This document shows positions 1 through 43,471 of a stretch of DNA of 43,471 nucleotides, piece by piece. This DNA is from a virus: positions 1 through 43,471 of IMG/VR virus record IMGVR_UViG_3300021959_000092. One strand, 5' to 3'. Numbering within the stretch: the first letter of the stretch is position 1; each line of letters opens with the position of its first letter. The position numbers and the translations under genes were made by a program. Under the pieces are notes generated by a model. It saw only the letters and a list, made by a program, of their open reading frames with translations, was not told the DNA's origin and made no database searches.

Positions 1-2049
1 ACATTTACTATACCTAGAGCTCAAGAAACAGAATTAGTTTCAAATGAAAATATAGCAACAGCATTCGGTAACTTTGTTAAAGTGTCAACTGGTCAAGGAA
101 CAGACTCTGGTGATATTCTAGGATTACCGAACATCAATACATACCAACAATTTAACCTGTACACTGGTGCTGACTTGGGTGGAGCTCAAGCTGGTAAAGG
201 AAGATTACGACATGTAACAGAAAATGGTGTTCTTGGTTATAAGTTCCATTTATTCGATATAGATCTAGATCCAGGAGTAAACTTTAGAGATATTAAAAGT
301 TTAGGTGATTCTGCTTCAGGAAAACATTTTAATATTTTACAGGAAAATGGTAAGTCAGTTCTTTACGAAACAAATAAAAATAATTTATTATTCGAATTAC
401 CTTATGTAAGGCCATCAAACTATTCTGGCATTTCATTAACATATCAACAATACTTTAGTGGGACAACTGATGGTGCTGGTGCTTTAACAATTACAGTTGT
501 AGATACATCAAACGAAACTTTTGATAATACTGCAGATTGGTTAGTAGTTAGAACAGCTAGTGGACCAGATACATCTTGGACAATATCTGCAGGTGGTACT
601 GGTTCAACGACTGCCACATTCGCTGGTTTAGACGCAAGTACTGATTATGATATTTTTGCTTATGTTAAGAAAGCATCAAATGTAGCCGCAAGAACAAAAA
701 CAGTTACAACATCAACTGTATCAGCAGTAGCAAGTACAACTGATTCTGATGGTAATACAGTTTATTCGCTAGGACAACCTGACATTTATAAACTAGATAG
801 TGTAAGAATAGCAAGTTCAACTGGTAACGATATAAGTGGAAGATTTGTATTAGATAATGGTCAAAGAGATAACTTCTATGATATTGGTCGTCTAGTATTA
901 AAAGGTGGTCAAACTGCACCTGCAGCAATCTATGCTAAGTTCAGACATTTTGAACATGGTGCTTCAGGAGAGTTCTTCTCATCAAGATCGTACACTGGTC
1001 AAGTAAACTATGAAGATGTCCCTAGTTATAAAAGAAATGATGGGTTAATAATAAATCTAAACGATGTGTTAGACTTCAGACCTGTTAAGAATACATCTGG
1101 AACATTCTCTGGCGGAGATGCTAGAGTTCACTATTTACCTCAACCAACAGATACTGTTGAAGCAAATGTAACCTACTACTTACCAAGAAGAGATGTTATA
1201 ATAGTTGATAAAGAAAATGACTTTAGTTATGTAAAAGGAAAAAGTCAGTTCGAACCTGAATATCCTTTAACTCCTCCAGATAATATGTTACTTTATAGCA
1301 TAGATTTAAATCCATATACTTTTAGTGATTCAGATTTATCTTTCGTTCGTGAAGAACATAGAAGATATACAATGAAAGATATCGAGAAGATTGAAAGAAG
1401 AGTTGAAGATCTAGAAGAAGTTACAGCTTTAACATTACTCGAAACTGATTTATCAAATATCACTGTTCTTGATAGTACTGGTTCAGTAAGAGCTAAATCA
1501 GGATTCTTTGTTGATGATTTTTCTGATGATGGATTCAGTGATATTACTAACCCAAGTTATAGAGCTTCTACTAGTGGTAGTTCATTAAAACCTTATAACT
1601 CTTGGAATAGTTGGGAAGATAACTGGGGTGGTGCTACTGACGAAGAAAAAGATAATATTATGAGACCATCATTTTATCTTGATAATATAAGATTAGTATA
1701 TGACTCTGACGAATCAACTAATACTATAAAAAAAGGTAACACTGTAATATTGAAATATGACGAAGTTCCTTTCTTGAAAAATGACCAAGCAACAACTACA
1801 ATTAATATCAATCCATTTGAAGTAATCGTAGCCACAGGAAATATTACATTATCTCCTTCTACAGATGAATGGTATGACAAAGAAGTAAGTGAAGTTGTTG
1901 TAGGAACAGAAACTATAACTAAAAAAGCAAGAGTAACAAAATCATCTAAATCTAAAAAGAATAGCGACAAGAAACGACAAAGAAGATATTATGGTGGTGT
2001 TCATAATAGTAAGTTCAGAGGTCATGGCGGCGCTGGTGGTGGAAGATAG
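1..2049 (+). CDS. DUF4815-like virion structural protein, 5' partial
   Basis: The reading frame is open from base 1, so the true start lies outside the window; a GTG at 82 is only an internal codon. At least 682 residues are present. Features resembling large T4-like marine phage tail/baseplate proteins carrying DUF4815 are the phrase NDVLDFRPV in the middle and the segment RRYTMKDIEKIERRVEDLEE followed by GFFVDDF. Around residues 150-240 (numbered from base 1) there is an Fn3-like beta-rich stretch. The C-terminus is Lys/Arg-rich and then Gly-rich (ends GHGGAGGGR), so probably disordered. It is followed after 9 nt by the next gene with a good Shine-Dalgarno (AGGAG). The family assignment is from memory of the motif pattern; the exact virion location is unknown. 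Confidence 0.7.
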   Translation, partial: TFTIPRAQETELVSNENIATAFGNFVKVSTGQGTDSGDILGLPNINTYQQFNLYTGADLGGAQAGKGRLRHVTENGVLGYKFHLFDIDLDPGVNFRDIKSLGDSASGKHFNILQENGKSVLYETNKNNLLFELPYVRPSNYSGISLTYQQYFSGTTDGAGALTITVVDTSNETFDNTADWLVVRTASGPDTSWTISAGGTGSTTATFAGLDASTDYDIFAYVKKASNVAARTKTVTTSTVSAVASTTDSDGNTVYSLGQPDIYKLDSVRIASSTGNDISGRFVLDNGQRDNFYDIGRLVLKGGQTAPAAIYAKFRHFEHGASGEFFSSRSYTGQVNYEDVPSYKRNDGLIINLNDVLDFRPVKNTSGTFSGGDARVHYLPQPTDTVEANVTYYLPRRDVIIVDKENDFSYVKGKSQFEPEYPLTPPDNMLLYSIDLNPYTFSDSDLSFVREEHRRYTMKDIEKIERRVEDLEEVTALTLLETDLSNITVLDSTGSVRAKSGFFVDDFSDDGFSDITNPSYRASTSGSSLKPYNSWNSWEDNWGGATDEEKDNIMRPSFYLDNIRLVYDSDESTNTIKKGNTVILKYDEVPFLKNDQATTTININPFEVIVATGNITLSPSTDEWYDKEVSEVVVGTETITKKARVTKSSKSKKNSDKKRQRRYYGGVHNSKFRGHGGAGGGR

Positions 2050-2058
2050 GAGTAGAAA

Positions 2059-2766
2059 ATGACGACTAAGAAAATTGTAAACGAAAGAGTTGTTGGTGAA
2101 TCATTTATACCTTTTATCAGGTCTAAACTCGTTTATTTTAAAGCAGAAGGTTTGAGACCAAACTCTAGGGTTTATGCTTATTTTGATGATAGGGATGTTT
2201 CTGATTGGGTTAGGCAACAATCTACTTTTGTTCAATATGGGGCAGGAGAGCAAGATTACGGAAACAAATATAATACTGCTACTCAATATCCATTTGAGGG
2301 GGGTCCAACAACTTTAACGACAGATGCTACTGGTAAAATAATAGGTTCTTTCTTTATTCCTAATACGAATACTATAAGATTTGAAGTTGGTGCTAAAGAA
2401 TTTAAATTACTTGATGTTCCACCTGAATCGGGACAATCATATAGATTTGGTACAGATGATGCATTGTCAAGAGCAACAACTAAATATACTGCACAAGGAA
2501 TAATACAAAGAGTTGAACAAGATGTTATTTCATATAGAACAGTTTATGTAAAAGAATCTGAGCAAACTACTAGGAACAGTAGAAAAAGTAAAACAAGTGA
2601 CACTGATCGTAATTATAGAGTTCTATCAAATGGTACAATTGTAAGAACAAGAGCTTCCGAAAAAACTAATGCTGATGTATTTAAGGATAGGAAAAGAGCA
2701 AAAAAATTAGCCGCAGCAGCGAAGAAACATGCCGGACGATATAATAGACGGGCAAGGATAACTTAA
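2059..2766 (+). CDS. virion structural protein, middle part of the DUF4815-type tail protein
   Basis: This 235-residue protein has an N-terminal motif (about residues 24-52) of the type VYFKAEGLRPNSRVYAYFDD followed by DVSDWV. In many T4-like marine phages I associate this with the stretch directly after the DUF4815 region of one long polypeptide. The middle contains a FFIPNT segment that resembles the next piece of that architecture. The C-terminal ~70 residues are strongly basic and Ala/Lys/Arg-rich. The start is supported by AGGAG 8 nt upstream of the ATG. It sits 9 nt after the DUF4815-like gene and 15 nt before the next gene, so all three are probably co-translated and co-assembled. Function beyond a structural role is not known. 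Confidence 0.6.
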   Translation: MTTKKIVNERVVGESFIPFIRSKLVYFKAEGLRPNSRVYAYFDDRDVSDWVRQQSTFVQYGAGEQDYGNKYNTATQYPFEGGPTTLTTDATGKIIGSFFIPNTNTIRFEVGAKEFKLLDVPPESGQSYRFGTDDALSRATTKYTAQGIIQRVEQDVISYRTVYVKESEQTTRNSRKSKTSDTDRNYRVLSNGTIVRTRASEKTNADVFKDRKRAKKLAAAAKKHAGRYNRRARIT

Positions 2767-2781
2767 CAGGAGAAATAAAAT

Positions 2782-4374
2782 ATGGCAAAAGATATAGATC
2801 CAATCGCCCAATCGTTTTATGTAGACGAAGTACAGGGAATTTGGGTAGTAAAAATTGGAGTTTACTTTGCGACTAAACCTGCTGGTGGAGATACACAGCA
2901 TCCAGTTAGATGCCAAATAAGACCTCTTGTAAATGGTTATCCTTCTTCAGATGTAATTATACAGAATGCTGAAGCAGTATTGGCTCCTTCAGATATTACT
3001 ACTAGTACAGATGCTACTGTTATAACATATTTTGAATTTGATGAACCAATTTTTCTTCAAGGTGAAACTGATTATTCATTTGTATTATTAGCAAATACTA
3101 CAGCTTATAATGTTTATATTTCAGAGATAGAAGAATTCTTAGTTGGTTCAACTACAAAAAGAGTAACCAAACAACCAACACTTGGTTCATTATTCGCATC
3201 ACAAAATGCTAAAGCATGGTCTGCTGATCAAACTAAAGATATTTCTTTTGAAATCGTTAGAGCTGAATTTAATGATGGTGGTACAGTTTTCTTAAGAAAC
3301 GCAGAAGTTCCATTTAGATTATTACCAAAAGATCCATTCAGAACTGTTACTGGTGATTCCGATGTTATCGTATTTTCACCAAACCATGGATTTGATGTTG
3401 GTGATGTTATACAAATTAAAGGTGTAGATTCTACTGACTCTGCTTCTATAGGATCGCTAACGATAGGTGGTTTACCTGGAACACAATTAACAGGAACGCA
3501 TACAATTACTGCAGTTGATGGTATTAGTTTTACGTTCAAAGCTGATTCTGCTGCTGATAGTGATGACATAGGTGGTGGCAATAAAGTTTTAGCAACTACC
3601 AATATTCCATTCACACAAGCATGGCCTGCAATTGATGTATTCTTACCTGGAACATCTATTATGGATGCGGAAGCAAGATTTACAACAGGAAAATCATTAG
3701 CTGGTTCAGAAACATCAATGTCTAAACCAACAACATTTTCTCAGGTATTCTTAAATGAAAATAATATATTATCAGATCCTAAATTAATCGCAAACAGACC
3801 AACCGAAGTCGCCAACCTTACAGATGTTGCGCAAGGGGATAGATCGTTTGATGTTAAAATCAATTTTGGTATCACAAGTGGTTCCGCATCTCCTGCGATT
3901 GATTTAGAAAGAGTATCATTAACAACTATAAACAATGTTATTGATAAACAAGACTCTGCTTCTACATCAGGATTTAATGTTCCTATCGTATTCTCACCAG
4001 AAACGGCTGCATATGGTGGAACTTCATTGGCTAAACATATAACAAGAGAGATAGTTTTATCAGAGCCTGCAGTTGGAATTAAAGTACAAGTTGCGGCGAA
4101 TAGACCATCTGCTTGTACATTTGATGTTTATTATAAAGTTGGAACTTCAGATGATTTATTAGAAGGATTAGATTGGATTCTAAAAACAGAAGACACGAAT
4201 AATGCTCCTGATGACGCTGAAGAAGTTTATCAAGATTATGAATATTTAATTGGTGGACTTGCTGGTCAAATAGCACCGTTTACTAAGTTCCAATTAAAGA
4301 TCGTTATGAATTCAACCAATACTGCTAGAGTTCCTAAATTTAAAAATCTAAGAGTTATAGCACTGGCTGACTAA
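2782..4374 (+). CDS. virion structural protein, C-terminal part of the DUF4815-type tail protein
   Basis: A 530-residue protein beginning MAKDIDPIAQSFYVDE. The N-terminal 130 residues follow the pattern DPxAQSFYVD, VxFATK, QIRPLVNGYP and YxxYISEIEEFLVG, which I recognise from the C-terminal region of large cyanophage-type tail proteins. A middle segment (about residues 195-270) has the form HGFDVGDVIQIKG and is probably a small beta domain; a similar 'HGL..G..I' pattern appears in the 986-residue protein at 21224. The start follows AGGAG. The stop codon overlaps the next start (TAATG), indicating translational coupling. It is likely a baseplate or tail-periphery component. Confidence 0.6.
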   Translation: MAKDIDPIAQSFYVDEVQGIWVVKIGVYFATKPAGGDTQHPVRCQIRPLVNGYPSSDVIIQNAEAVLAPSDITTSTDATVITYFEFDEPIFLQGETDYSFVLLANTTAYNVYISEIEEFLVGSTTKRVTKQPTLGSLFASQNAKAWSADQTKDISFEIVRAEFNDGGTVFLRNAEVPFRLLPKDPFRTVTGDSDVIVFSPNHGFDVGDVIQIKGVDSTDSASIGSLTIGGLPGTQLTGTHTITAVDGISFTFKADSAADSDDIGGGNKVLATTNIPFTQAWPAIDVFLPGTSIMDAEARFTTGKSLAGSETSMSKPTTFSQVFLNENNILSDPKLIANRPTEVANLTDVAQGDRSFDVKINFGITSGSASPAIDLERVSLTTINNVIDKQDSASTSGFNVPIVFSPETAAYGGTSLAKHITREIVLSEPAVGIKVQVAANRPSACTFDVYYKVGTSDDLLEGLDWILKTEDTNNAPDDAEEVYQDYEYLIGGLAGQIAPFTKFQLKIVMNSTNTARVPKFKNLRVIALAD

Positions 4375-4580
4375 TGAATAATTATATAAAAGTTGAGGGG
4401 CATCCTAATCTAGTTCGTGATAAAAACTCTGGTGTCATATTGAATATAAATAAAACAGAGATAGAACAGAGTAGATTAAGAAAAGAACAACGCAGAGAAA
4501 AAGACAAAGAGATTGAAGATTTAAAAAATGATGTAAGTGAAATCAAATCTATGTTAAATAAATTAGTAGAGAAACTATAA
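4374..4580 (+). CDS. small conserved coiled-coil phage protein
   Basis: A 68-residue protein. The N-terminus (KVEGHPNLVRDKNSGVILN) matches a signature I recall from small proteins encoded among tail genes of T4-like marine phages. Residues 29-68 are highly charged with a heptad pattern (EIEDLKNDVSEIKSMLNKLV) typical of a trimeric or dimeric coiled coil. It overlaps both neighbours by one base (TAATG at each junction), so it is translated in step with the structural genes. A chaperone or oligomerisation role for the neighbouring fibre proteins is possible but not shown by the sequence. Confidence 0.65.
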   Translation: MNNYIKVEGHPNLVRDKNSGVILNINKTEIEQSRLRKEQRREKDKEIEDLKNDVSEIKSMLNKLVEKL

Positions 4581-5128
4581 TGGCAAAAATAATTTTTACA
4601 TCAACAAATACCCTATCTCAACATATTAATAGATCGAATGATTTATCTAATAAAGTTGGTGATTTAACAACATTAAACACTACTCAAGATTCGGATATTG
4701 TTGGTGCTATTAATGAATTAAAAAGTAACCTTGACAGTGTTGCTACAAATTTAGATGCCAACATACTAGATGCGATAACAGTTGTAAATACAGCTGGTAA
4801 ATCTGGAACTATAACATATGATAATACCACTGGTCAAATAACCTATACTGGACCTGATTCTTTATCTGCAAGTGGTGCTATTAACGTTTCTTCAACAAAT
4901 GTTATTAGTGTTGATAATGCCACTACTGTTTCTAAGGGTGTTGCTTCCTTCGATGAAAATACATTTGAAACTTTCTTGGGTGATGTTAGTTTAAAAGACA
5001 GTGGTGTACAAAATAGTAAACTACAAGCAAACAGTATAACATTCAATAAATTTAGGGCTCCAGTTAGTCTTATAATTTATGACTCTGCAGGAGTAGCAAT
5101 TAAAACGTTGTATAGTCCTGGTGCATAA
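4580..5128 (+). CDS. short tail-fibre-like protein, cassette copy A
   Basis: 182 residues, rich in Ser, Thr, Asn and Asp, of beta-fibre composition. Residues ~15-55 form a helical region (LSNKVGDLTTLN, VGAINELKSNL) that may trimerise. Residues ~75-95 contain TITYDNTTGQITYTGPD, the same module that repeats in the 1308-residue fibre at 17276. The C-terminal end (SLIIYDSAGVAIKTLYSPGA) parallels that of the protein at 24199 (LLIKNSAGSTLKTVIGSAS). It overlaps the preceding stop by one base (TAATG) and is followed by a 324-residue partner whose paralog also follows the 24199 gene. This is probably a small fibre or fibre-tip protein; receptor binding is an inference. Confidence 0.6.
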   Translation: MAKIIFTSTNTLSQHINRSNDLSNKVGDLTTLNTTQDSDIVGAINELKSNLDSVATNLDANILDAITVVNTAGKSGTITYDNTTGQITYTGPDSLSASGAINVSSTNVISVDNATTVSKGVASFDENTFETFLGDVSLKDSGVQNSKLQANSITFNKFRAPVSLIIYDSAGVAIKTLYSPGA

Positions 5129-5142
5129 GGAGTAATTTTATT

Positions 5143-6117
5143 ATGGCTACAATTCCTACACCTTTATTTTTTCGTAGCGATAAAGACCCGCAAATTATGA
5201 CCTCTAATGAGATTAATTTTAATATTAATCAAGTTATATCTGCATATGCACAAAACCCACTTATGACATTAGAGCCATCAACTGTTGACTCTGGTAATCT
5301 TGGACCCATAGCTGATACTAGAAGGACAACTTCTGCGACTAATTCAACAACTTTTAATGTTTCAGCAAGTGCTAGTGCAACATTAGTTATAACTGGTGCT
5401 AATTTTTATTTGAAACAAACCATTGCTGATAGTGCAGATGCGCAACAGCCAGTCAATCCTTTACCTTTATATAGAAATCCAGATGGATCTTTACAGTCAA
5501 TGACTCCAACTGAATTCACTGATACATTTATTGTACCAGCAATAGAAAGATTTTTACTAGACAGTAATGAGGACACTAGTTTTCAAGGTGGTACGCATAT
5601 TCTAAGTACATCACAATCAGTAGTTGATCATGTTTTAGTAAGTCCAACTCCTGCTTTTAGCGATACAAGATCTGCTGATGGTGGATCAAGTTCATATCCT
5701 AATGCTGGTATTGGTAATGTTGGCACCAGTAGAGATAATCCTGTAACTCATACCAATTTTTACATACATAGAAAAAAAGGACCGAATGGTGATGCTGATT
5801 CTGCTGAACAACCTTTTGGTATGTATAGAAGAACTGATGGAGATATTCAAGCATACTCTTTAACAGAATGGAATAGTTTATTACAAGGATACATGAGATG
5901 GAAATTACATTCTTCTTATGGCGGAGGATTTGAATATAGTTTATCTACTGGTAGCATTAGAGGAACAGGAATAACAGATACTAGACTAGATACTTCAGCT
6001 GAAACAACAGGAAATAGATTGGTCACTTCTGACGATTATAGAAACCAAAGATATCCAGGTGGCGTTCCTCAAAATATAACAACAACTTATCTTCGAATGA
6101 AGAAAAGAGGAACTTAA
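5143..6117 (+). CDS. tail-fibre cassette partner protein, copy A
   Basis: A 324-residue protein preceded by a GGAG ribosome site. It is paralogous to the protein at 25032: both start MAT.(T)P.(F/Y)F, share G.IG.I.D.R near residue 50-60, P.YR....L..MT...F.DTF.VPA..R around the middle, and (S/F)D.R and DDYR.Q..P.G near the C-terminus. The family is not one I can name. Its constant position directly after a fibre-like gene suggests a fibre-associated or adhesin-accessory structural protein. Its stop overlaps by three bases the stop of the convergent minus-strand gene, marking the edge of the accessory island. Confidence 0.55.
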   Translation: MATIPTPLFFRSDKDPQIMTSNEINFNINQVISAYAQNPLMTLEPSTVDSGNLGPIADTRRTTSATNSTTFNVSASASATLVITGANFYLKQTIADSADAQQPVNPLPLYRNPDGSLQSMTPTEFTDTFIVPAIERFLLDSNEDTSFQGGTHILSTSQSVVDHVLVSPTPAFSDTRSADGGSSSYPNAGIGNVGTSRDNPVTHTNFYIHRKKGPNGDADSAEQPFGMYRRTDGDIQAYSLTEWNSLLQGYMRWKLHSSYGGGFEYSLSTGSIRGTGITDTRLDTSAETTGNRLVTSDDYRNQRYPGGVPQNITTTYLRMKKRGT

Positions 6118-6941
6118 AATAAATTAAACCATTTGTTGTAGTTTTCAAAATTTTTATTGATTACGTGAACAAAAACTGGATTTATTTTTTTCGTATTAAG
6201 ATTACTTGTTATATCATCTACTATAAAATTCCACTTTTGATGTAAGTCATTAAATTCAATATTATTTTTTTCTATAAGATAAGATAAAAACACTTCATTA
6301 TTTGGAGTCATTTTATCAGCAATTTCTCTTGGGTATACATTATCTTCTTTGGCTTCATATAACAACTCAATCATATCATTTAAATTTTCAGTAAACTTTA
6401 TTTTTTCTATTGCTTCGCTATTACCACCAAGAACTCCTGTGTTAATTAACATCTCATTAACATCATACTTATCTTTTAAGTGTAGCATAGAATTTTTAGC
6501 ACATGCTTTAACCCAAGCATTCTGATGATCTAAACAATCAAGACGATTATATAATTCCCATTTTCTAAAGTATCTATCTAATCCCCACTCTTTACCATTC
6601 TGTCTATAGAAACATATTTTACTTAAATCATTTTTCTTAAAGAAATCTACAAATGTAAAAGGGACAACATCAAGATCTAGATATAAGACTTCTTCATATT
6701 GTTTGGCTAGTTCTTCAAATTGTTTTATTTTCATAAATTGTATGGTCGTATAATCGTCAATTAAAAATTCATCAGTTTCATATACAAAATAATCAGCTTG
6801 ACAAAACTTAGCATATTCGTTTTGCCTTCTCATCAGTTTTTCTTTATATAAATGTAACTGTTGTTTTTTATAAGAAGTAACACTATGATCTTTTACTTCT
6901 TGATAAACACTAAAGATTACTCTTGAATTTCCAGACATCAT
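6114..6941 (-). CDS. DxD glycosyltransferase-like protein
   Basis: Contains EVLYLDLDVVP, a DxD sugar-nucleotide/metal-binding motif of GT-A fold glycosyltransferases (GT8-like context), followed further on by NTGVLGG, a segment typical of these enzymes. It is a paralog of the upstream gene at 6910-7767, which has the same order of motifs (KLVHCINKRFD against VFVHVINKNFE near the C-terminus). I place the start at the ATG pair at 6941/6938 because alignment with the paralog begins at RVIFSVY against RLIYSLY and an AAGAGA sequence precedes it. A longer frame to 7007 would add 22 unaligned residues. The start overlaps the end of the upstream gene by about 32 nt. Predicted cytoplasmic enzyme; sugar and acceptor unknown. 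Confidence 0.7.
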   Translation of the reverse strand: MMSGNSRVIFSVYQEVKDHSVTSYKKQQLHLYKEKLMRRQNEYAKFCQADYFVYETDEFLIDDYTTIQFMKIKQFEELAKQYEEVLYLDLDVVPFTFVDFFKKNDLSKICFYRQNGKEWGLDRYFRKWELYNRLDCLDHQNAWVKACAKNSMLHLKDKYDVNEMLINTGVLGGNSEAIEKIKFTENLNDMIELLYEAKEDNVYPREIADKMTPNNEVFLSYLIEKNNIEFNDLHQKWNFIVDDITSNLNTKKINPVFVHVINKNFENYNKWFNLF

Positions 6942-7767
6942 CAAATCTCTTATTAATGCAATGAACGAGTTTGCTTTTCTTAGGAATCCAATTTTCTTTT
7001 GGATCATAAAAGAAATGCCACTCTTTATTTAACCATTGAGTTCTAACGTTATTTACCTTAGATTTATATCCCCATATAGTTTCGTTATCATAACCGAATA
7101 TATCTCTGAGCTCTTTCGGATAGTATGTGTCACTTTTTACAGCTGTCATTAGTTCTATCGTCTTATCAAAACTACCAAAATAATCTAGTTGTTCTAGATG
7201 CTCTTTATTAATTCCTATAATTCCTGTATTATAAACATCATTGACAATACTATGACCACCATCGAATAACATTGCTTTAGTATTCCACCATTTTGCTAAA
7301 GGACTTCTATTGGAAGTAGAATATCTATGAGAATAATATTTTATACTATAATCATCATTGTTATTATAAATTGCCACACCATCATTTAAATCCCAAACAT
7401 CAAAAAAGTTTTCATTCGTAACAGGAACTACATCGAAGTCGAGATATAATATCTCATCGTATTGTTTTGATAATTCATATAATAAATGTACTTTGTAAAA
7501 GTTAACAATACAATACTCTGTAATCATAGGATATTTTTCTTTAAACATCTTATGATATTCTTTATAAGTATTATCATATTCAAAGAGTTTATATTCAGTA
7601 GAAATATTTTTTGCGTATTGTTGATGCGATTCTTTTAGTCTATCGTAATGGTCGATAAACTGAAGTTTTGTTCTCTGAGTTTTAGGAATGTCGTCACCAT
7701 GATATGGTGGCTGATAATCTAAATCTTCGGCAGGAATATCAATGTATAAACTATAAATCAATCTCAT
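6910..7767 (-). CDS. DxD glycosyltransferase-like protein
   Basis: 285 residues. The DxD motif is at D110-x-D112 in EILYLDFDVVP, followed by YNTGIIGIN in the second half, the arrangement of GT-A fold, GT8-like transferases. It is the first gene of a two-gene minus-strand unit driven by a late promoter (7789-7782). The predicted transcript would leave only about 9 nt of leader (GAGTTTATT), with GAG acting as ribosome site. The paralog immediately downstream suggests a local gene duplication followed by divergence. Sugar specificity cannot be read from the sequence. Confidence 0.72.
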   Translation of the reverse strand: MRLIYSLYIDIPAEDLDYQPPYHGDDIPKTQRTKLQFIDHYDRLKESHQQYAKNISTEYKLFEYDNTYKEYHKMFKEKYPMITEYCIVNFYKVHLLYELSKQYDEILYLDFDVVPVTNENFFDVWDLNDGVAIYNNNDDYSIKYYSHRYSTSNRSPLAKWWNTKAMLFDGGHSIVNDVYNTGIIGINKEHLEQLDYFGSFDKTIELMTAVKSDTYYPKELRDIFGYDNETIWGYKSKVNNVRTQWLNKEWHFFYDPKENWIPKKSKLVHCINKRFDDVWKFKSNL

Positions 7768-7781
7768 AATAAACTCTATAA

Positions 7782-7795
7782 TATTTATATAAATA
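7782..7795. promoter_or_regulatory. divergent overlapping T4-type late promoters in one palindrome
   Basis: TATTTATATAAATA is a perfect 14-bp palindrome. It contains TATAAATA on the plus strand at 7788-7795 and TATAAATA on the minus strand at 7789-7782. TATAAATA is the T4 late promoter -10 consensus (recognised by gp55 sigma with gp33 and the sliding clamp). The plus-strand start is predicted near 7801, giving a 29-nt leader with AAGGAG before the gene at 7830. The minus-strand start is predicted near 7776, giving a 9-nt leader before the gene starting at 7767. Confidence 0.7.
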
Positions 7796-7829
7796 ATTTA
7801 AAAGTGAAATGATGTTATAAGGAGTAATT

Positions 7830-8414
7830 ATGAGTAGAGCATTTCCTAGAGACTGCGAATATTTAAAAGGCAGCGCAAGATTTACAAATGATGAAAAAGA
7901 TACAGTAGAATTATTGTATTACAATAAAGAAGAAGAAAATCCAATTTATAATGTACATGTTTTACCTGCCGACCCCGACTTTCCTCCATTCGTATGGATA
8001 TTAGAAAACTGTGAAGATTTAGATTCGATTCATGCTAATACTTATCGTTGGATAAGAGAACAAAGAAAAGCGTATGAAGAACAAGTTATGGCAATCGCTA
8101 AAGAGGAAGGGTTGATATTCACCTCAGGTTTAGCAGATGTTCGTTCATATAAAACTTTTTTAGAATCTATATTTAAACCTTTTGATGATACAAAGGAAGC
8201 TGAATCGAATAATCTATTTTCTATTAAACTAGAGTTGTTTGAAATGGCTCATATTCGTCAAAATGAAAACCCAGATCTAAAGAAAGCATTAAGAAGAGCT
8301 GAAACTCCTCTAGAAGTTGTTAGAGCTGCAATTGATATTCATCTTGACAATGTTGCCAATGGGATTGAAATTCAGGAAGAAGATACTTCTGATACCAACC
8401 AGGAGCCTGCATAG
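7830..8414 (+). CDS. uncharacterised late protein
   Basis: 194 residues, acidic and soluble, with no signal peptide or membrane segment. I do not recognise the family. The N-terminus (MSRAFPRDCEYLKGSARF) is followed by a region rich in aromatic residues (PPFVWILE) and then a mostly helical C-terminal half. The last ~25 residues are acidic and probably flexible. It has a canonical late promoter (7788-7795) and AAGGAG ribosome site, so it is a genuine gene expressed late. Its 3' end overlaps the convergent minus-strand gene at 8320-8928 by 95 nt. It is the only non-enzyme-looking gene in the island. Confidence 0.65.
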   Translation: MSRAFPRDCEYLKGSARFTNDEKDTVELLYYNKEEENPIYNVHVLPADPDFPPFVWILENCEDLDSIHANTYRWIREQRKAYEEQVMAIAKEEGLIFTSGLADVRSYKTFLESIFKPFDDTKEAESNNLFSIKLELFEMAHIRQNENPDLKKALRRAETPLEVVRAAIDIHLDNVANGIEIQEEDTSDTNQEPA

Positions 8415-8928
8415 ATTCGTATCTTTGATTAAATAGATATACACTATACTCTCTTTCGTCAAGTATTGTTTGATAGGAACAAACTCCTCCTTCAGGAAAA
8501 ACAATATACTCGTGATTCTCATGTAAATATTGGTCTATGCCTTTATGATATTTGACCATATGGTAATCAGGTTGTTCCATAAAGTCCTTGTATATAAATG
8601 ATTTGTTACCATACCAAGATATAATAGAACTATTGATAGGTGTATGGTAAGCAGGGCGCCACCATGCGTATATGACTGATAATGCCTGTGATATAAACTT
8701 ATTACAATCACCACGAATGATTACATCTAGGTCAAAGTATATATTGTAATCTTTTGTGAATCGTTCGAAGATTTGTAGTTTGTTAAATACACCCTCGTGT
8801 CTATCTTCACTTACTACATTGAACGTATCATACTCAATATTAGAAAACTTATCAATCATATATTTTAAATTGTCAATATAGATTGGGTGGTACTTATCAC
8901 CAGTACAAACACATATTATATTAAGCAT
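8320..8928 (-). CDS. putative glycosyltransferase with DxD motif
   Basis: 202 residues. It begins MLNIICVCTGDKYHPIYIDN and has a DxD motif at D66-x-D68 in YNIYFDLDVII, after the helix KLQIFERF, the pattern of small GT-A fold transferases encoded by marine phages. It overlaps the upstream gene by 8 nt (start at 8928, upstream stop at 8921) and is the last gene of the minus-strand operon that starts at 11764. The C-terminal ~30 residues are encoded opposite the end of the plus-strand gene at 7830-8414. A transferase function is inferred from the motif and context only. Confidence 0.62.
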   Translation of the reverse strand: MLNIICVCTGDKYHPIYIDNLKYMIDKFSNIEYDTFNVVSEDRHEGVFNKLQIFERFTKDYNIYFDLDVIIRGDCNKFISQALSVIYAWWRPAYHTPINSSIISWYGNKSFIYKDFMEQPDYHMVKYHKGIDQYLHENHEYIVFPEGGVCSYQTILDEREYSVYLFNQRYESMQAPGWYQKYLLPEFQSHWQHCQDEYQLQL

Positions 8929-9661
8929 GCCAATGTTCTCTTACCCAATTATATCGTTCAGTCAAAATATAATTGTCAGGGTTTGAGAAGTGTATAATCT
9001 TTAATTTAGGATTTATCTCATCGCCCATAATTTGAAACTCTTGGTTAAAACTATCTCTGTATAGTTCTTGATATGTGAGATTGCGTTCAAAGTCTTTAGT
9101 CCATTTACCAACCCATTCTCCTGGCATATGTGTAATCTTTACACCTTCTTCTCTACATGTATCTTCTACGAAGTTTTGTTCACCAAAGAATTTGAAATGC
9201 ACTACCATGTTTTTATAGTAGTGTTCTTGCCACTTGACAGGATTTATTAGAAACTTTTTCCATATAAAGTCTAGACTTCCTGCTTTGAATTTATACCAAC
9301 CACCATTTATAGTTGTGTGAGGACTTTTATTCCACCATTTTTTATACGAAACAAGTTCGTTTTCTTCTACTGGCCAATTAACCATTTCTGTAATATTACT
9401 TACAATTAATTGGTCGATATCCATAACAATAATATCACCATCGCCAGTAAAGTTCTTGTCAAAGAATTGTAGTTTGAACCAATGCTCTTTTATAATACCA
9501 TTTTGCTTTAAAGGTATGATTTTATCTGCAAGTACATCACTATCGCTATAACACACAAACTCAAAGTCAACATCACAATGTTTCTTTAGTGAGTTATAAA
9601 GGTTTGCAACATAATCTGTATTATATTTGCCTTCGTAATATAAACAAAATATCTTAATCAT
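8921..9661 (-). CDS. putative glycosyltransferase with DxD motif
   Basis: 246 residues. The N-terminus MIKIFCLYYEGKYNTDYVAN parallels that of the next gene (MLNIICVCTGDKYHPIYIDN). The sequence HWFKLQFFDKNF precedes a DxD motif at D81-x-D83 in IIVMDIDQLIV, the metal/sugar-nucleotide site of GT-A enzymes. The late segment FFGEQNFVED resembles the 'GDQ' loop common in this group. The ribosome site is GAGTAG just upstream. The start overlaps the end of the SPASM-like gene by 8 nt. Together with the downstream gene it forms the glycosyltransferase half of a radical SAM/glycosyltransferase operon. Confidence 0.65.
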   Translation of the reverse strand: MIKIFCLYYEGKYNTDYVANLYNSLKKHCDVDFEFVCYSDSDVLADKIIPLKQNGIIKEHWFKLQFFDKNFTGDGDIIVMDIDQLIVSNITEMVNWPVEENELVSYKKWWNKSPHTTINGGWYKFKAGSLDFIWKKFLINPVKWQEHYYKNMVVHFKFFGEQNFVEDTCREEGVKITHMPGEWVGKWTKDFERNLTYQELYRDSFNQEFQIMGDEINPKLKIIHFSNPDNYILTERYNWVREHWHA

Positions 9662-9956
9662 TGACTACTCTTTTTAACTTTTTAAATTTAGTACCACTTT
9701 CACTACAATAATCTATACATTGTTCGAAAGGTTCTTTATCCCAACTCTCTGGCAATTTTTTATTTAACCATTCACTTTCGCCAAGTATTTCTTCAAGAGG
9801 TTTATTAAATATATTGTGTTCTTCTTTATTATATGGGTATCCTTTTTTGAAGAAAAGATTCGCTAAGTAACAACAAGGTGCGACTTGGCCATCAGGATTA
9901 ACAACAACTCTTCTAGAGTTTAACCACTTACATGATATACAGTTTTTATTTTTCAT
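9654..9956 (-). CDS. SPASM/twitch-like auxiliary Fe-S domain protein (separate from its radical SAM core)
   Basis: A 100-residue protein starting MKNKNCISCKWLNSRRVVVN with a C-x2-C pair at residues 6 and 9, then GQVAPCCYL (Cys pair near residues 27-28), then NKPLEEILGESEWL and a C-terminal Cys pair (QCIDYC). This is the layout of the C-terminal SPASM/twitch region of radical SAM maturases, which binds auxiliary [4Fe-4S] clusters. Its start overlaps the end of the core gene by 11 nt (the core's stop lies in GAAAAATAA). The two reading frames would join by a +1 (or -2) shift. It could be a naturally two-subunit enzyme, a frameshift-expressed fusion, or a recent indel. Confidence 0.65.
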   Translation of the reverse strand: MKNKNCISCKWLNSRRVVVNPDGQVAPCCYLANLFFKKGYPYNKEEHNIFNKPLEEILGESEWLNKKLPESWDKEPFEQCIDYCSESGTKFKKLKRVVND

Positions 9957-10611
9957 CAGGATACTCTAGTATAAATTTAGACCCATCAGGATTTATATAT
10001 TTAAAATCAGACGTTCTATCAGACAAAATACATACATGACTTTTAGCACCATTGTTTAGACAAAGCTGTTTTATTTCTTCTATATCGTTTTGATTGTGTT
10101 TAAACACTATTGTCTGTCCAATGGCTTTGGCTTTTGTCATAGAAAACGACTTCATATTATCTAACACTTTATTTAAGTCAGTAAATTTTCTATATAGTTG
10201 ATGTTGTTCTTGGTCTTTACCATCGATGCCAAAAACAACTTGTAATCTATCGCCACACATTACTCCTAAATCCCACCACCATCTTTCATCACGAATACTA
10301 CCATTGGTGTTAATTATAATATGAGTTTTATGAGAAAATTTTTCCGTCTCTTCCATAATATATTCACATATTTTAAATATGTCTTTATTCATAACAGGGT
10401 CTCCCCAAGTACCACATATTTGAATAGCATCTATTATTTCTAGTGTACTGGGTCTATATGCTTTTTTAAAATCTTCTAATGACCAATTTATTAAAGGGAG
10501 CCAATCTGCTTTTCCTAAACCATTAGGATTAGTTCTGTCGCACTGAGGACAACCAGCATTACAATAAGTTGATATATCAGCAAAGATTTCAAAATGTTTT
10601 TGCGGCCACAT
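9946..10611 (-). CDS. radical SAM core protein
   Basis: Contains the radical SAM signature CNAGCPQC (C17, C21, C24 from the chosen start), which coordinates the [4Fe-4S] cluster that cleaves S-adenosylmethionine, followed by ICGTWGDPVMNKDI in the position of the usual GGEP loop and HIIINTNGS, a typical beta-strand. At about 221 residues it holds only the partial TIM barrel; the auxiliary domain is on the next ORF. I chose ATG at 10611 over TTG at 10617; both lie inside the end of the upstream twitch radical SAM gene (overlap about 23-29 nt). Substrate unknown; peptide or sugar modification is typical for the family. Confidence 0.75.
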   Translation of the reverse strand: MWPQKHFEIFADISTYCNAGCPQCDRTNPNGLGKADWLPLINWSLEDFKKAYRPSTLEIIDAIQICGTWGDPVMNKDIFKICEYIMEETEKFSHKTHIIINTNGSIRDERWWWDLGVMCGDRLQVVFGIDGKDQEQHQLYRKFTDLNKVLDNMKSFSMTKAKAIGQTIVFKHNQNDIEEIKQLCLNNGAKSHVCILSDRTSDFKYINPDGSKFILEYPDEK

Positions 10612-11764
10612 CCTCAAATACTTTCATAAAATCTATGCCACGATATTTTGATAATCTTAAACAATAATCAAGTCCTTGTTTTAGTTCTTGTTCATCATAC
10701 TCTTTAGATAATTCTCCTCTAACCATTTCAAAGTCCTTACCATGATATTGCTTCAATAATTCATCTTTATCTTTTATATTTTTACAAGATAACATTGGCG
10801 GGTTAACAACTATGTTATGGAAGTATGTTTCTATTCCAAACTTATCTCTATAATATCTTCTTATGGCAAACAAGTCGTGGACATTTAATAAACTTACAGA
10901 ACAAGCGATTCCTGTTAGTAATTCTTTTGCGTCTTTTAGATTTCTTTCAAACTCCTCAACATCAATCGGATATCGTATCCATTTTAGTTTTTCACCATAA
11001 TGGTCAGCCGATACACTCATCATTAGACTTTTAAATTTATTTGGAATGTCAAATACACTATAATTACCAAAGTTTAATTTAGTAAGATTCGTTTGAAATG
11101 TTACATGAATATTCTTTGCGGCTTCGTCTGGTATCCTATCCATAATTTCCCACATGCGAGGGATGATAACTGGCTCGCCACCAATAAATTTTATACTGTT
11201 TACTTTATCTATGTTTTCTAATATATTATCAACTATCTGATCGAATCTTTTTGTACTTACATTTCTAGGGTTATCATCAAAAGAATAACCAATCCCTGGA
11301 ACAAGCTCGTCTTCATTTAAACTAGATCCCTTTGCTTGATTCCATACTTTATCAATACCAGATTGTTTCAATTCCATACGTCTAAAGGATGAATTGTAAG
11401 GGATACACATATAACAACCAAGATTACAATGCGATCCGCCAATACGAAGTTTTAAATCTATTTTATCTACTTCGGATTTATGTGTAAACTTTTCATTATA
11501 CTTTGTTATTCTTGGGGATGGTTTACCAGCATCTTCAAGTTTATAACAATATTCACATCCTTGTATGCGTTTTCCTTCCATCATATCCTGACGAATCTGT
11601 TCCATTTCATCTGACATAAAATAGTCAAAAGGTAACGTGTTTACAGCATCATACTTTTCTATAGATTTGTTTATGGTAGCAAAACAACAAAGTCTATATC
11701 TTGAAGTATTATCACTGTAAATTTCGTTGAATGGGTAGGCGCAATATTTGTTCTTTTCTTTCAT
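10589..11764 (-). CDS. twitch domain-containing radical SAM protein
   Basis: 391 residues. The N-terminal region has C8 in YCAYPF, a Cys pair at C26-C27 (LCCFA) and C70/C73 (GCEYC), a twitch-like auxiliary cluster placed before the core. The radical SAM motif CNLGCYMC lies at C113, C117 and C120, followed by KFIGGEPVIIP (GGE motif). Proteins with this order, N-terminal twitch then radical SAM core, occur in marine phages and bacteria; substrates are mostly unknown. It is the first gene of a five-gene overlapping minus-strand operon. The upstream 57-nt spacer shared with the divergent gene at 11822 has a near-consensus late element. No clear Shine-Dalgarno precedes this start. Confidence 0.78.
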   Translation of the reverse strand: MKEKNKYCAYPFNEIYSDNTSRYRLCCFATINKSIEKYDAVNTLPFDYFMSDEMEQIRQDMMEGKRIQGCEYCYKLEDAGKPSPRITKYNEKFTHKSEVDKIDLKLRIGGSHCNLGCYMCIPYNSSFRRMELKQSGIDKVWNQAKGSSLNEDELVPGIGYSFDDNPRNVSTKRFDQIVDNILENIDKVNSIKFIGGEPVIIPRMWEIMDRIPDEAAKNIHVTFQTNLTKLNFGNYSVFDIPNKFKSLMMSVSADHYGEKLKWIRYPIDVEEFERNLKDAKELLTGIACSVSLLNVHDLFAIRRYYRDKFGIETYFHNIVVNPPMLSCKNIKDKDELLKQYHGKDFEMVRGELSKEYDEQELKQGLDYCLRLSKYRGIDFMKVFEDVAAKTF

Positions 11765-11821
11765 AATAAATATTTACAAATTGAATAATTTATATTATAA
11801 TATTATATATAAGGAGTTTAA
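11765..11821. promoter_or_regulatory. AT-rich divergent promoter spacer between two radical SAM operons
   Basis: This 57-nt spacer is almost entirely A/T. On the minus strand TATAAATT (11794-11787) differs from the T4 late consensus TATAAATA only at the last base. On the plus strand there is no exact late element, only TATATAAG close to the AAGGAG ribosome site. A 10-bp palindrome ATAATATTAT lies at 11797-11806. It must hold promoters for at least one of the divergent operons; which class is not certain. Confidence 0.35.
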
Positions 11822-12793
11822 ATGTTACCAATTAAAAAAGCTGTTATAGAAGTATGTGGTGCTTGTAACTATAAGTGTCAAATGTGCCCACATTCATTTG
11901 ATGGTGGTCGGGAAAGACCATTCAGACAGCTTATGAATTATCAAATGTACTTAAATATTCTTGACCAATTGATAGATTCTGAGGTTGAAGAAATATATCT
12001 TGAAGGATCTGGCGAGCCGGGTATGAACAAAAAGCTTCCAAAGTTCGTAGAAGCTGGTCACGAAAGAGGATTTAAAATGTCTTTTATTACAAATGGTTCT
12101 TTAATGAAAGGACAGTTTATGAAAGATATTGTTGATGCTGGTTTACACTTCGCAAGATTCTCTGTTACGGGTTACAATCGTGAAAAGTATAAAGAATGGA
12201 TGTCCGAAGATAATCTAGAGATGATTATCGACAACGCAAATAATATGCTCGCTTACATCAAAGAATCAGGTTCAGATGCGACAATAGGTTCGTATCATCT
12301 TATATTAGATAATGATAATCAAGACTATGAAGTAGAACAATATCAAAAAAACTTTATTAATAAGGTTCCTAAAATTAAAGCATCAATATGGCGAATGCAT
12401 AATTGGTCAGGAGTATATGATGAGATTACTTGGCGAAAGAAAAAAGACGCAAGACGTTCATGTGGTAGACCATTCTCACCAGATATTATAATTAGAGCTG
12501 GTGGTAATGATGGGAAGAAAGGTGCAGTCGTTCCATGTTGTATGGTACTTGGTCAAGATAGTAAAGCAGTTCTTGGTCATCTATCAGAAAATACCATTGA
12601 AGAAATATGGAATGGTAAAGAATACGAACATCTAAGAAAGATGCATAGAGAACATCGCTTTGATGAAATTCCTTATTGTAAAGGATGCGATATGTTGTAC
12701 GATACACCAGAAGCAATGGTATGGTCAAACTTCGAAACATCATACAATGTATTGACTGGTGGACTTTTTGATATGAGGGAGTTCAGAATATAA
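11822..12793 (+). CDS. radical SAM/SPASM domain protein
   Basis: 323 residues. The radical SAM motif CNYKCQMC is at C15, C19 and C22, and the GGE-type loop is YLEGSGEPGMNKK. The C-terminal SPASM region has RRSCGRPFSP, then VVPCCMVLGQ, GHLSENTIEEIWNGKEYEHL and PYCKGCDM, the Cys pattern that binds auxiliary clusters. Members modify peptides or sugars by radical chemistry; the substrate here is not evident. The ribosome site AAGGAG lies 7 nt upstream of ATG. It leads a six-gene plus-strand operon containing four GT-B-like paralogs and an oxygenase-like gene. Its stop (ATATAA) overlaps the likely ancestral start of the next gene. Confidence 0.82.
   Translation: MLPIKKAVIEVCGACNYKCQMCPHSFDGGRERPFRQLMNYQMYLNILDQLIDSEVEEIYLEGSGEPGMNKKLPKFVEAGHERGFKMSFITNGSLMKGQFMKDIVDAGLHFARFSVTGYNREKYKEWMSEDNLEMIIDNANNMLAYIKESGSDATIGSYHLILDNDNQDYEVEQYQKNFINKVPKIKASIWRMHNWSGVYDEITWRKKKDARRSCGRPFSPDIIIRAGGNDGKKGAVVPCCMVLGQDSKAVLGHLSENTIEEIWNGKEYEHLRKMHREHRFDEIPYCKGCDMLYDTPEAMVWSNFETSYNVLTGGLFDMREFRI
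12775..12792 (+). promoter_or_regulatory. strong Shine-Dalgarno before a non-standard ATA start
   Basis: GAGGGAG (12775-12781) is followed after 8 nt by ATA (12790-12792). The ATG at 12826 has no comparable site, only short GAG-like sequence immediately adjacent. The ATA overlaps the stop TAA (12791-12793) of the upstream radical SAM/SPASM gene. If base 12792 were G, the sequence would read ATGA, the common start/stop overlap. The site therefore supports an ancestral start at 12790. Confidence 0.6.
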
Positions 12794-13689
12794 GATATAT
12801 TGATACATTATGTATTAATTGTGAGATGTCTAACAGTGGTTGGGAAATAGCACAATTAAATAGTTCACATGTTATAAGACTTGACCAAAACAACTATCAT
12901 GCTTATTGTATATTTGTTAGTATGTTTGGCGAAGTATTTTACACAGCTCATCAACTTCAGTCTGAGGGGATATTAGATCGTCCTTACAAAGTAGCTGTAG
13001 TTATTCCTAAGATAGAAAAGTTCAAAGACGAAGATCCCGAAGATAATCTTACTAGAATAAAATTTATATTGAATAGTTTTGTTCCACCGAAACATGGCAT
13101 CGCAGTTACATTCTATGAACATTGGCAAGAAAAGAAAGTTCAGAAACCATTTGGACCTTTTGTTATTTGGCCTTATAAAGATCGTTGGAAAAATACTGAG
13201 GATTTTGTAACACTGGCTAAAGTTAACGAAATAGAAAACAACGTTCTTTATCCTAACTCAAAAGAAATCTACTATAAAATAGTTAAAGAGTTAGAAGGAT
13301 TAGCAATAAATTATAAAACAGTTGACTATACCACGCCAATAGATGAATTGTTTGATATATTAAGAAGAACAAAATTACTTATCTCATATCCTGGATGTGC
13401 TTATTATATCGCTGGTGGATTAGGAACTCCTTGTTTAGGATTTTCTGATAATAGATTAACGATAACAGATAATTATATTGATAGGAAACATCAAGGAAGT
13501 AAAGAGCTCGTTCCTACACTTACCACAGCTTGGGGTGAATGGTGCTTACATCATGGTAAGATAGTTCACTTTGATGAAGAAAATGGTTTACATAACAGAC
13601 CACAGTCAACAACTTTAAATATAGGAAAAGTTGAAACATTAAGGGATATACAAGTATTAAGGAATAGTATTTTAAATGGAATACATTAA
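12790..13689 (+). CDS. GT-B-like (GT9-like C-terminus) putative glycosyltransferase, paralog 1, probable ATA start
   Basis: The first ATG in frame is at 12826 (287 residues), but the frame is open upstream and reads (I)RYIDTLCINCEM. This aligns residue for residue with the N-terminus of paralog 2, MEYINTIYINC, putting ATA 12790-12792 exactly at the paralog's Met. A strong GAGGGAG lies 8 nt before this ATA. Landmarks shared by all four paralogs are IWP.K..W (IWPYKDRW), (V/I)(D/N)Y(T/S) and a Gly-rich C-terminal motif, here SYPGCAYYIAGGLGTP. That last motif resembles the nucleotide-sugar-binding end of GT9 heptosyltransferases. Translation may begin at ATA or, with a truncated N-terminus, at 12826. 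Confidence 0.6.
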   Translation: MRYIDTLCINCEMSNSGWEIAQLNSSHVIRLDQNNYHAYCIFVSMFGEVFYTAHQLQSEGILDRPYKVAVVIPKIEKFKDEDPEDNLTRIKFILNSFVPPKHGIAVTFYEHWQEKKVQKPFGPFVIWPYKDRWKNTEDFVTLAKVNEIENNVLYPNSKEIYYKIVKELEGLAINYKTVDYTTPIDELFDILRRTKLLISYPGCAYYIAGGLGTPCLGFSDNRLTITDNYIDRKHQGSKELVPTLTTAWGEWCLHHGKIVHFDEENGLHNRPQSTTLNIGKVETLRDIQVLRNSILNGIH

Positions 13690-14584
13690 CACAATTTATA
13701 TTAATTGTAGACGAGGACATGTACCAGAATTACATAATTCTGAAGTTATAAGATTTGATACTAGAAACTGTCACGGATATGCACTGTTTGCTGGTTTGTT
13801 CGGTTCTTTATTCGCTAAAGCATTTAGACTTCAAGAAAGTGGTATATTAGAAAAGCCATATTGTGCTTCTATTGTATTACCAAGAATAGAAAAGTTTAAA
13901 GAGGAAGATCCTGAAACTAATATAGAAAGAATAAGATTTATACTTAAAAATTTAGTTCCTCCCAAAAAAGGAATAATTATTTCTATATATCTGGCTGAAG
14001 AGAATCAAAAATTTATAACTCCATTTACATTAGATACTATATGGTCGTTTAAAAATAGATGGGAAAATATTAGAACACAAGACTTCGTGGTTATACAGGA
14101 TATAAAAGATGTAAAGAATAATAAAAAACATCATCTAGATTGGAAAAAAGGAACTATAAGTGTTGATAATATTAAAAGAGAATTAGATTCAGTAAATATT
14201 CCTTACGAAGTTATAGATTATTCTACTTCTATACAAAAAGTATTTTATTTATTATTAAACTGTAAGATGTTTTTAACTCCTCATAGTGGTGCTTACTTTT
14301 TAGCGGCTGGTCTAAATACTCCTACAGTTTGTTTCGGCGAATCTGTTTATAGTAAAACAAATGATTATTTAGAAACGAATAATATAGGATTAAAACTAAA
14401 AGAAAAAGTTTTGAGCACACCATGGGGAAGAGGTCCATATAATCAGCATGCTGGTAGGATAACTATCGGAAATGGTGAAACTATATATCAAGGCAAACAA
14501 GAATATACTAAAGCCAATATTGGTAATGTAGAAAATAATGAAGATTATAATGTATTGAGAAAAATGATAATGGAGTATTGTTAA
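13676..14584 (+). CDS. GT-B-like putative glycosyltransferase, paralog 2
   Basis: 302 residues. It starts MEYINTIYINC and contains FKEEDPETNIERIRFIL, nearly the same as paralog 1 (FKDEDPEDNLTRIKFIL), then IWSFKNRW, VIDYSTSIQKVF and TPHSGAYFLAAGLNTPT. The last segment is the best match in the set to the GT9-type motif (H/D-S-G..HLA..L.TP). The start overlaps the end of paralog 1 by 14 nt; the same 14-nt overlap recurs at the other two paralog junctions. No DxD is expected in GT-B folds. Sugar donor and acceptor are unknown; a glycan-processing role is inferred from the motif and neighbours. Confidence 0.6.
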   Translation: MEYINTIYINCRRGHVPELHNSEVIRFDTRNCHGYALFAGLFGSLFAKAFRLQESGILEKPYCASIVLPRIEKFKEEDPETNIERIRFILKNLVPPKKGIIISIYLAEENQKFITPFTLDTIWSFKNRWENIRTQDFVVIQDIKDVKNNKKHHLDWKKGTISVDNIKRELDSVNIPYEVIDYSTSIQKVFYLLLNCKMFLTPHSGAYFLAAGLNTPTVCFGESVYSKTNDYLETNNIGLKLKEKVLSTPWGRGPYNQHAGRITIGNGETIYQGKQEYTKANIGNVENNEDYNVLRKMIMEYC

Positions 14585-15090
14585 TGTGGCAACATATAGT
14601 TATAGATGATTTTTTAGATAAAAAGACTTTTAATAAATTATGCGACGGTATAGTCGGTAAAGAACCGCCAAAGAATAAAGTATATAGAGAATGGTTTGAC
14701 CACGATCCTACTCCTCAAATAGCTGACTTCTTTAAAGAATTTAAAGAAACAAGAGAATACAGTGAATATAAAAAACTGATTCATTATGCTATCACACCAG
14801 CTAGATTTATGCATCCTGTTCATGACGAAGCTCCTTTTAAACTTATGTCAGCTATAATATATCTTTCTCCTGAGGAAAACATAGGGACAACTCTTCTAGA
14901 TAGGAGAGGTGAAAAAACAGAAAGAGTACATGTAGATTGGATTCCTAATAGACTTATGATATTTTGTGGTATAACAGATTTGACTTGGCATTACTATGAA
15001 TCAATAGATACTAGATATACTTACAATTATTTTTTAATAGATCCAACTGTAATTGAAAACGACGAATATAAAAACTATGTCATTAGTTAA
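14584..15090 (+). CDS. 2OG-Fe(II) oxygenase-like protein
   Basis: 168 residues from ATG 14584, which overlaps the preceding stop (TAATG) and is preceded by GGAG. Candidate catalytic residues are H80-D-E82 (HxE variant of the HxD iron triad), distal H136 in LTWHYYES and R144 in DTRYTYNYF, the usual arginine for 2-oxoglutarate. The intervening SAIIYLSPEENIGTTLL and WIPNRLMIF match the jelly-roll pattern of small phage hydroxylases. It lies between two pairs of GT-B-like paralogs, suggesting hydroxylation of the same peptide or glycan. Family assignment is moderate because the first metal ligand pair is HDE rather than the more common HxD. Confidence 0.6.
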   Translation: MWQHIVIDDFLDKKTFNKLCDGIVGKEPPKNKVYREWFDHDPTPQIADFFKEFKETREYSEYKKLIHYAITPARFMHPVHDEAPFKLMSAIIYLSPEENIGTTLLDRRGEKTERVHVDWIPNRLMIFCGITDLTWHYYESIDTRYTYNYFLIDPTVIENDEYKNYVIS

Positions 15091-16003
15091 AACATATTAT
15101 CTCAACTGTGAAGATAACGGCGAAGTAGCAACAGAACAAAACGATACAATAAGATTTGATGTATACACTCTTTGGCCTCATTGCACATTTATGAGTGCAA
15201 TGTGTTATTCGTTTTGGAAAGCACAGTTGATGCAACAAGAAGGATTAAATGAACCTAGAAAGATTTGTATACTTGTTGATAAAAAAATAATAAACGAAAA
15301 AGCAAAAAAAGAAAATAAGTCTACAGGGATTGATATGTTGGATTGGTTTATCAATAATATTCAACCAACTATTAATGGATTAATAATTTCAATTTATTCG
15401 CATAAAATTACAGTTCCTTATGTTGAAGATAGATGGTCGGCATCAACTATTTGGCCATTAAAGAAAGAATGGCAATGGAAAGGTGGCGGAGGATACTTCA
15501 CAATACAAGATACTGAAGGAAATGTTTCTTTAAACAAACAACTTAATAAAGATTTTCATAGAACAACTAAAATAATAAAAAATATAGATGAGTATGCGGT
15601 CCTTCCTGTAAAAAGAATAAACTACACTATGTCGGAAGAAGAGATTTTTACTCTATTAAAATATTCTAATTTACACTTTTCTTATTCAGGTGGAACTTAC
15701 TATACAGCAGGAATGATTAGTTGCCCAACAGTTGGATTATACAATGAATACATGCCCAAAGTACCCACAAGTTATTACGATCAATATGATGATTCAAAAT
15801 ATAAAACTGAAACTATAGAATGGGGTTGGTGGAATTTAGGAGTATGTAATGATGTAGGAAGGTTATGTCAATACGATGGTACTTCAGTTATTCAACATCC
15901 TCAAAAGTATTTAAAACATGTATCGATGGAATCAGAATTATTATCTTATTTAAAATGTCAAAGTGATTTTGTAGTAAATGGCAAACGATATGAAATTAGC
16001 TGA
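15077..16003 (+). CDS. GT-B-like putative glycosyltransferase, paralog 3
   Basis: The start is placed at ATG 15077 because MSLVKTYYLNC then aligns with the N-termini of the other paralogs (Cys always at residue 11) and gives the same 14-nt overlap with the preceding gene. A TTG start at 15053 is possible but unsupported. Shared landmarks are TIWPLKKEW, GYFTIQD, INYTMSEEEIFTLL and SYSGGTYYTAGMISCPT. It is closer to paralog 4 than to paralogs 1 and 2 (for example the (V/I)(D/N)YTMS.EEI segment). About 308 residues; predicted cytoplasmic; substrate unknown. Confidence 0.58.
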   Translation: MSLVKTYYLNCEDNGEVATEQNDTIRFDVYTLWPHCTFMSAMCYSFWKAQLMQQEGLNEPRKICILVDKKIINEKAKKENKSTGIDMLDWFINNIQPTINGLIISIYSHKITVPYVEDRWSASTIWPLKKEWQWKGGGGYFTIQDTEGNVSLNKQLNKDFHRTTKIIKNIDEYAVLPVKRINYTMSEEEIFTLLKYSNLHFSYSGGTYYTAGMISCPTVGLYNEYMPKVPTSYYDQYDDSKYKTETIEWGWWNLGVCNDVGRLCQYDGTSVIQHPQKYLKHVSMESELLSYLKCQSDFVVNGKRYEIS

Positions 16004-16853
16004 GACATTTTACATCGGTTGTGATAATGATGGTTCAATAGCAGAGATAGGAATACATCCTACAGTTCGTTGGGATAGATTCGCTGTATATTCATTTAAT
16101 GATATACGATGCGTATTTTCTCTTGCGTTCGCGAACACGCACGTGCTCCATCAAGAAAAAGTTATTCAAGAGTCAACTAGATATGCTATGCTTTTACCCA
16201 TAGTTGATTCTAAGAAGAAATCTAAGAACAAAGAAACATATTATGAAGCAATGACTTGGATTTTGGAAAATATGATTTCACCAAAACCTGGAATTATTAT
16301 ATCATTTTACTTTTATGATTCATTTTATCCTCAACTTATGAATATGCCGACTCAAGATAAGACAGCTATTTGGCCTTTAAAACAACAATGGGTTGGCGAT
16401 GGTGATTATATAACTGTACAAAAATTTGAATCAATTACTGAAGAAAAAAGAAAAAGTAGATCATCTGCTCAATATGAATTAATAAAAAACATTGAAAAAT
16501 TATCTCCATATAAAGTAAAATATGTCGATTACACTATGTCGGTTGAAGAGATAGTTAAATTATTACAACATGGTAAACAACATTATACTTATGATGGTGC
16601 GACTTGGCATCTTGCTGGTATGATGAATGTTCCGACTGTTGTATATGGTTTACTAAAATTTGATACTTACAACAAAGGATATTGGGATCCTGAAGAAGAT
16701 ATAAAACATCAAATAAATCTAAGAGAAACACCTTTTCACGCAAGAACTATTCAATATAATATAAATAAAGATATAGTCTATGCTGGTCCTCAGCAATTTT
16801 GTTATTGTCCAAGAAGCAAAATGGAATTACTTCAAAAAATCAAATTTATATAA
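15990..16853 (+). CDS. GT-B-like putative glycosyltransferase, paralog 4
   Basis: ATG 15990 gives MKLAETFYIGC, matching the paralogs, and overlaps the preceding gene by exactly 14 nt; an in-frame ATG at 15978 would add four residues. Shared landmarks are AIWPLKQQW, DYITVQK, VDYTMSVEEIVKLL and TYDGATWHLAGMMNVPT. It is the last gene of the plus-strand operon. Its stop codon (TAA) lies inside a late promoter for the next gene. The family is not securely named; GT9-like similarity is limited to the C-terminal Gly-rich segment. Confidence 0.58.
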   Translation: MKLAETFYIGCDNDGSIAEIGIHPTVRWDRFAVYSFNDIRCVFSLAFANTHVLHQEKVIQESTRYAMLLPIVDSKKKSKNKETYYEAMTWILENMISPKPGIIISFYFYDSFYPQLMNMPTQDKTAIWPLKQQWVGDGDYITVQKFESITEEKRKSRSSAQYELIKNIEKLSPYKVKYVDYTMSVEEIVKLLQHGKQHYTYDGATWHLAGMMNVPTVVYGLLKFDTYNKGYWDPEEDIKHQINLRETPFHARTIQYNINKDIVYAGPQQFCYCPRSKMELLQKIKFI

Positions 16854-16856
16854 ATA
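16849..16856 (+). promoter_or_regulatory. T4-type late promoter
   Basis: TATAAATA exactly matches the T4 late -10 consensus. It overlaps the stop codon of the gene ending at 16853 and lies within a 12-bp palindrome (ATTTATATAAAT, 16844-16855). Transcription would start near 16862, giving a leader of about 57 nt before the ATG at 16919. The 14-nt sequence TTTATATAAATAAT around it is identical to that around the promoter at 7788. Confidence 0.65.
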
Positions 16857-16918
16857 ATATCATATAAGTGCAGGGGGTCGTTAGCGGGTCCGACAAAGAA
16901 ATCAAAGAAAGGCATTTC

Positions 16919-17266
16919 ATGGCACAATACGAAGAAATAAGTATCGATCAAGGTACTGATGTTGCTATAACTATGGACTGTTTTGATGAAACAGGTGCCA
17001 AAAAAGACCTTACCAACCATACCGTATACGCCAAATTAAAGAAGAATTATAATAGTGAAGATTTCACTAACTTTACTGCCGTGATTAATACACCTGCTAC
17101 AGATGGTGGCGTTACTCTCTCACTTACAAGCACACAAACAGATACTCTTAAGACTGGAAGACACGTTTATGATGTTGAATTACACTTTATTGATAGTGAT
17201 GGCAATACGATTGTTGAAAGAATTCTAGAAGGTAGAGTCCAAGTAATGCCAAGTGTAACCAAATAG
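16919..17266 (+). CDS. baseplate/fibre-type small structural protein (BppU-like N-terminal domain fold suggested)
   Basis: 115 residues from ATG 16919, preceded by AAAGG at 6-nt spacing; an in-frame GTG at 16868 would add 17 residues that look unlike protein. The pattern IDQGTDVAITMDCFDETG, DLTNHTVYAKLKK, ITLSLT-like SLTSTQTDTLKTGRHVYDVEL and a final ILEGRVQVMPSVT matches small immunoglobulin-like baseplate or structural proteins common before long fibre genes in T4-like marine phages. It is likely to contact the following 1308-residue fibre. The comparison with BppU-type domains is from pattern memory. Confidence 0.62.
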   Translation: MAQYEEISIDQGTDVAITMDCFDETGAKKDLTNHTVYAKLKKNYNSEDFTNFTAVINTPATDGGVTLSLTSTQTDTLKTGRHVYDVELHFIDSDGNTIVERILEGRVQVMPSVTK

Positions 17267-17275
17267 GATTAAGAA

Positions 17276-20200
17276 ATGACAATCGTAAAAAACATCACAG
17301 TAGGAATACCGAGTAAAAGAGTTACAGGTAGTTGGGACATTAATAATTTAGTTGGTGTTAATACTACTGGTAAACAAAATGGTGATATATTAGTATATGA
17401 TTCAGGTACTTCAAAATATGTAACAACAACATTGGCAGGTCAAGATGGTTTGGCATTCACATGGGATTCTGCAAATGACAAATATACAGTTGCAATAGAT
17501 TCTGCTCTAAAAGTTTCATCTATTGAGGGTGATTCAAACAACATTTATATTAATACATTTTCAGGACAAACACTTCATATCAATGGTCAAATAATTGCCG
17601 ATAGTTCAACAGTGGGTCGTTTAAGAACTACTGCATATTCATTCCCTGCAACTGATGGTACCCAAGCAGGTATGGCAATTGTTACTGATGCTTCAGGTAA
17701 CTTATCATTTGCATTTGCTGGTGCAGCAGGTGGTGGTGTTGTCGTTTCAGAAATGAAAGACCTTAATGATGTTCAAGATAATTTAAACAACTTTAAATAT
17801 GGCGACCATTTCTTACTTTGGGATTCATCATTCACAACATATGAAGCAAGTGGACAATATGTCCCTAAAGTATTTGGCGATGAAGTTCACTCACGATTTG
17901 CATCAAGTAGTGATTTAACATATGATTCTGCTACTGGTAGATTCAGTATAACAGCAACTGGTGTTACTGCAGGAACATATGGTTCTGCGACACAAATACC
18001 AGTCTTAACAATTAGTGCCGAAGGGCAAGTAGACTCTGCAGGACTTGTATCAGTCGCAGGAGTATCATCAACTACATATGATTCTGCAACTGGTGTATTA
18101 ACAATTAATACTGCAGACGGAAATAGTTTCTTAACAACATTACATGATTCAGATGACAGAATATCAGAAATTAGAAATGCGATTAGTTCATCTGGTGATT
18201 TAAGTTATAACTCAACTACTGGTGTATTCAGTTTTGATGTTGAAGATGTTTATACAAAATCAAACTTCGATTCAGACTTTGATTTAAGAATAAGCGAAAC
18301 AGATCTATTAGATTCAACAGACGCAAAAAATATATTCTCTGTAACTGATGTTGGTGGAGATGGAAGTCTTTCATATAATACTGGTACAGGAGTATTCACT
18401 TATACAGGTCCATCAGCTTCAGAAGTAAGATCTCACTTCTCTGGTCAAGGGGATTTGACATATGATTCGACCACCGGTGTTTTCAGTATTGATGTAGAAC
18501 AAATCTATACAGAAGCAAACTTCGATTCAGATTTTGGAGTTGCTATTCAAACAATAGATGGAAGTTTAGTTCCTAATCTTGATAGTACATACGATTTAGG
18601 GTCTCCGACTAAAAAATGGAGAGAATTGCATTTAAGTGGTGGTACAATCTTCTTAGGTGGTATAATTCTTAAAGATGAGGGAGGAACACTTAAAGTTACA
18701 GATTCTGCTGGTACACAACAAGCAGTTGACTTAGGTGCAAACACAACTGATAGTTTAGCTGAAGGATCAACTAATTTATACTATACTGATGCTAGAGTTA
18801 GAGCGGCTGTATCTGCTGCTGGCGACTTATCATATAACTCATCAACTGGTGAATTTAGTTTTGATGTTGAAACAGTATATACAAAATCAAACTTTGATAG
18901 TGATTTAGATGAAGCGATTAATGGTGGTATAGGATTATCTTATGATTCAGGTACTAATAGAATAAACATAGATTCTACTGGTGTTGTGGAAGGTGATTAT
19001 GGCTCTGCAACACAAATACCTCAAATTAGTATTAATGCTCAAGGACAAATTGATTCCGTAAAAGAAATTGCAGTAGCCGGCGTATCAAGTGTTAGTTTTG
19101 ATAGTGCGAATTACAACTATACAATATCAACTGCAGATGGTGGTTCATTTGCACAAATGATTCATACAAAAATGCCAGGAACATCAGGAACATTTGGTTC
19201 TTCTTCTGCTGTTCCAATTGTAACAGTTAATGATTTTGGTTTGGTTGATAGTATCTCAACAGTTGCAGTTGCTGGTGTTGAAAGTTCTACATTTGATTCA
19301 ACAACAGGTGATTATACAATTAACTTATCAACTGGTGGTACAGTAGTAACAAGATTAAGAGATTCAGCTGATATAATGAATAGGGCAAGAAATGCTCTAC
19401 AAGTTTCAGATATAGGTGGTGATGGTTCATTATCATACGACTCAAACACAGGTGTATTCACATATACAGGACCAAGTGCTTCTGAAGTAAGGGCTCATTT
19501 ATCTGGTTCAACTGGAGTAACTTATAACTCTGGTACAGGTGCAATCTCAATTGGACAAGCAGTTGCTACAAATAGTAATGTCGCATTTAATTCAGTATCA
19601 GTCAATACAACAAACATATATGGACAAACTGGTGGTGGTTTATCAATAAACAACGACCAAACAAAAGGTGATGCAAGTCAGTCAATATTAAATGTTGTAT
19701 CAGAAGATTCATCATATACTGCAGGTGTTGCCATTGGTGTTAAAAATCAAATAGACCATGTAATTGGTGTAAGAGGAACAACTGCAAGTAATGAATTTGT
19801 AATAGGATTATCAGACACAACTGGTACATTTACAGTCAAAAATAATGTTGGTACTGCACCATTTGATTTAAATGGTGGTACAGACTTATTAACAATTGGT
19901 TCAACTGGTATCACAAGAGTTACAAGTACAGTAGAAGCAACAAACAAAACATCTGGTGCATTTATTGTCGCTGGTGGTATCGCCGCAGATAAGAATATTC
20001 GTGCCCAAGACTTTATCGCATCTGGAAACGTTCAGGCCGCAGGTACTATTTCTGGTAACTTACAGGCCTCTGCATTATCATCAAGGTCAACAACAGACCT
20101 TTCAGAAGGTACAAACAAGTATTATACAGATGCAAGAGTTGATTCATATGTAAGTGCAAACATAGTAACAACTGATATTGCAGAAGGCACAAACAAGTAT

Positions 20201-21202
20201 TATACAGACGCAAGAGCAGATTCTGCCGTACGAACTGGTGTATCGGCAAATGATGCTGGTGGTGATGGTAGTTTCACATACAATGATGGAACTGGTGTAT
20301 TTACTTACACAGGACCTAGTCCATCAGAAGTAAGGGCACACTTCTCTGGTGGTACTGGAGTTACTTACAATTCTGGTACAGGTGCTATATCAATAGGACA
20401 ATCAGTTGGAACTGCTGACTCTGTTGAGTTTGGTGGTCTAACAATTCCTGGTACAGTTACAATTGGTGGAGACTTAAACGTTTCTGGTGGTTATAATGTT
20501 GCATCAAATAATGACTTGCGTGTAACAAATGCGTTAATTAAACTCGCAGACTCAAGTGTACAAGATATATTTGATATTGGTGTAGTTGGTAGATATTCAC
20601 AAGATGCTGGTGTAACTATAAGAAGAGCAGGTTTCTTCAGAGATGCTACAAATGGTGAGTGGTATACATTTAATAATTTAATTCAAGATGATTTAGATTC
20701 AAATCCTGCCGCACAGACAATCAATAGAGCAGCACCATCATTTGAATTAGGAACATGGAACTTTAAAGCATTGAGAGGTTCATATTTAGGATTTGACTCT
20801 GACTTTGCTGTATTCTCATCAAACTATACACAACAAGATTCATCATTTACTGCCGTAAATGCTGGTAGATACGCAGTTAGTACTACAGACGGACCTGTTA
20901 CTGTAACACTTCCTGCTTCACCAACAACTGGTGATTATGTAAGATTGATTGACGTATCAAACTGGGCAACTGATAACTCAGTTATCGTTAATAGAAATGG
21001 TTCAACAATTGAAGGATATTCGGATAATTTTGAATTGGATTTAGGACAATCCATAGTTGAGTTTATCTATATAAATAGTTCATGGCAAGTATATTCATCT
21101 ATTGGTCAGAGAGGTGCTCAAGGACCTAAAGGTGATAGTGCTGAAGTTGCAAGTTTCGCATCACCAGCACAAGCAATAGCATACTCAATCGCATTGGGAT
21201 AA
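17276..21202 (+). CDS. long repeat-rich tail fibre protein
   Basis: 1308 residues rich in Ser, Thr, Gly, Asp and Asn. At least four module types repeat: (a) GSLSYN..TGVFTYTGPSASEVR (three copies, about residues 365-390, 715-745 and 1000-1025); (b) GDLSYNS.TG.FSFDVE.VYTKSNFDSD (two, with a related DLTYDSTTGVFSIDVE copy); (c) YGSATQIP...I.A.GQ.DS....VAGVSS (two, plus a third diverged); (d) EGTNKYYTDAR (tandem, 78 nt apart). The C-terminus has short collagen-like triplets (GQRGAQGPKGD) and ends SIALG. This is typical of a trimeric beta-structured host-recognition fibre. An AGGAT ribosome site precedes ATG 17276. Confidence 0.8.
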   Translation: MTIVKNITVGIPSKRVTGSWDINNLVGVNTTGKQNGDILVYDSGTSKYVTTTLAGQDGLAFTWDSANDKYTVAIDSALKVSSIEGDSNNIYINTFSGQTLHINGQIIADSSTVGRLRTTAYSFPATDGTQAGMAIVTDASGNLSFAFAGAAGGGVVVSEMKDLNDVQDNLNNFKYGDHFLLWDSSFTTYEASGQYVPKVFGDEVHSRFASSSDLTYDSATGRFSITATGVTAGTYGSATQIPVLTISAEGQVDSAGLVSVAGVSSTTYDSATGVLTINTADGNSFLTTLHDSDDRISEIRNAISSSGDLSYNSTTGVFSFDVEDVYTKSNFDSDFDLRISETDLLDSTDAKNIFSVTDVGGDGSLSYNTGTGVFTYTGPSASEVRSHFSGQGDLTYDSTTGVFSIDVEQIYTEANFDSDFGVAIQTIDGSLVPNLDSTYDLGSPTKKWRELHLSGGTIFLGGIILKDEGGTLKVTDSAGTQQAVDLGANTTDSLAEGSTNLYYTDARVRAAVSAAGDLSYNSSTGEFSFDVETVYTKSNFDSDLDEAINGGIGLSYDSGTNRINIDSTGVVEGDYGSATQIPQISINAQGQIDSVKEIAVAGVSSVSFDSANYNYTISTADGGSFAQMIHTKMPGTSGTFGSSSAVPIVTVNDFGLVDSISTVAVAGVESSTFDSTTGDYTINLSTGGTVVTRLRDSADIMNRARNALQVSDIGGDGSLSYDSNTGVFTYTGPSASEVRAHLSGSTGVTYNSGTGAISIGQAVATNSNVAFNSVSVNTTNIYGQTGGGLSINNDQTKGDASQSILNVVSEDSSYTAGVAIGVKNQIDHVIGVRGTTASNEFVIGLSDTTGTFTVKNNVGTAPFDLNGGTDLLTIGSTGITRVTSTVEATNKTSGAFIVAGGIAADKNIRAQDFIASGNVQAAGTISGNLQASALSSRSTTDLSEGTNKYYTDARVDSYVSANIVTTDIAEGTNKYYTDARADSAVRTGVSANDAGGDGSFTYNDGTGVFTYTGPSPSEVRAHFSGGTGVTYNSGTGAISIGQSVGTADSVEFGGLTIPGTVTIGGDLNVSGGYNVASNNDLRVTNALIKLADSSVQDIFDIGVVGRYSQDAGVTIRRAGFFRDATNGEWYTFNNLIQDDLDSNPAAQTINRAAPSFELGTWNFKALRGSYLGFDSDFAVFSSNYTQQDSSFTAVNAGRYAVSTTDGPVTVTLPASPTTGDYVRLIDVSNWATDNSVIVNRNGSTIEGYSDNFELDLGQSIVEFIYINSSWQVYSSIGQRGAQGPKGDSAEVASFASPAQAIAYSIALG
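18351..20415 (+). repeat. dispersed protein-coding repeats in the tail fibre gene
   Basis: Three copies of a ~95-nt unit encoding GGDGS.(S/T)Y...TGVFTYTGPS.SEVR are near 18351-18440, 19414-19510 and 20260-20350. Two of them are followed by a second unit encoding TGVTYNSGTGAISIGQ (about 19511-19565 and 20353-20410). Two tandem copies of a unit encoding EGTNKYYTDAR begin at 20105 and 20183 (78-nt spacing). Copies differ mostly at third positions, so they are old enough to have diverged at the DNA level while the protein sequence is kept. Confidence 0.75.
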
Positions 21203-21223
21203 TAAAGATAGGATAAAAAACTA

Positions 21224-24184
21224 ATGGCAAAACAACTACAAAGAGATTATGTATTCACTCCTGGGGCTGCTGGAGTTGGAACTATCAAGATCCCTGGAAG
21301 ATATACTCTCGACAAAATTTTATTAATAACAAACGTAACAGATAACATCATTATGTATAACTTTGCAGATACTACATTTGCTGGTACGACTGCAACGTTT
21401 ACTGCTGATAATGATGCAACAAATTTCCCTACTATACTTCAAGCAGATGATGGTTATACTACAATTACATTACAGTATAATTCATCTTCTATGAGTGCGA
21501 ATGACCAACTTCAAATTTATACAGAAGATACACAAGATTACGGTCAGAAAATTAGACCATGGGATTTTGGTACAGACGCAATCGAAAGAATGAGAGTATC
21601 AAATCCACAGGCGATGATTGATGCTGACTTTGAATACGGATTACAACCTACAAAATGGGCAGGTTATGGTACTGTTAAAGGATATCCATCAACATACGAA
21701 TTGCCTGGAGTTGATTTAACACCTGCTACAATTGTAACAGACTATCAAACAACTAGTACGACTAACTCTTTAATTACAGTTACATTTACTACTGTACATG
21801 CACTTGCAGTAGGTGATGTAATAAATGTAACAGGATTAGATTCTGGTATTAATGGATTCTCAAGAGCAGATGGTAACTGGATTATATTTTCTGTTCCTAA
21901 CACTACTACTATAACATATTTTGCTCGTGGTACAGTTGGTGCTTCAGATGGTGATTCATTAAGAACTGAAGAAACACTTGTTAAAAAAGGTAAATTATAC
22001 GATGGTGCGAGTATACCTGTTTCAAGTATCGCATCAAATGGTGCAGACCCATCAATTATTACTGTTACTTTTGCTAGTCCACATGGACTTATTCCAGGCA
22101 CAAATATACACGTTGATGTAGGAACTGGTACAAACAAAGAATACGCATCTGGACCATTCTTTATCAAATCAACACCTACATTGAGTTCACTTACATATAC
22201 TGCAAGAAGTGGTGCTAGTGTTACATCGCCTGGTTCTGCAACATTCTACGCATTATCTAACGCAACAATTATTCATAGACCATTTGATGGTGGTGTTATC
22301 CTATCTACTAAAACACCAACATATGCGGCCTCTGTTGTTCGTCAGACTAAAAGATATTTCAGATATCAATCTGGTAAAGGTTTCTTATGGTCATCAGGTA
22401 CACTATTTGCACCTAAGTACGATATACAAAGTGTAAGTGCATCTGGTACAGCGAGTGGTTCTACAATTACAGTAAAAACAGACGACATAGACCATGGATT
22501 ACAAGTAGGAGCATCTATACAATTATATGGTATCACTACATCAGGATATGAAGGAACATATTCTGTTAATAGTATTGTTGACGACTATACATTTACAGTT
22601 TTGGCAACTACTACACTTGGTGATACAACTGCCGCTCTTGAAGAAGTATCTAGTATCTATGTGAAAGCATGGATTGGTTCTGCTGTTAGGGCAGGATTGT
22701 TTGATGACCAAAACGGTGTGTTCTTTGAGTTTGACGGAAACCAAATGTTCTGTGTTCAAAGGTCTTCTGTTCAAAATGTTACTGGTACTATATCTGTTAC
22801 AAAAGACAGTCAGTCCATAACTGGTACAAATACACGATTCACAGAACAATTAAAAGCAGGTGAAAGAATTGTTATCAGAGGTATGACTCACTTTGTAACA
22901 CAAGTTGTTAGTAACACATCATTATTTGTTTCACCTGACTATCGTGGTATTACTGCATCTGGTGTTCGTGCCCAAAAGATTAAAGAAAAAAGAGTACCAC
23001 AATCTAAATGGAATTTAGATAAAGTTGATGGTACTGGTTCATCTGGTTACAATTTCGATATCAACAAAATGCAGATGATTGGTATTGAATATTCATGGTA
23101 TGGTGCTGGTTTTATTCACTTTATGATTCGTGGTTCTGATGGTAAATGGAATTATGTACATAGAATGAAAAACAACAACATAAATGATGAAGCATATATG
23201 AGGTCTGGTAACTTACCTGTACGATATTCAATTGAAAATGACGCACCATTAACATATCTAACTGCTACAATTGATAGTGCTGATTCAGACATACCTGTTA
23301 AAGACTTACTAGAATTTACAGATACTGGTACATTGATGATTGACAACGAAATTATCACATATACAGGTCGTTCTGCAACTGATGGACCTGGTAACTTTAC
23401 TGGGTGTACAAGAGGTGCAACATTCAGTCAGTATCAACAAGGTACAACAAATTCTTTATCTGGTGGACCAGTTGCACAACACAGTTCAAATACTGGTATT
23501 ATTGAAATATCTAACACTTGTTCACCAACTCTAACCCATTGGGGTTCTGCTCTGATGATGGATGGTGGATTTACTGAAGATAGAGGATATATGTTCAACT
23601 ATCAGATTACACCAACTGGCCAAAGAAATGTATTCCAAAGAGAAAGAACATACTTTGGACTTCGTCTTTCACCATCAGTTGATAATGGTCAAGTTGGAAG
23701 ACTTGGTGCTAAGAACTTGTTGAATAGGTCTCAATTACTACTTTCAGGACTAACAGTTGTTGGTACAAATGGTACAACTAACTCTGCACTAGTTGTTGAA
23801 GGTATATTAAATCCTAAAAATTATGATAGTGCAACATGGCATCCATTAACTGGTGAAGATGAAGGAGGTCTACCAAGTTTTGCACAGGCCGCTGAAAGAG
23901 GTTCTTTATGGTTCGTATCAACAGATTCAAGTTCGCCATCAGTTAGGGCAGATTATCCTGCTGAACCTGGAGAACAGATATTTGGTTCTGTGTTCCCATG
24001 TGCCGCTGAAGGTTCAACATCAGATACACTCGATTTAACAAGACTAAAAGAATTAACAGGTGCTCCATTAGGAGGTGATTATAAATTCCCAGATGGGTCA
24101 GATATTCTATGTATTAATGGTAGAACAACTGATGATGAAGCAAGAATGGGAATTATGTTGAGATGGATGGAAGCACAAGCATAA
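21224..24184 (+). CDS. large conserved virion structural protein (tail/baseplate periphery)
   Basis: 986 residues. The N-terminal region (KIPGRYTLDKILLITNVTD) is followed by KIRPWDFGTDAIERMRVSNP, two 'HGL..G' beta segments (about residues 190-290), then FDGGV.LSTKTP...VRQTKRYFRYQSGKG near residues 355-390 and a YDIQSVSASG segment. I recognise this order from a large structural protein present in T4-like marine phages next to fibre genes. The C-terminus (ARMGIMLRWMEAQA) is helical. The start has AGGAT upstream. It is followed by the second fibre cassette. Exact position in the virion is unknown; baseplate-fibre connection is a reasonable inference. Confidence 0.65.
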   Translation: MAKQLQRDYVFTPGAAGVGTIKIPGRYTLDKILLITNVTDNIIMYNFADTTFAGTTATFTADNDATNFPTILQADDGYTTITLQYNSSSMSANDQLQIYTEDTQDYGQKIRPWDFGTDAIERMRVSNPQAMIDADFEYGLQPTKWAGYGTVKGYPSTYELPGVDLTPATIVTDYQTTSTTNSLITVTFTTVHALAVGDVINVTGLDSGINGFSRADGNWIIFSVPNTTTITYFARGTVGASDGDSLRTEETLVKKGKLYDGASIPVSSIASNGADPSIITVTFASPHGLIPGTNIHVDVGTGTNKEYASGPFFIKSTPTLSSLTYTARSGASVTSPGSATFYALSNATIIHRPFDGGVILSTKTPTYAASVVRQTKRYFRYQSGKGFLWSSGTLFAPKYDIQSVSASGTASGSTITVKTDDIDHGLQVGASIQLYGITTSGYEGTYSVNSIVDDYTFTVLATTTLGDTTAALEEVSSIYVKAWIGSAVRAGLFDDQNGVFFEFDGNQMFCVQRSSVQNVTGTISVTKDSQSITGTNTRFTEQLKAGERIVIRGMTHFVTQVVSNTSLFVSPDYRGITASGVRAQKIKEKRVPQSKWNLDKVDGTGSSGYNFDINKMQMIGIEYSWYGAGFIHFMIRGSDGKWNYVHRMKNNNINDEAYMRSGNLPVRYSIENDAPLTYLTATIDSADSDIPVKDLLEFTDTGTLMIDNEIITYTGRSATDGPGNFTGCTRGATFSQYQQGTTNSLSGGPVAQHSSNTGIIEISNTCSPTLTHWGSALMMDGGFTEDRGYMFNYQITPTGQRNVFQRERTYFGLRLSPSVDNGQVGRLGAKNLLNRSQLLLSGLTVVGTNGTTNSALVVEGILNPKNYDSATWHPLTGEDEGGLPSFAQAAERGSLWFVSTDSSSPSVRADYPAEPGEQIFGSVFPCAAEGSTSDTLDLTRLKELTGAPLGGDYKFPDGSDILCINGRTTDDEARMGIMLRWMEAQA

Positions 24185-24198
24185 AGAAAGAAAAATAG

Positions 24199-25020
24199 AT
24201 GGTAGTAAAACTAAGTACCTTTCTAGGAACATCATTCTCCGACCAAGCAGACTCGGCAACAGTTCGTGCGATTGTTCAGTCTGAAACCGTTAAGTTAGAC
24301 TCTGGTACATCTGGTGATTATATAAAAACTATAAGAGGTATCGCTGGAGGAGGGATAGAAGTTGTTGGTGGAATAGGACACGCAACAAATCAAGAAATAA
24401 GAGCAGACTCTGCCGTTATTGCTTATTTAAGTTTAGCACAAACTCTATCAAATAAAACGATAAACTTAAATACAAATACTCTACAAGGTACTACTGGTCA
24501 GTTTAACAACTCGTTAACTGATGGCAGTTTTACTACACTTGCTGGAACTGAAACTCTTACGAACAAAACTCTAACATCACCAACAATTACAGGACCTACT
24601 ATTACAGGGCCTGGGTCTATAACTGATATTAGTACATTTGGTTTGAGAGATACAGTCGCAACTTCCTTTGAAACAAGAATTACATCAACAAGCGGTGATA
24701 CACTAACTGCAGATAGAACACTTACACTTGATGTGCAAAACGCAAATAGAACACTTAGTTTAGCAGGAAACTTAACATTAACTGGTGGACATGCGTCTAC
24801 ATTTACTACAACAGGTACAACAAGTGTTAAACTACCAACATCAGGAATTTTAGTTTCACAAGAAGATAGTGCTAATGGTATTGCTGTTGCACCATTCTTT
24901 AGTGGTTCTGGATATTATTTGACAGGGTTGTATTCTGGAAACTTTGCAACATCATCAACACTACTTATTAAAAACTCTGCAGGGAGTACGCTAAAAACTG
25001 TAATTGGTTCTGCTAGTTAG
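24199..25020 (+). CDS. short tail-fibre-like protein, cassette copy B
   Basis: 273 residues, mainly Thr/Ser/Asn/Gly. Segments such as LSNKTINLNTNTL and ETLTNKTLTSPTITGPTITG are common in phage fibre proteins and predict beta-helical repeats. The C-terminus (STLLIKNSAGSTLKTVIGSAS) aligns with that of the copy A protein at 4580, while the rest has diverged and lengthened. A weak AGAAAG-type ribosome site precedes ATG. It is followed after 11 nt by the paralog of the copy A partner. It is probably a short fibre or tip protein. Confidence 0.6.
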   Translation: MVVKLSTFLGTSFSDQADSATVRAIVQSETVKLDSGTSGDYIKTIRGIAGGGIEVVGGIGHATNQEIRADSAVIAYLSLAQTLSNKTINLNTNTLQGTTGQFNNSLTDGSFTTLAGTETLTNKTLTSPTITGPTITGPGSITDISTFGLRDTVATSFETRITSTSGDTLTADRTLTLDVQNANRTLSLAGNLTLTGGHASTFTTTGTTSVKLPTSGILVSQEDSANGIAVAPFFSGSGYYLTGLYSGNFATSSTLLIKNSAGSTLKTVIGSAS

Positions 25021-25031
25021 GAGTATATATT

Positions 25032-25982
25032 ATGGCAACTAGAACACCAGTCTACTTTGATGGAACAGACATAGTAGATATGACTTCTGATCAATTAGAG
25101 AAAGTCTACAACTATGCAAAATATCTTTATTCTTTAGATCCTTCTGTTACTCTTTCTTATGTGGCTAGTGGTGGAAATATTGGTTCGATTACTGATAACA
25201 GAAAAATTTCTACTACAACATATACCAACATAACCACCTATCCTACAAGCACTTCGTCGTCTGCATATAGTAGTATTAACAATCCTTTTGGTGCAACAGT
25301 TTCTTTTTCTCGTATAAACCAAAACAGAACAGCACTTTCTTTAGCTGTTGATTCAAATAATATTAAATTTCCTATGTATCGTGATGCTAGTAACGACCTT
25401 GTGGCGATGACTGATTCTGATTTTATTGACACATTTTGCGTACCTGCTTTACGAACATATAGAACTACTGATACGACAGAAGATAGTTTTGGTGGTATAT
25501 ACCACATTCAAACCGCAACTTCTTTTACAGGAAGTACAATTGTTGATGCGAATTCAATATTCATTGATACTAGAAATATTGGTACTGCTTCTGCTACCGG
25601 CCAAACACAAGACCAACCTACCACTATTCAAGAATATTATCTGTATTTGAAAAATTTTGATTCAACTAACCAAAAAGACTTTGACCTTCCATCTTTTGTT
25701 TATGATTCAACCGGCGATATTTACACAGATGATAGTGCAGGATTTAATACAATACTATCCCAAATGGTTAGATGGACTGCTTCACATGGAGTTGGCGGAA
25801 AAATTACTTATCAATATAGTTCCGGTAATGCTCAGAGAGGCTCATCAATGACTGATACATATTTGAATAGTACCAGCACTGGCATCTTATTCGGTGGCTC
25901 TGATGATTATAGAGCACAGACACATCCAGCTGGAACTGCAGTAACAAATCAAACTCATTATTTAGGTATTACAGTTACTTAA
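25032..25982 (+). CDS. tail-fibre cassette partner protein, copy B
   Basis: 316 residues, paralog of the protein at 5143: shared landmarks are MATRTPVYF, GGNIGSITDNR, PMYRDASNDLVAMTDSDFID, TFCVPALRTYR, FIDTRNIG, and GSDDYRAQTHPAGTAV at the end. It is preceded by TAGGAG. The gene ends just before the late promoter of gp13, so it closes the fibre block. I cannot assign a known domain; the retained pairing with a fibre gene in both copies is the main clue to function. Confidence 0.58.
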   Translation: MATRTPVYFDGTDIVDMTSDQLEKVYNYAKYLYSLDPSVTLSYVASGGNIGSITDNRKISTTTYTNITTYPTSTSSSAYSSINNPFGATVSFSRINQNRTALSLAVDSNNIKFPMYRDASNDLVAMTDSDFIDTFCVPALRTYRTTDTTEDSFGGIYHIQTATSFTGSTIVDANSIFIDTRNIGTASATGQTQDQPTTIQEYYLYLKNFDSTNQKDFDLPSFVYDSTGDIYTDDSAGFNTILSQMVRWTASHGVGGKITYQYSSGNAQRGSSMTDTYLNSTSTGILFGGSDDYRAQTHPAGTAVTNQTHYLGITVT

Positions 25983-25985
25983 ACA

Positions 25986-25993
25986 TATAAATA
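25986..25993 (+). promoter_or_regulatory. T4-type late promoter for the neck/packaging block
   Basis: TATAAATA exact consensus in the 36-nt spacer between the fibre block and gp13. The predicted transcript start near 25999 leaves a 20-nt leader with GGAG before ATG 26019. Confidence 0.72.
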
Positions 25994-26018
25994 GTAAGGT
26001 AATATTGGAGTAATATTT

Positions 26019-26774
26019 ATGGCTAATCCAACAACAAGAGATACATTAATAGACTATTGCAAAAGGAGACTTGGCGATCCTGTAATTGAAATTAATATTG
26101 ATGAAGACCAAATAGAAGATAGGGTCGATGAAGCATTACAAATATTTCAAGAATATCATTCCGAAGCAACATATAGAACATATGTTAGTTATCAAGTAAC
26201 TGCAGATGATGTTACTAATAAGTATGTATCTGTTGATTCAAGTATTTTATTTATTTCAAGAATGTTTGCGATTGATGCAACATTCGGTTCAAGTATAAAC
26301 TTCTTTGATATTAAATATCAAATGATGTTAAATGACATAGCCGATATGCATAATTACATCGGCGACTTGGCATACTATGAACAAATGCAACAATATCTAT
26401 CGTTATTAGATATGAAATTAAATGGCACACCTCAAGTTGAATATGCAAGAAAACAAGATAGACTTTATATATTTGGTGAATTTGCTGATGGTGATTTAAA
26501 AGCTGGTGACTATATTGTATACGAAGCATATAAAATTATAGATCCGGCTTCTTTTAGTAAAGTTTGGAACGATATGTGGTTGAAAGAATATACAACTGCA
26601 TTATTCAAACAACAATGGGGGCAAAATTTAATTAAGTTCGAAGGAATGACACTTCCAGGTGGAGTAACACTAAATGGGAGACAACTATATGATGATGCAA
26701 GTACAGATTTAGAGAGATTAAGAGAACGATTACGACTTGACCATGAAGAACCAATAGACTTTTTTGTAGGATAG
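26019..26774 (+). CDS. 13: gp13-like neck protein
   Basis: 251 residues. The start ANPTTRDTLIDYCKRRLGDP followed by DEDQIEDRVDEALQIFQEYH is characteristic of T4-like gp13 neck proteins of marine myoviruses, shorter than T4 gp13 (309). gp13 forms the neck ring with gp14, sealing filled heads and accepting the tail. Its position directly before gp14 and gp15 supports the call. GGAG ribosome site; the gene is the first after a late promoter. Confidence 0.85.
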   Translation: MANPTTRDTLIDYCKRRLGDPVIEINIDEDQIEDRVDEALQIFQEYHSEATYRTYVSYQVTADDVTNKYVSVDSSILFISRMFAIDATFGSSINFFDIKYQMMLNDIADMHNYIGDLAYYEQMQQYLSLLDMKLNGTPQVEYARKQDRLYIFGEFADGDLKAGDYIVYEAYKIIDPASFSKVWNDMWLKEYTTALFKQQWGQNLIKFEGMTLPGGVTLNGRQLYDDASTDLERLRERLRLDHEEPIDFFVG

Positions 26775-26777
26775 AGC

Positions 26778-27677
26778 ATGGCTAGAAACATGTACTTCAC
26801 AAGTGCTGTGAGGTCTGAACAGAATTTATATGAAGATATAGTCATCGAATCATTAAAAATTTATGGTCAAGATGTTTATTATCTTCCAAGAGATATAGTA
26901 AATGAAGATACTATACTAGGTGACGATGTTGTCTCATCGTTTAATTCCGCACATGTTATAGAAATGTACATCGAAAATACTGAAGGATTCGATGGAGGAG
27001 GAGATCTATTTACAAGATTTGGTGTAGAGATTCGTGATGAAGCAACATTTGTAGTATCAAGAAGAAGATGGCAACAAACTGTTAAGAAGTGGGATACAGA
27101 ATTAGTATCAGTAAGACCTCGAGAGGGAGATCTAATTTATTTACCGATGACTAATAAGATATTCCAAATATCTCATGTAGAACACGAACAACCATTTTAT
27201 CAATTACAAAACTTACCTGTATTTAAACTTCGTGCTAATTTATTCGAATACAATGATGAAGATCTTGACACTGGTATTGAAATTATCGACCAAATTGAAA
27301 AAGATTACGCATACTCTTATATACTTACACTAGATAGAAACAGTGATACTATTGTTCCTGGAAATACTGTAAGTATGTTATTAGATAGTGCTACTAACTT
27401 AATCATGACTGGTGAGATAGAAAAATGGTCAGACTCTGATAATAAACTACATGTTGTACATGCGGGCGCGAACGATGGTAAATATCATACGTTCTTACCA
27501 ACTTATAATGTAAGTATTACTGGATCATTAAGAGCTGATTCTGATTTTACTGTAAGTGTTGTTGCTGAAGAAAATCAAATATCATCTAATGAACAAAATG
27601 ATTTCTTTAGTACTGGTTCTGTAAACTTCTTAGACTTCAGTGAAAATAATCCATTCGGTGATGCGGAGAATCAATAA
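26778..27677 (+). CDS. 14: gp14-like neck protein
   Basis: 299 residues beginning MARNMYFTSAVRSEQNLYED, with ESLKIYGQDVYYLPR and GGGDLFTRFGVEIRDEATF, landmarks of T4 gp14 homologs (T4 gp14 is 256 residues). It joins gp13 in the head-tail neck complex. AGGATAGAGC precedes the ATG. Its stop overlaps the next start (TAATG). Confidence 0.88.
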   Translation: MARNMYFTSAVRSEQNLYEDIVIESLKIYGQDVYYLPRDIVNEDTILGDDVVSSFNSAHVIEMYIENTEGFDGGGDLFTRFGVEIRDEATFVVSRRRWQQTVKKWDTELVSVRPREGDLIYLPMTNKIFQISHVEHEQPFYQLQNLPVFKLRANLFEYNDEDLDTGIEIIDQIEKDYAYSYILTLDRNSDTIVPGNTVSMLLDSATNLIMTGEIEKWSDSDNKLHVVHAGANDGKYHTFLPTYNVSITGSLRADSDFTVSVVAEENQISSNEQNDFFSTGSVNFLDFSENNPFGDAENQ

Positions 27678-28468
27678 TGTTCGGTACTCATTTTTATCAT
27701 CAGAAAATAAAAAATTCAGTTGCGATATTTGGTCGTATATTTAACAACATATATGTTATAAGAAGTAATTCTTCAGGACAAGTTATTAGTCAAGTTAAAG
27801 TTCCATTATCTTATGCTCCTAAACAAAAGTATCTTGAAAGAATTAGAGAACAAGCTGACCTTTCAGCTAATTCACAAGTAGCAATTAAATTACCGAGGAT
27901 GTCATTTGAGATTACAAGTTTCAACTATGACTTGACTAGACAATTAACAAAGATTAGTACATTCAATAGTATTGGTACAGCAAAAGAAAATAGAAGAAAA
28001 TATTTTACACCAGTTCCATATGATATAAACTTTCAATTAAATGTGTATGCTAAAGCACAAGATGATGCTTTACAAATAGTTGAGCAAATACTTCCATATT
28101 TTAATCCTCAATATGCTTTAACTATAAAACCATTTCCAACTGATTATCCTGATTTAAAAGAAGATATTCCTATAACAATAACTGGAGTTAGTTTTAGCGA
28201 TGATTTTGAAGGAGATTTGGCATCAAGAAGAACAATAGTTTATACTATGGACTTTACAATGAAAGTAAACTTCTATGGACCAATAAATACAAGTGATGTT
28301 ATTCGTAAATCAATTACAGATTTATCGCAAATAAAAGTTGGTTTATCTGATAGTGATATACAAACATCAAGGATTACTATTACACCAGATCCACTTACTG
28401 TAATAGGAACTGCTGATAGTGACTTTGGGTTTACGACATTAATAGAATTAATAGGTGATAGTGCATGA
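27677..28468 (+). CDS. 15: gp15-like tail sheath stabilizer/completion protein
   Basis: 263 residues (T4 gp15 is 272). The N-terminal MFGTHFYHQKIKNSVAIFG and the later KVPLSYAPKQKYLERI, followed by LPRMSFEITSFNYD, fit gp15, the ring that caps the tail tube and sheath and docks to the neck. The start overlaps the gp14 stop by one base and the end overlaps gp16 (ATGA). Confidence 0.88.
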   Translation: MFGTHFYHQKIKNSVAIFGRIFNNIYVIRSNSSGQVISQVKVPLSYAPKQKYLERIREQADLSANSQVAIKLPRMSFEITSFNYDLTRQLTKISTFNSIGTAKENRRKYFTPVPYDINFQLNVYAKAQDDALQIVEQILPYFNPQYALTIKPFPTDYPDLKEDIPITITGVSFSDDFEGDLASRRTIVYTMDFTMKVNFYGPINTSDVIRKSITDLSQIKVGLSDSDIQTSRITITPDPLTVIGTADSDFGFTTLIELIGDSA

Positions 28469-28815
28469 GTGATGATAAGAATATAAACGATGATTTTGAA
28501 TACTCCCGAGCAACATATTACGAACTTCTAGAAAAAGGCAAAGAGTCTTTAATGGATATGATGGAAGTTGCTAGATCCTCAGAACACCCACGAGCATACG
28601 AAGTATTGTCTAATCTTATTAAGAATATGGCAGATGTCAATGACAAACTGATGGAACTGAATAAGAAGAAAAAAGATTTAGATAAAAAAGAAGAACAAAA
28701 ACAGGTAGGTAACACCACTAATAATTTATTTGTTGGTACTACAGCTGACTTACAAAAACTATTAAGAGATGATGAGCAAGTGATTGATGTTACTAACGAG
28801 AACAATGCAGAATGA
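28465..28815 (+). CDS. 16: gp16-like small terminase subunit
   Basis: 116 residues, mostly helical and highly charged, with a central helix pair (SLMDMMEVARSSEHPRAYEV, then NLIKNMADVNDKLMELNKKKKDL). This pattern and its position directly before gp17 identify the T4-like small terminase, which regulates DNA recognition and stimulates gp17 ATPase as an oligomeric ring. It is shorter than T4 gp16 (164), as is usual in marine relatives. The start overlaps gp15 (ATGA). Confidence 0.82.
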   Translation: MSDDKNINDDFEYSRATYYELLEKGKESLMDMMEVARSSEHPRAYEVLSNLIKNMADVNDKLMELNKKKKDLDKKEEQKQVGNTTNNLFVGTTADLQKLLRDDEQVIDVTNENNAE

Positions 28816-30415
28816 ATATTATCTTGGTAATCCACTCGTAAAAAGAGATGGTGTTGTCCAAGACTGGACTCAAGAGCAGTTAAAAGAATATGCCAAATGT
28901 ATGAAGGATCCTTCGTACTTTACCGAAAAATATATTAAAATTATTTCACTTGATAAAGGACTAATTCCTTTTGAATTGTATCCATATCAAAGGAAGATGT
29001 TTAAACAGTTTCGAGAAGAACGATTTAATATCGTATTAGCATGTAGACAGTCAGGGAAGTCTATTTCTGCTTGTGCTTTTCTATTATGGTTTGCTTTATT
29101 TAACCCAGAAAAAACCATCGCTATAATGGCAAATAAAGGAGCTACGGCGAGGGAGATGTTAGGTCGTATAACTTTAATGCTTGAAAATTTACCATTCTTT
29201 TTACAACCTGGATGTAAAGCTCTAAACAAAGGCTCAATTGAGTTTTCAAACAATTCAAGAATAGTTGCGGCTGCTACATCAGGAAGTTCTATTCGTGGTA
29301 TGTCTGTTAACTTACTATATCTTGACGAGTTCGCATTCGTAGAACACGCCGCTGAGTTTTATACATCAACTTATCCTGTGGTATCAGCTGGAACAAATAC
29401 TAAGATTATTGTTACATCAACAGCGAATGGTGTTGGTAATATATTTTATAATATATGGCAAGGAGCTGAACAAGGTGTTAATGAATTTAAATCATTTAGA
29501 GTTGATTGGTGGGATGTTCCAGGAAGAGATGATGATTGGAAAGTTCAAACAATAGCTAATACATCACAACTACAGTTCGACCAAGAGTTCGGTAATACGT
29601 TTTTCGGTACAGGTGATACATTAATTAATGCTGAAACATTAATGAAATTAAAGGCAAAAAATCCAATAGAAGCACTAGAAGGAGGAAAACTTCTAGTCTA
29701 CGAAAAGACTGTAAAAGACCATGCGTACATCATGACTGTTGACGTAGCAAAAGGTAGAGGACAGGATTATTCTACTTTTACAATAATCGATATATCTACT
29801 TCGCCGTTTAGGCAAGTGGCTGTGTATCGCAACAATGTTATTTCTCCGATACTCTACCCTAACATTATATATAAGTTTGCGAAAGTCTATAATAATGCTT
29901 ATGTTGTTATAGAAGCAAACGACCAAGGCAGTATCGTATGTAATGGTTTATATCACGAGTTTGAATACGAAAACATGTATCTAGAATCTGCAATCAAAGC
30001 AGATAAGATTGGTGTTGAAATGACTAGGAAAACTAAAAGAATTGGTTGTAGTTCATTTAAAGATTTAATAGAAAATGACAAACTTGACATAGTAGACCAA
30101 GAAACTATTATGGAAATATCTACATTTGAAGCAAGGGGACAATCTTACGAAGCAACTCCAGGAAACCATGATGATTTAGTTATGAATCTTGTGATGTTTG
30201 GATATTTCGTATATACCGAAGCATTTCAGGATATATCTAATATTAATTTAAAAGAAATGTTATTTGATGATAGAATGAAACAAATAGATGATGATGTCGT
30301 TCCATTTGGTTTTCACGATGATGGTGTTGATTTTGTTGAAGAACAAGATAGACGTGATGAGTGGTATCAAACATACAACCCAGAATGGGGTGACAAATAT
30401 AGGGATGAATTTTGA
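28805..30415 (+). CDS. 17: gp17-like large terminase (packaging ATPase/nuclease)
   Basis: 536 residues from ATG 28805, chosen over an in-frame TTG at 28784 because homologs start near this point; it overlaps gp16 by 11 nt. The ATPase domain has CRQSGKS (about 80-86, Walker A), LLYLDEFAF (170-178, Walker B with Glu) and TSTANG (coupling motif). The C-terminal RNase H-like nuclease has MTVDVAKGRGQDYS (Asp 313), EANDQG and HDDLVMNLVMF. It cuts concatemers and drives DNA into proheads docked on the gp20 portal. T4 gp17 is 610 residues. Confidence 0.93.
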   Translation: MQNEYYLGNPLVKRDGVVQDWTQEQLKEYAKCMKDPSYFTEKYIKIISLDKGLIPFELYPYQRKMFKQFREERFNIVLACRQSGKSISACAFLLWFALFNPEKTIAIMANKGATAREMLGRITLMLENLPFFLQPGCKALNKGSIEFSNNSRIVAAATSGSSIRGMSVNLLYLDEFAFVEHAAEFYTSTYPVVSAGTNTKIIVTSTANGVGNIFYNIWQGAEQGVNEFKSFRVDWWDVPGRDDDWKVQTIANTSQLQFDQEFGNTFFGTGDTLINAETLMKLKAKNPIEALEGGKLLVYEKTVKDHAYIMTVDVAKGRGQDYSTFTIIDISTSPFRQVAVYRNNVISPILYPNIIYKFAKVYNNAYVVIEANDQGSIVCNGLYHEFEYENMYLESAIKADKIGVEMTRKTKRIGCSSFKDLIENDKLDIVDQETIMEISTFEARGQSYEATPGNHDDLVMNLVMFGYFVYTEAFQDISNINLKEMLFDDRMKQIDDDVVPFGFHDDGVDFVEEQDRRDEWYQTYNPEWGDKYRDEF

Positions 30416-31209
30416 CTTTAGAACATGGACTTTTTACTCCTTCTAGGATTCCAGAGCTATTAGGATTAGTTTCAATAGTCATAAGTCCAACCGACTTATG
30501 TAATCGTACCTGTGAGTTTTGCCCCCACTCAATGGGATTTCCAAATAAAAAGAATTATATGAAAGTACATTTAGCTGAGATACTGGCTAAAGAATTGGCA
30601 TACTATAAATGGGATGGTGTTATCAGTGTATCAGGATATGGCGAACCATTATTACATCCAAATATTGGTAGTATTATAAAACAATTTACATCAAAAGGTA
30701 TATCTACAAGACTGATTACAAGTGGTGATAGAATATTAAATGGCAAATTTACGTCAGAAGAAATAGATAGTTGGGGTCTGTTGTCTATAAAGATTGATTG
30801 TTATGATGGTCAAAATGATGTGGATAAGATGAATGAAATATTAAAAGATTTAAAAACATATAAAAGAATTACAACTGGACCAACAGATTTATCTAATCGT
30901 GCTGGTTATTTGTGGTTTGCGAATAATATAAAGAAACCTTGTTATCAACCAGCGCTCAAATCTATTGTCGATTGGGATGGTAATGTATATATTTGTTGTG
31001 AAGATTGGTCTAAAGAAATATCATTCGGAAGTATATATGAAAAAACATTTTCTTCGATATGGCTATCAGAAGATCTAAATTATGTAAGGCAAAATCTGCT
31101 AAATGGTATAAGAACGTTTCCAACTTGTCAAAATTGTAACCTTTTACCAGAAAATTCACAAAATGAGCGAGAAGCAGATGAAATTTGGCAAAGTTATAAA
31201 TATATGTAA
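30412..31209 (+). CDS. radical SAM/SPASM protein inserted between gp17 and gp18
   Basis: 265 residues with TTG start overlapping the gp17 stop (TTGA) and a good AGGGA ribosome site 6 nt upstream. The radical SAM motif CNRTCEFC lies at C30, C34 and C37; SVSGYGEPLLHP is the GGE-type loop; the C-terminal region PCYQPAL, GNVYICCEDW, SSIWLSEDL and PTCQNC forms a SPASM-like auxiliary cluster domain. It is short for the family (often 300-350), the segment between core and SPASM being compact. It has no obvious relation to packaging, so it is an accessory gene carried in the structural block. Nearest relative within the window is the protein at 11822. Confidence 0.78.
   Translation: MTLEHGLFTPSRIPELLGLVSIVISPTDLCNRTCEFCPHSMGFPNKKNYMKVHLAEILAKELAYYKWDGVISVSGYGEPLLHPNIGSIIKQFTSKGISTRLITSGDRILNGKFTSEEIDSWGLLSIKIDCYDGQNDVDKMNEILKDLKTYKRITTGPTDLSNRAGYLWFANNIKKPCYQPALKSIVDWDGNVYICCEDWSKEISFGSIYEKTFSSIWLSEDLNYVRQNLLNGIRTFPTCQNCNLLPENSQNEREADEIWQSYKYM
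31195..31202 (+). promoter_or_regulatory. T4-type late promoter for gp18
   Basis: TATAAATA exact consensus at the extreme 3' end of the radical SAM gene, giving a predicted transcript start near 31208 and a 61-nt leader before gp18. A one-mismatch version, TATAATTA, lies at 31237-31244. Position directly before the abundant sheath and tube proteins makes a late promoter expected here. Confidence 0.6.
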
Positions 31210-31268
31210 ATTGAATATAACCGCATTATGAGAACATATAATTAGTAACCGAAAATAAGGAAAACACA

Positions 31269-33011
31269 ATGGCACTTTCAACTCCTTCCGAATCTCCTGC
31301 GGTTGTAGTCAAGGAAATTGACCTCACTAGTTCTGTACCTGGAGTTCAGAGTACAACTGGTGCGTTCGTAGGAAACTTTAGATGGGGTCCAGTAGGGCAA
31401 AGAGTGCAAGTATCTACCGAAACAGAACTCGTTGATACATTTGCCAATCCAGACTCCTATAATACAATAGATTTCCATACGGCTGCTTATTATCTGAAAT
31501 ATGGTAATAATCTTCAAGTTGTTCGTGAAGCAACTTCCGATGCAGTTAATGCATGGGGATCTATTTTTAACACTGCTTCTGATTCTGCAGATGGCGGTGA
31601 CACGATTAATAATAAGGTTGCATTTGATGCAAACCTATCATCACTAGGAACTAAAGGATATACTTTTATTGGTAGATATCCTGGGGAACTAGGGAACAGT
31701 TTAAAAGTAAGTATATGTCCTGGAGCAGACTCTGCAGGAGCTCTCTTTAATGGTTGGGCATATAAATCTTCATTCGATGCATTTCCAAGCACTTCAACTT
31801 ATGCATCAAATAGAAGTTCAACCAATGATGAATTGCATATCATAGTCGTTGACGAAGATGGTAGATTTACAGGAACTCCAGGTGAAGTTCTTGAAAGGTT
31901 CCCATTTGTATCACAGGCTGCTGATGCTAAGGCTGCTGATGGAACATCAATCTTTGCGAAAGATGTAATCAACCAAACATCCGAATATGTTTATCTCTTA
32001 AATTTAGTAGATTCAACTCATGCGGCATTTGGTCAAAGCTCATCAGCTGGTAACACGTATACAGGGACAGCAACAACTGATATCGTAATTGCTGGTGGTG
32101 TTAATTCAGAAACATTAACAGCTACTGAAATACTAGCAGGACACGATCTGTTTGAAGATAAAGATATCGTAGAAGTTGATTTCTTAATTGCTCCAGATGC
32201 AACAAGTTCAGCTCACACTACTATCGTGAACGATCTTGTGGCTAATGCGGCTGCTAGGAAAGACTGTATCGCAGTTGCTTCACCAAAAAGAAGTGATATT
32301 GTTGGCCAAACAAATGCAGCAACTATTACAACTAATATTGAAACAACAGCAAATGCGTTAACGAATTCATCATACTTGGTACTTGATGGTGGCTACCTAA
32401 AAGTATATGACAAGTATAATGACCAATACATTCAGATCCCTGCATCATCATCAACAGCTGGTATAATGGCGGCCACAGATAGAGATAGAGCTCCTTGGTT
32501 CAGTCCTGCTGGACAAAGAAGAGGTACTTATCTTGGCGTAACAGCGATTGATTATATACCGACTAAAGCACAAAGAGATACTTTGTATAAAGCTGGTGTA
32601 AACCCTGTTGCCAATATACCTGGACAAGGAATTGTATTGTTTGGTGATAAAACTAAACTTGCAAGACCTTCTGCGTTTGACAGGATTAATGTTAGAAGAC
32701 TATTCTTAGTACTTGAAAGAGCAATTTCAAGAGCTGCAGAAAGTGTTCTATTTGAATTCAATGACGAATTTACAAGAGCTGAGTTCGTAAACATTGTTGA
32801 ACCATTACTTCGTGAAGTGCAAGGTAGAAGAGGAATTACTGACTTTAGAGTTGTTTGTGACGAATCAAACAATACAGCAGCAGTAATTGATAGAAATGAA
32901 TTTATCGCATCAATCTTCATCAAACCTGCTCGTTCAATTAACTATGTAACACTTAACTTTGTTGCAGTTAGAACTGGCGTGGACTTTGAAGAAGTTGTAG
33001 GCACAGTGTAA
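31269..33011 (+). CDS. 18: gp18-like tail sheath protein
   Basis: 580 residues. The N-terminus SPAVVVKEIDLTSSVPGVQS followed by GAFVGNFRWGPVGQ is typical of contractile sheath proteins of T4-like phages; the C-terminal region (RRLFLVLERAISRAAESVLF, then FNDEFTRAEF and REVQGRRGITDF) matches the conserved sheath core domain. T4 gp18 is 659 residues; the outer protease-resistant domains are variable. It polymerises around the gp19 tube and contracts on infection. AAGG precedes the ATG. Confidence 0.93.
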   Translation: MALSTPSESPAVVVKEIDLTSSVPGVQSTTGAFVGNFRWGPVGQRVQVSTETELVDTFANPDSYNTIDFHTAAYYLKYGNNLQVVREATSDAVNAWGSIFNTASDSADGGDTINNKVAFDANLSSLGTKGYTFIGRYPGELGNSLKVSICPGADSAGALFNGWAYKSSFDAFPSTSTYASNRSSTNDELHIIVVDEDGRFTGTPGEVLERFPFVSQAADAKAADGTSIFAKDVINQTSEYVYLLNLVDSTHAAFGQSSSAGNTYTGTATTDIVIAGGVNSETLTATEILAGHDLFEDKDIVEVDFLIAPDATSSAHTTIVNDLVANAAARKDCIAVASPKRSDIVGQTNAATITTNIETTANALTNSSYLVLDGGYLKVYDKYNDQYIQIPASSSTAGIMAATDRDRAPWFSPAGQRRGTYLGVTAIDYIPTKAQRDTLYKAGVNPVANIPGQGIVLFGDKTKLARPSAFDRINVRRLFLVLERAISRAAESVLFEFNDEFTRAEFVNIVEPLLREVQGRRGITDFRVVCDESNNTAAVIDRNEFIASIFIKPARSINYVTLNFVAVRTGVDFEEVVGTV

Positions 33012-33021
33012 GGAGGTAATC

Positions 33022-33561
33022 ATGGCTATACTAGGAGTAGACGATTTTAAAGCGAAACTTCGTGGCGGTGGTGCTCGTCCAAATTATTTCCAGGTAACAC
33101 TTAATTATCCTGGATATGCGAATGGTGATCCAGAGCTGACCTCATTTTTAGTGTCCGCAGCACAGCTACCGGGTTCAACATTTGGAGCCATTGATGTTAA
33201 TTATAGAGGAAGAGTATTAAAAATGGCTGGTGACAGAACATTTGAAACATGGACTGTTACAATCATTAACGATACTGACTTCGCTATAAGAAACGCAATG
33301 GAAAGATGGTCAAATGGTATTAATAACTTTAAAACTAATACTGGTTTGAATTCACCAATCCAATACGAAGCAGACTTAAAAGTCGATCAATTAGACAGGA
33401 ATGGCGATTCTCTAAAAACATATACATTTAGAGGAGCATACCCTGTAAATATCGGATCGATTGAATTAAGTTACGATAACACTAATGCTATCGAAAACTT
33501 TACAGTCGAGTTCGCTTATCAATATTGGGAAGCATTGGCACCAGTGCCGACCACTTCTTAA
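33022..33561 (+). CDS. 19: gp19-like tail tube protein
   Basis: 179 residues (T4 gp19 is 163). GVDDFKAKLRGGGARPNYFQ, then AAQLPGSTFG, YRGRVLKMAGDRTFETWTVT and ending FAYQYWE are landmarks of the T4-type tube subunit, which stacks as hexameric rings inside the sheath. It has an almost perfect Shine-Dalgarno (AAGGAGGTAATC) consistent with high expression, and lies 10 nt after gp18. Confidence 0.93.
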   Translation: MAILGVDDFKAKLRGGGARPNYFQVTLNYPGYANGDPELTSFLVSAAQLPGSTFGAIDVNYRGRVLKMAGDRTFETWTVTIINDTDFAIRNAMERWSNGINNFKTNTGLNSPIQYEADLKVDQLDRNGDSLKTYTFRGAYPVNIGSIELSYDNTNAIENFTVEFAYQYWEALAPVPTTS

Positions 33562-33583
33562 TATTGTACTAAATATTACTAAA

Positions 33584-33601
33584 GGGGGTCGAAAGACCCC
33601 C
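33584..33601 (+). terminator. strong GNRA-loop hairpin after gp19, no U tract
   Basis: GGGGGTC-GAAA-GACCCCC forms a 7-bp stem with a GAAA tetraloop, 22 nt after the gp19 stop. It is followed by AAAGTAACA, not by a run of T, so it is not a standard intrinsic terminator. It may stabilise the 3' end of the sheath/tube mRNA or separate gp19 from gp20 expression. Confidence 0.6.
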
Positions 33602-33622
33602 AAAGTAACATAGGAATTACAC

Positions 33623-35179
33623 ATGGCAGACGAAAGAGGTTTTACATTATTTGGATTTGAGATAAAGAGACAATCCTCAAAAGACGAAACTATGAAGAAT
33701 CGTCCATCTATCGTTCCCCCAAGGGATGAAGATGGTGCGGGCTATATTACAGCATCAGGATCTCATTATGGTCAATACGTTGATATAGAAGGCAACGATA
33801 AAGTAAAAGATAATAGAGATCTTATTATGAAATATCGTGGTGTTTCTATGCATCCCGAAGTTGATGCGGCTATTGAAGATATTATAGATGCGGCGATAAC
33901 ATTCGGTGAGACGAAACAATCTATTGATATTATATTAGATAATGTCGATACTACCGACCAAATTAAAAAATTGGTAAAAGAAGAATTCGATAGAATCTAT
34001 ACTATGTTAAACTTTGATGAAAATGGTCATGACATTTTCAGAAGATTCTATGTAGACGGAAGAATGTATCATCACTTAGTTGTAGATGAAAAGAATTTAA
34101 AATCTGGTATTCAAGAAATACGACCGATAGATTCAGCAAAAATACGAAAAGTAAAAGAAATTAAAACTAAGAATGACGAGGCTACAGGAGCAAAAGTTGT
34201 AGTCAATGTAAATGAATACTATGTTTATCAAGAAAAGCCTGGAGAACAAAGAACAGGAGTAAGATTAACAGAGGATTCAGTCAACTATGTAACTTCGGGT
34301 CTATTAGACGAACAACGTAAAAAAGTTATATCATATCTTCATAAAGCATTAAAACCAATCAATCAGTTAAGAATGATGGAAGATGCACTTGTTATTTACA
34401 GACTTGCAAGAGCACCAGAAAGAAGAATATTCTATATTGATGTTGGTAACTTACCGAAAGGTAAAGCTGAAGAATATATGAAACAGATTATGTCACGTTA
34501 TCGTAACAAGTTAGTATACGATGCTAATACAGGACAGATTCGTGATGATAGAAAACATATGTCAATGTTGGAAGATTTCTGGCTACCAAGAAGAGAAGGT
34601 GGTCGGGGAACACAAATCGAAACACTTCCTGGAGGAGATAATCTCGGTCAAATAGATGATATTGTTTATTTCCAAAGAAGATTATATCGTTCGCTTAATG
34701 TTCCGATTAGTAGATTAGAAACAGATAATGCGTTTAGTCTTGGAAGAACAACGGAAATTAATAGAGATGAATTAAAATTCCAAAAATTTATTGACAGACT
34801 AAGAGCAAGATTCTCACATCTATTTAAAGATATCCTTAAAAAACAATTGATGTTAAAAGGTATTATCACTGAAGAAGATTGGGAAAATTGGAGAAGTGAT
34901 ATAGTAGTTGATTTCTTAAAAGATAACAACTTCTACGAACTTCGCGAAGCAGAACTTATAAGAGAAAGAATTAATACATTAGATATTTTACAAAATTATA
35001 TTGGTTCTTTTTATTCTAAAGAATGGGTAATGAAAAATGTTCTTATGTTCTCAGAAGAAGATATTTCAACTATGAAAGACCAAATAGATGCTGAGAGTGA
35101 TACTGGGGATGATGGTTCCGATGACTTTGGTAACAATCCAGGTGACGATCCAGCAATAACTAAAAATTATGATTTTTAA
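33623..35179 (+). CDS. 20: gp20-like portal protein
   Basis: 518 residues (T4 gp20 is 524). MKYRGVSMHPEVDAAIEDII and PISRLETDNAFSLGRTTEIN are conserved portal landmarks, with LEDFWLPRREGGRGTQIETL between them. It forms the dodecameric ring at the unique head vertex through which gp17 pumps DNA and on which the neck assembles. The C-terminal 30 residues are acidic and Asp/Gly-rich. AGGAATTAC precedes ATG. Confidence 0.93.
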   Translation: MADERGFTLFGFEIKRQSSKDETMKNRPSIVPPRDEDGAGYITASGSHYGQYVDIEGNDKVKDNRDLIMKYRGVSMHPEVDAAIEDIIDAAITFGETKQSIDIILDNVDTTDQIKKLVKEEFDRIYTMLNFDENGHDIFRRFYVDGRMYHHLVVDEKNLKSGIQEIRPIDSAKIRKVKEIKTKNDEATGAKVVVNVNEYYVYQEKPGEQRTGVRLTEDSVNYVTSGLLDEQRKKVISYLHKALKPINQLRMMEDALVIYRLARAPERRIFYIDVGNLPKGKAEEYMKQIMSRYRNKLVYDANTGQIRDDRKHMSMLEDFWLPRREGGRGTQIETLPGGDNLGQIDDIVYFQRRLYRSLNVPISRLETDNAFSLGRTTEINRDELKFQKFIDRLRARFSHLFKDILKKQLMLKGIITEEDWENWRSDIVVDFLKDNNFYELREAELIRERINTLDILQNYIGSFYSKEWVMKNVLMFSEEDISTMKDQIDAESDTGDDGSDDFGNNPGDDPAITKNYDF

Positions 35180-35191
35180 AGGAGATAAATT

Positions 35192-35452
35192 ATGGCTGAT
35201 AATGCGATAACAAATGATTTGATTAATAGTATTTTAGCAGGAAGTTTTAATAATGCTGAAAAAATGCTACATCAAAATTTAGCACAAAAACAAAATGATT
35301 TGCTCGACCAAGAAAAGATTAAAATGGCTGGGCAAATGTATAATAACGTTCAACCTGAAGAAGATGAAGAGGTCGAATTAACTGATGATGATATAGAAAA
35401 TGCTATTGATGATGAAGCAGAAGAACTTGGAAATGACGAGGAACAAGAGTAA
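35192..35452 (+). CDS. prohead core protein (gp67-like)
   Basis: 86 residues between portal and protease genes, the usual place for the small prohead core proteins. The N-terminal helix (NDLINSILAGSFNNAEKMLH) is followed by a lysine/glutamine stretch and a highly acidic C-terminus (EDEEVELTDDDIENAIDDEA), the composition of T4 gp67-type scaffold proteins that are cleaved to internal peptides. AAGGAGATAAATT is an excellent ribosome site. Confidence 0.7.
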   Translation: MADNAITNDLINSILAGSFNNAEKMLHQNLAQKQNDLLDQEKIKMAGQMYNNVQPEEDEEVELTDDDIENAIDDEAEELGNDEEQE

Positions 35453-36128
35453 TACTTGTATATTAATCCCATCTAGACTTAAAAGCACAAGATTTCCAAA
35501 TAAACCTTTAATAGATTTAAATGGTAAATCTATGATTCGTACTGTATTCGACAGGTGCGAAAGTTTTGGTTACGACACTATTGTTGTGACTGATTCAGAA
35601 AAAATAGCAGATGAAATCCCTTTAGAAAATATAGTTATGACTGACCATCATTATGATAATGGTACAGATAGACTTATGCGAAGAGTAGTTGATGCTGTAT
35701 GGTGCGACTATGATAATTATATTAATGTTCAAGGAGATAATCCTGATGTTACTTTGGATATTATTGAAGCCATTGATAATAAATTAGATAATGCTACTGT
35801 TGTAAATGCTTACACTATAATGACTACTGGTGAATGTAAGGATAATAATTCTGTTAAATGTATAGTTTCTGATGATAATATAAATTGGTATACAAGAGCA
35901 GAGGTGCAATACGGATTTAAAGCACTAGGGTTTCATGGTTATAAAAAAGGAACATCAGAACTTTGGTCAAAATTTAAAAGGCACCAAGAAGAAAAAATAG
36001 AAGATGTAGAACAACTTCGTTGGATACAAAATGGTATAAACCTTAAAGGAGTGTTTGTAGATTTTTATGGAGTCGAAATAAACGAACCAAAAGATTTAAA
36101 AAAGTGGAAATTTAAGCAAAATCTTTAA
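35433..36128 (+). CDS. kdsB: 3-deoxy-manno-octulosonate cytidylyltransferase-like protein
   Basis: 231 residues from ATG 35433, which overlaps the core gene by 20 nt; an in-frame ATG at 35400 would add 11 residues not expected for the family. CILIPSRLKSTRFPNKPLID is the KdsB nucleotide-binding N-terminus; INVQGDNP stands for the usual QGDEP (Glu replaced by Asn); NGTDRL, WYTRAEV, FHGYKKG and DVEQLRWIQNGI match later family motifs. KdsB activates Kdo with CTP to CMP-Kdo for lipopolysaccharide-type glycans. The enzyme family is clear; the exact sugar could be a related keto sugar. It interrupts the gp20-core-gp21 block. Confidence 0.75.
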   Translation: MTRNKSNTCILIPSRLKSTRFPNKPLIDLNGKSMIRTVFDRCESFGYDTIVVTDSEKIADEIPLENIVMTDHHYDNGTDRLMRRVVDAVWCDYDNYINVQGDNPDVTLDIIEAIDNKLDNATVVNAYTIMTTGECKDNNSVKCIVSDDNINWYTRAEVQYGFKALGFHGYKKGTSELWSKFKRHQEEKIEDVEQLRWIQNGINLKGVFVDFYGVEINEPKDLKKWKFKQNL

Positions 36129-36131
36129 TTA

Positions 36132-36139
36132 TATAAATA
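36132..36139 (+). promoter_or_regulatory. T4-type late promoter for the prohead/capsid block
   Basis: TATAAATA exact consensus directly after the kdsB-like gene, predicted start near 36145, leader about 25 nt with AAAAAAGGA before ATG 36170. It would transcribe the 91-residue gene, gp21, gp22 and gp23. Confidence 0.72.
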
Positions 36140-36169
36140 TATACAAACTTAAAAAAGGATTTACAACCA

Positions 36170-36445
36170 ATGGTAAGCTTCTATAAACCCAAATCTACGG
36201 AGATAAATGCTCCTACAACAGTTGGCACTGCATCAACTGTAAGTTCAGCCAGAGTAGTAAGAGCCGTTAACACTAGTGCATCGACAGCATACCTCGTATC
36301 TTATTACGATGAAAATTTTGATGACAGTGCATCTTTTACACTAGCACCAATGGAAACAGTATTGATTCCGAAAGCAAGTGGTGATAAAATATGGGCGGCT
36401 GATGCATCAGTTAAGTTATCAAAAATAACATATCCAAAAGGATAG
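36170..36445 (+). CDS. small uncharacterised structural-type protein
   Basis: 91 residues, Ser/Thr/Ala-rich, with alternating beta-type sequence (ARVVRAVNTSASTAYLVSYY) and ending KLSKITYPKG. No catalytic motif, signal or membrane segment. It is the first gene after a late promoter and precedes gp21 by 4 nt, suggesting a head-associated or decoration role, but this is position only. I recall small proteins of this type before gp21 in marine T4-like phages without an assigned function. Confidence 0.6.
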   Translation: MVSFYKPKSTEINAPTTVGTASTVSSARVVRAVNTSASTAYLVSYYDENFDDSASFTLAPMETVLIPKASGDKIWAADASVKLSKITYPKG

Positions 36446-36449
36446 TAAA

Positions 36450-37106
36450 ATGAAATTAATCGCAGAATATACTGAAAGCAACCTCGAATTTATTACCGAA
36501 GAAAAGAACGGTACTAAAAAATATGCTATTGAGGGTGTTTTCATGACAGCCGAAACAAAGAATCGAAATGGTAGGATATATCCTCGTGAGGTAATGGAAA
36601 GTGCCGTAAACAAATACGACAACGAACAAGTGAAAACAGGAAGAGCAGTTGGAGAGCTGAATCATCCTGAAGGACCTACCGTAAATCTCGACAAAGTTTC
36701 TCATAAGATTGAATCTCTCAATTGGGAGGGAAACAATGTTATGGGCAAAGCAACTATTTTGAACACACCGATGGGGGAAGTTGTAAAAGGTCTCCTTGAT
36801 GGCGGTGTCAAACTAGGTGTTTCAACTCGTGGTATGGGAAGTTTAGCAAGAAGTAATGAAGCAATGATCGTCAAAGATGATTTTATTCTTAACGCAGTAG
36901 ACATTGTGCAAGATCCATCTGCTCCATCAGCATTTGTAAATGGAGTTATGGAGGGCGTAGAATGGGTCTGGAATAACGGAATTATTGAAGCTAAACATAT
37001 TGAACAAATTGAGACTGAAATTAAGAACGCTGCAAAGACGAATCTCCCAGAGACAGAAATTCGTGAGTTTAAAAATTTCCTCTCGTTACTCAAATCTAAA
37101 ATATAA
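36450..37106 (+). CDS. 21: gp21-like prohead protease
   Basis: 218 residues (T4 gp21 is 212). The core has FMTAETKNRNGRIYP, GELNHPEGP with candidate catalytic His at residue 72, and KLGVSTRGMGSL with candidate Ser at 125, followed by ILNAVDIVQDPSAPSAF. This is the herpes/T4-type prohead serine protease that removes scaffold and trims gp23 after (I/L)-x-E. A GGATAG ribosome site precedes ATG. Confidence 0.92.
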   Translation: MKLIAEYTESNLEFITEEKNGTKKYAIEGVFMTAETKNRNGRIYPREVMESAVNKYDNEQVKTGRAVGELNHPEGPTVNLDKVSHKIESLNWEGNNVMGKATILNTPMGEVVKGLLDGGVKLGVSTRGMGSLARSNEAMIVKDDFILNAVDIVQDPSAPSAFVNGVMEGVEWVWNNGIIEAKHIEQIETEIKNAAKTNLPETEIREFKNFLSLLKSKI

Positions 37107-37117
37107 GGAGCCTGATT

Positions 37118-38221
37118 ATGTCTGAAAAAGAAATAATCGATAACGAAACGGTTCAGGAGCTCCACTCAGAAGAAGTTGAGAACGAAGTAGTGGAATCAAC
37201 TAAAGCTAAAGTAAAGGAAGCAGAAGCTCCGACAACCGATGCCGAAGAAAAATCAGCTGAAACCGTTGATAAGGCAGGAGATGCAACAAGCGTCTCTAAA
37301 AAAAGAACAGGCGACAAATCAAACTCAGAGCCTTCACATCTACCAGGAACTAAAGCTGGTATGATTAATGCGGCTTATAGTGAAATGAATAACATGTCAA
37401 CAGCTAAACTAAAAGAGCTGATGAACCAATCATTCGGTTATAAGTACGAAGTTAAAGAAGGCGTTGAAGCAGAAGAATCACAAGAACCTGCAATTAACTA
37501 TCAAGCAGATTTCTCTGGTGATTTAAATGCATTGATAGAAGGTGAAGCAACTTTATCTGAAGAATTCAAAAGTAAAGCTGCAATAATCTTCGAAGCCGCA
37601 ATTAAATCTAAACTCGCAGATGAGATCAATCGTCTTGAAGAAAAATACAACGAGGAAGTATCAGTAGAAGTTGAATCAACTAAAGCTGACCTAGTTGAAA
37701 AAGTCGATAACTATCTAAACTACGTTGTTGAAAATTGGATGAAAGAAAACCAAGTAGCAATACATCAAGGTTTAAGAACAGAAATCGCTGAGAACTTTAT
37801 GAATAGTCTAAAAGACCTATTTGTAGAATCTTATATTGATGTTCCTGAGTCCAAAGTAGACCTAGTTGACGAGCTATCTGGAACAGTTAGTGATTTAGAA
37901 GAAAAACTAAATTCAACAACTGCTTCAGCAATCGAGATGGCTGAGAAACTTGAAGGATACCAAAGAGAAGCAATCATTCGTGAAGCATCAAAAGATTTGG
38001 CTGACACTCAAGTTGAAAAGTTAAAATCATTAGTTGGAGATATAGACTTTGACAATGAAGAAGCATTTTCTAAAAAAGTTTCTACAGTTAAAGAATCATA
38101 TTTCTCTAAAAAAGTAACCGAGTCAAAAGAGGAGATCGAAGAATCATATGATGATGAAGTCGAAACTTCCGATGTTATGGCTCAATACATTTCTGCAATT
38201 AAAAAGCAGACAAAACAATAA
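37118..38221 (+). CDS. 22: gp22-like prohead scaffold protein
   Basis: 367 residues, acidic and predominantly helical (Glu, Lys, Ala, Val), lying between protease and major capsid genes. Recognisable parts are MINAAYSEMNNMSTAKLKEL near residue 85-105 and a long helical region ending MAQYISAIKKQTKQ, typical of marine T4-like gp22, which is longer than T4 gp22 (269). The scaffold guides gp23 assembly and is then digested by gp21. The ribosome site AAGGAG is strong. Confidence 0.88.
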   Translation: MSEKEIIDNETVQELHSEEVENEVVESTKAKVKEAEAPTTDAEEKSAETVDKAGDATSVSKKRTGDKSNSEPSHLPGTKAGMINAAYSEMNNMSTAKLKELMNQSFGYKYEVKEGVEAEESQEPAINYQADFSGDLNALIEGEATLSEEFKSKAAIIFEAAIKSKLADEINRLEEKYNEEVSVEVESTKADLVEKVDNYLNYVVENWMKENQVAIHQGLRTEIAENFMNSLKDLFVESYIDVPESKVDLVDELSGTVSDLEEKLNSTTASAIEMAEKLEGYQREAIIREASKDLADTQVEKLKSLVGDIDFDNEEAFSKKVSTVKESYFSKKVTESKEEIEESYDDEVETSDVMAQYISAIKKQTKQ

Positions 38222-38233
38222 GGAAGACTTAAA

Positions 38234-39568
38234 ATGCAACAACCATTATCTTACGATAAATTGGTAGAAAAATGGGCTCCGGTTCTTAACGAAGAATCAG
38301 CTGGAGTTATCAAAGACTACCATAGAAAAGCAGTTACTGCTGCGATTCTAGAAAACCAAGAAGTGGCAATGCGTGAAGAGGCTGCTCAGTATACAGGATT
38401 CCTCGACGAGGCTGCTCCTGCAACTAATACTACATCAGCCGCTAACTGGAACCCAGTTCTAATTTCACTAGTAAGACGTGCTATGCCAAACCTTATGGCA
38501 TACGATGTAGCTGGTGTACAACCAATGACTGGTCCAACTGGCTTAATCTTCGCGATGAAATCACGTTATACTGCTGGTGGTACAGGTAATACTGAAGCAC
38601 TATTCAACGAAGCTGACACAAGATTCTCTGGTACACAAACTGGAGCCGCTCAGCCTGCTGATGGTTCTGGTATTGCTGCCGCAACTGATTCAGACTCAAC
38701 AGCTGATGACGACAGAAGCACAGCACTAGCAACTCCAGGAATGACAACAGACTCTGCTGAAGCAATCGGCGATTCAGCTGCAAATGCAATTGCTAATATG
38801 GGTTTCACCATTGAAAAAGCAACTGTAACAGCTAAGTCTCGTGCACTAAAAGCTGAGTACACAATGGAATTGGCTCAAGATCTTAAAGCCATCCATGGTC
38901 TAGACGCTGAAACAGAGTTAGCAAACATTCTATCAACAGAAATCCTTGCTGAAATCAACAGGGAAGTTATTAGAACAATTAACTCTCAAGCTAAGACTGG
39001 TGCTCTTCAAACAAACACTGCTGTCAATGGTATCTTCGACGTTCAAACAGACGCTGATGGTCGTTGGTCAGTTGAAAAATTCAAAGGTTTGGTTCTTCAA
39101 ATCGAAAGAGAAGCAAATGTTATCGCTAAAGAAACTCGTAGAGGTAAAGGTAACTTTATTATCTGCTCTTCAGATGTAGCATCTGCTCTATCAGCATCAG
39201 GTATGTTAGACTACACACCTGCTATGTCAGTTTCTCTACAAGTAGATGACACTGGTAACACATTCGCTGGTACTCTTAATGGAAGAACAAGGGTTTACAT
39301 TGACCCATATGCAACTACTGATTATATCACAGTTGGATATAAAGGTACAAACCCTTATGATGCTGGTATCTTCTATTGCCCATACGTCCCACTCACAATG
39401 GTTCGTGCTGTGGCTGAAGACAGCTTCCAACCAAGAATTGGATTTAAAACAAGATATGGCATGGTATCTAACCCATTCGTTGGATCAACTCCAGCTGATG
39501 GTCTAGCTGCTGCTAAATCTAACCAATACTATAGACTATTCAGAGTCGACAGTATTCTAGGTGCATAA
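38234..39568 (+). CDS. 23: gp23-like major capsid protein
   Basis: 444 residues (T4 gp23 is 521). Landmarks are LVEKWAPVL, LISLVRRAMPNLMAYDVAGV QPMTGPTGLIFAMK (residues about 75-108), ATVTAKSRALKAEYTMELAQ and CPYVPLTMVRAVAEDSFQP near the end. An (I/L)-x-E site for the gp21 protease is present in GFLDE, with cleavage predicted after Glu 59. HK97-fold capsid protein of the T4 type. A strong ribosome site and a strong terminator follow and precede as expected for the most abundant virion protein. Confidence 0.95.
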   Translation: MQQPLSYDKLVEKWAPVLNEESAGVIKDYHRKAVTAAILENQEVAMREEAAQYTGFLDEAAPATNTTSAANWNPVLISLVRRAMPNLMAYDVAGVQPMTGPTGLIFAMKSRYTAGGTGNTEALFNEADTRFSGTQTGAAQPADGSGIAAATDSDSTADDDRSTALATPGMTTDSAEAIGDSAANAIANMGFTIEKATVTAKSRALKAEYTMELAQDLKAIHGLDAETELANILSTEILAEINREVIRTINSQAKTGALQTNTAVNGIFDVQTDADGRWSVEKFKGLVLQIEREANVIAKETRRGKGNFIICSSDVASALSASGMLDYTPAMSVSLQVDDTGNTFAGTLNGRTRVYIDPYATTDYITVGYKGTNPYDAGIFYCPYVPLTMVRAVAEDSFQPRIGFKTRYGMVSNPFVGSTPADGLAAAKSNQYYRLFRVDSILGA

Positions 39569-39594
39569 TCTAGATATTAGATCCGAAAATTAAG

Positions 39595-39621
39595 GGAGCG
39601 ACTTCGGTCGCTCCTTTTTTT
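39595..39621 (+). terminator. intrinsic terminator after gp23
   Basis: GGAGCGAC-TTCG-GTCGCTCC is an 8-bp perfect stem with a UUCG tetraloop followed directly by seven T. It lies 27 nt after the gp23 stop and is the clearest Rho-independent terminator in the window. Confidence 0.93.
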
Positions 39622-39622
39622 G

Positions 39623-39630
39623 TATAAATA
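39623..39630 (+). promoter_or_regulatory. T4-type late promoter immediately after the gp23 terminator
   Basis: TATAAATA exact consensus begins two bases after the terminator's T run. The T4 late element spans about -13 to -6, so +1 is predicted at 39636, which is the A of the next gene's ATG. No Shine-Dalgarno is present between promoter and start. Confidence 0.7.
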
Positions 39631-39635
39631 AAGTT

Positions 39636-40232
39636 ATGGCTACACTAACTAAAAATATAAACTATTTACAACCAACTTCTTTTAAGTTGCTTATAGATAG
39701 AAAGCATTATCCTAATTTAGAATTTTTCGCACAGTCAGTTTCTCATCCCTCAATGACGATGACTAGTGTCGATTTACCATTCAGAAAAACTTCTGTCGCT
39801 TTTCCTGGAGATACTTTAGATTTTGGCGAATTAACTGCCAATATAATTCTTGATGAGGATATGAATAGTTATACAGAAATGTTTAACTGGATGCGTAGAA
39901 ATTTGGATAATAATAGTTCGAATCCATTAAATAGAACTAGTAGGGATGCTTCTTCTTATGCAGATGTAACACTTTCTATACTATCAAGCCATAATAATCA
40001 AACGAGACAAGTTAGATACATAGATTGCGTTCCTACAGCATTGGGTGCCATAGAATTCCAATCAACTTCTTCTGGCACTGAATATATAACATTTCAAGTA
40101 TCTTTTAGTTATAGTTATTTTGAATTGTTTGGTGTAAATTCAACAACAGGTAATATAAATGTATCACTTGAGAAACGAACACTACAAGACGGAAGTACAA
40201 TATTAACACCGAGAAATTATGATTCAGCATGA
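39636..40232 (+). CDS. tail tube/baseplate tube-like structural protein
   Basis: 198 residues. The pattern LQPTSFKLLIDRKHYPNLEF, SVSHPSMTM, FPGDTLDFGELTANIILDED, YTEMFNWMRR and later IDCVPTALGAIEF and FQVSFSYSYFEL matches small T4-like marine phage tail proteins with a gp19/gp54-type tube fold. By position (after gp23) it occupies the place often annotated gp3 (tail completion) in cyanophages, but I cannot tell gp3 from a tube-initiator by sequence reading. It appears to be translated from a leaderless late mRNA. Its stop overlaps the next start (ATGA). Confidence 0.6.
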   Translation: MATLTKNINYLQPTSFKLLIDRKHYPNLEFFAQSVSHPSMTMTSVDLPFRKTSVAFPGDTLDFGELTANIILDEDMNSYTEMFNWMRRNLDNNSSNPLNRTSRDASSYADVTLSILSSHNNQTRQVRYIDCVPTALGAIEFQSTSSGTEYITFQVSFSYSYFELFGVNSTTGNINVSLEKRTLQDGSTILTPRNYDSA

Positions 40233-40912
40233 AACTAGCGATTTGGGGATCAACACAAACTGGTAAAGCCAGTTTGGTTTTTAACTTTTTAAATTATTAT
40301 AACTTAGAAAAAGTACGATATAAAGGTGAGTTTGAATTTGAACCACCGAAAACAGATTCGTATGTAATCAAAGTCCTTTACGATTATAGAATAACCAATA
40401 AAATACTTAACGAATATCTATTGGATAGAATAGAAGAAGATTGTGTTCATTTATTCATGTATAGGCAAAACTTGTTATCGCAATATCTTGCTTTACATCA
40501 TAACGAAGCAATTGATAATGGAACCGACCCTGATGTTCTAGATGTACATGACTGTAAAGCATTTATAGAAAGTCAAAAAAATAATACAGCAAGAATATAT
40601 GATACTATAAAAGATTTAAATGTAGTCGCTGGTTCTTATGAAGAGATATTCCACTCTGATAAAGTTTTTGATATATTTAACAAACTTAATGTAGATATAA
40701 AAGAAGAAGATGTTCCGCATCTTATAGGTCCAATCAAGTGGGAAGTACAAGGAAAAAATAAACATACACAAGCAAGATTTACAGTAAATAAAGGGATAGA
40801 ACACTTTACTTACAAAGAAAATTATAGTATAATAAAGAATATGTTCTGCGAAGAATATATGTATATAGATAATGATACAAGGGAAGTAAAATTTTTACAC
40901 CATGAAACTTGA
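40229..40912 (+). CDS. P-loop sulfotransferase-like protein
   Basis: 227 residues. The N-terminal MKLAIWGSTQTGKASLVFNF carries a P-loop-like GSTQTGKA (residues 7-14) in the position of the 5'-phosphosulfate-binding loop of sulfotransferases. VHLFMYRQNLLSQYLALHHN (R79, S84) resembles the 3'-phosphate-binding R...S motif, followed by a helical segment and SYEEIF. Small phage proteins of this type are usually called sulfotransferase-like; PAPS use is not proven. The start overlaps the tube-like gene (ATGA) and the end overlaps uvsY by 11 nt. It could modify a glycan or protein produced by the accessory island. Confidence 0.5.
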   Translation: MKLAIWGSTQTGKASLVFNFLNYYNLEKVRYKGEFEFEPPKTDSYVIKVLYDYRITNKILNEYLLDRIEEDCVHLFMYRQNLLSQYLALHHNEAIDNGTDPDVLDVHDCKAFIESQKNNTARIYDTIKDLNVVAGSYEEIFHSDKVFDIFNKLNVDIKEEDVPHLIGPIKWEVQGKNKHTQARFTVNKGIEHFTYKENYSIIKNMFCEEYMYIDNDTREVKFLHHET

Positions 40913-41345
40913 TGATATAATAAAACAATGGCAAGAAGATTGTGAAATTCCTAGTATGCATTTAGACGATGCGTCAAGGAAAACACCAACTCTACACTCC
41001 AAGTACATAGAATTATTAGCCAGAGCCAAACTTACTTTAAAGAAGTTAGAGTTTGAACAAAAGACTTTACTCAAACAAAAGTGGTTATATTATAATGGTA
41101 AGATGGACGAGGCAACTCTTATTGAATTAGGATGGAATCCTGATCCATTTGATGGTCTCCGTGTACTTAAAGGAGAGATGGATTATTATTATGATGCCGA
41201 CCCAGAGATACAAAAATCAGAAGAGAAAATACAATACTATAAAACAATTATAGATACTCTTGTGAATATAATTGATACAATAAAATGGCGACATCAAACG
41301 ATACGAAACATTATAGATTGGAAAAGATTCGAGTCGGGCTCATAG
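40902..41345 (+). CDS. uvsY: UvsY recombination mediator
   Basis: 147 residues (T4 UvsY is 137). MKLDDIIKQWQEDCEIPSMH, YIELLARAKLTLKKLEFEQK, LLKQKWLYYNGKMDE and the end TIRNIIDWKRFESGS parallel T4 UvsY section by section. UvsY loads UvsX recombinase on gp32-coated ssDNA in recombination-dependent replication. It overlaps uvsW by 61 nt, so the two are coupled. Confidence 0.88.
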   Translation: MKLDDIIKQWQEDCEIPSMHLDDASRKTPTLHSKYIELLARAKLTLKKLEFEQKTLLKQKWLYYNGKMDEATLIELGWNPDPFDGLRVLKGEMDYYYDADPEIQKSEEKIQYYKTIIDTLVNIIDTIKWRHQTIRNIIDWKRFESGS

Positions 41346-42784
41346 ACCATGCCAATCTTCAAGTAGAATGTGATAGATCTATTGCTTACGAGTTAATAGA
41401 TTATTTCTCATTTTATGTCCCTGGATATAAGTACATGCCAGCATACCGAAATAAAGTATGGGATGGCAAGATAAAACTATTCAATCAAAATGGTCAACTT
41501 CCTGTTGGCTTATTTCAGCATTTAAATCAGTTCTGTAAAAATAATAATTACGAAGTTGAATTAATGGAAAGCAAATATGGCTATCCATTACAGACGCAAG
41601 AAATAAATCCTGATGATGTATACGAGTATATAAAGAAACTAAATGTACCATGGGAAATTAGAGATTATCAGTTCGATGCCATAGTAAATGGTCTTAAAAG
41701 GAAACGAGCTATCCTCCTGAGTCCTACAGGCTCCGGTAAATCCCTAATTATATACATACTAGCCAGATATTATCTTGAGTTAGAAAAATCCAAAGTTTTA
41801 GTTATTGTACCAACAACATCTTTAGTTGAACAAATGTATAATGACTTTAAACACTATGGTTATGAAGAACAGCAAATGCATCGTATATATTCTGGTAAGG
41901 ATAAGAAAACAGATGCTCCTATAATCATTAGTACATGGCAATCAATTTATAAACTTGGTCGCGATTGGTTTGAACAGTTTGGAATGGTTATCGGTGATGA
42001 GTGTCACGGATTTAAATCCAAGTCGCTTATGTCAATTATGAATAAATGTTCAGAAGCAGGATATAGATTCGGTACTACTGGAACTCTTGATGGTGCGTTG
42101 ACTCATGAGTTAGTATTACAGGGATTATTTGGTCGTATTATGAATGTGACGACTACTAAGTCATTACAGGAAAGTCAAACTCTAGCACAACTTGATATAA
42201 AAAGAATTACACTTGAGTATGAAAAATCTATTCGTCAATACTTCGGTAAAAGAAAATATGCTGATGAAATAGATTATATTGTAACGAATGAAAAGAGAAA
42301 TAACTTTATTACTAATTTGGCTCTAGACCAAAAAGGAAATACATTGGTATTGTTTCAGTTCGTAGAAAAACATGGTCAACCATTATTTAATATGATAAGA
42401 AGTAAGGCAAATGAAAATCGCAAAATTTTTTATGTGTCTGGACAAGTTGATACTTCAGATCGTGAACAAATTAGAAATATTACTGAGAAACAAAAAGATG
42501 CTATAATAGTTGCTTCGATGGGTACATTTAGTACTGGAATAAATATTAGGAACTTACATAATATCATATTTGCATCTCCGAGTAAATCGCAAATAAGAGT
42601 ATTACAAAGTATAGGTCGTGGATTAAGACCGAGTGATAATGGTGAACCAACAAAGTTGTATGATTTGATAGATGATATTAGTTGGAAAGAACAAAAGAAT
42701 TTTGCTCTCCTTCATGGCTTCGAAAGATTAAGAATATATAAAAGAGAGAAATTTAATCACAAAACATTTAAGGTAGAGATATAA
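41285..42784 (+). CDS. uvsW: UvsW recombination helicase
   Basis: 499 residues. An N-terminal domain (LIDYFSFYVPGYKYMP, NKVWDGKIKLF, LPVGLFQHL) matches that of T4 UvsW. The superfamily 2 core has SPTGSGKS (146-153), IVPTTSLVEQM, a DECH box (238-241), STWQSI, GTTGTLDGA and QSIGRGLRP (motif VI). UvsW remodels branched DNA, unwinds R-loops and switches replication from origin to recombination mode. The start overlaps uvsY; ATG 41285 has no clear ribosome site, consistent with coupling, and a TTG at 41318 would match the T4 N-terminus more closely. The end overlaps the next gene by one base. Confidence 0.92.
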   Translation: MATSNDTKHYRLEKIRVGLIDHANLQVECDRSIAYELIDYFSFYVPGYKYMPAYRNKVWDGKIKLFNQNGQLPVGLFQHLNQFCKNNNYEVELMESKYGYPLQTQEINPDDVYEYIKKLNVPWEIRDYQFDAIVNGLKRKRAILLSPTGSGKSLIIYILARYYLELEKSKVLVIVPTTSLVEQMYNDFKHYGYEEQQMHRIYSGKDKKTDAPIIISTWQSIYKLGRDWFEQFGMVIGDECHGFKSKSLMSIMNKCSEAGYRFGTTGTLDGALTHELVLQGLFGRIMNVTTTKSLQESQTLAQLDIKRITLEYEKSIRQYFGKRKYADEIDYIVTNEKRNNFITNLALDQKGNTLVLFQFVEKHGQPLFNMIRSKANENRKIFYVSGQVDTSDREQIRNITEKQKDAIIVASMGTFSTGINIRNLHNIIFASPSKSQIRVLQSIGRGLRPSDNGEPTKLYDLIDDISWKEQKNFALLHGFERLRIYKREKFNHKTFKVEI

Positions 42785-43263
42785 TGGATAAAAATGAACC
42801 AATATTAAAACAATTTAAAATGTCGAATGACGAAGAGATTGTTTGCGAGATTATTAGTTTTCCTGATGACGAAGAAAACGATGTTATTGTAAGGAAAGTT
42901 TTAAAAATATCTTCTGTAGATAATTATCTTTCAGGTTCAAAATATTATTCTTTACGACCTTGGATGTCTTTCTATGATAATATAAATTTACTTTATGTTT
43001 TAAATCCTTTTCATATTATTGCTGAAATAGAACCATCTGATGATTTGAAATCTCTTTACTTTGAAACATTACAAATGATTGATGAAGATTTAAAAGATGG
43101 TAAACATAAAATGTCTCGACAGAAAGTAAAAGATTCTTCTGCTAGAGAAGCCGCTGAAGAAATATTGAAAAGTAATTCTGAGTTGTTTGATAGTTTAGAA
43201 ACCGATTCAGACTTTATAAGTAATATTGTTAGATTCTCAAAACCGAAAGGGACCGTTCATTAG
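42784..43263 (+). CDS. small conserved T4-like marine phage protein (possible Sm-like N-terminal domain)
   Basis: 159 residues. The N-terminus LKQFKMSNDEEIVCEIISFP followed by VIVRKVLKI and RPWMSFYDNINLLYVLNPFH has the strand pattern of a small Sm/LSm-like barrel that I recall in conserved hypothetical proteins following uvsW in marine T4-like phages. The C-terminal half is helical and charged. TAATG overlap with uvsW. Function not known; RNA binding would be an inference from the possible fold only. Confidence 0.6.
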   Translation: MDKNEPILKQFKMSNDEEIVCEIISFPDDEENDVIVRKVLKISSVDNYLSGSKYYSLRPWMSFYDNINLLYVLNPFHIIAEIEPSDDLKSLYFETLQMIDEDLKDGKHKMSRQKVKDSSAREAAEEILKSNSELFDSLETDSDFISNIVRFSKPKGTVH

Positions 43264-43359
43264 AGGGATCCACCGACTCCTTAAAGGGACATCTTTATTA
43301 TAACCTAAATTTGGCAGTTAGTAAATACTTTTTTGAAAAAAAATAAAAAAAAATATCTA

Positions 43360-43388
43360 TTTACTTTGAATGATAAAAATTATATAAT
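43360..43388 (+). promoter_or_regulatory. sigma-70-like promoter
   Basis: TTTACT (43360-43365; 4 of 6 matches to TTGACA) is spaced 17 nt from TATAAT (43383-43388, perfect -10). It lies in the 149-nt gap 43264-43412, which otherwise contains an A-rich tract and no clear terminator. It would drive the gene starting at 43413, as an early or host-polymerase promoter. Confidence 0.5.
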
Positions 43389-43412
43389 ATACTGATAAAT
43401 AAGGAATTTATT

Positions 43413-43471
43413 ATGTGGATATACAAATGTAAAGCAGGAACATATTCCTCACATACTTTACTCGGATTATT
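43413..43471 (+). CDS. start of a gene cut by the window edge
   Basis: ATG at 43413 with AAGGAA 7 nt upstream, reading MWIYKCKAGTYSSHTLLGL before the window ends. Too short to identify. It has its own sigma-70-like promoter rather than a late promoter, so it may begin a replication or early gene block. Confidence 0.55.
   Translation, partial: MWIYKCKAGTYSSHTLLGL

Follow-up and report, generated by a model that had tools for sequence, protein, structure and literature searches.

Position and layout of the island

The 43,471-nucleotide viral DNA analysed here (IMG/VR record IMGVR_UViG_3300021959_000092, hereafter the window) carries glycosyltransferase-like and radical SAM genes between the tail-fibre genes of a marine T4-like phage, which raises the question of whether these enzymes form one pathway and what they modify. 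A first-pass annotation had proposed a single late-expressed pathway for an unusual glycan or peptide modification, perhaps on the fibres. All 14 open reading frames at 6114-16853 are real, and they do form the two divergent blocks of overlapping genes described there, parting at 11764/11822, with fibre-type genes at 5143-6117 on one side and from 17276 onward on the other. Gene order is kept in three related IMG/VR contigs (L001, L002 and L003). The features are:

82-2766, VrlC-like, upstream of the island (f2059 matches Mosig VrlC)
5143..6117, plus, fibre-type protein f5143, of the family tied to the GT8 cassette (422 relatives in IMG/VR; see the linkage counts below)
6114..7007, minus, GT8-like glycosyltransferase A6114, subfamily GA1 (DxD; paralog of 6910)
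6910..7767, minus, GT8-like glycosyltransferase A6910, core of the fibre-linked cassette (DxD family)
7782..7795, divergent TATAAATA sites (minus 7789-7782, plus 7788-7795)
7830..8414, plus, U7830, conserved fibre-block protein (3′ end overlaps the last GT gene)
8320..8928, minus, GT8-like glycosyltransferase A8320, subfamily GA2 (PHROG 1962 glycosyltransferase, 5.6e-4)
8921..9661, minus, GT8-like glycosyltransferase A8921, subfamily GA2 (PHROG 1962 glycosyltransferase, 1e-14)
9654..9956, minus, lone SPASM domain, split from 9946 (Pfam SPASM, 7.8e-7)
9946..10617, minus, radical SAM core without SPASM (Pfam Radical_SAM, 2.5e-5; PHROG 21308, 1.9e-25; CxxxCxxC)
10589..11764, minus, N-terminal-twitch radical SAM protein (NCBIfam NF033640, N_Twi_rSAM)
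11822..12793, plus, radical SAM/SPASM protein R11822 (Pfam Radical_SAM, 2.7e-13; SPASM, 1.5e-11)
12826..13689, plus, GT-B (GT9-like) paralog B12826 (orthologs 61-86% in L001-L003)
13676..14584, plus, GT-B (GT9-like) paralog B13676, modelled (AF2 pLDDT 83.8, pTM 0.86)
14578..15090, plus, probable 2OG-Fe(II) oxygenase-like protein (HxE..H..R; annotated-oxygenase match)
15053..16003, plus, GT-B (GT9-like) paralog B15053 (ortholog 64% in L002)
15978..16853, plus, GT-B (GT9-like) paralog B15978 (orthologs 78-79% in L001 and L003)
16868..17266, plus, gp57-like fibre-assembly gene, the island boundary (PHROG 3304 'L-shaped tail fiber protein assembly', 2.6e-17; TATAAATA upstream)
26019-26774, neck/adaptor-like, downstream of the island (45% identity to the C48C1 head-tail adaptor)

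Gene content, gene families and synteny are directly observed. The island is made of two separable modules, a minus-strand GT8 arm and a plus-strand arm of radical SAM/SPASM and GT-B genes. The relatives' islands also hold other decoration enzymes (carbamoyltransferase, DegT aminotransferase, epimerase and nitroreductase); L001 and L003 have an extra B12-radical SAM gene, and L001 a further insert of PP-loop, methyltransferase and radical SAM genes. GT-B copy number varies between 3 and 4 even across these three nearest relatives.

Late expression had been deduced from exact T4-type late-promoter sequences. The window contains 10 copies of the motif TATAAATA where 8.45 were expected, and 33 of 100 shuffles reach 10. 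Its divergent pair precedes the start of 6910 by 15 nt and that of 7830 by 35 nt, and the plus-strand site at 7788-7795 is also present in L001. Relatives show enrichment of TATAAATA ahead of the gp57-like gene (17/27) and the f5143/f25032-type fibre gene (8/37), and none was found upstream of GT genes or island-type radical SAM genes. With a count near that of shuffled DNA and no conserved sites at the enzyme genes, late expression of the whole island from such promoters was rejected as unsupported.

A GT8 core linked to one tail-fibre family

The four DxD proteins of the minus strand, already picked out in the first pass, make up two paralog pairs, 6114/6910 (27.5% identity, E 3e-26) and 8320/8921 (26% identity, E 3e-6). 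Judged by sequence, they are members of two GT8-like families, GA1 and GA2, in both of which the DxD is invariant. Pfam Glyco_transf_8 (PF01501) is matched by 28 of 71 GA1 members (best 2.2e-7), with no direct Pfam match for the window's own 6910, whose D110 and D112 are invariant across 71 sequences, and the GA2 family profile (A8320, A8921) matches glycogenin in the PDB (E 1.4e-3). A6910 has at least 311 relatives in IMG/VR, and a further GT8-like gene lies downstream of it in 44/44 distinct loci. A scan of 84,980 cellular genomes for the GT8 core returned only 3 matches, all phage-like contigs in MAGs that each carry the same phage fibre/U7830 block; a cellular origin was therefore rejected, and the subfamily is virus-endemic.

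Linkage was counted as simple co-occurrence over the best 80 of about 422 fibre relatives and the best 80 of at least 311 GT8 relatives. Starting from the fibre (f5143/f25032 family), a GT8 gene was present in 47/49 distinct loci and U7830 in 48/49. From the A6910 side, U7830 was present in 36/44 distinct loci and a fibre of this family in 35/44, and when a neutral neighbouring gene was the starting point, GT8 was found in 8/8 loci with the fibre versus 1/21 without it (Fisher p=2e-6). Each of A6910, U7830 and the fibre occurred in just one of 50,697 phage records, and for all three it was that of the cultured Pelagibacter phage Mosig. The four-gene GT8 core travels almost obligatorily with one tail-fibre family, and this near-obligate link leads to a specific, testable claim: the transferases act either on the fibre itself, as acceptor, or on the receptor that it binds.

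U7830 was also present in 7/21 loci without the f5143/f25032-family fibre, 6 of these 7 lacking GT8 as well. Since it occurs in 6/20 loci without both the linked fibre and GT8, a role as a GT helper was rejected, and U7830 belongs to the fibre block. Its AF2 model (pLDDT 89.9) gave no convincing match to known folds, which is not proof of a new fold. Co-evolution of GT and fibre sequences was likewise rejected, no correlation being left between them once U7830 distance was controlled (partial r 0.06, p 0.19).

The linkage would also fit enzymes that change the receptor of that one fibre, by extending or decorating host LPS or another surface glycan and so altering receptors and blocking co-infecting phages. 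We regard such host-envelope modification as a real possibility, and it has already been proposed in print for the same region and GT8 family (PMC7029224). However, the hydropathy scan predicted no membrane segments in any of the 14 island proteins, and the island has no flippase, polymerase, ligase or bactoprenol enzyme, so that it does not resemble Gtr-type O-antigen seroconversion clusters (membrane flippase, bactoprenol transferase or membrane transferase). Across fibre-adjacent islands, no recurrent flippase-, polymerase- or ligase-like gene was noticed either. The GT8 subfamily is virus-endemic, not drawn from host LPS loci, and the benefit of a late change to a host about to lyse is uncertain.

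Radical SAM genes and diverged GT-B paralogs

The three radical SAM units named at the outset (twitch, split SPASM and SPASM) correspond to 10589, 9946 plus 9654, and 11822, respectively. The first matches NF033640 well above its curated cut-off of 170 (247.5 bits, E 2.5e-73; Pfam 1e-10). The second is indeed split in the window, but it is a single gene of 346-353 aa in L001, L002 and L003, and 9946 is placed inside a fused radical SAM/SPASM clade in the tree. R11822 shows 94% conservation in the nearest relatives; its wider relatives lie directly downstream of a canonical GT9-like gene in 23/52 distinct loci, often with a GT25 gene next; this adjacency, too, is observed. Radical SAM genes are nevertheless optional additions to the fibre-linked GT8 module (17/44 and 38/49 loci).

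Peptide maturation is a common job of SPASM and twitch radical SAM proteins, and the radical SAM domains of R11822 and of the fused R9946 remotely resemble peptide-maturase models, among others, so a RiPP-like modification was considered, in which the transferases would act either on the peptide once modified or straight on a virion protein. It appears very improbable because the island has no room for a precursor: the three gaps measure 62, 57 and 32 nt, in line with the earlier failure to find a small precursor peptide candidate in the island. In addition, neither 11822 nor the fused relative of 9946 scored close to the cut-off of any peptide-maturase equivalog, and the fibre-GT8 cassette can do without radical SAM genes. 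With neither a fitting precursor nor a maturase-family match, a RiPP pathway was rejected.

The four plus-strand paralogs (12826, 13676, 15053 and 15978) share 24-36% identity. Their provisional label 'GT-B-like' holds for the fold, as predicted from the B13676 model: the nearest PDB match in Foldseek was the protein heptosyltransferase TibC (prob 0.99, E 3.6e-3), and VIA gave a Z of 9.8 to WaaF/WaaC, with an rmsd of 3.6 over 191 residues for WaaF. That the LPS enzymes WaaC and WaaF have this fold is a further point for envelope modification. The GT9 motif residues, however, are mostly lost: the GxGD aspartate is missing from all four copies and the D..H motif from three, B15978 being the only copy with D....H (YDGATWHLA), whereas the radical SAM-paired GT9-like family elsewhere keeps both. 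The copies are still full-length and may be divergent transferases or sugar-binding relatives. When other viruses were scanned for window-type paralogs with A5 and 15978, the matches were confined to the L001-L003 contigs, and PDB profile searches yielded no useful match for the GT-B families or for the oxygenase. For the neighbouring 14578..15090, the 2OG-Fe(II)-like call is backed by H82, E84, H138 and R146, invariant across 4 relatives, and by one match to an annotated 2OG-Fe(II) oxygenase (25.7%, E 2e-6), but not by any Pfam or PDB match.

In C48C1, the nearest annotated genome, the radical SAM-GT9 pair lies tens of kb from the fibre genes, so the genes are in part scattered independently among related phages, an outcome that had been named as fatal to the pathway idea. 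This displaced pair, together with module content that differs even among the three nearest relatives (B12-radical SAM gene, GT-B copies and L001 insert), would fit an insertion hot spot at the fibre locus, with fast-turnover cargo that forms no single pathway and only the GT8 core having a job there. We consider this improbable, given the 94% conservation of R11822, the kept gene order and the full-length GT-B copies. A sugar-transfer pathway near the fibres is supported by the GT8 families, the GT-B fold and the fibre tie, but the island consists of two modules.

A proposed explanation and its likeness to known systems

We tentatively favour an island in which a glycan is built and tailored in the cytoplasm, most likely onto the linked fibre. 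The four soluble GT8-like transferases, a cassette inherited with the adjacent f5143/f25032-family fibre, would assemble a short glycan inside the host cell's cytoplasm and transfer it to that fibre protein; the radical SAM enzymes (10589; 9946+9654; 11822) and the oxygenase could tailor the sugar or the acceptor residue, and the plus-strand arm of radical SAM/SPASM and diverged GT9-like proteins would be a second module imported beside the fibres. In this scheme we infer what the acceptor and the sugar are and which reaction each radical SAM enzyme carries out. The fuller claim, that the GT8 cassette is dedicated to glycosylating one fibre family, with radical SAM enzymes (often split) making an unusual sugar or linkage that diversifies host recognition, seems doubtful. 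Several observations count against the favoured explanation. The one-fibre linkage is also expected if the enzymes alter that fibre's receptor; GT and fibre show no residual co-variation once U7830 distance is controlled, and the enzyme genes have no conserved late promoters; both GT9 motif residues are missing from three of the four GT-B copies in the window; and the interpretation published in PMC7029224 is host O-chain modification. Recurrent split radical SAM/SPASM genes and radical SAM-GT9 pairs point to sugar reactions still to be characterised in marine viruses that are very abundant.

Phage-encoded transferases have been proposed or shown to glycosylate virion proteins in mycobacteriophages, though their families differ from those of the window and we know of no radical SAM tailoring there. 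Virion glycosylation by phage enzymes is mentioned in brief in PMC11256854. The T4-like Campylobacter phages CP220 and CPt10 carry 11-12 radical SAM genes in interchangeable clusters (PMC2853527), and a CP220 radical SAM protein shares 32% identity with 9946 across 77% of the latter; the word 'glycosyl' is absent from that paper, and fibre linkage is not mentioned in its available text. WaaC and WaaF (GT9 heptosyltransferases) and TibC share the overall GT-B fold with the window paralogs as modelled, but identity is only 9-14%, and the window copies lack the aspartate of GxGD and, in three of four, the D..H motif as well.

A close likeness is to the pelagimyophage 'host recognition cluster' (HRC), a hypervariable region between VrlC and gp14 with fibres, GT8 transferases, proposed to modify the host O-chain, and radical SAM cassettes (PMC7029224). 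The window island likewise lies between VrlC-like and neck-like genes, with fibres, GT8 transferases and radical SAM cassettes that vary between relatives, and is a member of this kind. The available part of that source, which reads the region as host O-chain genes in a hypervariable island, describes neither an obligate unit of fibre, U7830 and GT8 nor the pairing of GT9 with radical SAM genes nor the split radical SAM/SPASM genes. The island of Mosig EXVC030M (MT647606, 56-74 kb) differs from the window in that no R11822 or window-type GT-B homolog was found; it also has radical SAM, carbamoyltransferase, aminotransferase, methyltransferase and oxygenase genes, and its A6910-type GT8, U7830 and f25032-type fibre are arranged as in the window. 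The Mosig fibre protein is encoded at 72526-73446. Since this phage is in culture, whether the virion or the host surface is modified can be answered with existing material.

The island and its minus-strand enzymes

The window (43,471 bases of viral sequence) derives from a T4-like marine myovirus, with a terminase 68.6% identical to that of Phage C48C1 (Kyanoviridae) and 46.6% to those of cyanophages. Its accessory island (6114-16853) is slightly lower in G+C (0.306) than the flanks (0.340 and 0.349) and is bordered on both sides by fibre-type genes, with a VrlC-like region (82-2766) on one side and a neck/adaptor-like gene (26019) on the other. The VrlC-like gene of the window is split in two: the first ORF stops at 2049, and a second starts from an ATG at 2059 preceded by AGGAG. 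In L002, L086 and the cultured Pelagibacter phage Mosig (EXVC030M) it is a single reading frame.

All 14 island ORFs were borne out as described in the first-pass annotation, and their order is kept, between the same fibre genes, in the three nearest IMG/VR relatives (L001, L002 and L003). Among these, conservation reaches 94% for R11822, the plus-strand radical SAM/SPASM gene (11822-12793), and is mostly 55-94% for the minus-strand proteins. The GT-B set shows turnover, with 3 or 4 copies at 38-86% identity. In two of the three (L001 and L003), 11822 is followed by a gene for a B12-binding radical SAM protein, and L001 alone carries a further insert that encodes one more radical SAM enzyme together with a PP-loop protein resembling QueC and a GNAT-like/methyltransferase protein.

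The minus strand encodes two remotely related GT8-like families (hhalign 81%), 6910/6114 and 8921/8320, each with an invariant DxD. Pfam GT8 is matched by 28 of 71 members of the former, and the profile of the latter finds glycogenin in the PDB (E 1.4e-3). Gene 10589 encodes an N_Twi_rSAM protein. Genes 9946 and 9654 correspond to one fused radical SAM/SPASM gene in all three relatives; their frames overlap in the window within a short A-rich stretch, where a single length change could produce the split, which may thus be a sequence error. Against this, about 20 linker residues are also absent at the split, and a clade of genuine two-gene systems is found in the same islands, that of Mosig included:

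Radical SAM gene plus standalone SPASM-like gene: L170 (Mosig) 6106-7072; also in L090, L121, L137, L140, L162 and others

The standalone proteins (91-151 aa, motif PKC...TNRGHLIPCCWCD) are encoded directly after 17 of the 29 distinct short radical SAM genes in this family, and these radical SAM genes share one part of the tree with a few fused members. In L139, L153 and L157, genes like 9946 also occur close to the terminase, and the window has a further radical SAM/SPASM gene (30412-31209) between its terminase and sheath genes.

Linkage of the GT8-like genes to a fibre

Among best-scoring relatives of A6910, the GT8-like gene at 6910, deduplicated by sequence with kinship left uncorrected (as in all linkage counts here), a further GT8-like gene lies downstream in 44/44 distinct loci with enough flank. 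U7830, a fibre-block protein (7830-8414 in the window, plus strand), is on the opposite strand in 36, an f25032-type fibre is present in 35, and a radical SAM gene falls within 8 kb in 17 of these 44. The 3′ end of U7830 overlaps the last transferase gene by 3-76 nt in 24 of 26 measurable loci. From the fibre side, the best 80 of 422 relatives gave 49 distinct loci, with U7830 in 48, GT8-like genes in 47 and radical SAM genes in 38.

As a control, loci were chosen by a neutral structural gene (v4374) and then split by presence of the fibre. GT8-like genes were found in 8/8 loci with the fibre versus 1/21 without (Fisher p=2e-6), radical SAM genes in 6/8 versus 2/21, and U7830 in 8/8 versus 7/21. 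Of 50,697 phage records, Mosig alone gave matches to the fibre, U7830 and A6910, and 111 carry v4374; 84,980 cellular genomes gave only 3 matches, each on a contig that also has this U7830/fibre block. These MAG contigs (L171, L172 and L173), whose assignments are to Gammaproteobacteria and Rhodobiaceae, bear the phage GT8-U7830-fibre block and probably represent contaminating viral sequence.

The linked fibre would be the likeliest glycan acceptor. The main rival, that the modified target is the host receptor of the fibre, would yield the same fibre-GT8 linkage. Since no residual GT-fibre sequence co-variation was detected and no conserved late promoter was found at the island enzyme genes, we hold the fibre as acceptor with moderate confidence.

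A separable plus-strand arm

Relatives of R11822 are widespread. In 23/52 distinct loci the gene directly upstream, usually overlapping its R11822 relative, encodes a protein of 265-290 aa that bears the GT9 hallmarks GxGD and YDGMWHYIA, and the downstream gene is often GT25-like. The four GT-B paralogs of the window (12826, 13676, 15053 and 15978) are homologous to this GT9-like partner (hhalign 96%, E 3.5e-9). The 13676 model (pLDDT 83.8, pTM 0.86) best matches TibC and WaaF/WaaC (Foldseek E 3.6e-3; VIA Z 9.8, rmsd 3.6, 191 residues); as unrelated folds commonly reach a Z of 7-8, this gives moderate structural support to a predicted GT9-like fold, to which the independent link in sequence adds weight. 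The GxGD aspartate is lost in all window copies and the D..H motif in all except 15978; we regard them as GT9-like in predicted fold and putative as enzymes. The oxygenase-like protein (14578-15090) matches PHROG 274 (9.8e-7), whose label, DNA endonuclease V, looks misleading in this case.

In C48C1, an R11822-type/GT9-like pair lies at about 98 kb beside a carbamoyltransferase and a glycosyltransferase, and the fibres lie apart from it at 132-154 kb, so the plus-strand arm is a separable glycan module that here adjoins fibres. The pathway proposed earlier, perhaps acting on fibres, is partly borne out. Its late expression is not supported, with no conserved late promoter at the enzyme genes, nor is peptide modification, as no precursor peptide gene fits in the island.

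Proposed function and the host recognition cluster

Most economically, the island enzymes would assemble and tailor a glycan in the cytoplasm; no membrane segments were predicted in any island protein. Fibre-adjacent islands of L156 (4737-6005) and six other A-loci (GT8-like) encode a multi-membrane protein (about 8 predicted segments) that, from reading its sequence, resembles TctA-type transporters. Elsewhere in the window, a KdsB-like CMP-sugar synthetase gene (35400-36128; NCBIfam E 4.6e-40, though under the cut-off), between portal and head genes, is a possible source of activated acid sugar. The 40229-40912 product, encoded after a tail-tube-like gene (39636-40232), is sulfotransferase-like by eye, with no Pfam or PHROG match.

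The position of the island matches the place described for the pelagimyophage 'host recognition cluster', which is reported to contain radical SAM cassettes and GT8 transferases as well as fibres and is interpreted there in terms of host O-chain modification (PMC7029224). The island is ordinary in kind, a host recognition cluster island, and the fibre-GT8 unit is its specific new regularity.
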